From: Acidisarcina sp.
GTDB taxonomy: Bacteria > Acidobacteriota > Terriglobia > Terriglobales > Acidobacteriaceae
Reading direction: 5' to 3'
NCBI GenBank assembly: GCA_035539175.1
Contig: DATLIY010000008.1
Span: 310,001-374,000, forward strand
DNA length: 64,000 nucleotides
The translations under genes were made by a program, and so were the position numbers. The notes under the pieces are model-generated. The model saw only the letters and a list, made by a program, of their open reading frames with translations. It did not search any database and was not told where the DNA came from. Positions 1 to 64,000 of the stretch are shown here, in pieces (position 1 is the stretch's first letter; each line of letters starts with the position of its first letter).

Positions 1-1
1 G

Positions 2-2683
2 CGTATCCTGCTGGAAAACCTGCTGCGGCACGAGGATGGCAAGTCCGTTACCTCCGCGGATATTGAATTTCTGGCCAAGTGGGATCCGAAGGCCGAGCCC
101 TCGCGCGAGATCGCGTACATGCCGGCACGAGTACTGATGCAGGATTTCACCGGAGTCCCCGCAGTGGTTGATCTGGCGGCCATGCGCGACGCCATGAAGA
201 CGCTCGGCGGCGACCCGGAGAAGATCAATCCGCTGCAGCCCGCCGAGCTGGTGATCGACCATTCGGTGCAGGTGGACGAGTACGGCACAGCTAACTCCTA
301 CAATGCCAATGCCATGCTGGAGTTTCAGCGGAATCGCGAGCGGTATGCCTTTCTGAAATGGGGCCAGTCGGCCTTCCGCAACTTCTCCGCCGTGCCGCCT
401 GGCATGGGAATCTGCCACCAGGTCAACCTCGAATATCTGGCGCGGGTAGTCTTCACCACCGAAGCCGACGGCAAGCTGCGCGCCTATCCCGACACGCTGG
501 TGGGTACGGATTCGCACACCACCATGATCAATGGCCTGGGCGTGCTGGGCTGGGGAGTCGGCGGGATTGAAGCCGAAGCGGCCATGCTGGGGCAGCCTGT
601 GTCCATGCTGGTTCCGCAGGTCGTGGGATTCAAACTTACCGGCAAGCTGAAGGAGGGTGCGACCGCGACCGACCTGGTGCTGACCGTAACCCAGATGCTG
701 CGCAAGCTCGGAGTGGTGGGCAAGTTCGTCGAGTTCTACGGTCCCGGCATCAGCGAGCTTCCGCTGGCCGACCGCGCCACCATCAGCAACATGGCGCCCG
801 AATACGGCGCCACCTGCGGCATCTTCCCGGTGGACGCGGCGACGCTCCAATACCTGCAACTGACCGGACGCAGCGAGGAGCAGATCGCGCTGGTTGAGGC
901 GTACTACAAGGAGCAGGGCCTCTTCCACACCGCCCAGTCGCCGGAGGCGGAGTACTCGGCAACGATTGCGCTGGATCTCTCCACCGTGGAGCCGAGCGTC
1001 GCCGGACCCAAGCGCCCCCAGGATCGAGTTCTGCTGCGTGATGCGGGTGCAAGCTTCAAGGAACAGCTCCCCGACCTGCTCGGGCCCAATGCGGCTCCGA
1101 ATGGCGTGCGGAACGTAGAGCGCTGGGAGGGCGAGGGCGGACATGCTTCGCTCGGCGGAGCAACCAACTCAGCTGCCGGCGTGCCGGAGCAGGGCCATGC
1201 CGCCAGCGTCAAGGAGCGCTTCGGCGTGGACGTGGATCGATATATGGATCACGGCTCCATCGTGATCGCAGCCATCACGAGTTGCACCAATACGTCGAAT
1301 CCCTCGGTAATGGTAGCTGCCGGGCTGTTGGCAAAGAAAGCTGTCGAAAAGGGCCTCTCCGTGCCGCCGTGGGTCAAGACTTCCCTCGCGCCAGGCTCGC
1401 GGGTGGTTACGGACTACTACCAGAACGCGGGTTTGCTTCCATACCTGGATAAGCTGCGGTTCAACGTAGTGGGCTACGGATGTACGACCTGCATTGGCAA
1501 CTCCGGTCCGCTGCCCACCGATGTATCGCAGTCGATCGAAGATCACGGCCTCGTCGCGGTCTCCGTGCTCAGCGGAAACCGCAACTTCGAGGGTCGCATC
1601 AACTCCGAAGTGCGCGCCAACTACCTTATGTCTCCTCCGCTGGTGGTGGCCTACGCGCTGGCAGGGCGCATCGACCACGACTTCCAGGCAGAGCCGCTCG
1701 GAAAGGGCAAGGACGGCTCGCCGGTATATCTCAAGGACATCTGGCCGTCGCAGAAGGAGGTCTCCGAGACAGTTGCCTCCGCGATCAATACCGGCATCTT
1801 CCTCAAGGAGTACTCCACCGTGACGGATGGCGATGCCAACTGGCAGAACCTGAAGTTTCCCGTCGGCGGCACCTACCAGTGGGAGCCGGATTCGACCTAT
1901 ATCCGCAAGGCTCCCTACTTCGACGGCATGCCGGCGAACCCCGCAGCAGTCGAGGATATCCGCGGAGCGAGAGTGCTTGCAGTGCTGGGAGACAGCGTGA
2001 CCACGGATCACATTTCGCCCGCCGGCTCCATCAAGGTGGATGGCCCCGCGGGCAAGTATCTGCTGGATCATGGCGTGAAGGCTGCGGACTTCAACTCCTA
2101 CGGCTCCCGTCGCGGAAACCATGAAGTCATGGTTCGCGGCACCTTCGCCAACGTTCGCCTGCGCAACAAGCTGGCTCCGGGAACGGAGGGCGGCGTGACC
2201 CGCCTGCTACCCGAAGGCGAGCAGATGAGCATCTTCGACGCGTCGGTGAAGTACGCGGAGCGGGGTGTCCCACTGGTCATCCTCGCGGGCAAGGAGTACG
2301 GCTCCGGATCCTCCCGCGACTGGGCGGCGAAGGGACCCCGACTGCTCGGCGTGCGCGCAGTCATCGCGGAAAGCTACGAACGCATCCACCGCTCGAATCT
2401 GGTGGGCATGGGTATCCTGCCGCTGCAGTTTGCCAGCGGCCAGAATACCCAGAGCCTGGGACTGACGGGAGAAGAGGTCTTCGACTTCCCCGGTCTGCGG
2501 GCGCTGCTGGATTCAAAGTTTGCCGGGGGGCGCACCCTGACTGTAACCGCGACAGGTAAGGACGGCAGAAAGATCACCTTCCCGGCGAATGTCCGCATCG
2601 ACACTCCGCAGGAGATTCTCTACTACGAAAACGGCGGCATCCTGCAGTACGTGTTGCGGCAACTGGTGCAGCCGTCAAGTTAG
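2..2683 (+). CDS. acnA: Aconitate hydratase A (5' end missing)
   Basis: Interconverts citrate and isocitrate in the TCA cycle; cytoplasmic 4Fe-4S enzyme. The reading frame is open from base 2, before the first Met at base 119, so the gene begins outside the window; about 890 residues are visible, against roughly 900 for the full IRP1/AcnA family. The three cluster-binding cysteines are visible: one in the TSCTNTSN motif (codon at 1280) and two in [10 protein letters not shown] (codons at 1481 and 1490). The swivel domain follows, with [13 protein letters not shown] and the substrate-binding motif [13 protein letters not shown] near 2300-2340. Length and motif order match AcnA rather than AcnB. 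It ends 28 bases before a strong intrinsic terminator. I am sure of the family. Confidence 0.97.
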
Positions 2684-2711
2684 CGAACAGTGTCTGGGTC
2701 AACCTAAATGG

Positions 2712-2746
2712 AAACAGGCTCCGGGAGTTCCCGGAGCCTGTTTTTT
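2712..2746 (+). terminator. Intrinsic terminator of acnA
   Basis: An 11-bp perfect GC-rich stem (2715-2725 with 2730-2740), loop AGTT, is extended by A-T pairs and followed by six T. This is a textbook Rho-independent terminator 28 bases after the acnA stop. Confidence 0.93.
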
Positions 2747-2869
2747 GTCTGACATATCTAGTCGGCACACACGCATGTCTGAAGCCGCACGGCGCCAAGA
2801 TTCAGCACCAGGATTCAGTCTCCGATCTAGCCCAAGATTCAGCCTGATCGGAAGCAATCGCCCGTCCGA

Positions 2870-3073
2870 CTAGACGCCCACGCCGTAATCGGCGGTCGGC
2901 ATCCTATCCCCGGCATGCGAATAGAAGTCGTAGGGCGTGCGCCGCTTGAACTTGTAGCGGAGGCGCAATTCGCGCCCGAGAATTACGCCCAGAGTGACTG
3001 CGCCGAGCGCTAACGACGCCCAGCCGATGGTCTTGATCGCTTTGCTCTCACATCTGCATTCCGGCAGAGTCAT
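2870..3073 (-). CDS. Small single-pass membrane protein, unknown function
   Basis: A 67-residue protein with one hydrophobic segment at about residues 16-33 (WASLALGAVTLGVILG), followed by a basic stretch (RELRLRYKFKRR) and a short polar tail. A GGGGAGGAAAAGGA ribosome-binding stretch lies just upstream of the ATG, which supports expression. It stands alone, convergent with acnA. I do not recognise a named family. The positive-inside rule suggests an N-terminus-out, C-terminus-in orientation. Confidence 0.6.
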   Translation of the reverse strand: MTLPECRCESKAIKTIGWASLALGAVTLGVILGRELRLRYKFKRRTPYDFYSHAGDRMPTADYGVGV

Positions 3074-3226
3074 GACGGCAGTTTCCTTTTCCTCCCCGCT
3101 GCTTCGTCTCCTGGATCATCTCTGCGCGGGGCGGCATACTTCAAACTTCTAAGGTCATCATAGCGCAGCTTTCTCTCTCGCCGCTCTAACACCTTGATGC
3201 CATCCTCGTCCGGCGAGGCAGTCCTT

Positions 3227-4276
3227 TCAGCGGATGGATTCAATTTTGTGCAGGAGTTCCACTTTGCGCTCGGGATCGAGGAAACTCGCCTCGATGGAGT
3301 TGGCGGCCAGCTCGCGCAGGTGGTCTGCGGAAAAATCGAACTCCCTGTGAGCCAGAAGATATTCCGCCTCGATATCGCTCTCGAACATGGCAGGATCGTC
3401 CGAGTTCAAGGTCACCATCAGCCCAGCGTCAAAGTACTGCCGAAGGGGGTGCCGCGCCGGGGAATTACAACATCCCGTACGCACGTTGGAGGTAACGCAT
3501 ATCTCCACCGGGATCTGGCGCTCGGCAAGGACATCCATCAACTCACGGTCTTCGATTGCCGACAAAGCGTGCCCCAGGCGCTCCGCTCCAATGTTCAGCG
3601 CGGCCCAGATCCCTTCCGGGCCGACGGTCTCGCCAGCGTGCGCGGTCAGGTGCAGACCGGCATCGCGCGCCTCGGCGTAGAGATCGCGAAAGGGCTCGGA
3701 TCCGGTGCGCCGTTCATCTCCGCCGATGCCGATGCCGATGATGCTGGGCGCATCCTGTTTCAGCGCTGCTGCCTTGCGGAAGACGCGGGCGGCCTCCTCA
3801 GGACCAAAGTGGCGGACCGCGTCGAAGATCCAGTAAAGCGTGGTGCCGAAGTCCCGCTCGCCACGCTGGCGGCCGCGTTCCATGCCGGCAAAGATGCGAT
3901 CGATCAGGAAAGGATCGGCCTCGCACTCCTCGCGGCGCCAATAGTAGATGACGCCAACCGAGACATACACCTCTGCATGGACCACTCCCTGCTGGGCCAG
4001 CCGCTCGATCATGCGGTAAGTAATCAGCTCGTAGTCTTCCGGCGTGCGCAGCCGTTCTGTGATGGCTTTAAAGGCGAGCATGAACCCGCTGAAGTCCTGG
4101 TAGCGGTAGAGCGACTTCGCCTCGTCCAGCGTCATCGAGGTCCTTGTCCGCTTGCGGTCGTGCCGCTGGCTCAGTTCGACCAGTGTCGCAGGTTCAATCG
4201 TGCCTTCGAGGTGGAGATGCAATTCGGCCTTGGGCAGCCTGCGGAGCCAATCGCCCGGAATGGCAAAGCTATTCAT
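3227..4276 (-). CDS. Adenosine deaminase family protein
   Basis: Metal-dependent hydrolase of the adenosine/AMP deaminase family, about 349 residues from the chosen start. It shows the zinc-binding HxH near the N-terminus (AELHLHLEGT), the HAGE motif about residue 200, a GHAL motif, and SLNSDDP with the zinc-binding Asp near residue 280. The expected reaction is adenosine to inosine plus ammonia; adenine or aminodeoxyfutalosine as substrate cannot be excluded from sequence alone. The ATG at 4276 is chosen because it overlaps the permease stop as ATGA, giving a 4-base overlap typical of coupled translation, and because the residues an upstream start would add (LLLLQPQTQQL...) look noncoding. 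It is the second gene of a two-gene operon with the amino-acid permease. Confidence 0.85.
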   Translation of the reverse strand: MNSFAIPGDWLRRLPKAELHLHLEGTIEPATLVELSQRHDRKRTRTSMTLDEAKSLYRYQDFSGFMLAFKAITERLRTPEDYELITYRMIERLAQQGVVHAEVYVSVGVIYYWRREECEADPFLIDRIFAGMERGRQRGERDFGTTLYWIFDAVRHFGPEEAARVFRKAAALKQDAPSIIGIGIGGDERRTGSEPFRDLYAEARDAGLHLTAHAGETVGPEGIWAALNIGAERLGHALSAIEDRELMDVLAERQIPVEICVTSNVRTGCCNSPARHPLRQYFDAGLMVTLNSDDPAMFESDIEAEYLLAHREFDFSADHLRELAANSIEASFLDPERKVELLHKIESIR

Positions 4277-5880
4277 CCGCGTTCCAGATACCCGGCATTG
4301 CCCGGCGCAAAGCTGCTGCGTTTGCGGCTGTAGAAGAAGTAGATTACCAGGCCAATCGCCAGCCATACAAAGAAGCACAGCCAGTTAAAGATGGGCAGGC
4401 CAGCCATCAGCAGCATACAGAAAACTAGGCTCAGCAGCGGAACCACTGGACCTCCGGGAGCGCGAAAGCTCCGATGCCGTTCCGGCTCGCGGAAGCGAAG
4501 AATCAACACGCCGATCGATACCAATGTAAATGCGAAGAGCGTACCGATATTGGCCACATCGGCAAGTGTACCAATATCCAGCAAACCCGCTGGAATTCCC
4601 ACTACAAAACCCGCCATCCAGGTTGCGGCTGAGGGCGTGCGAAACCGTGGATGCACCCGGCTGAACCATTTGGGGAACAACCCGTCGCGGGACATGGAAA
4701 ACCACACGCGTGCCTGTCCCATCTGGAAGACCAAGATGGAGGAGATCATGCCCAGCATGGCGCCGAACAGAATCACCAGCCGGATCCAATGCAGATGGGC
4801 ACCGCCGGGCGCGAGCGAGAGCTGCTTGAGAGTGTTGACCACCGGGGCAGCGTTGCCCACCAGCGAGTTCCACGGCACCAGCCCTGTAAGCACAACCGCC
4901 ACAGCTACATAGAGCAGGGTGCAGACGATCAGCGTCGCCATAATGCCGAGCGGCACGTCACGCTGCGGATTGCGGCACTCTTCGGCAGCGGTGGAGACAG
5001 AATCGAATCCGATGTAGGTAAAGAAGATGATGCTGCCGCCCGTCAGCATGCCCGACCATCCGTTGGGGAAAAAGGGATGCCAGTTATGCGGCTTGACGAA
5101 TCCGGCTGCGGCAAAAACGAAGATGAGGATCGCGGAGATCTTCAGGATCACCATGATGTTGTTCGCCTCCGCCGACTCGCGGATGCCCCGGACAAGAACT
5201 ACGGTGATCAGCATAACGATTACGAATGCGGGGATATTGAAGCCGAAATGCCAGCCGGGAGCGTAGAGCATCGCGCCGTCAAAATTCTGCAGTCCGGAGG
5301 GTAGAAACGCAGGCGAGATCCATCGCAGTGCTGGATGGACTCCAAACCAGTCCAGCAGGTCCACCATATGCGCCGCAAAGCCTACGCTTACTGCCATATT
5401 CGAGACGGCATATTCGAGGATAAGGTCCCAGCCGATAATCCACGCTACCAGTTCTCCCATGGTGGCGTAGGTATAGGTATAGGCGCTGCCGGCGATGGGG
5501 ATCATGGACGCCATCTCGGCATAACACAGCGCGGTCAAGGCGCAAACTACAGCCACAAGCAACAGGGAGACAGCCAATGCCGGCCCGGCTCCAGGTCTCC
5601 CGATCAGCGCCTTGTGGTGAATGAGGTAGTCGAGCAGAGGAGAGTTGACGATAGAGGAGGTGTCGAACTTCTCCCCCGCAATGGCCGTGCCGATGACGGT
5701 GAAGATGCCGGAGCCAATCACCGCGCCGATTCCCAGGGCGGTGAGCGACCACGGGCCGAGCGTCTTCTTCAGGCGTTGGTCCGGCTGTTCGGAATCGCTG
5801 ATCAGTTTGTCGATCGACTTGCGTGCAAAAAGCTGACTAGACAGACCCAGACTCCTTCGCCGCGAATTACGACGAATCAT
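4273..5880 (-). CDS. APC-family cationic amino-acid permease
   Basis: Inner-membrane amino-acid/cation symporter of the APC superfamily, closest in feel to the CAT/YfnA group. About 12 hydrophobic segments are visible. The first carries the substrate-loop signature GIGAVIGSGIFTVIG; a later segment has SIIFFTYIGFDSVSTAAEE, also typical of CAT-type permeases. About 535 residues from the ATG at 5880, which has AGG at a usable distance; a CTG at about 5844, preceded by AAGGAG, is an alternative. The gene overlaps the following deaminase by 4 bases. Substrate is not decidable; coupling to a deaminase raises the possibility that the pair handles nitrogen salvage. Confidence 0.85.
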   Translation of the reverse strand: MIRRNSRRRSLGLSSQLFARKSIDKLISDSEQPDQRLKKTLGPWSLTALGIGAVIGSGIFTVIGTAIAGEKFDTSSIVNSPLLDYLIHHKALIGRPGAGPALAVSLLLVAVVCALTALCYAEMASMIPIAGSAYTYTYATMGELVAWIIGWDLILEYAVSNMAVSVGFAAHMVDLLDWFGVHPALRWISPAFLPSGLQNFDGAMLYAPGWHFGFNIPAFVIVMLITVVLVRGIRESAEANNIMVILKISAILIFVFAAAGFVKPHNWHPFFPNGWSGMLTGGSIIFFTYIGFDSVSTAAEECRNPQRDVPLGIMATLIVCTLLYVAVAVVLTGLVPWNSLVGNAAPVVNTLKQLSLAPGGAHLHWIRLVILFGAMLGMISSILVFQMGQARVWFSMSRDGLFPKWFSRVHPRFRTPSAATWMAGFVVGIPAGLLDIGTLADVANIGTLFAFTLVSIGVLILRFREPERHRSFRAPGGPVVPLLSLVFCMLLMAGLPIFNWLCFFVWLAIGLVIYFFYSRKRSSFAPGNAGYLERG

Positions 5881-5948
5881 CCAGCCTGTCGCGCATTTCT
5901 GCGAGACAGGCCGCAAGGTTCCTCTGAAGTTCCTAACAGATTACTGTT

Positions 5949-6104
5949 TTACCGCTTGCTGGCTCCGCGGGCCATCTTCTTTATTTTTTTCTTGTTTTCG
6001 CCGCGAGCACCGGTACGAGGAGCCTTGGGAGCAGCCTTTTTCCGCGCTGCACGCTTCACTTTCTTCCGTTCGAGCTTGTCTTCAATCTTCGTTGTATCTG
6101 CCAT
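5949..6104 (-). CDS. Very small lysine/arginine-rich protein (51 aa)
   Basis: A 51-residue frame starting MADTTKIEDKLERKK, with GGAGAG seven bases upstream of its ATG. About 40 percent of residues are Lys or Arg, and alternating Ala/Lys stretches (RAARKKAAPKAPR) resemble histone-H1-like or ribosome-associated tails. There is no membrane segment or signal peptide. It lies alone between the pcrA-like gene and the permease, all on the minus strand. Function is unknown; nucleic-acid binding is an inference from charge only. Confidence 0.55.
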   Translation of the reverse strand: MADTTKIEDKLERKKVKRAARKKAAPKAPRTGARGENKKKIKKMARGASKR

Positions 6105-6225
6105 GTTTCACTCTCTCCGATCTTGTATGTGTGGCGCAAAATGCCACCAGTTTCCAACTACCCATCGACATCCTGCCCAGACACAACCGAAATCCTGTCA
6201 CCCGGGCAGCCTGCAGCGATGCTGG

Positions 6226-8997
6226 TTACAACCTCTGCAACTGGGCGAATTTCTCTACCAGTTTTTTTATTCCGAATTTTGCAAATTGTACCGTAATCTT
6301 CGCATCTTCACCGTCTCCTTCGCGATGGAAGACGACACCCTCGCCATATTTCGGGTGGAGGACCCGCTGCCCCTTGCCAAATCCACGAGCCCCGGTGGCT
6401 TCCGGAACCTCCAGTCGAGGGCGGGCCGCGCTCCCGGAGCGCGAAGAAAAGAACTTCGCAATATTATCCAGCGACCCGGTATCCGGCCTTTTCGGTGTGG
6501 AGGCCGGGGAGTTGCGGCGTGAGCCGGCGCTCTGGTCCTCGTCCTCGTAGCTGTAGTGGCGGCTGCCTTCGAAATCCTCTCCACTGTGGCGGCCACGCGT
6601 GGGGTAGGGCGTGGCATACGCGTTCCACGTGGACGACCGCTGCGTCGCGCCGCCGCCCAGATCTTCCAGCAGCCGGTGCGGAATCTCCTCGAGAAAGCGC
6701 GACGGCATGCTCGCCTCCGGCATATCGTTGCCGAAGCGGCGGCGGTAGCGCGCCCGGGTCAGCACCAGCGCATCCATGGCGCGGGTCATGCCCACATAGC
6801 AGAGCCGCCGCTCCTCTTCGAGGCCATTCGGGTCGTTCAGTGTCCGCGAATGGGGGAAAAGCCCCTCCTCCATGCCCCCCAGCAGAACAAGCGGGAACTC
6901 CAATCCTTTCGCCGCATGCAGAGTCATCAAGGTAACGCGCGCATCGGGTTGGTATTGATCCGTATCGCTGACCAGCGCGGCGTGATCCAGGAACTCTGAA
7001 AGGGTTTCTCCGCGCTGTTGCGCATCCTGCGCCGCATTTGCCAGTTCCTTGAGATTTTCGATGCGGGAGAAGGCTTCGGGCGTTCCCTCCTCCTCCAGCG
7101 AACGGATGTACCCGCTGCGATCGATGAGGAAGCGGATCAATTCCGGCAAGGTAGCCGGATCGCCGGATTTGCGGAAGCCCTCAACCGGAGCTGGCTCAGG
7201 TTCGGCGGCTGCGGCAACCTCCACCTTCTTCTTCGGCGTCGCCTTGCGATAGGCAGCAGGGGCCGCGTCGAGAAACGGGTTAAAGTCCACGGCGTTTACC
7301 GGCAGATCTTCCTCAGGAAGCGCCGTGTCTCCGGCATTCAGCTCCAGGGTTCCCTGGGAAGCCTCGCCAAAGTCGAAGCTGACATCCGCCTCCTCGGCCT
7401 CGGCTGTCTCCGCGGGAAGGATGGCCTCGGCGGAGTCCTCGCTCGACACATCGTTCGAGACATCGCCCGACACAACGCCCGAGACATTATTCGAGACATC
7501 CGCGGCCAGCTTCTCGGCAAACTCCGAGGCCAGCATGGCGCGTGCGTCATTGATGATGCTGCGAAAGTTCTCGAGCGCGATGCAGGCGCGCTGCGGCAGC
7601 AGGCGATTCCGGATGGCGTGCCCCATGGCGTTCCACGTACTGGCTCCGGTCTCCAGTGCAAGCCGTTCCAGCGTTTCCAGCGTCGTTTTGCCAATGCCAC
7701 GGACTGGCGTGTTGACCACCCGTTGCAGGGCGACCGAGTCGTTCGGATTCTGCACCAGCTTCAGATAGCTGAGCAGGTCCTTGATCTCGGCGCGGTCGTA
7801 GAAGGAGAAGCCTCCAACCATGGTGTAAGGGATCCCATAGCGGCGCAGCGCCTCTTCCACCAGGCGCGATTGCGAGTTGGTGCGATACAGCACGGCAACG
7901 CGCGGGGCCTCCTGCTCTTCCCCTGCCTTGCGCAGATATTTCTGGATGTAATCGGCAATAAAAAGCGCTTCATTCTCGCCATCGGGAGCCTCGTAGTAGC
8001 CCACCAGCGGACCGCCCTCGCGCTCTGTCCACAGCGCCTTTCCCTTGCGCTGGGCGTTGTTGGCAACTACCGCCGATGCCGCCTCAAGAATGGTTTCCGT
8101 CGAGCGGTAATTCTGCTCCAGACGAATCGTTTTGGCTCCGGGAAACTCGCGCTCGAAGTCAAGAATGTTGCGGATGTCCGCGCCGCGCCACGAGTAGATG
8201 CTCTGATCCTCGTCGCCGACCACGCAGATGTTCTGATCCTTGCCCGCGAGCAGCTTCATAATCTCGTATTGCGGGCGATTCGTATCCTGGTACTCGTCGA
8301 TCAGAACGTAGCGGTAGCGCCGGTTGTAGCGCTCGCGCACCTCTGCCGACGAACGCAGCAGGCGCACCGTCTCCAGCAGCAGATCGTCGAAATCGAGAGC
8401 GTTGTTCTTGCGCAGCTCCTTGGTGTAGGCCTCATACACATGGGCGACACGCTCGGCGGTCGGATCGGTGGATTGCAGGTAGGCTTCCTGCGGATTGAGC
8501 ATGTGGTTCTTCGCCCAGGAGATGCGCGACAGCACAACCCGAGGCGTCAACTGCTTGTCATCCATGCCCAGCCGTCGCATTGCCTGCTTGACGACTGCTT
8601 GCTGATCCGACTCGTCATAGATGGCAAAATCCCGCGTCAACCCCTGGCCGCCAACGCGCAGAGTCTCGATATCCCGCCGCAGGGCGCGCACGCAGAAGCT
8701 GTGAAAGGTGCACAGCAAGGGCTTTGCCAGCGAGCCGTGCGGCAGCAGCTTGTCGACGCGCTCGGCCATCTCCGCCGCGGCCTTATTGGTAAAGGTGACC
8801 GCGAGGATGGCGTCAGGCGCGACTCCGCGCTCCTCGATCAGATAGGCGATGCGGTGCGTGATGACGCGCGTCTTCCCCGAGCCTGCCCCTGCGAGGATAA
8901 GGACAGGACCGTCAATCGCCTCAACAGCGGCCCGCTGCTGGGGGTTCAGTTTGTCAAGTAAATGCTGCAAAATCCTTCTCTCGTGGAGGTAGGCCAA
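6226..8997 (-). CDS. pcrA: ATP-dependent DNA helicase, PcrA/UvrD type
   Basis: Superfamily 1A 3'-5' helicase for nucleotide excision and mismatch repair and for removing protein from DNA. Helicase motifs appear in order: Q-motif LNPQQRAAV, Walker A GAGSGKT, DEYQDTN (motif II), GDEDQSIYSWRGA (III), LEQNYRST (IV), TLHAAKGLEFPLV (V) and YVGMTRA (VI). A Tudor-like C-terminal domain (VLHPKYGEGVV) closes the protein. At 923 residues it is long for the family (about 720-780); the excess is an acidic, low-complexity insertion at about residues 500-610 in domain 2B, partly built of 12-bp DNA repeats. The start is uncertain: a TTG at 8997 or a TTG at 8970 preceded by AAGGA too closely. Confidence 0.95.
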   Translation of the reverse strand: MAYLHERRILQHLLDKLNPQQRAAVEAIDGPVLILAGAGSGKTRVITHRIAYLIEERGVAPDAILAVTFTNKAAAEMAERVDKLLPHGSLAKPLLCTFHSFCVRALRRDIETLRVGGQGLTRDFAIYDESDQQAVVKQAMRRLGMDDKQLTPRVVLSRISWAKNHMLNPQEAYLQSTDPTAERVAHVYEAYTKELRKNNALDFDDLLLETVRLLRSSAEVRERYNRRYRYVLIDEYQDTNRPQYEIMKLLAGKDQNICVVGDEDQSIYSWRGADIRNILDFEREFPGAKTIRLEQNYRSTETILEAASAVVANNAQRKGKALWTEREGGPLVGYYEAPDGENEALFIADYIQKYLRKAGEEQEAPRVAVLYRTNSQSRLVEEALRRYGIPYTMVGGFSFYDRAEIKDLLSYLKLVQNPNDSVALQRVVNTPVRGIGKTTLETLERLALETGASTWNAMGHAIRNRLLPQRACIALENFRSIINDARAMLASEFAEKLAADVSNNVSGVVSGDVSNDVSSEDSAEAILPAETAEAEEADVSFDFGEASQGTLELNAGDTALPEEDLPVNAVDFNPFLDAAPAAYRKATPKKKVEVAAAAEPEPAPVEGFRKSGDPATLPELIRFLIDRSGYIRSLEEEGTPEAFSRIENLKELANAAQDAQQRGETLSEFLDHAALVSDTDQYQPDARVTLMTLHAAKGLEFPLVLLGGMEEGLFPHSRTLNDPNGLEEERRLCYVGMTRAMDALVLTRARYRRRFGNDMPEASMPSRFLEEIPHRLLEDLGGGATQRSSTWNAYATPYPTRGRHSGEDFEGSRHYSYEDEDQSAGSRRNSPASTPKRPDTGSLDNIAKFFSSRSGSAARPRLEVPEATGARGFGKGQRVLHPKYGEGVVFHREGDGEDAKITVQFAKFGIKKLVEKFAQLQRL
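7441..7500. repeat. Five tandem 12-bp units inside the helicase gene
   Basis: Five consecutive 12-base units with the core TCGAGACATC or close variants (GCTCGACACATC, GTTCGAGACATC, GCCCGACACAAC, GCCCGAGACATT, ATTCGAGACATC). On the minus strand they encode the tetrapeptides DVSN, NVSG, VVSG, DVSN, DVSS. They are in frame and lie at the start of the acidic insertion. Confidence 0.9.
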
Positions 8998-9106
8998 GGC
9001 CGGTGATTGCGGTCCCTGGAAACCTGCTGGTCCGCAATGAACTTCCTATGAACAGTGTATCGCCCATGAGCCATTCGACGCTCGTGGCGCTATCCTGTTA
9101 GGCATC

Positions 9107-9745
9107 ATGAACCGTGTTCCTTCTGCTTCGCTGCACGTGTGCGTCTTCTGTGGTTCGAGTGACGGGGCCAAACCCGAGTACCTGCTGGAAGCAATCCAGC
9201 TGGGCCGCTGCCTGGCAGCCGCGGGATGGGGGCTGGTCTATGGCGGTGCATCCGTCGGCCTGATGGGCGCGGTGGCGGATGCCGCCCTGACCGCGGGAGC
9301 CGAGGTCATCGGCGTGCTTCCCGAAGCCCTCGCCGCAAAGGAGATCGCGCACAGCAACCTGACCGAGCTTCATATCGTCGGAAGCATGCATGAGCGCAAG
9401 GCGAAGATGGCTTCCCTCTCCGATGCCTTTATCGCGCTGCCAGGCGGCTACGGCACACTCGACGAGTTTCTGGAAATCCTGACCTGGGCGCAGCTCGAAA
9501 TTCACCGGAACCCCTGCATCCTGGTGAATACGGACGGCTACTATGACCGCCTGCTGAGTTTTCTGGACCACGCCGTGGAGCAAGGCTTTCTGCGCGCCGC
9601 GAACCGCAGTCTGCTGGTAGTGGCCAAGGATGCGGAGCAGGCGATAACCCTGATCCGGGCAGCGGCACCGCAGGCCGCCGCGCAGCAGGAAGTAGGGTCG
9701 CAAGCCGAGCCCCTTCTCCAGAGGCAGCCGCAACTCCTGCCGTAG
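9107..9745 (+). CDS. LOG-family nucleotide hydrolase (TIGR00730 type)
   Basis: A 212-residue Rossmann-fold protein of the LOG/YvdD family. It has CVFCGSSDG at the N-terminus, a GLVYGGASVGLMG nucleotide-binding loop, MHERK with the conserved Arg, and the signature PGGYGTLDE near residue 113. Family members cleave nucleoside 5'-monophosphates to the free base plus ribose 5-phosphate; in plants and some bacteria this releases cytokinins. It is cytoplasmic. The ATG at 9107 fits the family N-terminus. Divergent from the helicase gene by 109 bases and convergent with the DUF971 gene. The function in this organism is inferred from family only. Confidence 0.9.
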   Translation: MNRVPSASLHVCVFCGSSDGAKPEYLLEAIQLGRCLAAAGWGLVYGGASVGLMGAVADAALTAGAEVIGVLPEALAAKEIAHSNLTELHIVGSMHERKAKMASLSDAFIALPGGYGTLDEFLEILTWAQLEIHRNPCILVNTDGYYDRLLSFLDHAVEQGFLRAANRSLLVVAKDAEQAITLIRAAAPQAAAQQEVGSQAEPLLQRQPQLLP

Positions 9746-9761
9746 CGTCGGCCGCCTGGAA

Positions 9762-10217
9762 TCAGCCCTCGTGAGCCGGAATCTTCAGATCGGCAGCGCG
9801 GCACGCATCGCACGGGCAGGTGCGGCGCAGATAATCCCACGAATAGATCCCGCTCTGGTGGCCGTCCGTCCAATGAAAGCTGATGGCATAGCGGCCCACC
9901 GGAGTAACCGTCTCCGGCCGCACCGGCGGCGCATACATCGGAAGCAGCGTCTTGGAGGCTGCCTTCGGCTCTCCGGGCTGGCGGCCAGCGGCCTTGCGCT
10001 CCTCGTTACAGGTGGCGCAAGGACAGGCATTCCGAAGCCACGCAAAGGTCCAGGCGCTGTGATGACCGTCCTTCCAGTCGATCTCCATACCCTTGCCCTC
10101 GGTCTTGTGGACGCGCACCTTTACCGGCTCGATCGCCTCATGGGGAAGATCGCGTTGCGCTTCCTGCTCCTTGCGCGCCTGCTCTTCTGAAACCATACGA
10201 ATTCCTTCGTGACTCAT
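9762..10217 (-). CDS. DUF971 (GBBH-like N-domain) protein
   Basis: A 151-residue protein with a gamma-butyrobetaine-hydroxylase-like N-terminal domain (DUF971) at about residues 32-145. It has WKDGHHSAWTFAWLR followed by CPCATC in the first half and the conserved GRYAISFHWTDGHQSGIYSW in the second. It ends with a second CPCDAC, giving two cysteine clusters that could bind zinc or an Fe-S cluster. The ATG at 10217 has GGAGTAGAGGA upstream. In other bacteria such proteins often accompany Mrp/ApbC-type Fe-S carriers, but none is adjacent here. Function is unknown. Confidence 0.82.
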   Translation of the reverse strand: MSHEGIRMVSEEQARKEQEAQRDLPHEAIEPVKVRVHKTEGKGMEIDWKDGHHSAWTFAWLRNACPCATCNEERKAAGRQPGEPKAASKTLLPMYAPPVRPETVTPVGRYAISFHWTDGHQSGIYSWDYLRRTCPCDACRAADLKIPAHEG

Positions 10218-10230
10218 AAATCCTCTACTC

Positions 10231-10539
10231 CTATTGTGCCTGAGGGTTGCCGCTTCGCAGAAGCCGGGCATCGCGCCTGTCGTATTTCACCTTTAACCCT
10301 AGAATTGCCAGCGAGAAGAGCAGCGTGCATCCATTCGACAGGATCACCGGCCAGGAATGGATCATCAGCCCATACGCCAGCCACAGTGCCAATCCCACGG
10401 AAAACAGCAGAAACATGACGATTGAGATATCCCGCGCCGACTTCAGCCGCCAGACTCGTATCAATTGAGGCAGAAACGAGACGGTGGTGCAGAATGCGGC
10501 GCCGGAACCTATGCTGTTTGAAACCCAGGCAGAAATCAC
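10231..10539 (-). CDS. SemiSWEET-like / PQ-loop small membrane transporter
   Basis: A 102-residue protein starting with GTG at 10539, preceded by AGAGGT. Three hydrophobic helices and a PQ-loop (FLPQLIRVWRLKSARDIS) in the first helix-loop match bacterial SemiSWEET/MtN3-type sugar transporters, which work as dimers. Further upstream in-frame residues do not look coding and would overlap the TauE-like gene. Its start lies four bases after the stop of the TauE/SafE-like gene, so the two are probably co-transcribed. Sugar transport is inferred from family. Confidence 0.78.
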   Translation of the reverse strand: MISAWVSNSIGSGAAFCTTVSFLPQLIRVWRLKSARDISIVMFLLFSVGLALWLAYGLMIHSWPVILSNGCTLLFSLAILGLKVKYDRRDARLLRSGNPQAQ

Positions 10540-10543
10540 AGAT

Positions 10544-11320
10544 TTACCTCTGCCTCCAGAAGAAATATGCGGCCATGCCAAGGCCGAGTAGAACGATGAG
10601 CGAGCGGAGAACACCGCCATTGAGCCGACGGGACCAGCGGGCTCCCACATAGCCACCCACGGCGGCCGTGAGCATCATCAACAGGCAGTACCGCCACAGG
10701 ATTTGCCCGCGAACGATGAATGTGACCACCGCAATGCCATTCGCCAGCGTGGTGGAGACCACCTTCAACGCATTGATTTGATTCATCTCCTCGATACCAA
10801 AGAGCGCAAGCACGGAGATGATCAGAAACCCCGATCCGGCACCAAAGTAGCCGATGTAAAAGCAGACCACGGACATCGCGACCACGAGCAAGGGAAGCGA
10901 AGTCTTCGTTTTGTGGGGATGCAACTGGCGGGATCGCAGCCATCGAGAGACCGGCCCGCTGGCCGCAAACAGCAAAGCAGCCACCAGCAGCAGCCACGGA
11001 ACCAGGTGGAGAAAGGTCGCCTGTCCGGTGCGCAACAGCACAAGCGCGCCCAGAAATCCCCCGGTGAGCGCCGCTCCGCCCAGCGGAAGAATAAGCCTGC
11101 CGTTCCCCCGCAGCTCTTCCCGATACGCCGCGATGGAAGTGAATTGCCCCGGCCATAGTGCAACGGTGTTGGTTGCATTTGCCTGGATCGGCAGTACCCC
11201 CACCCCAAGAAGCGCGGGAAACGATAGAAAGGACCCTCCGCCAGCCATTGCATTCAGCGCGCCGGCTATGAAGGAAGCGATAAACAGCCAGCTGCTGTGC
11301 AGGTTGGGCGCAAGAGTCAT
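10544..11320 (-). CDS. TauE/SafE-family membrane permease
   Basis: A 258-residue integral membrane protein with about 8 hydrophobic segments. It carries the TauE/SafE signatures AGALNAMAGGGSFLSFPAL near the N-terminus and the second-half equivalent FYIGYFGAGSGFLI around residue 155, reflecting the family's internal duplication. Such proteins export or import sulfite, sulfoacetate or other small organic anions; the substrate cannot be assigned. The ATG at 11320 has AGGAAG at good distance. First gene of a likely two-gene operon with the SemiSWEET-like gene. Confidence 0.85.
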   Translation of the reverse strand: MTLAPNLHSSWLFIASFIAGALNAMAGGGSFLSFPALLGVGVLPIQANATNTVALWPGQFTSIAAYREELRGNGRLILPLGGAALTGGFLGALVLLRTGQATFLHLVPWLLLVAALLFAASGPVSRWLRSRQLHPHKTKTSLPLLVVAMSVVCFYIGYFGAGSGFLIISVLALFGIEEMNQINALKVVSTTLANGIAVVTFIVRGQILWRYCLLMMLTAAVGGYVGARWSRRLNGGVLRSLIVLLGLGMAAYFFWRQR

Positions 11321-11357
11321 ACTTCCTGATTGTAACGTCGCGGGTCCTGAAGCCGGC

Positions 11358-12155
11358 TCAGGCTGGCACGATCTCTGGCGTTGCGGCGATCAGAGCCTGG
11401 GTATAGGGATCGCGCGGCCGCAGACATACATCCTCACTGTTGCCGGTTTCCACAATTCTGCCGCCGCGCATGACGGCGATCCGGTCCGCCAGATAATGCA
11501 CCAGCGGCATGGAATGAGAGATGAACAGATACGTCAGGCTGAAATCACGCTGCAGCTCCCGCAGCAGATTCACGATCTGCGCCCCTACGCTGACATCGAG
11601 CGCCGACACCGGCTCGTCCAGGACGAGAAGCTCCGGGCGCAAGGCCAACGCCCTGGCGATATTGATGCGCTGCCGCTGGCCGCCGGAGAACTCATGCGGA
11701 TAGCGCAGCAGCGCCGAGTCATCCATCCCGACGGCACGCAGCAGCTCCCGCGTTTGACGGCGCAGCCCCTCCCGGCTGGCGTCGATCTGCGAATCGCGGC
11801 GATGAATAAGGAGCGGCTCCGCGATGATGTCTGCAATTCGCATGCGAGGATTCAGAGCCGCGAAAGGATCCTGGAACACCGGCTGCAGGCGGCGGCGCAA
11901 CCGCTGCATCTCCTTCTTGCTCGCCGTTGTGAGCTCTACTCCCGCGAAACTCACGGTCCCCGAGGTGGGAGGCACCAGCCCCAGGAGAATACGCGCAATC
12001 GTGCTCTTGCCCGATCCCGATTCGCCCACGAGCCCGAGCGTTTCGCCCCGCTCCATCGAAAGCGAAACATCGGTGACGACAAAATGCTCTTCGCTGCGCA
12101 TTCCCTTGCGTCGCGGATAGCTCTTCGAAATACTGCGCAGTTCCACCAGCGCCAT
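11358..12155 (-). CDS. ABC transporter ATPase, DppF/OppF type (orphan)
   Basis: A 265-residue ATP-binding subunit of the peptide/nickel transporter class. Walker A is GESGSGKST, then FQDPFAALNPRMRI (Q-loop), signature SGGQRQRINIARALA, and Walker B LLVLDEPVSALD. The C-terminal YTQALIAATPE is the family's oligopeptide-type extension, here cut short. No permease, binding protein or DppD partner is nearby on either side, so it must act with components encoded elsewhere or be a remnant. Convergent with nothing; the GH5 gene starts divergently 107 bases upstream. Confidence 0.88.
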   Translation of the reverse strand: MALVELRSISKSYPRRKGMRSEEHFVVTDVSLSMERGETLGLVGESGSGKSTIARILLGLVPPTSGTVSFAGVELTTASKKEMQRLRRRLQPVFQDPFAALNPRMRIADIIAEPLLIHRRDSQIDASREGLRRQTRELLRAVGMDDSALLRYPHEFSGGQRQRINIARALALRPELLVLDEPVSALDVSVGAQIVNLLRELQRDFSLTYLFISHSMPLVHYLADRIAVMRGGRIVETGNSEDVCLRPRDPYTQALIAATPEIVPA

Positions 12156-12261
12156 GCCCGGATGTTAGCATCCCGCACCGGAGTCGCTTCCATGGGTTGA
12201 ATGGTCTCCCTCGAAAGATTCCTGAGACGAAAGCCAGGAGCGGAGCAGTAGACTGGGTGGC

Positions 12262-13437
12262 ATGTTTCGACAAAGACTCCGTTGTGGACTCCGGCGTGTG
12301 CTTCCGGCTGCCATTCTGGTCGTGGCTTCGCTGCTCGGCGCTGCTCCGCTTCAGGCAGAACGATCAACGAATGTTGAGCCCGATCTTGCCGCCGGGCGCG
12401 CACAGCACCTGCGGCACGGCATCAATGCGAGCATGTGGTTTGCGCAATCGCCACACAACTATTCCAGAGAGCGCCTGCAGACCTACACAACGGCGGACGA
12501 CATCGCATTGATCGCCCGGATGGGCTTTGACCATGTGCGCCTGAGCATCGACGCCGATCCTTTAGTGGAGTGGCAGCGCAACGGCAACTCCACCGACTTT
12601 ATGACCGAGCTGGACCGCGTGGTCAAGATCATGCTGGCGAATCATCTGGCCGTCATCCTCGACATCCACCCCGAGAGCAGCTACAAGGCTCCGCTGCGCC
12701 AGGGGACGGACAGCGTGAAACACTTTACCTCGCTGTGGCGGGCACTCGCGGCACACTTTGCGTCTTCCGATCCGGAGCACGTCTTCTTCGAGATCATGAA
12801 CGAGCCCGAGCAGGACGATCCCTATCGCTGGCAGGGGATCGAGAATGTCGTCGCCGATGCTATCCGAGGCGTTGCGCCGAAGCACACCATCATCGCCGCT
12901 GGAGCGCGCTGGTCCGGCCTGGAAGACCTGTTGATGCTGGAGCCGCTAAGCCAAACCAACGTCATCTATACCTTCCACGATTACGAGCCCTTTCCATTTA
13001 CCCATCAAGGAGCTACGTGGACCAGTCCGGAGGTTCAGCCGCTGCGCGCGATTCCCTATCCCTCATCGGCAGACGCGGTATCTCCCAATCTCAATCAGGA
13101 GCCGGATCTTGCCGGCAAATACTTTCTAGAGCAATACGGCCTGGGGCGATGGGATGCGGATCGCGTGGAGAAGACGATCGAGTTTGCCGCACTCTGGTCC
13201 CAGATGCACCACGCGCCAGTGTATTGCGGTGAGTTTGGAGTGCTTCGCGATTACGCGCCCGCAGCCATGAGAGCCCAGTGGCTGCACGACATGCGCGTAG
13301 CCCTGGAGAAGGACCATATCGGCTGGGCGATGTGGGATTACCAGGCCAACTTTGGAGTCGTGACCAAGGCGAATGGAGTGACGACCGCTGACCCCGAAAT
13401 CGTGAAGGCTCTCGGCCTTTCCGCCTCTGGGAGATAG
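12262..13437 (+). CDS. Secreted glycoside hydrolase family 5 (endoglucanase-type)
   Basis: A 391-residue enzyme with a signal peptide (about residues 1-32, ending ...APLQA) and a single (beta/alpha)8 GH5 domain. The general acid/base is Glu181 in IMNEPEQ and the nucleophile Glu324 in YCGEFGV; the conserved Arg of VRLSID and the His of HPESS (strand 3) are also present. Expected activity is retaining hydrolysis of beta-1,4-glucan, mannan or related polymer, outside the cytoplasm. There is no carbohydrate-binding module. It ends just before a run of nine G and converges with the CRTAC1-like gene. Substrate cannot be fixed by eye. Confidence 0.88.
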   Translation: MFRQRLRCGLRRVLPAAILVVASLLGAAPLQAERSTNVEPDLAAGRAQHLRHGINASMWFAQSPHNYSRERLQTYTTADDIALIARMGFDHVRLSIDADPLVEWQRNGNSTDFMTELDRVVKIMLANHLAVILDIHPESSYKAPLRQGTDSVKHFTSLWRALAAHFASSDPEHVFFEIMNEPEQDDPYRWQGIENVVADAIRGVAPKHTIIAAGARWSGLEDLLMLEPLSQTNVIYTFHDYEPFPFTHQGATWTSPEVQPLRAIPYPSSADAVSPNLNQEPDLAGKYFLEQYGLGRWDADRVEKTIEFAALWSQMHHAPVYCGEFGVLRDYAPAAMRAQWLHDMRVALEKDHIGWAMWDYQANFGVVTKANGVTTADPEIVKALGLSASGR

Positions 13438-13439
13438 CC

Positions 13440-13448
13440 GGGGGGGGG
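13440..13448. repeat. Run of nine G
   Basis: Homopolymer of nine G two bases after the GH5 stop codon, in the 31-base gap between two convergent genes. Confidence 0.85.
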
Positions 13449-13468
13449 CGCTTCCCTGTTCTTTGCAG

Positions 13469-15307
13469 CTATGGGACAGTAGACGCGGGAACGGCGGACG
13501 CGGGAACGGCCGACGTTGGAGCAGAAGGCGCTGAGACCGAAGGCGCTGGAATCGATGGTGTTCCCGATCCTTCCGTGAGCGTCACCATGCGATCGACCGC
13601 GGGCGGCGGAAATACCTCCTTCAGGCCGCTGGGCCAGCGTACTTCCACGCGATCGATATGCGTACTCGTGCCTAGCCCGAAATGGAGACGCATATCGTTG
13701 TTGGAGAGATAGCTGGAGCCGCTTCGAACCTCTTGCACCAGCCTGCGGCCTCCCGCCACAACGGTAACGGTGGCGCCTATGCCGTCGCGATTCGACCGGG
13801 TCCCCACCAGCGCGGCGCCGAGCCAGTGGTTCTTGTTTGCTGCCTGATTGACGAGCAATAACGGCTTGCTGCCCATGTTGTTCACAACAGCCGATTCGCG
13901 CCCATCATTCCACAGATCCGCAATCGCAAGCCCCCTGCTCGACTTCGGCACGAGGCAGCCGGGGCCTGACTTTTGACTGATGTCGAGAAATTTTCCATTT
14001 CCCTGGTTCCAGTAGACAAGCCGCGGCTCCCGATAGCTTGAGCCAAGATGCGCACTATCTACTTCGGGATAGACATGGCCATTCACGATCATCACATCCG
14101 GCCAGCCGTCGTTGTCCAGATCCAGGAACATCACTCCCCAGCCAAGGTACTGGGTGTTCAGCCCCAGCCCGGCCTCATACACCGTGGAGGTGAAGGTGCC
14201 GTCTCCATTGTTGCGGTAGAGGGACGAGGTGTCATCGGAGAAGTTGGTCTTGAAAATATCCGGCAGCCCGTCGCCATCGTAGTCCGCAACGGAGGAGCCC
14301 ATGCCAGCCTGCTCGCGGCCATCCTCATTGAAGGCGACCGCCGCTTCCACCGCGACATCGGTGAAGGTCCCATCTTTATTGTTGCGGTAAAGAATGCTGG
14401 GAGTACTGTCGCAGGCTACATAAATATCCGGCCAGCCATCGCCGTTATAGTCGAGCGTGGAGACACTCAGGCAGTAGTGCCCCTCCGTCTTTTCAATCCC
14501 GCTGGCCTTGCTGACGTTGGCAAACCTGCCTCCGCCAAGATTGTGATAGAGCACGTTCGGCGTGGACTCCAGCCCGCGTGGACCGCACATGACCGGTGTG
14601 CCCTTCCAGATGCACATCACACCCTGTCCAGGGCGGGGGGCGGTTTTGACATCGAAGTGAACATAATTGGAGACGATCAGGTCCAGCTTGCCGTCGCGGT
14701 CATAATCCACAAAGGCGCACCCTGCCCCCCACTCACCGCCGGTTCCTGCAACGCCGGCCTGCTCGGCTACCTCTTTGAAGGTTCCATTGCCTTCATTGTG
14801 ATAGAGACGATTCTTGCCATAGTAGGTGACGTACAGATCATCGTAGCCGTCGTTGTCGTAGTCGCCGACGCAGGCGCCCTGGCCCCATCCGCTGGCTGTA
14901 AGCCCCGCAGCGCGAGTGACATCCGTGAAGGTGCCGTCATGGTTATTGTGGTAGAGGTGGCTTGTGGGATGCGACCCCTTATTCGGCTCGTCCAGCGAGT
15001 CCCCGTTGACCAGGAAGATGTCGGGCCATCCATCGTGGTCGTAGTCGAAGATCGCAACTCCGCTTCCTGTGGTCTCGATGATGTATTTCTTGGTATTTTC
15101 TTCTCCGTTGATATTCTCCATCTGCACCCCGGCCTGGGCCGCAACGTCGACGAACCACGCAGGAGCCGGATGCTCTGCGCTCGCCGGATAGGGGGGCGTG
15201 AGAACGTGCGATGGAGGAGAATGGTGGCGGGCGGGTGGCGCCTGAGCAAGACTTGCAGCAAGAGGCAGCAGGAGCACTCCCAAGAACAGCCTGGACCAGA
15301 AGGGCAT
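13469..15307 (-). CDS. Secreted FG-GAP/VCBS repeat protein with ASPIC/UnbV domain (CRTAC1-like)
   Basis: About 612 residues, with a signal peptide (MPFWSRLFLGVLLLPLAASL). A seven-bladed beta-propeller is indicated by at least six calcium-binding repeats of the DxDxDG type: DYDHDGWPD, DYDNDGYDD, DYDRDGKLD, DYNGDGWPD, DYDGDGLPD, DLDNDGWPD. An ASPIC/UnbV domain follows (GIGATVTV, RSGSSYLSNND, HFGLG). The last 35 residues are a Pro/Ala/Ser tail, partly encoded by two 15-base tandem copies at 13482-13511. The ATG at 15307 is chosen for the signal peptide; the frame stays open upstream to 16099 but only as antisense to the TPR gene. Divergent from that gene by 63 bases. Role unknown; extracellular binding is likely. 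Confidence 0.88.
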   Translation of the reverse strand: MPFWSRLFLGVLLLPLAASLAQAPPARHHSPPSHVLTPPYPASAEHPAPAWFVDVAAQAGVQMENINGEENTKKYIIETTGSGVAIFDYDHDGWPDIFLVNGDSLDEPNKGSHPTSHLYHNNHDGTFTDVTRAAGLTASGWGQGACVGDYDNDGYDDLYVTYYGKNRLYHNEGNGTFKEVAEQAGVAGTGGEWGAGCAFVDYDRDGKLDLIVSNYVHFDVKTAPRPGQGVMCIWKGTPVMCGPRGLESTPNVLYHNLGGGRFANVSKASGIEKTEGHYCLSVSTLDYNGDGWPDIYVACDSTPSILYRNNKDGTFTDVAVEAAVAFNEDGREQAGMGSSVADYDGDGLPDIFKTNFSDDTSSLYRNNGDGTFTSTVYEAGLGLNTQYLGWGVMFLDLDNDGWPDVMIVNGHVYPEVDSAHLGSSYREPRLVYWNQGNGKFLDISQKSGPGCLVPKSSRGLAIADLWNDGRESAVVNNMGSKPLLLVNQAANKNHWLGAALVGTRSNRDGIGATVTVVAGGRRLVQEVRSGSSYLSNNDMRLHFGLGTSTHIDRVEVRWPSGLKEVFPPPAVDRMVTLTEGSGTPSIPAPSVSAPSAPTSAVPASAVPASTVP

Positions 15308-15370
15308 CAAGCAAATCCTAGCATCCCCACTACGCCATCCGCCGCCGGCTGGCGTATTCTCTAATTCGCT

Positions 15371-16456
15371 ATGCGCAATTTTTCTTTCCGTAGTTTTTCT
15401 TTCCGCAGTTTCCTGGTCGCGGTTTTCCTGGCCGCGCTCTTCTGCCAACCCGGTGTTCCCTGCTTCGGACAATCCCCCGCGGCACCGGCACTCCCTGACG
15501 CAGCAAAGCCCGCGCCGACGCTGGCGGACGCTCAGCAGAAGCTGGAGCATGGCCGGACAGAAGACGCAATTGCCATCCTGCAGCAGTTGGCAACGGCCCA
15601 GCCTCCGATAAAAGGAGTGAACCGTGAACTGGCGATTGCCTTCTACCGGACAGGAAAGCTGACGGAGGCGGAACGCACATTTGCGAAAGCAATGGCGGAG
15701 GATCCGTCCGACATCGAGTCGGTACAGTTGCGGGGACTGACCCTGTACCGCATGGGACAACCCGCAGCCGCAATTCCATACCTGGAGAAGGTGCGGCAGT
15801 GGACTCCGAATGCCAACGCCGATGCCAACTATGTGCTGGGCCTCTGCTATATGAACTCGCAGCACTATGACCAGGCACGTGGCGCTTTCGCCGCCCAGTA
15901 CGGTGTCGCTCAAGACTCCGGAGCCGCATACCTGCTGCTGGCGGGGATGTTGCTGCGCGCGGATCTCCCGGAGCTTGCCGCCGAGAATGCTCAGAAGGCT
16001 CTTACAGTCTCTCCCACATTGCCGCTGGCGCATTTCAAGCTCGGCGAGGTTTTTCTCTTCAAATCCGATATTCCGCACGCACTCGAGCAGTTCGAGCAAG
16101 AGCGCGAGCTAAATCCTGCTTATCCTCCGGTTTATGACCGGCTGGGCGATGCGTATACGCGGAGTGGCCAGTATCAAAAGGCGCAAGAGGTTTTGACCAA
16201 GGCGATCTCGCTGGATATGTCGAGTACCGGACCCTTCATTCAACTGGGTAAGGTATTTCTGCGGCGCAACGACCCTCAATCGGCAGTCCTGTATCTGCAG
16301 CATGCCGAGAAGATGGATCCCAGCAACACCATGACACATACCTTGCTGGGGCAGGCGTACCGCAGTCTGGGGAGGGAGGCTGACGCGAAGCGCGAACTCG
16401 AAGCCACTTCGAAAATCAACTCCGCCAACCAGCTCAAGCTGCAGAATATAGAGTAG
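15371..16456 (+). CDS. Exported tetratricopeptide-repeat protein
   Basis: A 361-residue protein with a signal peptide (hydrophobic residues about 14-27, cleavage near CFGQ) and about seven TPR units through the body (for example GLTLYRMGQPAAAIPYLEKV and KLGEVFLFKSDIPHALEQFE). The N-terminus contains a duplicated FSFRS, from a 15-base tandem repeat at 15379-15408. Divergent from the CRTAC1-like gene with only 63 bases between starts, so they share a control region. Presumably a periplasmic or surface scaffold; partner unknown. Confidence 0.85.
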   Translation: MRNFSFRSFSFRSFLVAVFLAALFCQPGVPCFGQSPAAPALPDAAKPAPTLADAQQKLEHGRTEDAIAILQQLATAQPPIKGVNRELAIAFYRTGKLTEAERTFAKAMAEDPSDIESVQLRGLTLYRMGQPAAAIPYLEKVRQWTPNANADANYVLGLCYMNSQHYDQARGAFAAQYGVAQDSGAAYLLLAGMLLRADLPELAAENAQKALTVSPTLPLAHFKLGEVFLFKSDIPHALEQFEQERELNPAYPPVYDRLGDAYTRSGQYQKAQEVLTKAISLDMSSTGPFIQLGKVFLRRNDPQSAVLYLQHAEKMDPSNTMTHTLLGQAYRSLGREADAKRELEATSKINSANQLKLQNIE

Positions 16457-16476
16457 TCATCCGGGGTTGAATCCCG

Positions 16477-17784
16477 CTAGTGAACGCGGATAGCCACTAG
16501 CCTGGTCTGCAACGGGACGCCGCCTCCAAGGGAGACCTCCAGCACCGCCTCGAACGGCCGGATCTGCCCCTTCGGGAGCGAGGCGGCCTTCAGTAGTTCG
16601 CCAACGCTCTCAGGGCTGCAGACGTACTCCACTGCGGCCTGGGTGCCCAGCGTCGTAAGTCCGGAGAGCATCAGCATCTTCTTCCCCGCCTCTACCCCCG
16701 GCAGCAGCGCGACGATTGCATAGTCCTTGGTGAGGGGGTGCTCCTGCCGGGTGAACAGCGCAGGTTCGCCTGGCCTGGGATGCTGGTTGACCACTCCCGC
16801 AGAATCCGGTCCGGAGACCATCGTGAAATCCATGGTCGAGGGCAGGATCTTGAGGGAAGGATTCTCCGCGGGCGAGCCAATGAAGACCAGGTTCGTCAAT
16901 CTGGCCTCGTCCCACGTGACCAGGCGGCTCCGCTTCAGAACGAAGGCTGCCTGATGCGCGTCGAAGAGCCGGGTAAGCTGGTAGACGGCCGCAAGCTCGC
17001 CAATTCCGGTATAGGTATCCACGGAGTGCTCCGGCGCGAGTTGGTCCGGCGTGGCATCCGGTGGCGGATAGCGAAGCCCGGTCTTTGAATCTCCCAGGAA
17101 CAGCGCGTTGCTATAGATCACGAGCGGCGGGTTCCCCGAGAGGAAGGGAGCCCAGAGCGTATCGAGTGCCGAGTTGGCTAGCGGAGCCCGCTTCGGCCAG
17201 CTTCGTCCAACCAGGGTTGCCACGGCGACTGAGGCGACCCACGCCACCACAAGGACGGCTACGATGACATACTTCGGGTGCTTCCACCGGGCAAAAAGTG
17301 CCGGGCGGGTCTCCCGCAACGGTGGCGTTTCCTCCACGGGCGTAGGAGATGCCGTAGGAGATGCCGGTTTCACGTCCGTTTCACGGGGGTGAAACACTGG
17401 CAGATAGCGGCCCTTGGGTATATCGATCAGAATCTCTTCCGCTGCACCCTCGGTTGAGAAGTACTCCGCCAGCTTTTGCCGGAGGTGACGCGCATGCGTA
17501 CGGACGATACTGTCCTCGCTGGAGTTGTATCCAGGAGAACGCTGAAAGACATTGATGCCAATCTGTTGTTCCGTCGCCTCTTCCGGCGCCTGGCGAATCG
17601 CACATTCGGTAACGTACAGCAGAAAGTCCCGAAGACGCGTCGAGGCCTTGAAGGATTCGCTGGCAGCAACCCGCTGAACCAGGATCCATCTGGGGTCCTT
17701 AAGGTGCTCAGGGGACTCCGCGGCATCTGCCGAAGGCAATCGCTTCACCGCCGAAAGATTGAGTCCGCTGCTCTTCACTGTCAA
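16477..17784 (-). CDS. Membrane-anchored putative DNA-binding regulator
   Basis: A 435-residue protein in three parts. Residues about 30-132 form a domain common in Acidobacteria, with RLRDFLLYVTECA, GINVFQRSPGYNSSEDSIVR, HARHLRQKLAEYF and IDIPKGRYLPVF; it resembles the winged-helix-like N-terminal part of CadC-type proteins often fused to TolB or TPR sensors. A Pro-rich linker and one transmembrane helix (about 172-193) follow, then about 240 residues that would be periplasmic. This is the ToxR/CadC architecture of a one-component sensor. It is divergent from the TonB receptor, with a perfect inverted repeat between. The start is TTG at 17784 or GTG at 17778. DNA binding is inferred from resemblance; no family name is certain. 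Confidence 0.7.
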   Translation of the reverse strand: MTVKSSGLNLSAVKRLPSADAAESPEHLKDPRWILVQRVAASESFKASTRLRDFLLYVTECAIRQAPEEATEQQIGINVFQRSPGYNSSEDSIVRTHARHLRQKLAEYFSTEGAAEEILIDIPKGRYLPVFHPRETDVKPASPTASPTPVEETPPLRETRPALFARWKHPKYVIVAVLVVAWVASVAVATLVGRSWPKRAPLANSALDTLWAPFLSGNPPLVIYSNALFLGDSKTGLRYPPPDATPDQLAPEHSVDTYTGIGELAAVYQLTRLFDAHQAAFVLKRSRLVTWDEARLTNLVFIGSPAENPSLKILPSTMDFTMVSGPDSAGVVNQHPRPGEPALFTRQEHPLTKDYAIVALLPGVEAGKKMLMLSGLTTLGTQAAVEYVCSPESVGELLKAASLPKGQIRPFEAVLEVSLGGGVPLQTRLVAIRVH

Positions 17785-18094
17785 ATCACCGTAAAAAACT
17801 TGTCAACGCCGCCCGCACTCTAGAGGCTAGCATGTCTGCCCAATTTAAAGGCAGACATGACTGAACTGTCGTTCATTGCACCGCATTGCTCTTGTCCGGT
17901 TGGTTGTTGCACGAAAATGGAACGGCCAATCCTATTGAATTCTGGATGGGAAGAGACGATTGGAAGTCAAAAATGGGATCTCCGTAGAGATCTCTTGACT
18001 GAGCCATACCTCGTCGAGACGGCCTGGCACTCCAATCCGGACGAGTAAAGCGGAAAGCACGATCACATTAACAAGAACTCTGAGAGGCTAACAA
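17785..18094. other. Divergent control region, regulator / TonB receptor
   Basis: 310 bases between the two divergent starts. The only strong structure is the inverted repeat at 17831-17859. A 63-codon frame at 17857-18048 begins inside the repeat, lacks a Shine-Dalgarno sequence and resembles nothing known; I do not call it. No confident -35/-10 pair was found. Confidence 0.6.
17831..17859. promoter_or_regulatory. Perfect 10-9-10 inverted repeat (candidate operator)
   Basis: CATGTCTGCC, nine-base AT-rich spacer CAATTTAAA, then GGCAGACATG: both arms match perfectly. It lies 47 bases upstream of the regulator start and 236 bases upstream of the receptor start. The geometry (arm centres 19 bases apart) would suit a dimeric DNA-binding protein. 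Confidence 0.7.
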
Positions 18095-21000
18095 ATGGAG
18101 ATCAATGGTCGAATTCCTGACCAGCACCTTTGTACCGGTACAAGACTCCTGCGTCGTTTCCCGGGAATCCTGGTGGCGTTTATCCTTCTGTGGATAACGG
18201 CATCGGCTCACCCGGCCTTCGGGCAGGCAGTCTACGGTTCAATCTTTGGCACCGTTACAGACAACACCGGTGCGGTGGTTCCCAACGCAACCATTACCGT
18301 CGTCGACGTAACCAAGGGAACCTCGGTTACCACCCAGACCAGCGGAAGCGGAGAATACCGGGTACAGCACCTGATCCCGGACACCTACCGGGTCGATGCG
18401 GAATCCACCGGATTCAGCAAGACTTCTGTGAGCAACATTGTGGTCTACGCCGATACGGCGCCCAAGGTGGACATCAAGCTTGAGGTCGGCACGGTTTCCA
18501 ATACCGTCACAGTGTCCTCTGGAGCACCGCTGCTGGAAGCAGATCGCGCGGAGGTGAGCACGATCCTGAACGCTCGCGCTGTGGAAAACCTGCCAAACCT
18601 GAATCGCAACTTCACCGCCTTCGAGTTGCTGACTCCGGGCACGACATACATTGGCTGGAACGTGGGTGAATCCAACAACCCGCAACGCAGCCAGCAGATT
18701 GAAGTCAACGGCCAGTTGCCTTTCGCCACTGGTTACGAGCTGGACGGCACGGACAACCAGGAGCCGATCAACGGCGTTGCCATTATCAACCCGAACCTGG
18801 ACGCGGTCTCCGAAATGAAGGTGACCTCGCAGAACTATGACGCAGAGTTCGGTAAAGCCGTGGCTGGCCTGGTAACGGCCCAGACCAAATCCGGCAGCAA
18901 TGCCTTCCATGGATCGGCCTTCGAATATCGCCGCTCCGATGCGCAGCAAGCGCGCGATCCTTTTGCAGAAGCAACCCGGGATCCTTTGACCGGAAAATAC
19001 CTGGCGCCGAATCTCCACAATCAGTTCGGCGGATCAGTAGGAGGGCCGATCAAGAAGGAGAAGCTCTTCTTCTTTGGCGATTATCAGGGGCTCCGCGAGA
19101 AGACCGGATCGGCAACGCTGACCACGGTACCGACAGACCTGGCGCGCACCACCTGCACCTCGGGCGGAGCCTGCAACCTGAGCGAGTATCTGCAGAACGG
19201 TCAGGGCCAGATCTATAAGCCCAACAGTCTGACTGACGCCTCCAATACCGGACGTACCCCTTATGCCGGAAACATTATTCCCGCCAGCGATCTCTCCGCG
19301 CCGGCAGTCAACTTCTTCAAGCTGCTTCCGAAGCCCAATGTCGCAGGAGCAGGCATCGTGAACAACTTCTCCGCCTCTGGATCGGGCATCTTCAACACCA
19401 ACCAGTTCGATGCGCGTGTCGATGGACAGGTGCGGGACAGGCTCCACCTCTTTGGCCGCTACACGTACTTCGGTTCGGCCTTGTCGGGCGCGCCCTACTT
19501 TGGAGCGGCGGGTGGCCTTGGCTTTGGCGCAGGCGGTTTTGCAGGCACCAATGCAGCGCGGGACCAGAGCATCGCGGCGGGCGGCGACTATGTTGTGACT
19601 CCGACGTGGCTCACCGATTTCCGCTTCGGCTATTACCGCGAACGCATCGCTTCGAACGGACCTGACTACAACAAGCCGCTTGGCAACCAGCTCGGCATCC
19701 CCAACTCCAACGTTGGCGACCTTTCACTGAATGGCGGTATGCCGCAGTTCAATATCGACATTCCGAGCAATGGCTCCAACGGCAGCCAGAACATCGAGTA
19801 CGGAACATCGGCAAACCAGAACCTGCAGAACACCAGCCAGTACCAGGTGGTGAACAACTGGTCCCATACCATGGGGGCTCACAACATCAAATTTGGCTGG
19901 GATGCCCGCTACGGCCTGAACCACATCGTGTCCACGGTGAGCAACAACTTCCTCCGCTCGGGCACTTACTTCTTTGCTCAGTCGCGCACGGCGGGCCCCG
20001 ATTCCTCGGGCGTCGGCTTTGCCACCTTCCTGCTGGGAGACGCCACGACCTTCTGGCGTACCCAGACACAGAACACCAATGCGCAGGAACGGCAGAAGCG
20101 ATTCTTTGCTTATGCTCAGGACCAGTGGCGCATGACTCCGAAGATCACCTTGAACTACGGCGTCCGTTGGGAGCTCTACACTCCTGAGTCGGTGACCGGC
20201 AAAGGCCAGGGAGGCTTGCTCGACCTTGGAACCGGCAATGTCCGCATCGCGGGTTACGGGCCTTACGGAAACAACCTCAACGTCAAGAACAACTGGAAGG
20301 AATTTGCTCCGCGTATTGGCGTGGCCTATCAAGTGACGCCGAAAACGGTCGTTCGTGCCGGCTATGGCATCGTGTATGGCCAGGGATGGGCGGGCGATAC
20401 CTTCGGTGGTGTCCTCACAGCGTCCTATCCCGTGCAGGTTGCGCAGAGCTTGAACCCGGCTTCAAACTCCGCCGCGGTCTTTAACCTCAGTCAGGGACCT
20501 CCGGGATATACCTTCCCCCCGATTCCCTCCACTGGCAATTATCCGTTGCCAGATGGCATCTACTCGATTGCGCGGCCCATGGAAGTCCGGTTGCCGACTG
20601 TGGCCGGCTGGAACGTGGCTGTGCAGCAGCAGTTGACTCCGACACTGTCTTTGCAGGTCGCGTACGTCGGCAGCGAAGCCTATCACAACATGTTTGAATC
20701 GTCCCCATCGTTCCCGGCAAACCAACAGACCATCGCTGGCTTTAACCAGGTGAATCCAAACCACCCAGGCTGCTCGAATCTGCCGGCGGGATCCACGCCG
20801 CCGGATAGCTGCCTGTATACCATCCCCGAGCGCTCGCCGTACTACGACGGGACTGCGCAACGGCAGTTGGGCGTCAAGTTTGGCGCGCCTTACGGATGGA
20901 CGCAGCGTGTGGACTACATGGCAAACCAGGCAACCGGCAGCTACAACGCGCTGCAGGTGGTCCTGAACAAGCGCTTCGCCTCTGGCCTGCAGTTCCTGAC

Positions 21001-21712
21001 GCACTACACCTGGTCTCACGCCATCGGGCACGAGGCTTACGAATTCCTGATCGATCCCAAGATCGGCAAGGGCAACGGCTACTACAACCGGCGCCAGGCG
21101 TTCGTATTTGCGGGCACCTATGACCTGCCCTTCGGCAGGGATAAGATGCTCGCCTCGAATGTTCCGGGATGGCTGAACCAGATCATCGGTGGATTCCAAC
21201 TCAACGGATCGCTGACGTTGGATGGCGGTCTGCCATTCACACCCAACTATGCCTCCTGCGGCAACGATCAGGACCTGGGAATCTGCTACCTGAACAAGAC
21301 TGGCGGAGACTTCCAGATTCACAAGGGTAAGTTTGATCCAATCGGACACAAGGTTCCCTACTTCACACCTTCTCCTTATGTGCTGCAATCACCGGGACAG
21401 CCGAACAACAGCTTCGGCGGATTTGCTCGTCCCAAGATGGGCACCTATGGCAACCTCGGACGCGACTCTCTTTGGGGACCTGGACTGTTCAATACGGACC
21501 TGTCCATCGCAAAGAACTTTAAGCTGTGGGAGAGCGTCAACATGCAGCTTTCCGCACAGGCGTTCAACGTATTCAACCACGTGAACCTCAATCAACCGGA
21601 CTCCTGCGTCGATTGCCAGGATGGCAATGCGGGAACCATATCCAACACTATTTCCTCTCAGGATGGAACATCCATGCGTAGGCTGCAGTTCTATGCAAGG
21701 TTCCAATTCTGA
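18095..21712 (+). CDS. TonB-dependent receptor, Oar-like, with carboxypeptidase-regulatory domain
   Basis: A 1205-residue outer-membrane transporter. Signal peptide at about residues 20-44 (ending PAFGQA), carboxypeptidase-regulatory-like beta-sandwich at about 45-130 (GTVTDNTGAVVPNATITV, GEYRVQHLIPDTYRV), plug domain at about 135-260 (VSTILNARAVENLPNLNRNF, QIEVNGQLPFATGYELDG), then a long beta-barrel ending in aromatic ...QFYARFQF, the expected C-terminal strand. Such receptors import glycan fragments or other large ligands using TonB-ExbBD energy. No SusD-like lipoprotein is present, as is usual in Acidobacteria. It precedes a debranching-type glycosidase and is divergent from a membrane regulator, which suggests an alpha-glucan substrate. 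The substrate is inference. Confidence 0.92.
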   Translation: MEINGRIPDQHLCTGTRLLRRFPGILVAFILLWITASAHPAFGQAVYGSIFGTVTDNTGAVVPNATITVVDVTKGTSVTTQTSGSGEYRVQHLIPDTYRVDAESTGFSKTSVSNIVVYADTAPKVDIKLEVGTVSNTVTVSSGAPLLEADRAEVSTILNARAVENLPNLNRNFTAFELLTPGTTYIGWNVGESNNPQRSQQIEVNGQLPFATGYELDGTDNQEPINGVAIINPNLDAVSEMKVTSQNYDAEFGKAVAGLVTAQTKSGSNAFHGSAFEYRRSDAQQARDPFAEATRDPLTGKYLAPNLHNQFGGSVGGPIKKEKLFFFGDYQGLREKTGSATLTTVPTDLARTTCTSGGACNLSEYLQNGQGQIYKPNSLTDASNTGRTPYAGNIIPASDLSAPAVNFFKLLPKPNVAGAGIVNNFSASGSGIFNTNQFDARVDGQVRDRLHLFGRYTYFGSALSGAPYFGAAGGLGFGAGGFAGTNAARDQSIAAGGDYVVTPTWLTDFRFGYYRERIASNGPDYNKPLGNQLGIPNSNVGDLSLNGGMPQFNIDIPSNGSNGSQNIEYGTSANQNLQNTSQYQVVNNWSHTMGAHNIKFGWDARYGLNHIVSTVSNNFLRSGTYFFAQSRTAGPDSSGVGFATFLLGDATTFWRTQTQNTNAQERQKRFFAYAQDQWRMTPKITLNYGVRWELYTPESVTGKGQGGLLDLGTGNVRIAGYGPYGNNLNVKNNWKEFAPRIGVAYQVTPKTVVRAGYGIVYGQGWAGDTFGGVLTASYPVQVAQSLNPASNSAAVFNLSQGPPGYTFPPIPSTGNYPLPDGIYSIARPMEVRLPTVAGWNVAVQQQLTPTLSLQVAYVGSEAYHNMFESSPSFPANQQTIAGFNQVNPNHPGCSNLPAGSTPPDSCLYTIPERSPYYDGTAQRQLGVKFGAPYGWTQRVDYMANQATGSYNALQVVLNKRFASGLQFLTHYTWSHAIGHEAYEFLIDPKIGKGNGYYNRRQAFVFAGTYDLPFGRDKMLASNVPGWLNQIIGGFQLNGSLTLDGGLPFTPNYASCGNDQDLGICYLNKTGGDFQIHKGKFDPIGHKVPYFTPSPYVLQSPGQPNNSFGGFARPKMGTYGNLGRDSLWGPGLFNTDLSIAKNFKLWESVNMQLSAQAFNVFNHVNLNQPDSCVDCQDGNAGTISNTISSQDGTSMRRLQFYARFQF

Positions 21713-21728
21713 TTCTTCCCTCCTTGAC

Positions 21729-21762
21729 AGGCGGCTCCCCCCAGGGGCCGCCTCTTCTTTTT
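21729..21762 (+). terminator. Probable terminator of the TonB receptor gene
   Basis: A hairpin pairs AGGCGGC-T-CCCC with GGGGCCGCCT (one bulged T; 21729-21752), followed by CTTCTTTTTG. It begins 17 bases after the receptor stop codon. Confidence 0.8.
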
Positions 21763-21908
21763 GCATTCCGCACGACACGGCCCCTTGATTTCCGGAGAGA
21801 CTGAAGCGCCATCCCTCTCTTGCTTCGTCCACCTCCGGCCTGTAACTTCGAATGCGACAACTGGCCTAGAGACGGCAATGCACCAGTGATTGTGGGTATG
21901 AGGATTGC

Positions 21909-24440
21909 ATGAACAAGTACTTCTTTTCTTCTCTTCTTTTCCTTTGTGCGCTTTCGCTGAACGCACAGACAAGCGAGGCTCCGCAACCGGCTCCGCTACG
22001 GCCCGTCGCCTCCTTCCCGCTTGCCACCGCAGAACAGATTTCTCTTCGAAGCACCGTGCTCCCCATCCGGCCCTTTACCGTTACCGGACCGCGGGGCGCC
22101 CTTCTAGGACAGCAGGACGGCACGTATGAAGCATGGATCTTTCCCTGGAAGATCCTGAGCAACATGCGCATCACGGCGGAGATGAAGGATTATGCCGTAC
22201 CGATCGACGTCAACGAATTAGCGTCAAACCTCGACGTTCAACCGGATCACACGACGATTACGTTTTCCCACGCTAACTTCACCATTCGCGAAACATTTGT
22301 CACTCCGCAGCATGCGCCGGAGGGAGCAGGCGCGCTGGTGCTGTACCAGATAGAAGCAGTACGGCCGATGACGCTCACCTTCAACTTGACGCCGGAGATG
22401 AAGCGGATGTGGCCGGCGCTTTCCGACGACCGCCCCACGACGGATTGGGTGAAGACCGGAGACAGCGGCTACTATGTGCTGCACCTGACGACTCCGGATC
22501 ATGGCGCCGCAATCGCCATGCCGAATGCGGAGCCCGGCATTCTGCCGCCGTATCAGGAACGTCCAAAGACCTATCCTCTGCAATTCGTGCTGCACTTTGA
22601 TCCTTCTCGCGATACGCAGAAGATATTCCCCCTGCTCATGGTGACAGCGGATTCAGCGACGGAGTTAACGAACTCCGCGCTGGCAAAAAAGCTGCAAGAG
22701 CAGCAAGCCTCTGTGCAGACGATGTACCGCGATACGCAGAGCTACTACGCGACGTTTCTCCAGGATCACCTGAGCATTGAAACGCCGGATGCAAAGTTAA
22801 ACGAAGCATTTCGATGGGCTGAGACAGCCATCAACCAATTGCGCGTAGAAGTAACTCCATCGCATGCGGAGACGGCGCTGGTCGCGGGCTTTTACACCTC
22901 GGGAGACTCATCAAGACCCGGATTTGGCTGGTACTTTGGCCGCGACTCCTTATGGAGCCTTTACGCGGTGAACAGCTATGGAGACTACTCGCTGACACGC
23001 AATGAGCTTGAGTTTTTGCTGAAGCGTCAGAGTCCTGAAGGTAAGATCCCGCACGAGTGGTCGCAAAGCGCCAACCTATTTGACTGGAAGAGCCAGCCCT
23101 ATGCCTATGCCTCCGCTGACTCCACTCTCTTACTGCTGATGGCTGTCGACGACTACCTGCGAGTCAGCGGCGATCAGGAATTCGTAGAGAAGCATTGGGA
23201 CGAGTTACAGAAAGCCTGGAAATTTGAAAGCTCGCACGATTCCGATGGCGATGGCATCTACGAAAACACGGAAGGTACGGGATGGGTGGAGTCCTGGCCA
23301 CCGGGGATGCCGCACCAGGAGATCTATCTGGCGGCACTCGATCAACAGGCAAGCACAGCGTTCGCGCATCTTGCGCAGACCACCGGCCACACGCAACTGG
23401 GCAAGGATGCCGAGGCAAGAGCAAAGCACATTGGAGAGCAGATCGAGAAGGAATATCTGCTTCCTGGAGGAAGCTTCTACGCCTTCAGCCGCAATGCGAA
23501 CGGCACCACCGATCCCAGCCCGACTATCTATCCGGCAGTAGCGTCCTGGGATGGCAGCTATGCTCTGCAGCATGCGCAACCGATGATGTCTCGCTGGGCA
23601 TCCAGCGAATTTTCAACCGATTGGGGCACACGCGATCTTAGTCCTACGGTCAGCTTCTACGATCCGATCAGTTATCACCAGGGCACGGTGTGGCCGCTGT
23701 TTACCGGGTGGGTGTCACTCGCGGAATACCGCAATGGGCGCAGTCTCTCAGGCTACACGCATCTGATGCAGAACGCCGATCTAACCTGGGCACAGGATCC
23801 CGGCGCGGTGACGGAATTGCTCTCTGGAGAATACTTCGCACCGCTCGGACGCAGCACCTCTCATCAACTATGGTCGTCTGCGATGGTGATCTCACCGGTG
23901 ATGCGGGGACTCTTCGGAGTGGAGTGGAATGCTGCGGCCAAGGCATTAAAGGTAACTCCCAGCCTGCCAGCGGATTGGGATGAGGCCAAGCTGCATCACA
24001 TCCCGCTGGGCAAGGACAACCTGGATCTCGCGATGACGCGCGAAGGAAGTAGCCTGGCTGTTCGGATTACGAAGACTACAAATCCAGCGATCGCTCTTGC
24101 TTCCCGTGCAAACGGAGCAAAGCTGGTGAATGGGGTGCTTCGCATTCCACTGCCGGCAGTGGAGGTGGGAATCTCTCACGGCCTGCCTCAGCCAGGATCA
24201 GCCACGCAACAGATGAAAGTACTCGACCAGCAGGCTGCTGCAAATTCGCTGACGCTGAAGCTCTCCGCACCTGCACTGAGCCACCAGACCATCTTTCTTC
24301 GCATGAACGACAGAAAAGCAAAAGTTCAGATGGATGGCGTGGAAGCTCCCAGCGAAGGCAATGCATCTCTGCGGAAGTTGCAGGTTGTATTCGGACCCGG
24401 CGACGGATACGTCGAGAAGACTGTCACGTTCCACTGGTAA
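21909..24440 (+). CDS. Secreted (alpha/alpha)6 glycosidase, amylo-alpha-1,6-glucosidase/debranching-like
   Basis: An 843-residue protein with a signal peptide (MNKYFFSSLLFLCALSLNAQ). A beta-rich N-domain (about 30-290) precedes a six-hairpin catalytic domain (about 300-700) with WYFGRDSLWSL, GKIPHEWSQSA, ADSTLLLLMAVDDY, DGDGIYENTEGTGWVESWPP and SYHQGTVWPLFTGW. These resemble the C-terminal (GDE_C) glucosidase domain of glycogen-debranching enzymes and the GH15/GH63 clan. The likely acids are the Asp of GRDS and Glu residues of HEW or ENTEG, but I cannot assign them. It lies downstream of the TonB receptor, same strand, 196 bases away across a terminator, and converges with trehalase. Alpha-glucan hydrolysis in the periplasm is the best guess; family number uncertain. 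Confidence 0.75.
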   Translation: MNKYFFSSLLFLCALSLNAQTSEAPQPAPLRPVASFPLATAEQISLRSTVLPIRPFTVTGPRGALLGQQDGTYEAWIFPWKILSNMRITAEMKDYAVPIDVNELASNLDVQPDHTTITFSHANFTIRETFVTPQHAPEGAGALVLYQIEAVRPMTLTFNLTPEMKRMWPALSDDRPTTDWVKTGDSGYYVLHLTTPDHGAAIAMPNAEPGILPPYQERPKTYPLQFVLHFDPSRDTQKIFPLLMVTADSATELTNSALAKKLQEQQASVQTMYRDTQSYYATFLQDHLSIETPDAKLNEAFRWAETAINQLRVEVTPSHAETALVAGFYTSGDSSRPGFGWYFGRDSLWSLYAVNSYGDYSLTRNELEFLLKRQSPEGKIPHEWSQSANLFDWKSQPYAYASADSTLLLLMAVDDYLRVSGDQEFVEKHWDELQKAWKFESSHDSDGDGIYENTEGTGWVESWPPGMPHQEIYLAALDQQASTAFAHLAQTTGHTQLGKDAEARAKHIGEQIEKEYLLPGGSFYAFSRNANGTTDPSPTIYPAVASWDGSYALQHAQPMMSRWASSEFSTDWGTRDLSPTVSFYDPISYHQGTVWPLFTGWVSLAEYRNGRSLSGYTHLMQNADLTWAQDPGAVTELLSGEYFAPLGRSTSHQLWSSAMVISPVMRGLFGVEWNAAAKALKVTPSLPADWDEAKLHHIPLGKDNLDLAMTREGSSLAVRITKTTNPAIALASRANGAKLVNGVLRIPLPAVEVGISHGLPQPGSATQQMKVLDQQAAANSLTLKLSAPALSHQTIFLRMNDRKAKVQMDGVEAPSEGNASLRKLQVVFGPGDGYVEKTVTFHW

Positions 24441-24445
24441 CCGCA

Positions 24446-24474
24446 AAAACCGGACTTAGAAATCGTCCGGTTTT
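24446..24474. terminator. Bidirectional-looking terminator hairpin
   Basis: A perfect 10-bp stem (AAAACCGGAC with GTCCGGTTTT), nine-base loop, five bases after the glycosidase stop. The A and T ends make it usable from both strands, serving also the convergent trehalase gene, which stops at 24548. Confidence 0.8.
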
Positions 24475-24547
24475 GCCGGCACCGTTTGAGCAGCAGAGAA
24501 ACTAAGCAGTAAAGTAACCGAGCAGTGAATCAAACCACGGGGGCGCG

Positions 24548-26248
24548 CTAGTGAGCAGCAGCAGTTGCCGCATGCGCGCCTCTCGCACTTAGTAACTGCT
24601 TCATCTCGAGATAGGTCGCATTCGTCCAGCCAAATCCGACGACATTGCTCCTGTAGCCTGCCGATAGATTCACCGTCGTCGATCCAGTTACGACGTTGTA
24701 CTTTTCCCTTACAGTCTTATCGCGTTCAAAGTTCTGCCGCACCATCTGCATAAACTCTCGCGAGACTCGCGCAGCGTCGGCGTAGTAGCCGGCTGTGGCA
24801 AGCCCCTCGACTGCGAACCAGTTTGTAGGCGCCCAGCCGAAGGGCAGGTCCCACTGCAGGCCGGAGTCGTGGTCGCTCATCGCCAATCCACCTGCGTGTT
24901 CAAAGACAGAGAGATGCTTCTCCACCTGCGCCGCCTGCTGCTTCGAAGCAAGCCCAGCCCACAGGGGATAGAAAGCAGTTATGTAGTTATATGTCGATTG
25001 TTTTCCGGCTACGAAATCATAGTCGTAGTACATGCCTTTCGCCGGATTCCATAGATAGCGGTTGACTGCCGCGTGCCGAGCCCTCGCGCGTGCCAGCCAT
25101 TTGGATTGATCGCTGCTCTTGCCCAGCAGGCGGGCAAACCGCGCCATATCCAATTCGTACTTATAGAGCAGGCTATTCAGACAGATCGGCGCATAGTTTT
25201 CAGTCGAGCCGCTGAAGGGACCGAAGCGGAAGCTCGGATCGAATCCGCTCTCCCTCATTGCGCGGTCCCCAGCATAGAAGTTCGCGGTCAGACGATTTCC
25301 ATCGGCGTAGGCATGAGCGCAGACGCTGGAGGTGCGAACATCGCAACTGCTCCTGGCCAGCGTCTCCGCCTGCTCCGCGGTAGGATCCTCCGGCGCACGC
25401 AGCAGATAATCCGTATGCACATCCGGATGAGCAACCAGCCAGCGGATGACATCGGGATAATACTGGCTGTCATCGGCCATCTCCGGCACTGGACCCGCGC
25501 CGATATCCGTGTAACGCGCCAGGCCTGTCTTTCCTGCCAGGTGTGGCTCATGGGTCCACAGGGAGTAATCCCGTTCCGCGTAACCATAGGCCCGCTGCAG
25601 CCATGCCTTTGCCTTTGGCGCGTCTTTTTTGTTCTCGGCATCATACACAGCCTGGATCATGGAGCTGAGCAGTGGAGGTTGCGAGCGGGTGAAAAAGTAG
25701 GTGCGATTGGCGTTGAGAATGGCGCCATAGTTTTCAATCTCGAAGAAGAAGTTTTCCACCATGCCGTGCGCGAGACCAGCGCGGCCATCATCCACCAGGC
25801 CGCGGATGATGAAGAAGCTGTCCCACCCATACATCTCGTTGAACCGGCCGCCGGGAACTACATAGCGGTTGGGCAGATACAGCAGCCCCGGGCGCGGGAT
25901 TGAGGAGACGGACACATCGCCCATGTGAGTGATCTTATTCGGCAGGTGTTCCACATCGACCTTGCAATGCTGCTGCATGGCGACCACATCCGACGGCGTT
26001 TCCATCCCGGCGGGAAGGTAGAGGATGGGCGTGGTCGTGACCTTGGGATCAACCAGCGAATTGCAATCGCTCATCGAACGCGACAGGGTGTCCCATGCCT
26101 TCTGAATGTAGTCGAGTAAGGCTGCATCCTCGACAGTCTTTCGCGGCGCTTCCGCTGCAGGAGGAGCAAGGACAGACTGGGGATAGAGTGGCTGGCTGAG
26201 GCTGACGGCTACAATGCCGACGAGAAGAAAACGAAGCGAATGCCGCAT
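24548..26248 (-). CDS. treA: Periplasmic trehalase, GH37
   Basis: Hydrolyses alpha,alpha-trehalose to two glucose. 566 residues from the ATG at 26248, preceded by AGGGAG; a signal peptide follows (MRHSLRFLLVGIVAVSLSQP). Trehalase signature 1 is PGGRFNEMYGWDSFF and signature 2 is QWDLPFGWAP. The family's other conserved blocks are visible, such as ESGFDPSFRFG (the Asp is the position of the catalytic acid). The frame is open 15 codons further up, to a GTG, but that would put a charged stretch before the signal peptide. Convergent with the debranching-like enzyme, supporting a shared alpha-glucoside theme. Confidence 0.93.
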   Translation of the reverse strand: MRHSLRFLLVGIVAVSLSQPLYPQSVLAPPAAEAPRKTVEDAALLDYIQKAWDTLSRSMSDCNSLVDPKVTTTPILYLPAGMETPSDVVAMQQHCKVDVEHLPNKITHMGDVSVSSIPRPGLLYLPNRYVVPGGRFNEMYGWDSFFIIRGLVDDGRAGLAHGMVENFFFEIENYGAILNANRTYFFTRSQPPLLSSMIQAVYDAENKKDAPKAKAWLQRAYGYAERDYSLWTHEPHLAGKTGLARYTDIGAGPVPEMADDSQYYPDVIRWLVAHPDVHTDYLLRAPEDPTAEQAETLARSSCDVRTSSVCAHAYADGNRLTANFYAGDRAMRESGFDPSFRFGPFSGSTENYAPICLNSLLYKYELDMARFARLLGKSSDQSKWLARARARHAAVNRYLWNPAKGMYYDYDFVAGKQSTYNYITAFYPLWAGLASKQQAAQVEKHLSVFEHAGGLAMSDHDSGLQWDLPFGWAPTNWFAVEGLATAGYYADAARVSREFMQMVRQNFERDKTVREKYNVVTGSTTVNLSAGYRSNVVGFGWTNATYLEMKQLLSARGAHAATAAAH

Positions 26249-26484
26249 GAGGAACTCCCTGCTCAAACGCTCTGAGTCTATCGCAAATCGCACGCGCCAC
26301 GGTAGCTCGCCGCGCCTTCACCGCAAAGGAGCGCATCGGCGCAGAAGAAGCTGCAGCAAGAGTGTTGAGAGGCGCGTGTGTCGAGAGGCCGAAGGGATGC
26401 GGCTCGCAATGCGCGTTCGCCTCGTCTCCGTGAACGCGGTATCATTTTCAGTTCGTGCTTTATGCACGATGGAGGCATTCGAAA

Positions 26485-27702
26485 ATGAGTACTCTTCTCT
26501 CCCGGCGTCCGCAGCTACAGTACCTTACCGCACAGCTCGATGAGCTGAAGCATAAGGGCACACACTTCCGCCTGCGCGTGCTGGAGGATATGCAGAACCC
26601 GGTTTGCACCTATGACGGCAAGAAGGTAATTAATCTCGCTTCCAACAACTATCTGGGGCTGACGTCACATCCGAAGTTGATAGAGGCAGCCATTGAGGCG
26701 ACGCGCAAGTATGGCGTCGGCTCCGGTGCGGTGCGGACGATCGCCGGGACCATGAGTATCCACATGGAACTGGAAGAGAAGATTGCCCGCTTTAAAAACG
26801 TTGAAGCATGCGTCGTCTTCCAGAGCGGATTCACAGCGAATGCCGGCACCGTCTCTGCGATCCTTGGTAAAGAGGACTTCATCCTCTCCGACGAGCTGAA
26901 CCACGCCAGCATCATCGACGGCGCACGGCTGTCACGCGCCAAGGTCAAGGTCTTCCGCCACAAGGACGTGGCCCACTGCGAATCGATTCTGCGCGAGCTC
27001 GAAAACGAGCCGGGCCACAAGCTGATCATCACCGACGGAGTCTTCTCCATGGATGGCGACATCGGCCCCGTCGATAAGCTGGCGGCCCTGGCCGAGCGTT
27101 ATGGCGCCATCATGATGGTTGACGATGCGCATGCCTCCGGCGTGCTGGGGCGCAACGGACGTGGCAGCATAGACCACTTTGGCTGCCACGGGCGCGTGGA
27201 TGTGCAGGTGGGGACTCTCTCCAAAGCCATCGGCTCACTCGGCGGTTATGTCTGCGGCTCGCGGGATTTGATTGACTATCTCTATCATCGTGCCCGCCCG
27301 TTCCTCTTCTCCACCTCGCACCCACCATCGGTTGCGGCCTCATGCATCGCCGCCTTCGACCTGCTGGAGACCGAGCCCGAACGCATTGACCGGCTGTGGG
27401 AGAACACTCGCTACTTCAAGACAGAGCTGGGCCGCTCCGGCTTTGACATCGGCGGCATTTCTACTCCGGCAAGCGAAACACCGATCACGCCCATCATAGT
27501 TGGCGATGGCCGGTTGACGATGGACTTCTCGAAAGCACTCTTCGACGAGGGTGTAATGGCTACGGGGATTGCCTTCCCAACGGTGCCGGAGGGCAAGGCA
27601 AGGATTCGCACCATCATGACAAGCGAGCACAAGAAAGAGCAGCTCGACCAGGCGCTCGAAACGATCGAACGCGTCGCCCGGAAAATTGGCATTTTAGGGT
27701 AG
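26485..27702 (+). CDS. kbl: Alpha-oxoamine synthase: glycine C-acetyltransferase (KBL) type
   Basis: A PLP enzyme of the fold-type I alpha-oxoamine synthase family, 405 residues from the ATG at 26485 (GGAGG nine bases upstream). The cofactor lysine is Lys247 in GTLSKAIGS; DDAHASGVLG holds the PLP-ring Asp/His pair and SNNYLGL the N-terminal substrate loop. KBL converts 2-amino-3-ketobutyrate plus CoA to glycine and acetyl-CoA in threonine breakdown. Related enzymes (BioF, serine palmitoyltransferase, ALA synthase) share all these motifs; the usual KBL partner tdh is not next to it, so the assignment among paralogues is less certain than the family. Confidence 0.78.
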   Translation: MSTLLSRRPQLQYLTAQLDELKHKGTHFRLRVLEDMQNPVCTYDGKKVINLASNNYLGLTSHPKLIEAAIEATRKYGVGSGAVRTIAGTMSIHMELEEKIARFKNVEACVVFQSGFTANAGTVSAILGKEDFILSDELNHASIIDGARLSRAKVKVFRHKDVAHCESILRELENEPGHKLIITDGVFSMDGDIGPVDKLAALAERYGAIMMVDDAHASGVLGRNGRGSIDHFGCHGRVDVQVGTLSKAIGSLGGYVCGSRDLIDYLYHRARPFLFSTSHPPSVAASCIAAFDLLETEPERIDRLWENTRYFKTELGRSGFDIGGISTPASETPITPIIVGDGRLTMDFSKALFDEGVMATGIAFPTVPEGKARIRTIMTSEHKKEQLDQALETIERVARKIGILG

Positions 27703-27715
27703 AGGTACAAAGGAT

Positions 27716-27753
27716 GGAGCGCGGCTCCTGGCTGACGAAGAGGCCGCGCTTCC
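27716..27753. terminator. Hairpin between convergent kbl and pyrC
   Basis: GGAGCGCGGC pairs with GCCGCGCTTCC around a 17-base loop, one A/T step imperfect. It is followed by only a short pyrimidine run, so termination efficiency is uncertain. Confidence 0.5.
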
Positions 27754-27792
27754 TTTCAATCCTGAAATCCTGCCACAGGCCGGATGAGGACT

Positions 27793-29097
27793 CTACTCCG
27801 CGGCAAAGACCACGCGGCCTTCGCTGATCGTGGTATGCACCTTGCCCAGCATCGTAACGCCATCGAACGGCGTGTTCTTCGATTTCGATCTGGACTGGCT
27901 GGCTTCGAAGACCCACTCCTTTGCAGGATCAAAGAGGACCACATCCCCGAAGCTGCCGACCGCAAGGCTGCCTCGTCCCTTCAGCCCCAGCACGGCAGCA
28001 GGCTGTGTACTCAACAGACTGATCACACGGGTAAGCGGCAGCTTGTGGGTCTTATGTAACCATGACAGCGACAAACCCAGCGCCGTTTCCAGCCCCGTAA
28101 TGCCATTTGGTGCGCGCTCGAATTCCTGCTCTTTCTCGTGCGTTGCGTGCGGCGCATGATCGGTGGCGATAGCATCCACGGTGCCGTCGAGAATGCCTGC
28201 GACCATGGCATCGCGATCGGCTGCCGAGCGTAGCGGCGGATTCATCTTGGCGTTGGTGTTATAGAGGCCAACCGCTTCTTCCGTCAGCAAAAAATGATGG
28301 GGAGCCACTTCGCAGGTAATCCGCAAACCATTCCGTCGTGCGCGGCCTATCGACTCCAAAGCCGCAGCCGTCGAAACATGTGCGACGTGCAGGTGAGGAC
28401 GTGCGTCCTTGAACTCAGCCAGCAGGCGAATGTCGCGGTCCACCAACCCTGATTCCGCTTCGACCGGCATTCCACGCAGCCCCAGAGCGAACGCCATCGG
28501 CCCGGCGTTCATGGAGCAGTTCACCGTGAGGCGGGTATCCTCGGCGTGCTGAATCACAGGAAGCCCGGCACGAGCCGCAGCCGCGAGCGACTGCCGCATC
28601 ACTGCATCGTTCAGAATGGGCTTGCCGTCATCGGTGACAGCCACCGCCCCGGCAGCCTTGAGCGATCCATACTCCGAGAGCGCTTCGCCGGCACTGCCTC
28701 GCGTTGCCGCGGCAATGGGAAAGACGCGAACGACAGCTCCCCGATCCGCACTCTGCATCCAGCGGGTGGTCTCAGGAGAGTCATTGACGGGAATGGTATT
28801 CGGCATAGCGCACACGCTGGTGAATCCACCTGCCGCGGCAGCCGCCGTGCCGCTCGCGATGGTCTCCTTGTAACCCTGTCCTGGCTCGCGCAGGTGAACG
28901 TGAATATCGACGAGCCCGGGCGCAACCACCAGTCCCCTGGCGTCGATCACCTGAATCTCTTCGTCCTTGTTCCCCTTCAGCTTGCCGGGTGCCTCGATGG
29001 CCGCTACCTTGCCGCCGCGCAGAAGCACGTCGAACTCGGCATCCAGCGAAGATGCGGGATCGATCACGCGACCGCCCTTGATCAGAATCGTTTTCAT
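27793..29097 (-). CDS. pyrC: Dihydroorotase
   Basis: Cyclises carbamoyl-aspartate to dihydroorotate, third step of pyrimidine synthesis. 434 residues, type I dihydroorotase of the amidohydrolase superfamily. The metal-binding HxH lies in GLVDIHVHLREPGQGYKE, the bridging-lysine position is taken by Asp or a nearby residue as in many class I enzymes (I did not resolve it), further histidines are in QHAEDTRL and HVAHVST, and the catalytic Asp is in IATDHAPH. Its ATG overlaps the pyrB stop by 4 bases (ATGA), indicating coupled translation. Last gene of pyrR-pyrB-pyrC. Confidence 0.95.
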   Translation of the reverse strand: MKTILIKGGRVIDPASSLDAEFDVLLRGGKVAAIEAPGKLKGNKDEEIQVIDARGLVVAPGLVDIHVHLREPGQGYKETIASGTAAAAAGGFTSVCAMPNTIPVNDSPETTRWMQSADRGAVVRVFPIAAATRGSAGEALSEYGSLKAAGAVAVTDDGKPILNDAVMRQSLAAAARAGLPVIQHAEDTRLTVNCSMNAGPMAFALGLRGMPVEAESGLVDRDIRLLAEFKDARPHLHVAHVSTAAALESIGRARRNGLRITCEVAPHHFLLTEEAVGLYNTNAKMNPPLRSAADRDAMVAGILDGTVDAIATDHAPHATHEKEQEFERAPNGITGLETALGLSLSWLHKTHKLPLTRVISLLSTQPAAVLGLKGRGSLAVGSFGDVVLFDPAKEWVFEASQSRSKSKNTPFDGVTMLGKVHTTISEGRVVFAAE

Positions 29098-30155
29098 GCG
29101 CGGCTTCCTTTCGCAGACTTCGCTGCTTTCTCTGGTGATTCAAGCTTTCCCTTTTCGAGCGCTCGCAGCACCAGGGCCGTGCGGATGGCGACGCCGTGAC
29201 GTACCTGCTCGGCAATGGCGGATTGCGGCCCATCGGCTACCTCGGCCGTAAGCTCCAGCCCGCGGATGATGGGCCCAGGGTGCAGCAGAACGGCATGGGG
29301 AGCATAGGCAGCCTGCCGTTCCAGGTTTAGCTGATAGCGCGTCTTGTACTCTTCCAGATCAAGGTGCAGGCCAGCCAGGCGCTCGGCCTGAATGCGCAGC
29401 ATCATGACGACCTGGGAGCGAGCCAGGGCACGCTCGAAGTCGCGCTCGATCTCTATGCCGGGGCCAATGGCAGCAGCCACCTCCGGCAGCAGCGGCACCG
29501 GTCCGCAGAACACCACTTTGGCGCCAAGACGGGGAAGCAGCAGCGCGTTGGAGCGAGCAACCCGGCTATGAAAAATATCGCCCACAATCGAAACCGTTAC
29601 CCCATCCAGAGTCTTCTCGTTTACCGCAGAGGCTTTCTCCGCGCCGAACAATCGCGTCAGCATGGTGCGCAGATCGAGAAGCGCCTGCGAGGGATGCTCG
29701 TGCATTCCATCTCCGGCGTTGAGTATGGGCAGGCCAGTGGATGCCTCCAGCAAATAAGGAGCGCCCGACGAGAGATGGCGGAGAATGATGCTTTCCGCCC
29801 CAAGTGCCCGCAGGGTGATGCCGGTATCCTTGAGCGATTCGCCCTTCTCAATACTGGACGACAACGAGCTGATCAATGCGGTGTCGGCGCCCAGGGCCTT
29901 GGCTGCGAGTTCAAAGGAGGTTCGCGTGCGCGTGCTGGATTCATAGAAGAGCAGCGCGACACGGCGCTTGGCCAGCCTCCTGCTCCGGAGCAGCGGGTCC
30001 TCGTTCTCCAGCACGGTGGCGAAGTGCAGCACGGAGTTGAGGTCGTCGAGGCTCAGGTCCTTGACGGACAGGACCGATCCGGCAACGCGGTTGGTAACGC
30101 CTGAGGTGGCAGATTGCAGGGACGAAGGGCTGAACGGTTCTTTGCTTTTCGACAT
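29094..30155 (-). CDS. pyrB: Aspartate carbamoyltransferase catalytic subunit
   Basis: Condenses carbamoyl phosphate with aspartate, the committed pyrimidine step. 353 residues, with a 20-30 residue Ser-rich N-terminal extension not seen in the E. coli protein. The carbamoyl-phosphate motif STRTRTSFE, the HPSQALLD motif and LLHPGPIIRGLE (aspartate-binding region) are present. There is no adjacent pyrI regulatory subunit; overlap with pyrC suggests the non-PyrI type, in which ATCase associates with dihydroorotase. Second gene of the operon, 86 bases after pyrR, with a small hairpin in that gap. Confidence 0.95.
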   Translation of the reverse strand: MSKSKEPFSPSSLQSATSGVTNRVAGSVLSVKDLSLDDLNSVLHFATVLENEDPLLRSRRLAKRRVALLFYESSTRTRTSFELAAKALGADTALISSLSSSIEKGESLKDTGITLRALGAESIILRHLSSGAPYLLEASTGLPILNAGDGMHEHPSQALLDLRTMLTRLFGAEKASAVNEKTLDGVTVSIVGDIFHSRVARSNALLLPRLGAKVVFCGPVPLLPEVAAAIGPGIEIERDFERALARSQVVMMLRIQAERLAGLHLDLEEYKTRYQLNLERQAAYAPHAVLLHPGPIIRGLELTAEVADGPQSAIAEQVRHGVAIRTALVLRALEKGKLESPEKAAKSAKGSRA

Positions 30156-30213
30156 TCGGATGCCTGGCTGGTTGCTTTAGTCCAGTCTATATTTCGTTAC
30201 TGCCGCGGTTATG

Positions 30214-30235
30214 GATCCTCAGCAAGTCGAGGATC
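30214..30235 (-). promoter_or_regulatory. Short hairpin between pyrR and pyrB
   Basis: GATCCTC and GAGGATC form a perfect 7-bp stem around an 8-base loop in the 86-base pyrR-pyrB gap. No T-run follows on the minus strand, so it is not an obvious terminator. It could be a processing or attenuation element. Confidence 0.4.
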
Positions 30236-30241
30236 AGGAGT

Positions 30242-30817
30242 TCAGTCGATGCGCTCCATCAACAATACTTCCTCATCGTCATCGATTTCACGCAGCTTCA
30301 CCTCGATGACCTCCTTCTCGGTCGTCTGCACCAGGCGGCCCACGAAGCTGGCTTCAATCGGCAATTCGCGGTGTCCACGGTCGATGAGGGCGAGCAACTG
30401 CACGCGCTGGGGCCGACCCTGGTCGAAGAGCGCATCGAGCGCTGCGCGAACGGTGCGCCCGGTATAGAGCACATCGTCCACCAAAATAATGTTGCGGCCG
30501 TCCACATCGAAGCCGATAGAGCCGGGGCGGACGACAGGCCGCAGATCGCGGGTGGAAAGATCGTCGCGATAAAAATTAATATCCAGCATGCCCGTGTCGA
30601 TCTGCTTCCTCTCGATGCTGCTGATCAGGCGGCCCAGCCGTTCCGCCAGGGGAACGCCGCGGCGCTTGATGCCGACCAGTCCAAGGTTCTGGCCTCCGTT
30701 GTTCTTTTCAACAATCTCGTGCGCCAGGCGGACGAGCGTTCTCTCGATCTCCGAGGCGGACATAATCCGGTGCTTTTCGCGGAGGGCGGCGGTAGGTGTG
30801 ACTGTCTGATCTGTCAT
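30242..30817 (-). CDS. pyrR: PyrR bifunctional pyrimidine regulator / uracil phosphoribosyltransferase
   Basis: A 191-residue PRTase-fold protein. The PRPP-binding signature NIILVDDVLYTGRTVRAAL is near residue 100, and GIKRRGVPLAERL and NFYRDDL earlier are typical of PyrR. In Bacillus it binds pyr mRNA in response to UMP and also makes UMP from uracil. It heads the minus-strand operon with pyrB and pyrC. The ATG at 30817 fits the family length; an upstream start would add nine unlikely residues. A 13-base palindrome (CACCGGGCCGGTG, 30842-30854) lies 25 bases upstream. RNA targets of the classic PyrR consensus were not recognised. Confidence 0.92.
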   Translation of the reverse strand: MTDQTVTPTAALREKHRIMSASEIERTLVRLAHEIVEKNNGGQNLGLVGIKRRGVPLAERLGRLISSIERKQIDTGMLDINFYRDDLSTRDLRPVVRPGSIGFDVDGRNIILVDDVLYTGRTVRAALDALFDQGRPQRVQLLALIDRGHRELPIEASFVGRLVQTTEKEVIEVKLREIDDDEEVLLMERID

Positions 30818-30901
30818 AAGGCTCTGGCGGGATGATACGAGCACCGGGCCGGTGGAGCAAGAGGAAGGGCGGAGACTGCGATTCCAGCGACGAGGAGTTA
30901 G

Positions 30902-31597
30902 CTAGGAATTGCTGAGGGGACTGCGCCGCGATGCGAAGATCCGCGCCCCTAGAACTCCCCCCAGAGCGGCAAAAAGAATCATACCGAGCGCGGTTGTGGC
31001 GGAGCTGGTCAGGCTAAGAAACGCCTTGCCATCCGGTGAGAGCAGGAAGCGGAAATAAGCCCGGATCTGCGCCTGCGCTTCCGGTGTCGTTTGGGCCATG
31101 CGTCCGCCCATCTGCTCCACCATAGCCCGGATATTGCCATCCATGGAGTCGTCAATGGCCTTGCTCATGTGCAGCGCGTGGCGCTGGAAGAGGAGAACAC
31201 CCGCATTGCAGGCGGTTGCAGAAAACGCCGCCACAATGCCGGCTACAACACCAATCCGCAGGCCCGTCCGCAGATTCAGGAAGCTCGCCTGGGAGCGTCT
31301 TCGGTAGAGCGCGACCGCCGCCATCGCTCCGCCAACAAGCCACAGGAATGATCCTGTGGAGAGAGGAAGCAGAGAAGAACTCAGCAGTCCCATGGGAAGA
31401 CCAACAATGAGAGCCGAGCGAATGGCGTGCTTCCAGGAAGTCCCTCTGCGCTCCGCCTCGCCCGTGAATTCGCGGGAGGAGGCCATGCCTTCCATTTCGT
31501 CGCTCGCTTCCAGACGCAACTGCGGAGATCCGCAATGAGGACAGAACATGCCTGAGGCGCTCAGCGGATTCCCGCAACGATGGCAAAGAGATTCCAT
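30902..31597 (-). CDS. Zinc-ribbon multipass membrane protein, unknown function
   Basis: 231 residues. An N-terminal zinc ribbon (CHRCG...CPHCG, residues 5-22) is followed by a charged cytoplasmic stretch and about four hydrophobic helices (about 62-82, 85-98, 112-135, 195-215). Between helices three and four is an amphipathic region with MEQMGGRMAQTTPEAQ. This is the common 'zinc-ribbon plus DUF' membrane layout whose role is unknown. The ATG at 31597 begins directly with MESLCHRCG. It is the next minus-strand gene after pyrR but 85 bases away, so operon membership is unclear. Confidence 0.65.
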   Translation of the reverse strand: MESLCHRCGNPLSASGMFCPHCGSPQLRLEASDEMEGMASSREFTGEAERRGTSWKHAIRSALIVGLPMGLLSSSLLPLSTGSFLWLVGGAMAAVALYRRRSQASFLNLRTGLRIGVVAGIVAAFSATACNAGVLLFQRHALHMSKAIDDSMDGNIRAMVEQMGGRMAQTTPEAQAQIRAYFRFLLSPDGKAFLSLTSSATTALGMILFAALGGVLGARIFASRRSPLSNS

Positions 31598-31819
31598 TCC
31601 TCTTTGAAGCTACCCCACGGCATCCTCAAAAGCAATGAACCATCACCAGACGCCGCTGGCCGATTGCGGATCGCGATTGGATTCTGCACCAGAATCCGGG
31701 CACAGTGAGACCTGAAGGCGACTAATCCTCTTGTTCTCAACGTGAATTTCGCAGGTGACCACAGTCACATCGCGCAATTGGGGCGAATAGTGTAGTATCC
31801 ACGTCCGGAAGGAGGGCAC

Positions 31820-32248
31820 ATGCCAAAACATGTACTCGTATTTGCTATGGCGGCCCTGTTTTTACCCGCCATTTTCGGAATGGCCCAGCAGCAGGATAGT
31901 GTGAAAAAGGTTCCGGTCAAACCGACATCACCGGTATCCGGAAAAGAGATGTATGGAGCCTACTGTGCGACCTGCCACGGCACAGATGGAAAAGGCAACG
32001 GTCCGGCGGCAGCAGCGCTCAAGACACACCCAACCGACCTGACAATGCTTGCCAAGAATAATGGCAATAAATTTCCTCAGGATCACATCGTCAGCGTGCT
32101 TCGGTTCGGGTCAGAGCTTCCATCCCACGGCTCCGTGGATATGCCCGTATGGGGACCTGTACTTCACTCCATGAATCGGTCCAACTCCGCCGAAGAACAG
32201 CAGCGAATCAGCAATCTAACGCGATACCTGAAGACGATACAGCAATAG
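31820..32248 (+). CDS. Small exported c-type cytochrome
   Basis: A 142-residue periplasmic protein with a signal peptide (MPKHVLVFAMAALFLPAIFG). One haem-attachment site CATCH (Cys49, Cys52, His53) sits in YCATCHGTDGKGNG, and the likely axial Met is in HGSVDMPVWGP. It is a class I mono-haem cytochrome of the 'Cytochrome_CBB3' type and moves electrons between periplasmic partners. It stands alone, flanked by no oxidase genes. A GGAAGGAGG ribosome-binding site is just upstream. A long inverted repeat lies after the stop. Confidence 0.88.
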   Translation: MPKHVLVFAMAALFLPAIFGMAQQQDSVKKVPVKPTSPVSGKEMYGAYCATCHGTDGKGNGPAAAALKTHPTDLTMLAKNNGNKFPQDHIVSVLRFGSELPSHGSVDMPVWGPVLHSMNRSNSAEEQQRISNLTRYLKTIQQ

Positions 32249-32273
32249 CTGGAGCACTGCGGATCCTATGCAG

Positions 32274-32321
32274 GCTAACGTCGAAGGGCCACGGCTCACA
32301 CCATGGCCCTTCGACGTTAGC
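32274..32321. repeat. 21-bp inverted repeat with 6-base loop
   Basis: Arms 32274-32294 and 32301-32321 match at 20 of 21 positions, around CTCACA. It lies 26 bases after the cytochrome stop. It is very stable but lacks a T-run, so it may be a Rho-type end, an mRNA stabiliser or a dispersed palindromic element. Confidence 0.75.
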
Positions 32322-32379
32322 GAACCAGCCCAGCAAGGTATCCAGTCTTGAAGGATGGCGCGATTTTTGCGCTGTGAGG

Positions 32380-32458
32380 CAGATCCTTCGCTTCGCTCAG
32401 GATGACAAAGCTAAATGAAGCTCAGAGAGACAAACTAAATGAGGCTCATGATGACAGA
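32380..32458. repeat. Dispersed-repeat-like segment with internal repeats
   Basis: It begins with AGATCCTTCGCTTCGCTCAG then GATGACA, a word of the type seen scattered in many soil-bacterial genomes, with ATCCT/AGGAT ends that pair. It continues with two imperfect copies of GACAAA(G)CTAAATGA(A/G)GCTCA at 32404 and 32429. It is non-coding, between a cytochrome and a lipoprotein gene. Confidence 0.55.
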
Positions 32459-32491
32459 ACTTAGCCGCCGCCCAGCCAAGGTTAGCAGGCC

Positions 32492-33130
32492 CTAGTTGCT
32501 TTCGCGGGCTTCGTCTTTACCTGGCGGCTCATCTGCAGGAAGGTCCAGAAGCACGAGAGAGAAGTCCGTCCCATCGCCGCCGGACTTGTCGATGCTCACC
32601 AGATGCTGGTGCTTCTTTGACCCTGCTTTCAGCAGCGCGGATGCATCGGCGTTGACTGCGGAGTGGGAGCCATGCGGGCCGCTGTCCTGCTCACTGCACC
32701 CCAAGCCCTGGCGGGTGACCGCAGGAGCCCCCACAGCCTTCGCCCCTTCGCACTGGACGACATCGCCGTAACGGCCCAGCGCCTTGTGGTAGTAAGTCAA
32801 AACCTGGTCCTTGGAATCCGGCGTATGGTATTTGATCACTTTCAGGCGCATCTGCCAGTTGCCAAAGGCCATCTGGACATCGGAAGCGCCGCTCTTCTCC
32901 TCACGGCGGGTAATTGAAGTCGCGCCTGGGTAGGCAGGCAAGCCGACATCGGAAGCGGCCATTTCGTTCGTCTTGACCTGCACATTGCCGAAGGGCGTCT
33001 GAACCTTGACGTTCTTATCTTTCCCGTCCTTCGATGGATCCACCTGAACGCTGCATGCGGCGGTCGCCAGCAGCAAGCCTGCCGCCAGAACAATGCTCGA
33101 TCTGCGCAGGAACCATTGAATATCGGCCAT
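32492..33130 (-). CDS. Putative lipoprotein, unknown function
   Basis: 212 residues. The N-terminal hydrophobic segment ends in a lipobox (LLLATAAC, modified Cys about residue 26), so the protein should be lipid-anchored after SPII cleavage. The mature part has QTPFGNVQVKTNEM, a YPGATSITR stretch and AFGNWQMRLKV, the kind of two-lobed beta domain seen in acidobacterial proteins that track PFGNV/AFGNW. No known catalytic motif. Stands alone; convergent with the cytochrome gene. Confidence 0.65.
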   Translation of the reverse strand: MADIQWFLRRSSIVLAAGLLLATAACSVQVDPSKDGKDKNVKVQTPFGNVQVKTNEMAASDVGLPAYPGATSITRREEKSGASDVQMAFGNWQMRLKVIKYHTPDSKDQVLTYYHKALGRYGDVVQCEGAKAVGAPAVTRQGLGCSEQDSGPHGSHSAVNADASALLKAGSKKHQHLVSIDKSGGDGTDFSLVLLDLPADEPPGKDEARESN

Positions 33131-33334
33131 CCCACTCCCCCTGACGCTCCAAGGTGCGACCGTCCTAGATACGCGTACTGCAGCCGGACGGTTCCCTGGC
33201 TCCTTCTGGCCGTGTTCAAGGCCGCTTTCTGGGCCACAGCTTCATAGAATCCATGCGACCTTCCTTACAGAGAAATCATCAGAGTAGGCAGGACTGTGGT
33301 TCTTCCGCGGATTCCTTCAATTTATGAGGCGCTC

Positions 33335-34474
33335 ATGAACGAACTCGGTGGTCTATTTACTCCTTTTACGCTCCGCAATATTACTTTTCCCAACCGTATC
33401 GCCGTTTCGCCAATGTGCGAATACTCCAGCGAGGATGGATTTACCAATGAGTGGCACCTGGTGCACCTGGGAAGCCGCGCAGTTGGCGGCGCCGGACTGG
33501 TAATTACGGAGGCTACCGCCGTCGTGCCGGAGGGCCGCATCAGCCCGTGGGATGTGGGGTTGTGGAAAGATGCGCACATAGCAGGGCTCAGCCGGATTGT
33601 AGACTTTATCCACAGCCAGGGCGTACGGGCCGGGGTGCAACTGGCCCATGCGGGACGCAAAGCAAGCACATCCCGTCCGTGGGACGCACAGGGGGACAAT
33701 GTCGTTCTGCCCACCGCAGGAGGCTGGGAGAACGTCGTCGCTCCGAGCGCCATCGCTTTCAAGCCCGGCTATGCCGAACCCATCGCGCTGGACCGGAACG
33801 GCATCGATACCGTCATTCAGGCCTTTGCTTCCGCGGCTCGCCGCGCCTTGGCGGCAGGCTTCGACGTCGTGGAGATTCACGCCGCGCACGGCTACCTGCT
33901 GCATCAGTTCCTCTCGCCGCTCAGCAACCATCGCACCGACGAGTATGGCGGCAGCTTTGAAAATCGTACCCGCCTTGTAGTCAACGTCGTGGACGCGGTG
34001 CGGCAGGAGTGGCCGTTGGAACTGCCACTCTTCATTCGAATCTCCGCCACCGACTGGGTCGAGGGCGGCTGGAGTACTGAAGAATCGGTGAAGCTTGCCC
34101 GCCTGCTGAAGGACCATGGGGTCGATCTGGTCGATGCCTCCTCCGGAGGAGTGGTGCCCAACGCAAAGATCCCAGTTGGGCCTGGCTACCAGGTACCGTT
34201 CGCCGAGAGGATACGGCGGGAAGGCGGGATCCCAACCGGCACGGTCGGGATGATTACCTCAGCCCAGCAAGCGGATCAGATCGTGCTCAACGGACAGGCA
34301 GACATGGTATTGCTGGCGCGTGAGTTGCTGCGCGATCCCTATTGGCCTCTCCATGCGGCGGTGGAACTTAAGCAGTCAATCGCATGGCCTCCACAGTATC
34401 TGCGCGCGGCGGAGGGCATCGCCACGCAGCGCCAGCCTGTGTCGTCCGCAACTACCAGCCTTGTAGCTAAGTAG
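33335..34474 (+). CDS. Old Yellow Enzyme family NADPH:flavin oxidoreductase (YqjM-like)
   Basis: A FMN-dependent ene-reductase, 379 residues from the ATG at 33335 (GAGG six bases upstream). A TIM barrel with the YqjM-group cysteine in [18 protein letters not shown], the FMN/substrate pair His-Ala-Ala-His in [24 protein letters not shown], and the C-terminal phosphate-binding stretch around [11 protein letters not shown]. It reduces activated C=C bonds; physiological substrate unknown, often linked to electrophile detoxification. It is monocistronic by spacing. An upstream GTG-type start at 33296 would add 13 residues without a ribosome-binding site. Confidence 0.93.
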
Positions 34475-34589
34475 CGGAAGCGGGAACCAGCGAGGGCAAC
34501 CTCAAAAAGAAAGCTACGTCTCCGGGGAGCGGTGTCCTATACTTTGCACAGTGGACGCGGCCCCTTCGGGGCGGAGTCACGCCTGGATC

Positions 34590-35102
34590 ATGCCGAATCA
34601 ACAGCCAAATCGACGCGCTTCCGTAAAGACCGAAATCCCCGATAAGCTCTACTTCAGGATCGGGGAGGTTTCGCGCCTTTGTGCTGTGGAAGCCTACGTT
34701 TTGCGCTTCTGGGAGACTGAGTTTTCCCAACTCCGCCCCAATAAGAGCGGGACGGGGCAGCGGCTCTATCGCAAGCGGGACGTGGAGATGGCGCTTCGCA
34801 TCAAGCGACTGCTGCACGAGGAGGGCTACACCATTGCGGGGGCCCGGCAGATCCTGCAGGCGGAATCACGCCGCAAGGGTGGCCAGCCGGAATTGCCCAT
34901 GCCCGCGATGCCTATCGTGCTGAAGCCACAGGATGCGCCGGCAGGTGCAACCAAGGGACAGCGAGCGGTTCCTGTGGAGCAAATGCGCCGCGAACTCCGT
35001 GAGCTGCTGGGCATCCTCTCGGTCCCGCCCAATACCCCCGAAACGCGCACGCGCAACGTAAAGCGCTTTCAGGCGCCTGCCGCCAAACTCTTCGAAGACT
35101 GA
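34590..35102 (+). CDS. MerR-family transcriptional regulator
   Basis: About 170 residues. A MerR-type winged helix at about residues 16-85 ([47 protein letters not shown]), followed by [11 protein letters not shown] and a C-terminal tail with LRELLGIL that may dimerise. There are no metal-binding cysteines in the tail, so metal sensing is unlikely; the sequence is of the short 'MerR / YdfL-less' kind common near housekeeping genes. The start is either the ATG at 34590 or a GTG at 34551. A CCCCTTCGGGG hairpin at 34560-34570 precedes the ATG. Regulon unknown. Confidence 0.85.
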
Positions 35103-35138
35103 ACGAAGTCTGACCCAGACAGGGCCTGGCGGAAAACG

Positions 35139-35414
35139 CTAACGAGCTTGCGCAGCCCCGGCTTCAGAAGTCGCGGCGATGGTGCCATTGGTCATAAATC
35201 GTTCCATGGCCTGCATGGCGCATCCCTGACCGCAGACGTGGTACATCTCGGAATTACGACTCTCTGCTGCGTTCCACGGAAAGAGCGTAAATCGCTGATT
35301 TGGCTGGTCGTCTTCCCAGCAGGGAACTTCCCCCAGCATGATCATCCACCAGTGATTACTCTCGCCCTTCTTCTTGCCGCAAATATCGCAAGTGAAAGAA
35401 ACGTCCCAGGCCAT
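35139..35414 (-). CDS. Small zinc-binding-type protein, unknown function
   Basis: 91 residues, with two cysteine pairs: FTCDICGKKK near the N-terminus and HVCGQGCAMQAM near residue 63, spaced like a treble-clef or zinc-ribbon site. Between them is a Trp-rich segment (NHWWMIMLGEVPCWED). A GGAGAG ribosome-binding site precedes the ATG. No named family recognised. It ends 37 bases from the MerR gene stop and is divergent from the next small zinc-ribbon gene. Confidence 0.6.
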   Translation of the reverse strand: MAWDVSFTCDICGKKKGESNHWWMIMLGEVPCWEDDQPNQRFTLFPWNAAESRNSEMYHVCGQGCAMQAMERFMTNGTIAATSEAGAAQAR

Positions 35415-35564
35415 AGACTCTCCACGTTTGCATTCTGTCAGCTCAGGCTGAATGCTTCCTAACTGTAGCGTAGATCAGACATCTTCCGTCAACGAAAAGG
35501 TGCTAGTGTAAAAAAAGTCGGAACGGTGTCAAAAGAAGCACCGGTCGGCAATGAGGAGCGGAAC

Positions 35565-35765
35565 ATGATCTGTACCAACTGCTCATCGTCAAACTTTCGA
35601 CTCTCTCGCTTTCGCTGGAAGGACCTGGAGAGGCTAGCACTGCTCCAGTATCCGATTCGCTGCCGCAATTGCCATGAACGGACCTACGGCGGAGTCATGC
35701 TCGCACTGTACCTGGCGCAGGCTAGAAAAGCGCGCCGGCGGAAGCGCACGGTCGAGAGCCGTTGA
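35565..35765 (+). CDS. Small zinc-ribbon protein, unknown function
   Basis: 66 residues from the ATG at 35565, which has GGAGCGG seven bases upstream. An N-terminal CTNCSSSNFRLSRFR and a later RCRNCHERTYG form a four-cysteine zinc ribbon; the C-terminus is strongly basic (ARKARRRKR) after a short hydrophobic patch. It resembles small membrane-proximal or RNA-binding zinc-ribbon proteins of Acidobacteria. Function unknown. Confidence 0.6.
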   Translation: MICTNCSSSNFRLSRFRWKDLERLALLQYPIRCRNCHERTYGGVMLALYLAQARKARRRKRTVESR

Positions 35766-35796
35766 TGGCTGGCCAGGCAAAGGTCCAGCGGACTCC

Positions 35797-37032
35797 TCAC
35801 TTTTCAGCCGAATCTTTTCCAGCTTCCTTATGGGCCTTCATACGCTCCTCCAGCTTCCGAGACTTTTCCGAGTCTCGCTCCTCCTTCAACTGCTGGAATT
35901 GAGCGATGGCGGTTCGGAAGTCGTCCATCCTCTGCATCGAGCGATATAGCCTGGAGAGCTGGTAGTAGGACTGTTGCGCCAACTCGCTGCGCGGACTGCT
36001 GGCGATGGCCTGCTTGAACTGCTCTTCAGCAGGAATGTTCTGCCCAAGATTGGTGTAGGCGATCGCGAGATAGTAGTGCGCCCCGGTATTCTCAGGAATG
36101 CTGGCGAGAACCTCTCGCAGAAGGGGGACAGCCTCTTCGTAGTGAGCTCGCTGGACCCGCACGCTGCCCAGGCTATAGAGCGCTGTCATGTTATGCGGGT
36201 CCCGGTGAACCTCGCTTGCATAGGCGTCCTCTGCCTTTTCAAGCTGGGTCAGTTCCAGATACACGTCTCCCAGTTTGAGATAGAGTCCAGGCTCATCGGG
36301 AGCGAGCTTGATCGCCGCCTGGTATTCGGCCACGGCATCCATCGAGCGGCCGGATTCTGCATAGGCCTGAGCCAATACCTCGTGTACTCGAAAAGAATTC
36401 GGGTCTACCTTGTACATCTCGTCGTAGCTGTCTTTGGAGACCAGCAGATGAGCGCGGCCGCGATGATAGAGGATGTCGATATCCTGCGGCGCCAGCTTGG
36501 CTGCCTGGTCGAGAGACTCGGCTGCCAGTTCCGACTTGTCCATTCCTAATTCAATAATTCCCTCCCACATAAAAGCCTTAGGGTCATGGGGACTGACCTT
36601 GACTTCGCGCTGGATTGCTTCAAGAGCATGAGGGTAATCATTCAACCGGTAATAGGCGATCCCAAGAAACATGTGGGCGCCTCGCAGGCCGGGGTTCAAC
36701 TTCAGCGCGGAGTGGAAGGCGCTGATCGATTCTTCATACTTACCCTGCTGCTCCCGAGCCAGCCCAAGATTGAAATGCCCTCCTGCGAACTGGGGAGATA
36801 GCCGCGTCACTTCGGCAAAATGCCTGGATGCTTCATCCGGATTGCCCTGGTGCATTGCGTCGGTGCCAAGACGCATCTCCTGTTCAGCCGCAGGGGTGAT
36901 TGTGCGGGATTGGGCAAGCCCGATCAGAGGCAACAAGAGGAAGGGCAGGCACAGAGCCTGGAAGAGGCGCAGACGATACGCAGCTCTCGTGTAGAAACGC
37001 CCTTTTCTAAACATTCGTCGCATTCGCTGCAT
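35797..37032 (-). CDS. Exported TPR protein following a TonB receptor
   Basis: About 411 residues. After a basic start (MQRMRRMFRKGRF) comes a signal-like helix (FQALCLPFLLLPLIGLAQS), then about nine TPR units covering most of the protein (for example GGHFNLGLAREQQGKYEESI, DIDILYHRGRAHLLVSK). It ends in a Lys/Glu-rich tail. Starts at 37071, 37032 and 37023 are all possible; those at 37032/37023 have AGGGA or GGAGG nearby. It lies 107 bases after the TonB receptor on the same strand and is probably co-transcribed. A periplasmic scaffold role is likely. Confidence 0.82.
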   Translation of the reverse strand: MQRMRRMFRKGRFYTRAAYRLRLFQALCLPFLLLPLIGLAQSRTITPAAEQEMRLGTDAMHQGNPDEASRHFAEVTRLSPQFAGGHFNLGLAREQQGKYEESISAFHSALKLNPGLRGAHMFLGIAYYRLNDYPHALEAIQREVKVSPHDPKAFMWEGIIELGMDKSELAAESLDQAAKLAPQDIDILYHRGRAHLLVSKDSYDEMYKVDPNSFRVHEVLAQAYAESGRSMDAVAEYQAAIKLAPDEPGLYLKLGDVYLELTQLEKAEDAYASEVHRDPHNMTALYSLGSVRVQRAHYEEAVPLLREVLASIPENTGAHYYLAIAYTNLGQNIPAEEQFKQAIASSPRSELAQQSYYQLSRLYRSMQRMDDFRTAIAQFQQLKEERDSEKSRKLEERMKAHKEAGKDSAEK

Positions 37033-37177
37033 TCCCTGGCTGCCTCCGTTTTCATTCGATTCAGCAAGCATGGTAACTCTGAGCAGTTGCAGGTGTGGTG
37101 TCCAGATTCAATCGCACACTGGAGCGCCAAAAAAATGGCCGCCACTTTCGAGGCGGCCATGGGTGAAGTACATGCGG

Positions 37178-40100
37178 TTAGTACTGTATTTTCATCAGGA
37201 ACTGGATATTTCGCGGACCGTTGACCATGGAGGTTGGATCGACATATCCAAAGCTGAAGATGTCGTTCGGCCCCCCAGAGTTCGGTCGGTTGAAGATGTG
37301 ACGGTTGAAGGCATCGATCATATCCATCTGGAAACGGACATTGACCTTTTCTGTGATGTGCGTGGTTTTTTGAATACTGAAGTCCTCACTCAGATACCGG
37401 AAGCTTCGGACCTCACCCGTAGTTCGAGGTTGCGTTCCGAAGGCATAGGAACCGCGACTGGTGACTGTACTTGGCGTATTTGGATCGATCAGCGCTTGAT
37501 AGTTGAAGTAGCGATAGGGATCCGGGTTGGTTAGAGCGTTATAGGGATCTGCACCGAACACCGCGGGCTGCAGAGCAGGATTGAAGTGCCCTGCGCGTAC
37601 AGCCTTACTGGTGAGCAGTTGCCCCTCCACGCGGCTGTAACGAATGCACCCATCAAAAGCCGGCACTCCCGTTGCGCAGTAGAAGGACAGCGGTTGTCCC
37701 GACTGATAGCGTTGGACGCCACTTACCTGCCATCCACCAACCACCTTGTCCACGATGCCACCCTTCGAGAGGAACTTCTTTCCCTTTCCAACTGGCAATT
37801 CGTAGAGATAGCTCAGGACAAACGTATGCGGAGTGTCCTGATTGCTGATGGCCTTTTCTCCCTTGGGATCAAAGGGGTTCTGGATTTGCCCGCCACCGTG
37901 GAACGAAGAGAAGGCAGGCAGCGCGCTGTCCGCATTGGTCAGAGTCTTGGACCAGGTATAGGACGCGAGCAGGTTGAGGCCATCGCGGAAACGCCGTTGC
38001 AAGGACGTCTCCAGTGCATTGAAGCCGGCCTGTCCACGATTCTCCAGGCAGCAATCGGTGTTGAAGTTGAAGAACTGCGGATAGGGACGCAGCGATTGAC
38101 CTACGGATTGTCCCGTGGGATAGCCCAGATAGGGCAGCTTGATGCCTGCCGCAATGGCACGAGGCGAGCCCACAGGAGCAGCGAGAAGATTGCCCAGAGC
38201 AAATTTGTCTGGGGTAATGGAGTTGACATTGTCAAACGTAGAGCGCAGATGCGTGGAACGCTGGCCAACATAAGCAACGTCGAGGATTAAATCCGTTGCC
38301 ACCTGTTGTTGAATTTCCAGGCTCCAGTTATTCACCATTCCAGGCCGGCCATAGGAACGATCGACATAGCCAGGAGTCTGGAAATTGACCTGAGACGGAC
38401 TCAGGTTTGGCGGCTTGGTATAGGCGGGAAATCCTGTTCCCAGGTTGAACGCCGGATTGAAGCCATCAGGGCTGGAGAAAGCCGGATTCCCCTGAAAACC
38501 TGTCCGGAGAAAACCACCAAAATCCGCCCAGAGCAGGCCAGCATAGAAGATGCCGCCACCACCGCGAATGACGGTCTTGTTATCGAACATCTTCGGAGAC
38601 CAGGCGAAACCAAGTCTCGGCCCGAAGTCCTTGTACCAGGTGTCAACCCATCTTTCGCTGGTCCTGCCGGTCCGCCCTGCTCCCTTGCCAGCAAATACCA
38701 GCGCGCCGGGTAGACCTCCAGCATCCGGATTGGTCGCCTTAAGATCGATATTCGACATGTTGTCGTGCGATTCACGCCGGCTGATATCAACATCCCAACG
38801 CAGACCGTAGTTAATCGTGAGCGTCGGAGTGAGCTTGTAGCTGTCCTCGAAAAAGACTCCATAGTACGGCGACAGGAACTTGGGCTGGCCGGCATAGGCC
38901 GTCAACCCACCGAACCCGGGCTGGCCGAGGAGCAAGCTGGCAAAACCGTTTCCGCTAAGACCATTGCTCGGAACCGTTCCAGCGGTGGTGAAGTTGTTGA
39001 AGTTGATGGTTCCGCTTGCTCCGGCATCCGAGAGGGGATTGTAAATCTGATATCGAAGATCAACACCAAACTTGAAGTCGTGCTTCCCCTTCACCCAATT
39101 GAAGGTGTCGTTGAGGCGGTAGCCGTTGTCGATGGTGTCACCGTCTACGTTATCCCCCAGGCCATGCACTCCATCGACATTGATCGCAGGGAATGTTCTT
39201 CCGCCACCGTTAGCGATACCCAGCTTCGCATCCCACCCGCCGCCGTATCGTACGCCCGCTCCTGTGTTCTTGCTGTTGGTACGGTTGTAACCAACATTCA
39301 GGTGGTTGAGCATGGAAGGTGTCACCGCGTAGTCATAACCAACGCGAATGTAGTGGGTAAAGAAATCCTGCGAGCGCCCGGCGCCAGCCGCCGAAGGAAA
39401 TGCAGGCGTAGTCGAGGTGCGCGTGTTGTCACGAGAGTTAAAGGTGAAATACAACTTCTGCTTCGATGTCAGATTCTGGTCGACGCGAACCGTCATCGAA
39501 GTATCGAGAATGGGGAAGGACCAGCTATACGCGAAGTTGTTGGTCAATCCCGAGGATTGGGGGGCCGGATAGAACGCGAGGATATTCTTTGCGACGGCTG
39601 CGGAGTTGCTATCCAGCACGTAGCCGGCGGGAATTTTGTTTCCCGGGAAAGGCGTACGGCAGAGTGCACCGCTGGCCGTCGTTGTCGTCGTCTTCGGGTC
39701 AAATATCTGGCCTTGATATACCGGCTGACCATTGCATGGATTCGTGTCTACGATGTGGTTGGTCAGTGTCTCGCTGAAATCGCCCTGGCGCATCAGAGCC
39801 GTCGGTACCGTGGAGATGGTGGTCCCGCCAGTCGTCTGCCGATACTGCTCCCAGGAGAAGAAGAAAAAAGTCTTATCCCTGCCGTTGTAGAGCTTGGGGA
39901 TGACCAGGGGGCCGCCCATGGTTAACCCATAGTCGTTCTTCTTGTCCTTGGGGCGTTGGTACGGAGCCCGTGCGGCAGCCGTGGTGTAATGCGCCAGATA
40001 GAGATTGTTTCCCCAGTTGTTGGCGTCGAGCGCCTCGTTTTTGTAGAGATCGTAGATAACTCCGTGATAGGAGTTGGTTCCCGCCTTGGTGCTAAAACTC

Positions 40101-40990
40101 TCCACACCGCCGGTTGTACGCCCCAGCTCTGCGGGTAGGGTCGAGGTGGTGACTTTGAATTCGGAGAGAGCTTCAACGGAGGGAGATGTCTCGTCAAAAG
40201 ACGAACCATTCTCCGAACGGAAGGTGCTTGCCCCATCCAATAGGACTTCCGTTGAATAGTTCTGCCCACCAGAAATCTTTGACTCAAAGGTTCCGCCGTT
40301 GCCGTTGGCTGTCCCAGGTCCGGACGTTCCTGGAATCAGGAAGACAAACGCTTCCGGGGAACGCATGCCGCTCACGACGCTGCCATTCAGATTGAGAGGA
40401 AGATCTAACGCCTGCTTTGGCGTGATGACGCCGCCCACATCCGAACTCTCGGTCTGAATCGTCGGAGCGTCGGAGACGATGGTGACTGTTTCATTCACAG
40501 CTCCGACGCGAAGGCTGATGGTCAAGGCTGTGGTCGTTCCCACTTGCACCACCACTCCCGTGTTGTTCGCTGTGCTGAAGCCGGACGCGACGGTGGTGAT
40601 GTTGTACGTGCCAATGTTGACGTTGGGGAGACGGTATGAGCCCGAACTGGTGGAAACCGTCTCATATTTGCTGCCGGAGTTGACCTCAACCGCGGTGATC
40701 TTGGCGTTCGGGATCAGCGCTCCGGTGCCATCTTCCACCACACCCGAGATTGCTCCCTGGTTGACCTGAGCATTGGCGGTGGCGAAGGTTGCGAGGAGGC
40801 AGAAAATTATTGCCAGGACTCGGGCTGCGGCATGTAAACGTTTTCCTTTCCGGGAAGAGTTTTGAAATGGGCTAGCCAGCAGTCTCCCGCCTGTGCTGCC
40901 ACGCGCGCCATGCTCCGGTGCCATGGTGGCGCTCGGGTAAACATTTACGCAGGAAACGTTTACCATCGCTTGATAATTTTTTGTCGTCAT
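37178..40990 (-). CDS. TonB-dependent receptor, Oar-like, with carboxypeptidase-regulatory domain
   Basis: About 1200-1270 residues. The signal peptide is unusual in position: the hydrophobic stretch ARVLAIIFCLLATFATANAQ begins about residue 57 of the open frame. Then come the regulatory domain (GAISGVVEDGTGALIPNAKI, GSYRLPNVNIGTYNI), a plug domain and a barrel ending in ...RNIQFLMKIQY. A start near residue 45-57 would be normal, but no in-frame ATG with a good ribosome-binding site is there, and the start region contains three operator-like palindromes, so the 5' limit is uncertain. Flanked on both sides by TPR genes on the same strand. Substrate unknown. No SusD partner. Confidence 0.88.
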   Translation of the reverse strand: MTTKNYQAMVNVSCVNVYPSATMAPEHGARGSTGGRLLASPFQNSSRKGKRLHAAARVLAIIFCLLATFATANAQVNQGAISGVVEDGTGALIPNAKITAVEVNSGSKYETVSTSSGSYRLPNVNIGTYNITTVASGFSTANNTGVVVQVGTTTALTISLRVGAVNETVTIVSDAPTIQTESSDVGGVITPKQALDLPLNLNGSVVSGMRSPEAFVFLIPGTSGPGTANGNGGTFESKISGGQNYSTEVLLDGASTFRSENGSSFDETSPSVEALSEFKVTTSTLPAELGRTTGGVESFSTKAGTNSYHGVIYDLYKNEALDANNWGNNLYLAHYTTAAARAPYQRPKDKKNDYGLTMGGPLVIPKLYNGRDKTFFFFSWEQYRQTTGGTTISTVPTALMRQGDFSETLTNHIVDTNPCNGQPVYQGQIFDPKTTTTTASGALCRTPFPGNKIPAGYVLDSNSAAVAKNILAFYPAPQSSGLTNNFAYSWSFPILDTSMTVRVDQNLTSKQKLYFTFNSRDNTRTSTTPAFPSAAGAGRSQDFFTHYIRVGYDYAVTPSMLNHLNVGYNRTNSKNTGAGVRYGGGWDAKLGIANGGGRTFPAINVDGVHGLGDNVDGDTIDNGYRLNDTFNWVKGKHDFKFGVDLRYQIYNPLSDAGASGTINFNNFTTAGTVPSNGLSGNGFASLLLGQPGFGGLTAYAGQPKFLSPYYGVFFEDSYKLTPTLTINYGLRWDVDISRRESHDNMSNIDLKATNPDAGGLPGALVFAGKGAGRTGRTSERWVDTWYKDFGPRLGFAWSPKMFDNKTVIRGGGGIFYAGLLWADFGGFLRTGFQGNPAFSSPDGFNPAFNLGTGFPAYTKPPNLSPSQVNFQTPGYVDRSYGRPGMVNNWSLEIQQQVATDLILDVAYVGQRSTHLRSTFDNVNSITPDKFALGNLLAAPVGSPRAIAAGIKLPYLGYPTGQSVGQSLRPYPQFFNFNTDCCLENRGQAGFNALETSLQRRFRDGLNLLASYTWSKTLTNADSALPAFSSFHGGGQIQNPFDPKGEKAISNQDTPHTFVLSYLYELPVGKGKKFLSKGGIVDKVVGGWQVSGVQRYQSGQPLSFYCATGVPAFDGCIRYSRVEGQLLTSKAVRAGHFNPALQPAVFGADPYNALTNPDPYRYFNYQALIDPNTPSTVTSRGSYAFGTQPRTTGEVRSFRYLSEDFSIQKTTHITEKVNVRFQMDMIDAFNRHIFNRPNSGGPNDIFSFGYVDPTSMVNGPRNIQFLMKIQY
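40834..40963. promoter_or_regulatory. Three LacI-type operator-like palindromes
   Basis: GTAAACGTTTTC (40834-40845), GTAAACATTTAC (40937-40948) and GGAAACGTTTAC (40952-40963) each match the palindrome GTAAACGTTTAC at 11 of 12 positions. The last two are three bases apart. All lie in the 5' part of the second TonB receptor's open frame, between its presumed signal peptide and the upstream TPR gene. Confidence 0.6.
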
Positions 40991-41185
40991 CCTTAGATCC
41001 CCCTAAAAAACCGCATTTTTTGGAGACAGTGAGTCTATTTTGAGAGGTGAAACTGCGCGATTTTGGCGCGGAATGGATGCTAAGATGCGAGACCAGCATT
41101 CGTCAACGGAATAATGCAGCCGCCGCAGCCTCCACTTAAAAATTCCCCACCAGAGCCGGAACCGTCTGCCAATTTGGCCTAGGTT

Positions 41186-42385
41186 CTAAGGAGCGGTCTG
41201 TAGCTGCAGGTAGCTCTTCTTCTGCGCGTGCTCTTCCTCGATCAGCCGGGAGGAGATGCTCAACTCCTTCTCCGAAGCTTCTTTCTCGCCGAGCTTTCCC
41301 AGCGCGAGCCCGTAGTAGTAGTGCGCAAGCTGATAGGTGGGAGCCGCTTCCACAGCCGGTTTCAGATATTTTTCGGCTTTTGCATAGTCTTTTTGCCGGT
41401 AAGCAACGATGCCAAGACTCGTGAGAGCCCCGGCATGCTTGGGATTGAAGGAGAGAGCCTTCTCGAAGTATTGGGTCGCTGACGCAAAGTTTGCCTCGTC
41501 CAGATCGATCTGTCCCAGTTGGAAGTATGCCTCGGTCTGCTCGGGCTGCAGAGCAATGGAACGCGTGAATTCCGGCTTTGCTTCCGCATTTCGTTCCAGC
41601 ATCTGGAGAACACGTCCCAGCCCATAGTGAGCCGTCGCGTCGTCTGGCATGCGGCTCAGATACTGGCGCATCAGGCGTTCCGCCTCCGGCATCTGCTGTA
41701 GCTCGATCTCTGCGCGGGCAAGTCCGTAGAGATAATTCAGGTTTTCAGGCTCCAGGGTATGCGCCTCCCGCAAGGCAGCTTCGGCATCGCGGTTGAATCC
41801 CGTTTCCAGTGCCATCAGGCCAAAATCAAACAAGATGCGCGGCTCATGAGGAGCGTACTTTTTGGCTTCGATTAAGACGGCCAGCGCCTGATGATTGTCT
41901 CCCGCCTTACGAGCAGCCAGCGATTGCTGCTCGGCAATCTCCACCAGCCCGGCCTTCGCCGCAGTGTTCGCAGGCTCCTGTGTCAGTGCTGCTTCATACT
42001 CTTCCATCGCAGCCTGATCGCGATGCTCTGTATGGAGCAAGTGTGCGAGGTTCCCATGCGCCGCTGCGATTGTCGGATCGATTTCAATGGCGCGGCGAAA
42101 GCGCTCTTCAGCCTGAGAGAGATCGCCTTGCTCGGCGCGAATCACCCCCTGAAGATCAATTGCCCGGGCCTCATTCGGGTAATCCCGCAGAATCCGCAGC
42201 AGAAGAGAATCCGCTGCGGCGAGTTGTCCCGCCGCAATCAGCCGGCTTGCTTCTTTCAGTTGCTGATAGCGGGTTGAGAGCGCCGCAGTAGGACCCTGCC
42301 CTGCGGAGCGGCACTGGCCGGGGACCGCCGCGAAGGCAAGAATCGCGCCAAGAAACACAAATTTCACGCACCTGCGTAGACCCAT
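41186..42385 (-). CDS. Exported TPR protein preceding a TonB receptor
   Basis: About 399 residues from the ATG at 42385, which opens a good signal peptide (VKFVFLGAILAFAAVPGQC). About ten TPR units follow (for example GVIRAEQGDLSQAEERFRRA and AYFQLGQIDLDEANFASATQ), ending in a Lys/Gln-rich tail. The frame stays open to 42508 but the extra residues do not look like a signal region. It is the first of the TPR - TonB receptor - TPR set on the minus strand, 195 bases before the receptor's longest possible start. Confidence 0.83.
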   Translation of the reverse strand: MGLRRCVKFVFLGAILAFAAVPGQCRSAGQGPTAALSTRYQQLKEASRLIAAGQLAAADSLLLRILRDYPNEARAIDLQGVIRAEQGDLSQAEERFRRAIEIDPTIAAAHGNLAHLLHTEHRDQAAMEEYEAALTQEPANTAAKAGLVEIAEQQSLAARKAGDNHQALAVLIEAKKYAPHEPRILFDFGLMALETGFNRDAEAALREAHTLEPENLNYLYGLARAEIELQQMPEAERLMRQYLSRMPDDATAHYGLGRVLQMLERNAEAKPEFTRSIALQPEQTEAYFQLGQIDLDEANFASATQYFEKALSFNPKHAGALTSLGIVAYRQKDYAKAEKYLKPAVEAAPTYQLAHYYYGLALGKLGEKEASEKELSISSRLIEEEHAQKKSYLQLQTAP

Positions 42386-42671
42386 AGCGCTCAAAGCTCC
42401 TCTTCCCAGGCGAAGGACATTGGACGTGTGGATACGACCATCCGTGCGAACGGTCTCTCCGTCGAGGATTTGTTCCACTCCAATAAGTTTCACGAGGAAG
42501 CATCGCATGGCAAGCCAGCGGAGATCCGCCGGATGGAAGGTACTGGTTTTGCAGGAGACGAGGATGGGGTATCAGTAAGAAATCAGGGCAGGAAAACTGC
42601 CACAGCTTGCAGATACGGTCATTGGATTGGAAGCCATTCGACCGGATATTGCAGGGGTCGCGTCGAATGAA

Positions 42672-42748
42672 TGGTCGGGACGACTGGATTCGAACCAGCG
42701 ACCTCACCCACCCCAAGGGTGCGCTCTACCAGGCTGAGCCACGTCCCG
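42672..42748 (-). tRNA. tRNA-Pro (anticodon GGG)
   Basis: A full cloverleaf on the minus strand: 7-bp acceptor stem (CGGGACG with CGTCCCG), D-arm GCTC...GAGC, anticodon stem CACCC...GGGTG with loop TTGGGGT giving anticodon GGG, T-arm GCTGG-TTCGAAT-CCAGT (closing G-T pair), and an encoded CCA end. The acceptor-stem and T-loop signature is standard. Confidence 0.96.
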
Positions 42749-42924
42749 ACACCGCGCTCGAAACGCGCGGGGTTCTTCTGCTAAGTGTACACGAGCGGCC
42801 CGGTCTCCGGTACTGCTCTCCGCGATCCCGGTGCCGCATCCTGCGATTCCACAAACGCCGTTTCGCGATGGTGCCGCTATAGGGGCCATGCCCTGATAGC
42901 GACAAAAATGGCCCGAAAAGCAAA

Positions 42925-43197
42925 CTACGCGCTGGGAGGAACGTATTCCTTCGGCCTTGCTCCGCCGCCGCCAAAAAAGAACTCCTGCATCTGATCCACC
43001 AGGAAAGACTGTGCTTCCTTGGTCCAGGGCTGGAGGCGATATTCGTTCAGCAGCATTTTCTGGTGGTCGCCCCAATCTTGCCACGCCTTTTTGGAGACAT
43101 TTTCGTAGATCTTCTTGCCGAGTTCGCTGTCGAAGGGCGGTTCATCCAGCCCCTCCATCTCCTGTTTATAACGCGCGCAAACAACCATGTGTGCCAT
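42925..43197 (-). CDS. yggX: Fe(2+)-trafficking / oxidative damage protection protein YggX
   Basis: 90 residues. The family start (VVCARYKQEMEGLDEPPF) with its conserved Cys, followed by GKKIYENVSKKAWQDW and MLLNEYRL, is diagnostic of YggX. Members help protect Fe-S clusters from oxidative damage. It is slightly extended at the C-terminus (a GGGG stretch). AAAGGA lies just upstream of the ATG. Placed between tRNA-Pro and the rnr gene, all on the minus strand. Confidence 0.93.
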   Translation of the reverse strand: MAHMVVCARYKQEMEGLDEPPFDSELGKKIYENVSKKAWQDWGDHQKMLLNEYRLQPWTKEAQSFLVDQMQEFFFGGGGARPKEYVPPSA

Positions 43198-43322
43198 CGG
43201 AATCCTTTCAAGATGCAGCGCCAGCCCGCAGCGTCGTGCGGATCGGAACTTGCGGTGATTGGTTCTTCCTCCCCATTGTAAGAGAGGTACGGCTCACAGG
43301 CGAAACCCGGCTCGAACCTCCG

Positions 43323-45938
43323 CTATCCCTTGCGCCGTTTGGGCCTCTTGCCCTCGGGCTTTCCCTTGCGATTCACGCTGCCCCGCGCCGATGGCGAGCG
43401 GCGCTTTTCATTCCGCGACTTGCGCTTCGGCTTGGCCTTGGCTTTTCCGCCACGGCTGGGCTTGGCGGAACCTGCACCTCCGCCCTCTTCAAGCAATGCG
43501 AACTGCAGTTTGCGCTCGACTGCATTTACACGGTCGAGCACGACGCGTACGCGATCCCCAGCCGAATAACGCCGCCCACTGCGGTCACCAAGAATCTGGC
43601 GCGTGTTCTCGTTATACGTAAAGCGATCGCCGGCCAGCGTGTCGATGGGCACCAGGCCCTCGATGAACAAATCATCCAGCTCGACGAACAATCCGTACTT
43701 GGTCGCGTTGAGGATCATGGCGTGGAAGTCTTCGCCCACGCGATCCTGCATGAACTTGATCTTCTTCCACTCCACCAACTCACGCTCGGCGTCATCGGCG
43801 CGGCGTTCGGTCTGGCTGCACTCCTGCGCGATGGCCGCAAGCTCCGGCTCCGGAATCGGAGGATTGTGCGCGAAGACAAAACTCTCCCGCGGCCTGGCGT
43901 GGGGACGCGGCGCAGCGCCTTCGTTGGGATGGGTCCATGGACTCCACGCGCGTTTCTTCTCCATGCTGCCGTGGCCTTCCACGCCGGTAAGAACGGCCTT
44001 GACGATGCGATGCACGATCAGGTCAGGATAGCGGCGAATCGGCGAGGTAAAGTGCGTATACGTTGGGGCAGCCAGCGCGAAGTGACCTTCGTTCTTCTCG
44101 CTATAGCGAGCCTGCTTGAGCGAGCGAAGCATCAGGTAGGAGACGATGCGTTCCTCCGGAGTGCCTGCTATCTTCATCGCCAGCTTCTGATACATCCGCG
44201 GGGTTACCGGAATGTCTTCGGGAATCTCATGCATACGCGGATTCTTTCCTCGCCCGTGCTGCTGGCGGCGATCGGACTTCATCTGAACTCGCTTGACGGG
44301 CAGTGCGCCGAAGCCGAGCGAGTAACCAAAGCCCGCCGCGACGTCTTCAAACTCCACCACGCGCCGCGGCTCCGGCTTCTCGTGAATACGATAGATCGAC
44401 GGCACACCGAGATCTTCCAGCCAGCTTGCAACACACTCATTGGCGGATAGCATGAACTCCTCGATCAAGCGGTGAGCCCAGTTGCGCTCGGCACGGACAA
44501 TGCTCTTCATCGCGCCAAACTGATCAAATTCAATGATTGGCTCCGGCAGATCGAAGTCAATCGAACCGCGCCGCTGCCGCTTTTGATTGAGCAGCAGAGC
44601 CAGGGTCTTCATGCGTTCGAAGTCCTCGACCAGCAGAGCAAACTGCGCGCGCACGGCATGATCACCCTCGAGAATCGCGTGCACCTGCGTATAAGTCATG
44701 CGCTGCGCAGAACGAATGACTCCTTTACAGACTTCGTAGCTCTCGACTTCGCCCTGCGCATCGATCTGCATCAGGCAGGAGAGCACCAGCCGGTCTTCAT
44801 TGGGGCGCAGGCTGCAGATATCGGTAGACAGCTCCTGCGGCAGCATAGGGACTGCGCGATCCGGGAAGTACACGGAGGTGCCACGCAGACGGGCCTCAAG
44901 ATCCAGATCAGTCCCCTCCCGCACGTATTCGGAGACATCCGCGATGTGCACCTGTAATTCGTAACCGCCATCGTTACGTTCCGTCACAAGCACAGCGTCG
45001 TCGAAGTCGCGTGCAGTCTCGCCATCGATGGTGACGATGGGAAGCTCGCGAAAATCGCGGCGCCGCGCTATCTCTGCCACATCGAGATGAGCAACAGCTT
45101 TCGCCTCTGCCAGCACATTTGCCGGGAACACGTGCGGCAGATGATGCTTGCGGATCATGATTTCGACGTCGACGCCAAAGGCATCCCGCTCGCCCAGCAC
45201 CTCGATCACGCGTCCGCGCGGAGGCTTCGAGAGAGTAGGCCAGTCCGTGATCTCGACGTCGACCACCAGCCCCTCAAGATCGCCCTCCTCTTCCTCCAGC
45301 AGCAGATGCGCTTCTTTTCCCAGCACGCGATTCGGCGTATCCGCCGGTGCTGTTGCCATAATTTCGTCGCCAGGCGCGATCAGGATGGGCTGCGTCATCC
45401 GGTCGTCGAAGGGCGTGACGTAGTTGCCGGGAACACGCGGCTCATAGCTTCCGCGAAAGGAGCCGCGCCGCGTCTCGGAGAAACCTCCGCCATAGTGGAA
45501 AATTCCGACCACGGTTGGGTTTTTGCGGCTGAGGATGCGGACAATGCGCCCCATGCGGCGGCCATCCTGCTTCGGGGGAGCGACCTCAACCAGCACCTGG
45601 TCCCCTTGCATGGCTCCGTTGATCTCATTCGGAGGAATGAAGATATCCTCGTTGCCGCTGGCCTGCCTGACCTCCGGCCGAACGAAGCCGTAACCGTCGC
45701 GATGCAGATCGAGCTTCCCGGCGGCCAGGTTTTCCCGCGTCGTCACCTCGCGGGGAAGGCCCCACTGTTCGCGATCAAGCTTTATTAATTGTCCGCTGGC
45801 CGTCAGACGGGCCAGATGCTCCAGCAGCAGGCGCCGTTCCCGGCCACCGCCCAGCCCCATCTCCCGTACAAGTTGTTTGTAACCCGCGCGTTGGCCTGCG
45901 GATCGCTGGATTCGGTGAATCAGTTCACGATCGGTCAT
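43323..45938 (-). CDS. rnr: Ribonuclease R
   Basis: A 3'-5' exoribonuclease for structured RNA and rRNA quality control. About 871 residues from the ATG at 45938, which begins MTDRELIHRIQ; no Shine-Dalgarno is obvious there and the frame is open further (TTG at 46010). An N-terminal winged helix, cold-shock-type domains, then the RNB catalytic domain with VTIDGETARDFDDAVLV (metal-binding Asp cluster) and the C-terminal S1 domain (FVELDDLFIEGLVP). The last 50 residues are Lys/Arg/Gly-rich, typical of RNase R rather than RNase II. Divergent from the bactofilin gene. Confidence 0.93.
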   Translation of the reverse strand: MTDRELIHRIQRSAGQRAGYKQLVREMGLGGGRERRLLLEHLARLTASGQLIKLDREQWGLPREVTTRENLAAGKLDLHRDGYGFVRPEVRQASGNEDIFIPPNEINGAMQGDQVLVEVAPPKQDGRRMGRIVRILSRKNPTVVGIFHYGGGFSETRRGSFRGSYEPRVPGNYVTPFDDRMTQPILIAPGDEIMATAPADTPNRVLGKEAHLLLEEEEGDLEGLVVDVEITDWPTLSKPPRGRVIEVLGERDAFGVDVEIMIRKHHLPHVFPANVLAEAKAVAHLDVAEIARRRDFRELPIVTIDGETARDFDDAVLVTERNDGGYELQVHIADVSEYVREGTDLDLEARLRGTSVYFPDRAVPMLPQELSTDICSLRPNEDRLVLSCLMQIDAQGEVESYEVCKGVIRSAQRMTYTQVHAILEGDHAVRAQFALLVEDFERMKTLALLLNQKRQRRGSIDFDLPEPIIEFDQFGAMKSIVRAERNWAHRLIEEFMLSANECVASWLEDLGVPSIYRIHEKPEPRRVVEFEDVAAGFGYSLGFGALPVKRVQMKSDRRQQHGRGKNPRMHEIPEDIPVTPRMYQKLAMKIAGTPEERIVSYLMLRSLKQARYSEKNEGHFALAAPTYTHFTSPIRRYPDLIVHRIVKAVLTGVEGHGSMEKKRAWSPWTHPNEGAAPRPHARPRESFVFAHNPPIPEPELAAIAQECSQTERRADDAERELVEWKKIKFMQDRVGEDFHAMILNATKYGLFVELDDLFIEGLVPIDTLAGDRFTYNENTRQILGDRSGRRYSAGDRVRVVLDRVNAVERKLQFALLEEGGGAGSAKPSRGGKAKAKPKRKSRNEKRRSPSARGSVNRKGKPEGKRPKRRKG

Positions 45939-46223
45939 GGGAAATTGAGGGCTGTCTACTCCATGGTACGCGGGCACCCGGAACCAGAAAAGATTCCTCT
46001 CCGCGTGCAATTTGGCGCGATGAGTGTTTAAGATTCAGATAACGGCACCTAAAGCACGGCCGGGTAGGAGTACCATCCTGCCATAGGGTTCCCGGGGTTG
46101 ACTCTGGAACGCAATGATTGTATCCAGTTTTTGGGCTTCCATTGAATGTATGTCCCGAGCGGGCGAAGATTTCCCGGGGAGTGCAGGAGCCATTCTGAGA
46201 AGAAGAAAGGAAATACGATAAAG

Positions 46224-46736
46224 ATGTGGAAACCGAACCAATCCGGCAATTCTTCCCAGCCACCGAGCACTGAGCCAGTACGCCCGGCTGTGCCACCAAC
46301 ACCCACGTATGAGGCACCCAGCGTCCGCACGCCCGCCGCTGCGCCAGCCGCTGCCGACCAGGCTACGATCGGCAAGAGCCTGGTGGTTAAAGGCGAGGTA
46401 ACCGGCTCGGAGTCGCTGTATATCGACGGGAAGGTGGACGGCACCATCAATTTGCCCGGCAATCGCGTTACGGTTGGCCGAAATGGCCAGGTAACCGCCA
46501 ACATCACTGCCCGGGAGATTGTGGTTCTTGGGAAAGTGCGGGGCAACGTGAATGCCTCCGACCGCGTGGACATCCGCAGTGAGGGATCCCTCTCTGGCGA
46601 CGTCATTGCGCAACGAATCAGCATCGAGGATGGCGCCTTCTTCAAGGGCGGCATTGATATTCGCAAGCCCGGTGCACCAGAGAAGGCCGCGGCAAACGCC
46701 TCCGCCCCAGCAGCAGAACCCGTCAAGGTCCTGTAA
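46224..46736 (+). CDS. Bactofilin (polymer-forming cytoskeletal protein)
   Basis: A 170-residue bactofilin from the ATG at 46224. A Pro/Ala-rich disordered N-terminal tail (to about residue 48), then a right-handed beta-helix of the DUF583 type with repeats such as KGEVTGSESLYIDGKVDG, NGQVTANITAREIVV and GKVRGNVNASDRVDIRSEG. Bactofilins form nucleotide-free filaments linked to cell shape or peptidoglycan. It lies beside murJ (convergent), consistent with an envelope role. A strong terminator follows within 25 bases. The upstream ATG at 46146 would add 26 unlikely residues. Confidence 0.9.
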   Translation: MWKPNQSGNSSQPPSTEPVRPAVPPTPTYEAPSVRTPAAAPAAADQATIGKSLVVKGEVTGSESLYIDGKVDGTINLPGNRVTVGRNGQVTANITAREIVVLGKVRGNVNASDRVDIRSEGSLSGDVIAQRISIEDGAFFKGGIDIRKPGAPEKAAANASAPAAEPVKVL

Positions 46737-46756
46737 ATTCAGGGCGTTCTGACAAT

Positions 46757-46795
46757 CGTATGAGGCCCCGTCCGCCACGGGGCCTTACGTTTTTT
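46757..46795 (+). terminator. Intrinsic terminator of the bactofilin gene
   Basis: AGGCCCCG (46763-46770) pairs with CGGGGCCT (46778-46785), extended by CGTA/TACG with a small bulge, and followed by six T. It may also act for the convergent murJ gene. Confidence 0.88.
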
Positions 46796-46839
46796 GGCTG
46801 CACCGTTGCTAGAAAGCACCACAAGTCTCAGCCGCTCCT

Positions 46840-48420
46840 CTATCGGCGGCGCAGAATGCGGGAGAGTGTCCCAGGCATGGAAATGCCCAGGAGATGGGTA
46901 ACCGCAAGATAGACCAGTCCAAAGGGGACGAGAACGCATGGCCCAATCAGCAAAGCGGAGTGGAAGGGCAGCACGCGTTTGATGCCATATCCCACCCCTG
47001 CGGCCAGAACCGCCGCGATCCACAGCCGCGCGATGCGACTGCCGGAGTAGGGCACCTTGCCGATGTTCTTGTGCAGTGCCCGGCGCAGCAGAAGAAACTC
47101 CAGCCAGCCGGCAATCCCCGCAGATAGAGTCAGCCCAGCAGTACCCCAATGCTGGTCGATATGCAGCAGTCGCGGCAAGGGCAGCGCAAAGAAATATCCC
47201 AGGCCCAGCGTGAGCGCCACCCGCACCATGGCAAAGTTGAGCGGCGTACGCGTATTCCGCAGCGCATAGAATGCCGAGGAGTACAGGCGTCCGGAGGTGC
47301 TGGCCAACAGCCCCACGCCGGAACCAGCAAGCACGCCCCACACGAAGACCACGTCTGCCCCGCTGAAGTGGCCGGAGCGATAGATGGTCGCCACCACCAC
47401 ATCTCCCAGCAAGAGGAAGGCGGCAGCCGAAGGAACCACGAAGAAAGCAATTTGCTGCAGGCCCAGGGCAAGCCGCTGGCGCAGAGTGGCCGCAATCTCG
47501 TCCTCCGTGCCCAGAGTGCTGGACATGGCTGGCAACTCAGCAGCGGAGACGGCCATGCCGAAGAGACTTACGGGCAGGGTATACAGCGTCTGCGCGTAGC
47601 CCAGCGCCGACACGGCTCCCGTACCCAGGAAGCTGGCAAGCCAGGAATCGATGTAGGCGCTGATCTGTACCACTCCGCGGCTGAGGAAGACGGGAAAGAA
47701 GTTTTTGGCTACGGTACGCACATGCTCTGACGCGAACTTGAGTTGCAGGCGAAGCGGCCACAGAAATCGCAGCACGGTCGGCAACTGAATCAGAAACTGC
47801 AATCCGCTGCCCACGACCGAGGCCAGAGCGATGATCACCGCCAGGCGATTCTGGGACTGACGCCCTCCCTGCCAGAAGAAGGCCGCGATGATGGCAACGT
47901 TCCAGATGACGGGAGCCGCGTACGAAAGAAAGAATCTGCGATGGCTGTTGAGGATTCCCAGGCACCACGCGGAGAGAACCAGCAGCGCCGCCCCGGGAAA
48001 GAGGATCTGGACCAGCCGGATCGTCAGCAACCGCTTCTCCCCGTGGAAGCCGGGAGCGATCAGGTCGATGAGCCAGGGAGTGGCAAAGACTCCCGCGACA
48101 ACCAGCAGCGAGGTCACGAAGAAGAGCAGTGCAAACACGGCCTCGGCCAGTTGCGAGGATTCTTCGTGCCGCTGCTCCGCGTTCAATCGCGCATACACCG
48201 GGATGAACGACGCCGAAAGGACACCCTCGCCAAAAAGGTTCTGCAGAAAATTAGGAATGCGGAAAGCAGCGCGGAAGGCATCGGCGGCATCGGAGTTGCC
48301 GAAGTAATGGGCAAAGACGCGCTCGCGTACCAGTCCCACCAGGCGGCTGAGCAGAATGCCCGCAGCCACGGCAAGCGCAGATGCCCTGCTGCCGGATTCT
48401 CGCTGAGAAATTGTGTCCAA
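46840..48420 (-). CDS. murJ: Lipid II flippase MurJ (MviN)
   Basis: Moves lipid-linked peptidoglycan precursor across the inner membrane. 526 residues from a TTG at 48420; 14 hydrophobic helices. The N-terminus has the family's conserved GILLSRLVGLVRERVFAHYFG, then AFRIPNFLQNLFGEGVLSASFIPVY, and later ISAYIDSWLASFLG and YTLPVSLFGMAVSAAELP. The frame is open up to 48774, but the extra residues are Arg- and Pro-rich and overlap the divergent peptidase control region, so I reject them. The start could lie a few codons either side of 48420. A bactofilin gene is convergent, consistent with cell-wall growth. Confidence 0.92.
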   Translation of the reverse strand: MDTISQRESGSRASALAVAAGILLSRLVGLVRERVFAHYFGNSDAADAFRAAFRIPNFLQNLFGEGVLSASFIPVYARLNAEQRHEESSQLAEAVFALLFFVTSLLVVAGVFATPWLIDLIAPGFHGEKRLLTIRLVQILFPGAALLVLSAWCLGILNSHRRFFLSYAAPVIWNVAIIAAFFWQGGRQSQNRLAVIIALASVVGSGLQFLIQLPTVLRFLWPLRLQLKFASEHVRTVAKNFFPVFLSRGVVQISAYIDSWLASFLGTGAVSALGYAQTLYTLPVSLFGMAVSAAELPAMSSTLGTEDEIAATLRQRLALGLQQIAFFVVPSAAAFLLLGDVVVATIYRSGHFSGADVVFVWGVLAGSGVGLLASTSGRLYSSAFYALRNTRTPLNFAMVRVALTLGLGYFFALPLPRLLHIDQHWGTAGLTLSAGIAGWLEFLLLRRALHKNIGKVPYSGSRIARLWIAAVLAAGVGYGIKRVLPFHSALLIGPCVLVPFGLVYLAVTHLLGISMPGTLSRILRRR

Positions 48421-48632
48421 GCCCCGATTATAAGGTGCCGCAAGGAGCAAATGTGGAGCGCGGGATGCGAGCAGTCTGGCCCATCCGCCAGCACACCGGC
48501 CGAATCGCCCCGATGTACGCCCGAATCGTCCGGTGTACGCTGGGTCAGCAGGAATGTGCGCCTGCATCTCCCGCGAAGGGATTCGTGGAAGACGCGCAGA
48601 AGACGCGAGCGTTCCGCGGACCAAGGAGGAAC

Positions 48633-50783
48633 ATGCAACGGGGACCATGGATGTCCGCTCTGGCATGGCTGGGCACGGTATTGTTGAGCACAACATTGCT
48701 GAGCACGTCGGCATCTTCGCAGAACGCCTCCTCCACCATCCACAGCGGCGACGGAAGATTGCTTCCCGCCCCACCCTCGACTCGCATCGAGCAGGTGAGC
48801 GACAGCTACAGCGGCATGACCATCCTCGACTCCTACCGCTGGCTGGAGAACGCCACCAGCCCTGAGACGCGGGCCTGGATTACAGCACAGAACGCCTACA
48901 CCGCTTCCTATCTGTCGCAGGTGGCGATACGGCCCGCGATCCTGCGCCAACTCACCAGCCTGCAGCGGACGGATACCTACTCCGTGCCGCGCAAGCGCGC
49001 TGGAGGCTACTACTACCAGAAACGGCTCGCAGGCGAGAATCAGGCGTCCATCTATGTCCGCAGAGGCGCTGCCGCAAAAGAAGAGCGGCTGGTGGACGCG
49101 ACCCGCTTGAGCCCCGACCAGAATACTTCGGTGGACATCCTAGATGTTTCGCGGGATGGCAATTTACTGGTCTACGGAGTGCGTGTTGGCGGTGCGGATG
49201 AGGAGCAGGTGCGGGTTCTTGATGTCCGAACCCGCAAGGACTACGCCGACCGACTGCCCGCCGCGCGCTACTTCGGCGTGCAGCTTAGCCCCGAGGGCAA
49301 CGGGCTCTACTATGCGCGCTTTGAGCATCAAGCCACGACGGTGTACTTCCACGTCTTCGGCAACAATGCGGATACACGGCTCGTAGGCGGCGCGTACCGT
49401 GGCGAAGCGCTTGGCGAAATGGACCTGGTGCGGGTGACCGTGACCGACGACGGACACTACCTAATCCTCACGCTTTCTCACGGCGTGCCCGCCCGGCGCG
49501 AAGACATTCTGCTCAAGGACCTTCGTCAGCCCGGCTCTCCGATTCTTCCCCTGGTATTTGGCGTGGAAGCCCGTTTTCAGCCCATGGAGATGGACGGCCA
49601 CTTCTATGTGCAGACCGACTTCGAGGCGCCCAAAGGACGCATCGTTGAACTCACGCCCGGCGAGAAGCCGGCAGCATGGAGAACCATCGTTCCCGAAGGC
49701 AAGGATGTGATCGAGAACTCCAGCCTGGTGGGAGGAAAGCTGTTTGTCTCGCGGCTCCATGACGTTCGCCTGGAGACCTCGATCTATGCGCGAAATGGCA
49801 GACGCATCGGTTCGATTCCCTACCCGGGCATCGGCGCGGGGTCTGCGGTTCACGGTGGCTCCCACGATCGCGAGGGCTTCTACTCCTTCGAATCCTTCAA
49901 TCTGCCGCCGACCATCTACCGCTACAACACGGTGACCGGGAAAAGCAGCATCTTCGCCCGCACCGTGGTTCCCTTCCCTTCGCAAAAATATGAGGTCCGG
50001 CAGGTCTTTTACACGTCGAAGGATGGGACGCGGGTTCCGATGTTTGTCGCGGGAAAGAGAGGCTGGAAGCTCGACGGGAAAGCTCGAGTCCTGATGACGG
50101 CCTATGGCGGCTTTAACGTCAGCCTGACTCCGGCATGGAACCCGGAGTATGCCTGGTGGATGGCACAGGGAGGACTCTTTGCGCAGCCGAATCTCAGGGG
50201 CGGCGGCGAATATGGAGAGGGCTGGCATCAGGCCGGTATGTTCGATAAAAAGCAAAATGTCTTCGACGACTTTTTTGCCGCTGCCGAATACCTGATTGCC
50301 AACCACTACACGACTGCGCGGCAATTGGCAATCCGGGGACGCTCGAACGGCGGACTGCTGATGGGTGCTGCGCTGACCCAGCGGCCCGAACTGTTTGGAG
50401 CCATCTGGTGCGGCTATCCGCTGCTGGACATGCTGCGCTACCAGGACTTCCTCTTCGGCCGGCTTTGGACGACGGAATACGGGTCGGCAGAGAACGCGAG
50501 CGACTTCCGCTATCTTCTTGCCTATTCTCCTTACCAGAATGTCAGGCCCTCCAGCCAATATCCCGCCGTCATGTTCTTCTCCGGGGATTCCGATACAAGG
50601 GTTGATCCGCTGCATGCGCGCAAGATGACGGCGCTGGTGCAAGCTGCCAGCCGGAGCGGAAGGCCGGTACTGTTGCACTACAGCCTGAAGGGCGGCCACA
50701 GCAGCGGCGTCTCTCTGCAGCAACTGGTCGAGGACCAGGCTGACGAATTAGCCTTCCTCTGGACGGAGACAGCGAAGCCGTAG
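48633..50783 (+). CDS. Secreted prolyl oligopeptidase (S9A)
   Basis: Cleaves short peptides after proline. 716 residues from the ATG at 48633, which has AGGAGGA four bases upstream and opens a signal peptide (ALAWLGTVLLSTTLLSTSASSQ). A seven-bladed propeller (about 60-440) is followed by the alpha/beta-hydrolase domain. The catalytic Ser571 is in GRSNGGLL, Asp654 in SGDSDTRVDP and His689 in KGGHSSG. Export is expected, to the periplasm or beyond. Divergent from murJ with 212 bases between starts. Clear family assignment. Confidence 0.94.
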   Translation: MQRGPWMSALAWLGTVLLSTTLLSTSASSQNASSTIHSGDGRLLPAPPSTRIEQVSDSYSGMTILDSYRWLENATSPETRAWITAQNAYTASYLSQVAIRPAILRQLTSLQRTDTYSVPRKRAGGYYYQKRLAGENQASIYVRRGAAAKEERLVDATRLSPDQNTSVDILDVSRDGNLLVYGVRVGGADEEQVRVLDVRTRKDYADRLPAARYFGVQLSPEGNGLYYARFEHQATTVYFHVFGNNADTRLVGGAYRGEALGEMDLVRVTVTDDGHYLILTLSHGVPARREDILLKDLRQPGSPILPLVFGVEARFQPMEMDGHFYVQTDFEAPKGRIVELTPGEKPAAWRTIVPEGKDVIENSSLVGGKLFVSRLHDVRLETSIYARNGRRIGSIPYPGIGAGSAVHGGSHDREGFYSFESFNLPPTIYRYNTVTGKSSIFARTVVPFPSQKYEVRQVFYTSKDGTRVPMFVAGKRGWKLDGKARVLMTAYGGFNVSLTPAWNPEYAWWMAQGGLFAQPNLRGGGEYGEGWHQAGMFDKKQNVFDDFFAAAEYLIANHYTTARQLAIRGRSNGGLLMGAALTQRPELFGAIWCGYPLLDMLRYQDFLFGRLWTTEYGSAENASDFRYLLAYSPYQNVRPSSQYPAVMFFSGDSDTRVDPLHARKMTALVQAASRSGRPVLLHYSLKGGHSSGVSLQQLVEDQADELAFLWTETAKP

Positions 50784-50916
50784 CGCGCTGATTCCCATTC
50801 CGGTCCATGCGGTTCCTTTACGCAGGAATGGGAAACGGACTTGTCTCTATTCGATATTTCTCTTCAAGCCCGCGCCCGGTGCGACTTATGCTATCCCCGA
50901 GTCGGACGAGAGGGGA

Positions 50917-51837
50917 ATGATGGGGACCAACACCACGACGCGCGTTACAACCTCACCGCGGCGGCCTATGGAAGATATCGACGCCATCCTGGGGAAGTTT
51001 TCTGCGTGGTCTTCCTCGCAGGGCGTCAACTCTGGACCACAGCCCCGCGTCTCTGAAGTGAGCTACGAGCAGGCGCTGCACGCAACCCGCTTCCGCCGCA
51101 ACTCTCCTGAGGCTATCCCAAGCCCCGAGATCGCTGCGGACCTAGCTCCCGCAGTCGAATCCTCCGCAAGCGCTCCACAGCCCCCTGCAAGGCGCAGGAA
51201 GAAGACAACGCAAGCAGCAGCGCCCGCGAGGACGAGAAAGAAGCCTCGGCCACACTCGACCCTGGCCGCCGAAGACATTGTGCGAGGAGACGCTGCCTGC
51301 AAAGAGCCCGTGGCGGGCCACCCGAATTTCCCAACAGACGAAGCCGCAGAGCTCCTAATAGCCAAAGCCCCAGAGCCGCGAGAGACATTTGCCGGAGTGA
51401 TGAGACAAGAGGTGCATCGGGAGATGGCGCGGGAGTTAGAACGCGACTCCAGAGATCTCGCCAGAAATCCGTCTAAGAATCTCTCCGGGGATCTCGCCTC
51501 GCCTGCTCGCAGCGTCTCGCTCACCGTCCGGCTGGCTCCGGAGGAGTGTGCGCTGGTGAAGGCACGTGCTGGCGAAGCCGGGATCAGCGTCTCGGCTTAC
51601 GTGCGCCAATGCGCGCTCGATGTGGACTTGCTGCGCGAGCATGTGGAGACGGTGCTGGCAGAGATCCGCGCAGCCAACACCAAGCCGAATCTGGCTCCCT
51701 GCAGCCTGCCTGCCATGGCAGAGACGCCGCGTGCCGCTTCCCAATGGTCCCTGCGGATTCCTAAGCGCTGGCTGCGCTGGGGCGCCGGAGTCCTCGATGC
51801 CCTACGGGGAAGACAGCATTTCGAAGGGGCAGCCTAG
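50917..51837 (+). CDS. Orphan protein with MobC/ribbon-helix-helix-like domain
   Basis: 306 residues. The first two thirds are low-complexity, rich in Ala/Pro/Arg/Lys (PPARRRKKTTQAAAPARTR). At about residues 198-240 is RSVSLTVRLAPEECALVKAR then GISVSAYVRQCALDV, matching the beta-strand, helix, helix plan of ribbon-helix-helix DNA-binding proteins and the N-part of plasmid-mobilisation MobC proteins. The C-terminal part is basic. No relaxase, oriT or mobilisation genes are nearby. The start is ATG 50917 or 50920 after AGAGGGGA. DNA binding is inference. Confidence 0.6.
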   Translation: MMGTNTTTRVTTSPRRPMEDIDAILGKFSAWSSSQGVNSGPQPRVSEVSYEQALHATRFRRNSPEAIPSPEIAADLAPAVESSASAPQPPARRRKKTTQAAAPARTRKKPRPHSTLAAEDIVRGDAACKEPVAGHPNFPTDEAAELLIAKAPEPRETFAGVMRQEVHREMARELERDSRDLARNPSKNLSGDLASPARSVSLTVRLAPEECALVKARAGEAGISVSAYVRQCALDVDLLREHVETVLAEIRAANTKPNLAPCSLPAMAETPRAASQWSLRIPKRWLRWGAGVLDALRGRQHFEGAA

Positions 51838-51908
51838 AAGGTGCAGCCTGACAGTGCGGCGAACTGAAATCTCCGGGGCCGACCCTGGTTGGAGCAGGCC
51901 CCGAGGGT

Positions 51909-54900
51909 TTACAAGGTGAAGCCGTAAACCAGGAAGTTCGCAGTAGTTCCGGTCGCCGATACACTCGCCGGCTGGTTATAAGCTTGCCCCTGGAACCAGT
52001 CGGTAACGGTGAAGACCACGGAGAGCGAGCAGTTGCCGCCCGCATTCAGCGTGAAGCCGGGAGTCATAACGTTGCATGTGCCGCCCTGTACCGAGAAATA
52101 CTGTGGCAGGTTCGCGCTGAAGTTTTGTGCTGTCTGGTTTCCGACGTTGGTTAGCGTCGCGGTCAATGGCCCGAACGTAGTCTGGAACGCTCCGCATAAC
52201 CACGCAGGACAAACTGCCTGATTCCCAAAATTGAGCAACGGCATGTTTGGAGCCACGCTGACAATCTGATTATTCAGGAAGTCAGGCGCCCAGAGATTTC
52301 CTTTGAGATCGATGGCAATGCCACCGAAGTATTGTGGGTTTGTGGCGTTGATCGCCAGGTTCAGCGGAGTCTGCGTCGTCAGGTCCGGTGAGACCTGGAG
52401 AACCCGCAAGTTATTGGTGTCGGCGATGAAGAGCTGACCGGATGCATCGATCTTTATGGAAGAAGGCGCGCTCACCTGGATGTTCAGCGTCTGCTGGGCT
52501 CCGGTCCCTCCGGGAATCTCGACAATCCTTCCATAGATGGCGTTTGCCGGATTCGATGGAAAGCCGGTATCCGCGATGAATACGTTGCCTGCGCCATCTA
52601 CTGCGACTCCATTTGGACTGGTCAATCCGGTGCCAAGGTATGTGGGGTGAGCGACGTCGAGATCTCCATTCACCGCAGGCACTTTGACGATTCGGTTGTT
52701 CATCGTGTCTGCGATATAGAGGTTGCCAATGGCATCAAACGTTACCTCCGCTGGAAGGAAGACACCACCGGCGATCGCCAGAGGAGCTTGATGTGCCGCA
52801 TTGAGGTTTCCGTGCTCATTCGGAATCTTTGAAACCCCGAAAGCGGTGTCCGCCACGTATAGATTCCCTGCGCCATCCACTGCCGTCCCGACGGGCTCCA
52901 TAAATCCGGTTCCCACATTTACCGCCGAACCGCCATTGGGAATCTCTACGACCCGGTTGTTCAGCGTGTCGGTAATGAAGATGTCCCCACGGCCGTCTAC
53001 CGTGACAGACGATGGGCCATTGAGCGAGCTTGCGATTGCCGCAGGAGCCGCAAACCCAAAGGACAGGCGGGCGGCCATACCCAGGCCGGTAAGCGGAATC
53101 GCAGCTATGGGAGTGTTCGCTGCGTCGTACAAGACAGCGGAACCCAGCAGGGTGCCCGGTACGCTGGGCGCATAGGCTAGGGAAACTACGCAGTTGGCTC
53201 CAGCAGCATAGGATCCCGCAGCACAGGTGGTACTGCCGCCGTCCAGATAGTCCTGATTCGAACTGCCCACGGTCAGGTCATTGATGGCGCCAACCGCTGT
53301 TGCTGCGAGGAAAGTGACCTGGAATTGCTGCGTCGGCGAAGTGCTTCCGACCGCGACAGAACCAAAGCTGGCGGTGTTATTCAGAACCATCACTATCGTA
53401 GGCATGGACGTAGACGCGGGATTGTATTGAGCACTGCCGAGATACGTCGCCGTCAGGTTGTTTGCCCCTAACGCCAGCAGGGAGGAATCAATCCCCAGCG
53501 TAGCCGTGCCGCCGGAGATCGCGGCTGTCCCCAGCGAAGTGGAGCCCAGGAAGAACTGCACCGTACCGGTAGCGTCGCTGGGAGACAGCGTTGCAGTTAA
53601 CGTATCGCGCTGCGTAACGCGGACGTTCGCAGACTGCATGAGAAAAAGGCTCGCCGCGCTCGATGTGAGGGTGATGGTTGGAGTCGTCAAAGCGGCGGGA
53701 GCCAGGCCCACGTTGACCGTTGCGGCCGCGGAGGTGGAGGCTGCATCATTCGCCCCATCTCCAGGAAAGACTGCGATCAAGCTGTTGGCGCCGGGAGACA
53801 ACATGGCTCCGGTGACCTGAAAGGTTGCGATCGCGATGGGAGCCTTGCCCGGAGCCAGCGTCGCCGTACCTAGAAATTTGCCATTGGCGCTACCGCTGTA
53901 GAAGTTCACGACACCGCTCGGAGAGGCATACGTCGAGTTCGTAACTCTGGCGATAAGAGTCGTCACACCCGCCCACGGAATGGTGCTGGGCGCGGCAGTG
54001 AGCGTGGTCGTTGTCGGATATGAGGTGGTTCCAGCGGAGGATCCAACTGTCCAGTTGTTCACCAGGTTGGTGAAGTTGATGCTGCCCAGCCCGGTGGCCA
54101 GATCGTATCCCTTGCCCACCGGATACGCTGTATTCTGAGTGCCGCTCGACGAGGAGAGGAGACCGTAAGCGTCCTTCTTGAGAGTTGCCACGCAGTTCGG
54201 CGTGCCGGCTGCACAGGGCTGCGAGATGCTATCCGTGACCGTGCCGCCGCTGGGATTTGGCGTGGCATTCACGTCGTAGAACATGCAGCTCGTGCCCACC
54301 CCATTCCCTTTCTGCGAACCATTGCAGGCGCTCAGCAAACTGGAGTTGGGCGTTGCAGGCGCACCATACTCACTCGCGGCCAGTGCGTAGAGCGTGTAGT
54401 TTGCCTGACCCTGCCGCGCATTTGTTTTCTGATTCACCAGCGCGATCAGACCGGCAACCTGCGGAGCGACGAAGGAGGTTCCACCAGCCGCCATCGTCTG
54501 GGCAGCGGTGCTGTTGGACATGTCGCAGGAGTATCCCTTGTCTGACTGACAGACAGCGAGCGCGTGGTTGTAGATGAAATTACTGGCGAACAGCGAGACA
54601 TCCGGCAGGTCGCGCTTTGCGTCATTGGGAACGCCATAAGCACTCTGCCAATTGGGCTTGGCGTAGAGAGTGCTGACGCCTCCGCCTCCACCATCGAGGA
54701 AGACAAAGCTGCCATACTTCGCTTTGAAGTTGGCGTTGTTGCACCAGGCTTCCGGAGTCGCTCCGGGATTCAGGCCGAGTTCCGCAGCATAGGAACGAAG
54801 CACGGGACCGGCGCAACTGCCGTTCCACGCCGTCTCAGGAATATACGAGCGGGCCGAGCTATAGCCAGGACCATTTGCGGTATCCCAATACGCACTCGTC

Positions 54901-56279
54901 AGGTTCTGATAAACATCGCTGAAATCGGTACCGCCTGCCGCAACGTTGTAGGGTGTAGAGGCAAGGCCATTGACCGCATTCCCCTGGGTAGCAGGATTGG
55001 GTGCGCTCGCAGCGAAGTTATCGCAGCCCGGAGCTCCACCGTCGCCGGTAGAGACAACTACCGTCTGCCCCTGGGCAACAGCCTGCTGATAGGTGTTCCT
55101 GTAGAACGCGTTGCTCGCGCCACCCAACGCAGCTTCGCATGCGCCATAGCTGTAGCTCATGGCGGAGACACTGGATGCCAGGTGGTTCACGATGTAGGTA
55201 AGAGCGAGATCCGTGCCCTGCGACGATCCGCTGCTGGCGCAGGAAACTACATCAATCGTGGCGTTGGGCGCGACGGCTCCGGCCCACTCAACATCAAGAA
55301 TCGCCTCTGCTTCGTCACCGGAAGCGACGATTCCCGGATCAACGCAATACCCTGAAACGCCTTTGAGGTAATTGACTCCACCCTCGGCCGCATTGGGCGC
55401 AGCAGGATAAGCAGGCAGCCCAAACTGCGACCGGAAGGCAGTGACATCGGCTGGATTGACGTCGCTTTGCTCGATGACCGCGATAGTCTGGCCCGCTCCG
55501 TTAATCCCCGACTGCAGCAGCGGTTTTAGGTTGTAGATGGTGTAAAAATCCTGCGGACCAACCAGCCGGGCGTCTCCCATGGGCCCGGAAAGACTGGTGA
55601 GGTTGGGCGCGACCGTGGAGGATTGCTTCCACTCGCCGGTCGCCTTATCCCTCGTGAATCCGCCAACGACGTGGTGCATGGGCTTCGCCTGGAAATCGTT
55701 CAACGAGCGGAAGCCCGCAACCAACGGCGCAAGCGCTGCCGGAATCTGCGGATTGGTTACGTTCGCAATATGTCTGACGCCATTCACCTGGAAGGCGTGG
55801 ATCTCGATTCCAAACGCGTGATGGACCTCTGCAGCATTCCCCGAAAAAATGATGGTGGTGCGGCCGGGCGAAACCTCATCCACCTTGAAGCCGCTTCCCT
55901 CCAGCCAGTTGGTCAGCTTCTGCAGGTCCTCATTGGACGGGCCAAAGAACTGGCCAAACTCCTGCGGTGTTAGCCAGCGATGGTACATCGGAGACTTTGG
56001 ATCATGCAGCTGATCGATGAGCGTCGTGAGCGCCTGCTCCTGCTGGTCGGAGCGTTTCAGCACGAGCACCATGTGCGGAAGCTGAAGGCTGTCCGCGACC
56101 CGCCCGCGATCATAGCGAGCAATGGCAAGCGGATGAATGTGCCCCGGAAGAGCTACCACGTTCTGTTCGTTGATCTTTTTTGTTGCCGGGGATTGCCTGA
56201 CCTCAGCATGGGAATAGCTAATTCCCGAGACGGCCAGCAGAAGAAGACAGGACAGGAGACTCACGTTCTTACGCGACAT
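51909..56279 (-). CDS. Sedolisin (S53) protease fused to Ig-like and NHL repeats
   Basis: 1456 residues, exported (signal peptide MSRKNVSLLSCLLLLAVSG). An activation pro-domain (about 45-205; HRWLTPQEFGQFFGPS) precedes the serine-carboxyl catalytic domain (about 230-760). The full catalytic set is visible: Glu325 and Asp329 (EAILDVE), Asp413 (STGDGGAPG) and Ser602 (GGTSFVAP). These are followed by Ig-like repeats of the Big_3 kind (about 770-1000), five NHL-type propeller repeats (for example NNRVVEIPNGG and GNLYVADTAFG; about 1100-1360) and a C-terminal ASPM/HYDIN-like domain (PLLNFGNQAVCP). Acid-active endopeptidase with a modular binding tail; unusually long. GAGAG lies nine bases upstream of the ATG. 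Confidence 0.9.
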   Translation of the reverse strand: MSRKNVSLLSCLLLLAVSGISYSHAEVRQSPATKKINEQNVVALPGHIHPLAIARYDRGRVADSLQLPHMVLVLKRSDQQEQALTTLIDQLHDPKSPMYHRWLTPQEFGQFFGPSNEDLQKLTNWLEGSGFKVDEVSPGRTTIIFSGNAAEVHHAFGIEIHAFQVNGVRHIANVTNPQIPAALAPLVAGFRSLNDFQAKPMHHVVGGFTRDKATGEWKQSSTVAPNLTSLSGPMGDARLVGPQDFYTIYNLKPLLQSGINGAGQTIAVIEQSDVNPADVTAFRSQFGLPAYPAAPNAAEGGVNYLKGVSGYCVDPGIVASGDEAEAILDVEWAGAVAPNATIDVVSCASSGSSQGTDLALTYIVNHLASSVSAMSYSYGACEAALGGASNAFYRNTYQQAVAQGQTVVVSTGDGGAPGCDNFAASAPNPATQGNAVNGLASTPYNVAAGGTDFSDVYQNLTSAYWDTANGPGYSSARSYIPETAWNGSCAGPVLRSYAAELGLNPGATPEAWCNNANFKAKYGSFVFLDGGGGGVSTLYAKPNWQSAYGVPNDAKRDLPDVSLFASNFIYNHALAVCQSDKGYSCDMSNSTAAQTMAAGGTSFVAPQVAGLIALVNQKTNARQGQANYTLYALAASEYGAPATPNSSLLSACNGSQKGNGVGTSCMFYDVNATPNPSGGTVTDSISQPCAAGTPNCVATLKKDAYGLLSSSSGTQNTAYPVGKGYDLATGLGSINFTNLVNNWTVGSSAGTTSYPTTTTLTAAPSTIPWAGVTTLIARVTNSTYASPSGVVNFYSGSANGKFLGTATLAPGKAPIAIATFQVTGAMLSPGANSLIAVFPGDGANDAASTSAAATVNVGLAPAALTTPTITLTSSAASLFLMQSANVRVTQRDTLTATLSPSDATGTVQFFLGSTSLGTAAISGGTATLGIDSSLLALGANNLTATYLGSAQYNPASTSMPTIVMVLNNTASFGSVAVGSTSPTQQFQVTFLAATAVGAINDLTVGSSNQDYLDGGSTTCAAGSYAAGANCVVSLAYAPSVPGTLLGSAVLYDAANTPIAAIPLTGLGMAARLSFGFAAPAAIASSLNGPSSVTVDGRGDIFITDTLNNRVVEIPNGGSAVNVGTGFMEPVGTAVDGAGNLYVADTAFGVSKIPNEHGNLNAAHQAPLAIAGGVFLPAEVTFDAIGNLYIADTMNNRIVKVPAVNGDLDVAHPTYLGTGLTSPNGVAVDGAGNVFIADTGFPSNPANAIYGRIVEIPGGTGAQQTLNIQVSAPSSIKIDASGQLFIADTNNLRVLQVSPDLTTQTPLNLAINATNPQYFGGIAIDLKGNLWAPDFLNNQIVSVAPNMPLLNFGNQAVCPAWLCGAFQTTFGPLTATLTNVGNQTAQNFSANLPQYFSVQGGTCNVMTPGFTLNAGGNCSLSVVFTVTDWFQGQAYNQPASVSATGTTANFLVYGFTL

Positions 56280-56908
56280 AATGTGCACTCTCAATCAAGA
56301 AAAAAGTTGTTCTCGTTAAGTGCTATCCACGAACAACAGCACTCGCCCTCATGCGCGATCGAGTAGCGCGAAGAGGTGGATCAACTGTGCAGGTCCCGGA
56401 AAGACGGCGCAAAAGTAATGCAACAGCGGTCGTCATCCGGCCACCCAAAAGCAAACGCATGAGAACGTGACGGCACCCGCAAACCTGCGTTCTCGTATTT
56501 CTGTTTTTTTTGCAGCCACAGCCATCGTCCGGCCCGAGCTACTCCGCGGAGATGCGGAATGGTTCTGGCCAGAGGATAGAAAATGGCTCAGAACTGCAAT
56601 ACACACCTTTGCTCCGGGTGACGTCCATGACACTTTGGTCTAGAGTCCTCTCCCTCGAATGGTGTCAAACATGCCGCAAAGGGCCGTCCTGACTGCGTTT
56701 GCGGGCCCATCGCGCAGCAGAGAAATCTGCGTCCCTGCCCGCAGCACCTGTGACGTGGAACACAGTACTTGTTGAAGGCATCGGCCCTGCGTTGTTGAAA
56801 ATCATGGTTCGCGATAAAACGATTTTCTGCTCAAGAAATCGCTCCCAATTGCAGCGATTTCTGATAGCGTTGCGGGTGCAGCGCTTCAAGACTTCTGGAG
56901 ATACTTCC
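56280..56908. other. Divergent region between sedolisin and GH3 genes
   Basis: 629 bases with no convincing gene; a 66-codon minus-strand frame at 56433-56633 lacks a ribosome-binding site. It holds GAGAACG/CGTTCTC (56461-56494), followed shortly by TTTTTTTT, as a possible terminator-like structure, and the strong inverted repeats at 56820-56862. Confidence 0.6.
56834..56862. promoter_or_regulatory. Perfect 10-9-10 inverted repeat in GH3 leader
   Basis: AGAAATCGCT, nine-base spacer CCCAATTGC, then AGCGATTTCT, both arms perfect, 47 bases upstream of the GTG start. A third related arm, CGATTTTCT, lies at 56820, so alternative hairpins are possible: 56820 with 56834, or 56834 with 56853. Position and geometry suggest an operator or a leader structure. 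Confidence 0.65.
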
Positions 56909-59623
56909 GTGAGACACGATTTCCTTGCTCGTCGCAGGCTTTCAACCGCCAGGACCACCTACGTTAAGACCACCTGCGTGCTGGCTCTCTCGCTGCTCCT
57001 ATCCGCTCTGGCGGCACCTATATGGGCGCAAAGCTCCGGCGATTTTCCTTTTCGCGATCCGAAGCTTCCGGTTGACGAACGAGTCCACGATCTGATTTCG
57101 CGGATGACGCTCGAGGAAAAAGCTGCGCAGATGATCTACTACGCACCAGCAATTGATCACCTCGGCGTACCTGCATACAACTGGTGGAATGAAGCGCTCC
57201 ACGGCGTTGCACGTGCCGGCCATGCGACGATGTTTCCGCAAGCCATTGGCATGGCCGCGACATGGGATGCGCCGCTCATGCTGCAGGTGGGCGACACTAT
57301 CTCCACCGAAGCGCGGGTCAAGCATCGTGAGGCCCTGGCGCGGAACGACCACCGCATCTACCGGGGACTAACATTCTGGTCGCCGAACATTAACATCTTT
57401 CGCGACCCTCGCTGGGGACGCGGTCAAGAGACCTATGGTGAGGATCCTTACCTGACGGGGCAGATGGGACTTGCCTTCGTGCGAGGCATGCAGGGAGACG
57501 ATCCGAAATATCTGAAGGTGGTGGCCACCTCGAAGCATTTCGCGGTGCACAGCGGACCCGAACCGCTACGCCATGTCTTCGACGTGCCCGTCTCCCGTCA
57601 CGATCTGGAGGACACCTATCTACCCGCTTTTCGGACGACGGTTGTCGATGGCTCCGCGCAATCCGTGATGTGTGCTTATAACTCCGTATTGGGCAAGCCC
57701 GCTTGTGCCAGCGACCTGCTGCTGGGCGAGACGCTGCGCTCGAGTTGGAAGTTCAAGGGCTATGTCGTCTCCGATTGCGGAGCTGTAGGGGATATTGCCC
57801 AGGGGCACCACTTTGCGAGCAACATGGAAGCGGCCTCCGCCGTTGCCGTGAAAGCGGGCACCGATCTCGATTGCGGCGGCGAGTATTCGAGCCTTCCCAA
57901 GGCCGTTGCACAAGGATTGCTGAAGGAGGCCGACCTCGATGCGGCACTCACGCGGCTCTTCAAGGCGCGGTTTCAACTGGGCATGTTTGATCCGCCTTCG
58001 ATGGTTCCCTTCAACCAGATTCCTCTTTCGGAGAACGACTCTCCATCGCATCGCAGGCTTGCTCTCGACGTTGCACGCGAATCCATCGTCCTGCTGAAGA
58101 ATAAAGATCATGCACTGCCTTTATCGGCAAACCTTCAATCTGTAGCCGTGATTGGTCCAAATGCCGATCAACTGGATACGCTGGAGGGCAACTATAACGG
58201 GACGCCCTCGCAATATGTAACCGTGCTGGATGGAATTCGATCCCACTTCAACCACACCAGAGTCACCTTCCGGCAGGGCTCGGTGCTGGCGACGGGGATG
58301 AGTGTGACCGTGCCCAGCTATATGCTGCACGCGCCGGGCTCCTCCGGCGAGAAGCAGGGCCTGCAGGGAGAGTACTTTGACAATGCCACCTTCAGCGGAA
58401 GTCCAAAGCTGGTGCGGGTGGACGATCACATCGACTTCGACTGGAGAGACTCGGCTCCCGCGGCTGGCTTGCCGGAGAAGGGCTACTCCGTGCGCTGGAC
58501 AGGCACGCTGATCCCCACAGTTTCAGGCACTACGAAGTTCGGAGTACGGTGGGATGCCTGCCGGGATTGCAAACCGGGTGACAGCGTGCAGGTCTATCTC
58601 GATGGCAAGCTGCTGATCCATGATACGGGCACCTTGAAAGGCCATGACCTCGACACAACCGCCGCCATCCAGCTTGAAAAAGGCCATCGCTACACGCTGA
58701 AGATCGAATACGTCGAGACGATGGACCGAGGCGCCATAACATTTTTCTGGACGCCTCCTGCCGATGCACTGCTGCAGGAAGCAGTGGAAACAGCCAGGGG
58801 CGCGGATGCCGTGATCCTGGCGCTGGGCATCTCTCCGCAACTGGAAGGCGAAGAAATGCCGGTTGCGGTCGAGGGCTTCAATGGTGGGGATCGCATCGAC
58901 ATCGGTCTTCCGCGCGCGCAGATGGATCTTTTTCGCGCCATTGCTTCGACCGGCAAGCCGATCTACGTTGTTCTGCAGAACGGAAGTGCGCTCGCCGTGA
59001 ATGAGATCAACGAGAAGGCCGCTGCGATTGTCGAAGCATGGTATCCCGGCGAAGAAGGTGGCAACGCAGTAGCAGACGTCCTGATGGGAACCGTTAATCC
59101 CAGTGGCCGTCTTCCGGTCACGTTTTACAAATCCGTCGAGCAGCTTCCGCCGTTTGAAGACTACAGCATGGCGAACCGCACCTATCGCTACTTCACCGGC
59201 GAGCCGCTCTATCCCTTCGGCTACGGACTGAGCTTTACCAGCTTTGGCTACTCGAGTCTCAAGCTGGAGCCAAGTGTACAGGCTGGTCAGCCGCTGACAG
59301 TGCAGGTTTCGGTAAAGAATGCCGGCAAGGTCGCTGGCGCCGAGGTGGTGCAACTGTATCTTTCGAGCAAGGGTGTTATCGATGGAGCGCCGCTTCGGTC
59401 GCTTCTCGGCTTCCAGCGAATCTCTCTCAAGCCGGGAGAGACACAGGATGTGAAGTTCGAACTGAACCCGCGTGCCTTCAGCCTCGTCAGTCCCGATGGC
59501 AGTCGCAGCATTGTACCGGGCAGCTACTCCGTGTGGGTAGGCGGCGGCCAACCCGGAACCTCGGCCGCAGGTGCTTCTGCGCCTCTCAAAATCGAAGGTT
59601 CAACGGTGATGCTTCCAGACTAG
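56909..59623 (+). CDS. Secreted glycoside hydrolase family 3 with PA14 insert
   Basis: 904 residues from GTG 56909, which has TGGAG eight bases upstream; the frame is open to 56699 but the extra codons overlap the leader repeats. Signal peptide at about residues 16-40. GH3 N-domain with the catalytic nucleophile Asp289 in GYVVSDCGAV, and KHFAVHSGPEPLRH and MCAYNSVLG typical of the beta-xylosidase/beta-glucosidase branch. A PA14 domain (about 475-600; LQGEYFDN, SVRWTGTLIP) is inserted in the GH3 C-domain, and an Fn3-like domain ends the protein. Releases terminal beta-xylose or beta-glucose from the non-reducing end. Substrate not decided. Confidence 0.92.
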   Translation: MRHDFLARRRLSTARTTYVKTTCVLALSLLLSALAAPIWAQSSGDFPFRDPKLPVDERVHDLISRMTLEEKAAQMIYYAPAIDHLGVPAYNWWNEALHGVARAGHATMFPQAIGMAATWDAPLMLQVGDTISTEARVKHREALARNDHRIYRGLTFWSPNINIFRDPRWGRGQETYGEDPYLTGQMGLAFVRGMQGDDPKYLKVVATSKHFAVHSGPEPLRHVFDVPVSRHDLEDTYLPAFRTTVVDGSAQSVMCAYNSVLGKPACASDLLLGETLRSSWKFKGYVVSDCGAVGDIAQGHHFASNMEAASAVAVKAGTDLDCGGEYSSLPKAVAQGLLKEADLDAALTRLFKARFQLGMFDPPSMVPFNQIPLSENDSPSHRRLALDVARESIVLLKNKDHALPLSANLQSVAVIGPNADQLDTLEGNYNGTPSQYVTVLDGIRSHFNHTRVTFRQGSVLATGMSVTVPSYMLHAPGSSGEKQGLQGEYFDNATFSGSPKLVRVDDHIDFDWRDSAPAAGLPEKGYSVRWTGTLIPTVSGTTKFGVRWDACRDCKPGDSVQVYLDGKLLIHDTGTLKGHDLDTTAAIQLEKGHRYTLKIEYVETMDRGAITFFWTPPADALLQEAVETARGADAVILALGISPQLEGEEMPVAVEGFNGGDRIDIGLPRAQMDLFRAIASTGKPIYVVLQNGSALAVNEINEKAAAIVEAWYPGEEGGNAVADVLMGTVNPSGRLPVTFYKSVEQLPPFEDYSMANRTYRYFTGEPLYPFGYGLSFTSFGYSSLKLEPSVQAGQPLTVQVSVKNAGKVAGAEVVQLYLSSKGVIDGAPLRSLLGFQRISLKPGETQDVKFELNPRAFSLVSPDGSRSIVPGSYSVWVGGGQPGTSAAGASAPLKIEGSTVMLPD

Positions 59624-59677
59624 CGGACGAAGCAGGCCACATGCTCACGACTGCCGGTGGCGTGCAGCTACCGGTGA

Positions 59678-60148
59678 TCAGGATTGCGCGGCGCGTTCCA
59701 ACTCAGCGATGTCGAGCTTCTTCATCTGCAGCATGGCCTGCATCGCCTTAGGCTGCTTAAGAAGCTCTGGCAGGCGCGCGGGCACAATCTGCCAGGAGAG
59801 GCCAAACTTATCTTTGAGCCAGCCGCACTGGCCCTCGTTGCCCCCGGCGGAAAGCTTCGACCAATACTCATCCACTTCCTGCTGTGAATCGCAGCGCACC
59901 GCGAACGAGATGGCCTCAGTGAATTGAAACATCGGACCACCGTTCAGCGCGGTAAACTTCTGCCCATCGAGCTCAAAAGCAATGGTGAGGACGCGGCCCT
60001 TCGGCCCAAGACTGTCGTCGGGCAGGCGCATCTCACCGAGACGGCGCGAATTCTTGAAGATGGTGAGGTAAAACTCGACTGCCTCTTCCGCATTTGAGTC
60101 GAACCAGAGAAATGGCATGATGCGGGGAACGTCCTGAAAGGCACTCAT
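59678..60148 (-). CDS. PhnB/VOC-fold protein
   Basis: 156 residues, glyoxalase/bleomycin-resistance (VOC) superfamily, PhnB-like subgroup. IMPFLWFDSNAEEAVEFYLTIF at the N-terminus, VLTIAFELDGQKFTALNGGP in the middle and GWLKDKFGLSWQIVP near the end are the family's landmarks. Such proteins are small metal-dependent or metal-free enzymes of unproven function. It is probably monocistronic. The ATG at 60148 matches the family length. Confidence 0.88.
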   Translation of the reverse strand: MSAFQDVPRIMPFLWFDSNAEEAVEFYLTIFKNSRRLGEMRLPDDSLGPKGRVLTIAFELDGQKFTALNGGPMFQFTEAISFAVRCDSQQEVDEYWSKLSAGGNEGQCGWLKDKFGLSWQIVPARLPELLKQPKAMQAMLQMKKLDIAELERAAQS

Positions 60149-60533
60149 GGAGACCTCCCGGTTTTTGTTGGTGCATCCTTGCAGACCCGGCGGTGAGTTG
60201 TGTTCGCGTTGTGTTCAAGCGATCCAACAGATGAGATGTGCCATAGCTGCAGATAAGTTGCAATTGTCTTTTCCGCATCTGGGTTCGGCGCGGCCTGCCA
60301 TTTGTAACCAATTCTGTTACACGTTGACCACCAAGTAAAAAGCGACTTGCGCGACTGAATCAGCAATGGATGCCACATGTTTATGGGATGCGGGATGGAT
60401 CCACAAAAGCGTCCCGTCCTCGGCTGGATGCTAACGCGATACGGCGTGGGCCGCCCGGCAGAAACGGGCCCCACGCTCGCGAATGTACGTGCAAGGCGGT
60501 GCGGCCTGCCCTGCGTGGCTTAACAGGTCGGGC
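60149..60533. other. Intergenic stretch upstream of the VOC gene
   Basis: 385 bases without a convincing gene. A 109-codon frame on the minus strand (60145-60474) overlaps the VOC start and looks random. It contains one short inverted repeat at 60303-60321. Confidence 0.6.
60303..60321. promoter_or_regulatory. Inverted repeat TGTAAC-N7-GTTACA
   Basis: A perfect 6-bp inverted repeat with a seven-base spacer (CAATTCT), 155 bases upstream of the VOC gene start. It could be an operator for a dimeric regulator; length is too short to be sure. Confidence 0.35.
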
Positions 60534-61826
60534 TTACCAGCCTGGGTAGGGCCGGTAATATCCGCGGTAGCGAGGATAGTAGTAGCGATACGGATAGCCG
60601 TATGCATAGGGATACGGGTAAGGATAGCCATAGACTACGCGTGGCCTTGGATATCCAGGACGATCCGCATAAGGCGTACGCTGCTGTGGCTGCGAAGCGG
60701 CTAGACGCTGCGCCTCCTGGTAGGAGACGGGAACCACGGTTACCGGTGCGGCAAGGTGGAAGTTCAGAACCGTCTCCGGCCGCAGGACAACACGCGGCCC
60801 TGAACTCGCGGACGAAGCTACTGCGCCAGTTGCGCCGCCCACAGTGGCTCCGACGGCTGCTCCTGGGCCGCCACCAGCGATGCCTCCGATGACCGCTCCG
60901 ACGCCCGCGCCAGCTATGGTGTTGCCAGCCGTATAGCCGCCCTTGCCGGGTCCATTGCTAACCCACACATCGCTCTCCAGGGGATAGGTGCGCCCTTCCA
61001 GCACAAGCGTGTTCAGCCGGAGCGAGATAGAGGAACTCCCGCTCAGCGAACCTTTGACCGACCGGATATCGACAACCTGCCCGTCGAGAGTGGCTCCGCG
61101 AGGGATCGCAAGGGCGCCGCCGACGTAGATATCCCGGGCAGATTGCACTTCAAACATCGCGCCCTGGCCGAGGTTCTTTGTATCGAGGGGCTCTATGAGT
61201 CGCACCGTCAGCAGAGTGCCCTGCGGTATCTGCACGGGGCCATCCTGATTGGCCTGATTCGGAGGATAGGGAGCCTGCTGAGGCGCACCGTATGGCGGGC
61301 GCCGAGCTGGATACGTGGGGGAGGGCTCTGCCGCTGGCTGCTGCTGATTATCTTGCTGCGCTGGCTGTTGCTGGCTATCCTGCGCCTGCTGCGCCGGCTG
61401 CTGCTGCTGGTTGTCTGGCGCGGGCTCGTTGGAGGCAGGTGCGCCAATCGGCACGATGTCGAGGTTGTTCACCACCGACCGCACTCCATCCACCTTGGAG
61501 ACCACCAGTTGAGCAAGCTCCTTTGACGCCGCATCGTCCACGGAGCCGGCGAGCGTCACATCTCCTGAAACGGTGGTAGCGGTTATGGGCTGCACGTTGA
61601 GGACTGGCGAGGCGGTGATGGCCCCGACGACGTCCCTCTCAATCGCCTCGTCGGAACGGGTGGAGGCCTGCGCGGTCTCCTGATCGGACGCAGCCACGGG
61701 ACTCACCAGACAAATGGATAAAAACAGGGGGAGGGAGAAAAGTGCCAAAGCAACCACTGCCCTGCGAACCAATCCACCGCGAACCGATCCGCCGCGAAGC
61801 AATGCATTCTTCATGAGAAATGCCAT
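60534..61826 (-). CDS. Exported BON-domain protein with glycine zipper and Gln/Tyr-Pro-rich regions
   Basis: 430 residues from the ATG at 61826 (AGGA six bases upstream). A signal peptide at about 20-45 is followed by a BON domain (about 55-120; SPVLNVQP, VSGDVTLAGSVDD, VRSVVNNLDI), a Gln-rich spacer (QQQQPAQQAQDSQQQPAQQ), a beta-rich region with LLTVRLIEPLDTKNLG, a glycine-zipper segment (AGAGVGAVIGGIAGG) and a Tyr/Pro/Arg repeat tail (YGYPYPYPYAYGYP). BON domains bind phospholipid; a glycine zipper suggests membrane insertion. The layout is that of an outer-membrane or stress-related envelope protein of unknown role. It follows GH92, 207 bases apart. Confidence 0.75.
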   Translation of the reverse strand: MAFLMKNALLRGGSVRGGLVRRAVVALALFSLPLFLSICLVSPVAASDQETAQASTRSDEAIERDVVGAITASPVLNVQPITATTVSGDVTLAGSVDDAASKELAQLVVSKVDGVRSVVNNLDIVPIGAPASNEPAPDNQQQQPAQQAQDSQQQPAQQDNQQQPAAEPSPTYPARRPPYGAPQQAPYPPNQANQDGPVQIPQGTLLTVRLIEPLDTKNLGQGAMFEVQSARDIYVGGALAIPRGATLDGQVVDIRSVKGSLSGSSSISLRLNTLVLEGRTYPLESDVWVSNGPGKGGYTAGNTIAGAGVGAVIGGIAGGGPGAAVGATVGGATGAVASSASSGPRVVLRPETVLNFHLAAPVTVVPVSYQEAQRLAASQPQQRTPYADRPGYPRPRVVYGYPYPYPYAYGYPYRYYYPRYRGYYRPYPGW

Positions 61827-62032
61827 AGGAGTTCCTGCTCTCTCGTCAACAACAAGCCACAGGGGACACCGCTGCTGCATCCTCGAACGGGTGACCCGGA
61901 CAGCCTTTTCCATGTTGTTCAACCCCAGCCGGAGAAAATAGTTCCGCAACAGCCTGGCAGGGACTCTTGCGACAGCAGCGAAAGCTGGCTGGTTCAGCCG
62001 ACCGGTTCCGCGCGCTGGTTCTGCGCGCCAGT

Positions 62033-64000
62033 TCAGCGGGCCTCCTGTGAGAGGGAAAACGGGCGCTCGCTCTTCCCGGTCGCCCACACCTTGTTGGGCG
62101 AGGGCCCCATGATGAATCGCAATTCGCCTCCATCGAGGATCTCCTGGTGGCGCAGGAAGCTGCGGGTAAGGAGCTTGCCATTCAAAAACACCCGGGAGAC
62201 GTAGCGGTTCTGCTCGTTCATCTTCTCGGCGACCACCCGGAAGTGCTTCCCGCTCGGCAGGTTCAGGGTAGCCTTCTCTACAAAGGGGCGGCCAATGACG
62301 TACTCGTTCGAGGCAGGCGCCACCGGATAGAAGCCCATCGCGCTGAAGAGCAGCCAGGCCGACATCTGCCCAAGATCGTCGTTGCCGACCAGTCCATCGG
62401 GAGCGGGCTTGTATTGCGTGTCGATGATCTGCTTGAGCCGCTCCTGCGTGCGCCACGGCTGGCCAGCGTAGTTGTAGAGATAGGCGAGGTGATGGCTGGG
62501 TTCATTGCCGTGGATATACTGCCCGATCATCCCTGCAATGTCTTCCACATCCGCATATTGGTGTGGATCCACCTTCGCGTCAAACATGGCATCGAGCTTG
62601 GCCACCAGTCTGCCGTCGCCGCCCAGCAATTGAATCAGGCCAGCCTCGTCCTGCGGTTGATACCACGAGTATTGCCAGGCATTGCCTTCGGTAAAGCCGC
62701 TGTCCGCACCCGCGCGGGCCGGGTCGAACGGCTCCCGAAAGCTGCCGTCCGCAAGCCTGGGCTGCACAAATCCGCTCTGCCGGTTGAAGACGTTCCGCCA
62801 GTAGCCGGCACGCTTCTCGAAGGTGGCCGCAACGCCGTCCCTGCCCATCGCACGAGCCATGCGCGCAATCGTCCAATCGTCAAACGCGTATTCCATCGTT
62901 TTCGAGGCGGCTTCGCCATCGCCGTTCACCGGCACATACCCGAGTTTCATGTACTCGTCGAGATGCCCATAGGGCGCATAGGTTGCGCTTGCCACCATGG
63001 CATCCAGCGCCTGGTTGGCGTCGAAGCCGCGGATGCCCTTCATATACGCATCCGCGATCTCGGGCACGGAGTGGTAGCCGATCATGCACCACGTCTCAAT
63101 GCCCTGGAACTGCCACACGGGCAAGATGCCGAAGGGACTTTCCTTCTGCGACTCCACCAGCGAGCGCACCACATCGACGGTGCGCGACGGCGGCTCAATC
63201 AGCGTCATCAGCGGCTGTTCCGCGCGGTAGGTATCCCACAACGAGAAGCTGGAAACGAAGTTGAATCCCTCCGCTTTGTGAACCTCGTTATCCGGGCCGC
63301 GATAGGTTCCGGCCACATCCATCGAGATGCTGGGCGCCAACAGCGCGTGGTAGAGAGCCGTATAAAGGTTCTTCCGCATTGCCGGCGCAGCGTCAATGTC
63401 GATCACCGATAGAGCCTGCTCCCACGCCCGGCGAGCAGCGGCGCGCACCTTGTCGAAATCAAAGCCGGGAACCTCCGCATTCAGGTTCGCGATGGCGTTC
63501 TCTTCGCTGGTGGGGGAGAGGGCCAGCTTGACGACCACGGGCTGCGTGACTGCCCCGAAGTCAAAGACGCCCATCAGGCCGCGTCCTTCGATAGCCTGGA
63601 TATCGCTCGCCGTCGTTCCCGGAGTCTTGAACCCCTTGTACTCGATTGGCAATGCTTCCCGGTCATACAGCTCATGCCCCGTCAGCGGCTGCGAGAAGCG
63701 CATCGCAAAATAAAGCTGCCGTCCCGGAGCCCAACCACGCGTCTCCCGCATGCCGGTTACCGTGCCGTCGGCCCGCAGCCGAATTCGCGACCACAGAATC
63801 TTGCCGGGATAGTTGTAGATGGACGACCGCAGATCCATCAGCAGATGTGCGGGTTTTCCCGCAGGGAAGGTATAGCGGTGCACGCCAACCCGCGAAGACG
63901 ATGTCAGCTCGGCTCGCACGCCGTAGTCCTCGAGAGTGACCGCATAGTATCCCGGTTCCGCTTTCTCTGTTTCGTGGCGGAAGCGCGAGCGATAGCCGGA
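62033..64000 (-). CDS. GH92 alpha-1,2-mannosidase (5' end outside window)
   Basis: The visible part is 655 codons; the reading frame stays open to the window edge at 64000, so the N-terminus (signal peptide and the start of the N-domain) is missing. The diagnostic GH92 block NDDLGQMSAWLLFSAMGFYPV and the following NEYVIGRPFVEKATLNL are present; FSLWDTYRAEQPLMTL and GYVPVNGDGEAASKTMEYAFDDW lie in the (alpha/alpha)6 catalytic domain. These calcium-dependent exo-enzymes trim alpha-mannose from N-glycan- or mannan-like chains and are usually exported. Same strand as the BON protein. Family sure; linkage preference is not. Confidence 0.93.
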   Translation of the reverse strand, partial: SGYRSRFRHETEKAEPGYYAVTLEDYGVRAELTSSSRVGVHRYTFPAGKPAHLLMDLRSSIYNYPGKILWSRIRLRADGTVTGMRETRGWAPGRQLYFAMRFSQPLTGHELYDREALPIEYKGFKTPGTTASDIQAIEGRGLMGVFDFGAVTQPVVVKLALSPTSEENAIANLNAEVPGFDFDKVRAAARRAWEQALSVIDIDAAPAMRKNLYTALYHALLAPSISMDVAGTYRGPDNEVHKAEGFNFVSSFSLWDTYRAEQPLMTLIEPPSRTVDVVRSLVESQKESPFGILPVWQFQGIETWCMIGYHSVPEIADAYMKGIRGFDANQALDAMVASATYAPYGHLDEYMKLGYVPVNGDGEAASKTMEYAFDDWTIARMARAMGRDGVAATFEKRAGYWRNVFNRQSGFVQPRLADGSFREPFDPARAGADSGFTEGNAWQYSWYQPQDEAGLIQLLGGDGRLVAKLDAMFDAKVDPHQYADVEDIAGMIGQYIHGNEPSHHLAYLYNYAGQPWRTQERLKQIIDTQYKPAPDGLVGNDDLGQMSAWLLFSAMGFYPVAPASNEYVIGRPFVEKATLNLPSGKHFRVVAEKMNEQNRYVSRVFLNGKLLTRSFLRHQEILDGGELRFIMGPSPNKVWATGKSERPFSLSQEAR

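Follow-up and report, generated by a model that had tools for sequence, protein, structure and literature searches.

A ToxR/CadC-like transmembrane regulator family probably dedicated to TonB receptors in Acidobacteriaceae

CadC and ToxR share a layout in which an N-terminal OmpR-type winged helix is joined through one transmembrane helix to a C-terminal periplasmic sensor. In Bacteroidota, hybrid two-component systems and sigma/anti-sigma switches lie beside SusC/SusD. Acidobacteria are soil bacteria that carry dozens of TonB receptors per genome. The literature searched, which included parts of PMC3174227, PMC10269533, PMC13384398 and PMC11379886 and had subscription papers and preprints outside its scope, contains no description of the regulator family presented here and no account of how Acidobacteria choose which TonB receptor to make. 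Excerpts of a survey of transmembrane transcription regulators (TTRs; PMC10269533) place Acidobacteriae above average in TTRs, and describe an approach that relied on Pfam DNA-binding models. Our analysis makes it probable that Acidobacteriaceae possess a ToxR/CadC-like transmembrane regulator family that is dedicated to TonB receptors and autoregulates through a conserved upstream element.

Architecture of the locus and of the regulator

The window (the whole stretch of DNA analyzed, 64,000 nucleotides) had been read from its sequence as encoding a 435-residue protein that faces an Oar-type receptor across 310 bp with a perfect inverted repeat, followed by a debranching-type enzyme and a convergent trehalase. 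We recovered these coordinates and the exact repeat, and Pfam identified the two neighbors as a GDE_C/MGH1-like glycosidase and a trehalase:

15371-16456, plus strand: TPR protein, convergent with the regulator (Pfam)
16477-17784, minus strand: regulator ORF, 435 codons from TTG
17785-18094: regulator-receptor gap, 310 bp
18095-21712, plus strand: Oar-type TonB-dependent receptor ORF, 1205 aa, CarboxypepD_reg and OMP_b-brl_4, divergent from the regulator
21909-24440, plus strand: GDE_C/MGH1-like glycosidase, after the receptor (Pfam)
24548-26293, minus strand: trehalase (Pfam)

The receptor carries both the extension and the barrel of the Oar type (CarboxypepD_reg, 3.5e-17; PF25183 OMP_b-brl_4, 2.6e-199). 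A signal peptide can be made out by eye on the glycosidase. The TPR protein is found at the locus in 11 of 30 relatives, whose 7-kb flanks mostly stop short of the trehalase position; in locus L069, a trehalase lies near a 36%-identical regulator.

Three parts can be distinguished in the regulator:

17377-17703, minus strand: N-terminal winged-helix DNA-binding domain, residues 28-136 (structure model and VIA)
17203-17277, minus strand: single transmembrane helix, residues 170-194 (model helix and hydropathy)
16480-17172, minus strand: sensor-like domain with a BcsB/GH67-N-terminal-domain-like fold, residues 205-435, predicted to be periplasmic (model)

The N-domain, which had been proposed to bind DNA, was modeled with a pLDDT of 93.3 and a pTM of 0.86, and its twelve best VIA matches were all OmpR/PhoB-type DNA-binding domains (Z 6.1-6.9). 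The DNA-binding domains of CadC (5ju7, Z 5.8) and ToxR (8b4d, Z 4.6) are also among the matches, although all Z values are below 8 and ScpB, which is not a regulator, ties at 6.1. Foldseek alone returned no significant N-domain match. The transmembrane helix, expected around residues 172-193, was confirmed by the model and by a hydropathy peak of 2.75 over residues 174-192, and 33 of 37 family ORFs display one hydrophobic segment past the N-domain.

Sequence comparisons give fainter signals. Pfam and NCBIfam provide no name for the protein, and no solved relative found by sequence is convincing. The N-domain reaches 14.3 bits against PF00486 Trans_reg_C, below its cut-off of 26.2 bits; two paralogues from the same genome reach 24.1 (the best of its own paralogues) and 22.0 bits. 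Sub-threshold Trans_reg_C matches are seen in 12 of 32 family N-domains, with a best E-value of 2.2e-05, and a profile of the N-domain compared with the genome's own Trans_reg_C domains gave a probability of 15.6% and an E-value of 0.0017. In 28 of 29 close-family proteins Trans_reg_C goes unreported even at E 1, and thus, as far as the excerpts show, the TTR survey would have missed this family, which belongs to the same functional class as the TTRs that it describes. Pfam-based counts of such regulators seem to overlook the family.

The modeled C-terminal alpha/beta domain has a fold akin to those of BcsB and of the N-terminal domains in GH67, GH115 and GH84 enzymes. VIA aligned 159 residues with BcsB (9fmt_A) at a Z of 11.6, an rmsd of 3.0 and 11% identity, and GH67 (1mqq) followed with a Z of 9.5; the best Foldseek E-value was 0.0071, and at E 1 Pfam assigned no BcsB family to any of 29 members. 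The modeled fold resembles that of the BcsB flavodoxin-like domain, here placed on a regulator and not on a cellulose synthase subunit.

The models largely support a one-component, membrane-anchored transcription regulator with a ToxR/CadC-like layout, in which one transmembrane helix would link a cytoplasmic OmpR/PhoB-like winged helix with an alpha/beta domain in the periplasm. The family shares with CadC and ToxR this layout and the matches of the modeled N-domain, and differs from them in an N-domain sequence below the Trans_reg_C cut-off, a BcsB/GH67-N-like C-domain, a TonB-receptor partner and its multiple copies. With the Bacteroidota switches it has in common an inner-membrane sensor beside genes for a TonB receptor and a glycosidase; unlike in those systems, Pfam reports no kinase, receiver or sigma/anti-sigma domain for the protein of the window, and sensor and DNA-binding domain lie on one polypeptide.

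Pairing with TonB receptors

A divergent TonB receptor lies upstream of the regulator in all 30 relatives found, which indicates that the pairing is real; Edaphobacter, Granulicella and Terriglobus are among the carriers of the pair. The same association extends to paralogues. In the window's own genome, which has 51 TonB receptor loci, nine of ten paralogues are located at most 1.6 kb from an OMP_b-brl_4 receptor (null mean 0.86, maximum 6 in 20,000), and in three further genomes 29 of 46 are located at most 3 kb from a receptor (null mean 4.0, maximum 11 in 2,000). The four richest genomes seen carry 10-19 members each.

Six loci retain the regulator beside a different receptor (26-29% identity). 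In these, C-domain identity is 59%, versus 64% in 11 same-receptor loci, while N-domain identity is comparable (70% versus 69%); since the loci are not independent, these values are only suggestive of co-divergence between sensor and receptor. Behind the receptor, 17 of 30 relatives have a GDE-like enzyme, and four of the other 13 loci end before its position. Together with the glycan-associated sensor fold, this enzyme makes glycan uptake a plausible role.

The regulator probably acts from the shared gap on its divergent receptor as well, and on the glycosidase that follows. The regulator's periplasmic domain would then respond to the state of the receptor or to a ligand, possibly an oligosaccharide that the receptor brings in. 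A serious if more tentative possibility is that the family is an expanded set of one-component membrane regulators that run many Acidobacteriaceae TonB receptors, each through its own operator, with the BcsB/GH67-like domain sensing either the receptor or the glycan that it imports. Such a scheme would be an analogue of the Bacteroidota switches, built from different parts. Family, sensor fold, receptor partner and candidate operator make this control of receptors directly testable, and the pairing could serve to predict receptor-regulator-substrate sets.

The inverted repeat in the gap

17831-17859, no strand assigned: perfect inverted repeat CATGTCTGCC-N9-GGCAGACATG, exact, 10-bp arms

This repeat had been put forward as the operator for control of the receptor by the regulator. 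Its perfect 10-bp arms lie in the shared gap, 46 bp from the proposed start; neither the rest of the window nor, at up to 3 mismatches, the rest of the 3.9-Mb genome contains another copy. For a gap of 310 bp such a repeat is uncommon, but it does not stand out across the window, which holds six perfect repeats (arms of at least 10, gap of 3-25), compared with five Markov shuffles that gave 0, 2, 0, 3 and 2. Another of the window's repeats, at 24446, just past the glycosidase stop, resembles an ordinary terminator.

The repeat is kept in none of 30 relatives (best match 13 of 20 letters) and is absent from the regulator locus in all of 18 whole genomes, two of which show near matches elsewhere, even though the N-domain is 58-72% identical to that of the window in all 28 relatives compared. 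Relatives do carry several species-specific inverted repeats with arms of 8 in the same place, a number that, roughly estimated, chance alone would give. A different element, described below, is intact in the window. Thus, the repeat is not a conserved operator and was rejected as such; that it serves as one for this regulator is very improbable. The sequence-only reading had named both loss of the repeat in relatives and a non-DNA-binding N-domain fold as outcomes that would speak against it; the former was observed, whereas the N-domain aligned to DNA-binding folds. Of its ToxR/CadC-like control of glycan uptake, layout and receptor pairing are upheld, the repeat as operator falls, and glycan uptake is a plausible role.

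The repeat could instead be an independent site, either a leader RNA hairpin or the target of another regulator. Its stem region does fold as RNA better than shuffles (z -2.8), but no T-run follows it and relatives do not conserve it, and we consider this explanation rather unlikely.

The conserved element, the promoter and the regulator start

17774-17798, minus strand: conserved element TTTTTTACGGTGATTTGACAGTGAA, candidate operator over the regulator's putative -35 (conservation in relatives)
17756-17784, minus strand: putative sigma-70-like promoter, TTGACA, 17 nt, CAATCT (read by eye)

An element of the form TTYACGGTG-ATTTGACCCGTGAA is conserved directly before the regulator, across the putative -35. 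Its 19-letter consensus was matched at 16 letters or more in 15 of 31 upstream regions and in none of 1,550 Markov shuffles; TTYACGGTG was present at 8 or more of 9 letters in 28 of 31 regions, versus 5.7% of shuffles and no region for the reversed pattern. Both shuffle comparisons overstate the signal somewhat, as the consensus was taken from the sequences later scored and relatives are not independent. The three loci short of TTYACGGTG are L103, L105 and L109, and for L109 the searched stretch ended short of the locus's own copy. In the window's own genome the exact core is present once; five of ten relatives' genomes also have it once each, at the regulator locus, the other five carrying only variants. 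Of the six different-receptor loci, five have the element at 16-19 of 19 letters and the sixth, L105, at 13 of 19, indicating that it follows the regulator. We thus favor a regulator that likely binds TTYACGGTG-ATTTGACCCGTGAA and, the site overlapping its own putative -35, would control its own expression.

Could the element be only the regulator's sigma-70 promoter? TTTGAC has the character of a -35, and a -10-like AATACT is seen by eye about 17 nt further on in several relatives; a strict consensus scan found no promoter in the gap, including the regulator's putative one. The best conserved letters, however, TT.AC.GT at 2 bits (17 sequences picked for their resemblance to the consensus), precede the -35 and do not belong to the sigma-70 consensus. 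Furthermore, six loci form a second group in which the TTCACGGTG block is 8-9 bp further from TTTGAC, yet invariant, and so constitutes a separate module. A promoter alone is thus an improbable explanation.

We give similarly little weight to the suggestion that the regulator controls only itself, its place beside the receptor reflecting shared inheritance or a non-transcriptional role. The element is indeed at the regulator's promoter, and the six loci checked have no copy on the receptor side; nevertheless, distant paralogue pairs repeatedly show the same adjacency, and a regulator keeps its place beside a receptor even where that receptor is a different one. The preferred reading keeps the receptor as a probable target in addition to autoregulation.

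An operator common to all paralogues was rejected: upstream of most other members, a 27-letter consensus does not rise above shuffles (36 rows), the clear exception being the orthologue L066 with 19 of 27 letters. On the forward strand, a looser YACGGT core was found in 14 of 36 rows versus 4 of 36 per control, an exploratory count from a set that includes the window orthologues L066 and L067. A second genomic target was likewise discarded: the sole one-mismatch copy in the window's own genome (C7:91614) is flanked by convergent ORFs, and no regulator was seen in that 3-kb locus. Residue 97 is N instead of H in L085 and L093, both of which also have an altered element core; these are too few to claim covariation between recognition helix and operator.

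The proposed TTG start (17784-17782) lies inside the conserved promoter-like element. Because the element overlaps this TTG and protein conservation begins near residue 30, the true start is probably 12-15 codons downstream, at GTG 17748-17746 or TTG 17739-17737, which would give a regulator of about 423 or 420 aa.

Layout of the locus and its relatives

The arrangement described in the sequence-only reading, a membrane-anchored regulator facing a TonB receptor across a gap of 310 bp, was borne out, and the perfect repeat CATGTCTGCC-N9-GGCAGACATG reported within this gap is indeed present at 17831-17859. The two genes are:

16477-17784, minus strand: regulator ORF, 435 codons
18095-21712, plus strand: TonB receptor, PF25183 (OMP_b-brl_4) with a CarboxypepD_reg extension

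A gene for a GDE_C/MGH1-like glycosidase comes after the receptor, and a trehalase is encoded convergently. A perfect, terminator-like inverted repeat lies directly past the glycosidase stop (24446-24474); the longest of six perfect repeats found in the window, with 18-bp arms and a 12-nt spacer, is located at 32274-32321.

A scan for regulator orthologues, performed with one genome per species, yielded 30 loci. All belong to acidobacterial records, of which many carry Acidobacteriaceae in their titles, and Edaphobacter, Granulicella and Terriglobus are represented among them. In all 30, a divergent receptor is located upstream of the regulator (at about 2 kb in locus L109), and in 17 a glycosidase lies behind the receptor; in four of the 13 loci without one, the contig stops at the receptor. 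Six loci retain the regulator next to a receptor that is just 26–29% identical to that of the window, and the more distant regulators of L108 and L109 also adjoin receptors, at 24 and 26% identity. We note that in L108 (6900-8104) the N-terminal domain is 61% identical to that of the window and the TTCACGGT half-site is retained, with only 24% identity for both sensor and receptor; here, the DNA-binding part and its site are kept, and sensor and receptor differ together.

An FG-GAP/UnbV_ASPIC protein adjoins the TPR gene beside the regulator (13469-16456). The convergent TPR gene is found in 11 relatives out of 30 and an FG-GAP-like gene in 7, and both may be part of the regulator-receptor unit. 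The window also carries a second large OMP_b-brl_4 receptor (37178-40990, minus strand), beside which a search of the same genome with the family N-domain detected no regulator of this type.

Predicted folds of the regulator

The regulator could not be assigned to any Pfam or NCBIfam family: NCBIfam returned zero matches, and the sole Pfam match (11.9 bits) is a chance hit over the membrane helix. The AlphaFold2 model of the whole protein (29 aligned sequences; pLDDT 79, pTM 0.53) consists of an N-domain made of helices plus a beta wing, a single helix (170-194) and a C-terminal alpha/beta domain. Among 37 family ORFs, 33 have exactly one hydrophobic segment behind the N-domain; full-length scans of eight members revealed WD40-like repeats in one and TPR repeats in one.

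Modelled alone, the N-domain reached a pLDDT of 93.3 and a pTM of 0.86, and its top twelve structural matches were all OmpR/PhoB-type DNA-binding domains (Z 6.1–6.9), among them those of SaeR, GlnR, YycF, RpaA, PhoB, CovR and ArlR, as compared to 5.8 for CadC and 4.6 for DNA-bound ToxR. Scores of this size are moderate, ScpB, a winged-helix protein, likewise reaches a Z of 6.1, and Foldseek alone found nothing significant with this model. Sequence comparisons agree weakly with an OmpR/PhoB-like domain: of 32 N-domains from the family, 12 were matched by Trans_reg_C (best 2.2e-05), and an hhalign comparison with eight Trans_reg_C domains from the same genome gave an E value of 0.0017 at 15.6% probability.

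For the C-terminal domain (205-435), structural matches were obtained with the cellulose synthase complex protein BcsB (Z 11.6 and rmsd 3.0 over 159 residues), also the best Foldseek match (E 0.0071), and with the N-terminal domains of enzymes from families GH67 (Z 9.5), GH115 (Z 8.5) and GH84 (Z 8.2). Thus, the models make a glycan-linked sensor fold plausible, but a common fold does not mean a common ligand; the domain could read a periplasmic sugar or the receptor itself. The regulator would act in the manner of ToxR and CadC, and since its sensor fold, partner and sequence family differ, it is best described as a variant of that type.

Pairing of the family with TonB receptors

Ten genes of the same genome carry this N-domain, and the genome has 51 PF25183-type receptor loci (merged from 62 matches). 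For nine of the ten genes, a receptor match is found at 1.6 kb or less (seven divergent pairs, two tandem), and for the tenth, also tandem, at 3.7 kb; random placement on the same contigs gave a mean of 0.86 and a maximum of 6 (20,000 trials). Eight of the ten are crowded on two contigs (C6:95000-204000 and C11:114000-153000; loci L040, L041, L060, L061, L063, L064 and L065), and most of these adjoin TonB receptors, as if in uptake islands.

In three further genomes, picked for high copy number, at least 29 members out of 46 have a receptor among the matches listed at 3 kb or less (21 divergent, 7 tandem, 1 convergent), a lower bound, with 150 of 175 receptor matches listed and candidates partly scored; random placement gave a mean of 4.0 and a maximum of 11 (2,000 trials). 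Thirteen of the 46 are more than 5 kb from any receptor among the matches listed. Across the phylum, 19 out of 149 genomes sampled have the N-domain (E 1e-10), five outside the family of the window and 14 within it (14 of 17 family genomes listed, a possibly incomplete set, with 110 matchless genomes outside the listing).

A 2023 survey counted transmembrane regulators through Pfam DNA-binding models and placed Acidobacteriae above average (PMC10269533). A count of this kind would probably miss most of the present family, judging from its Pfam matches, and literature searches on acidobacterial TonB regulation brought up no description of it.

A conserved element before the regulator

The repeat at 17831-17859, proposed earlier as the operator, did not withstand comparison: it is lacking in all 30 relatives (best match 13/20 letters), which rules it out as a conserved site. 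It was absent from the locus in 18 whole genomes, two of which hold near matches elsewhere, and has one copy in its own genome.

A different element, with consensus TTTTTCACGGTGATTTGACCCGTGAA, lies immediately upstream of the regulator, whereas the rest of the gaps aligns poorly. Of 31 regions, 15 match its first 19 letters at 16 or more positions, a level reached by 0 of 1,550 Markov shuffles. An exact TTYACGGTG is present in 19 regions (0.26% of shuffles) and a match of 8/9 or better in 28 (5.7%); the reversed pattern, as a control, is present in none. The consensus was derived from the same, related sequences on which it was scored, which favours the element in the shuffle comparison; more weight attaches to the contrast with the remaining gap. 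Six loci form a second group, which combines an invariant GTATTCACGGTGC with TTT(G/C)ACG(G/T)GTGAA at a spacing widened by 8–9 bp.

The genome of the window has a single exact copy of the core, plus one copy with one mismatch and one with two, versus two control matches. Five of ten other genomes have the exact core once apiece, at the regulator locus, where the remaining five carry variants; looser matches in these ten number 39, versus 27 for controls. The element appears to follow the regulator, as expected of an autoregulatory site, since five of the six loci with a different receptor keep 16–19 of the 19 letters (L105 keeps 13).

The element overlaps a TTGAC that may serve as a -35, and a strict scan of the gap returned zero promoters. 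In the window, the TTG start assumed in the sequence-only reading falls inside the element, and the true start is therefore more likely 17748 or 17739. Sequence and models show the layout, the pairing and the conserved site; the N-domain would bind the element and repress or activate the regulator's own promoter; from the common gap, the regulator would also set expression of receptor and glycosidase. The main gap in the argument for receptor control is the receptor side, where six loci checked had zero matching copies.

Upstream of family members, a YACGGT core is found on the forward strand in 14 of 36 cases, versus 4 of 36 for each control. TACGGTA is common to L048, L064, L073, L040 and L062, TACGGTTAC to L068 and L069, and TATGGTTAC occurs in L070; from these motifs, related regulators may use related operators.
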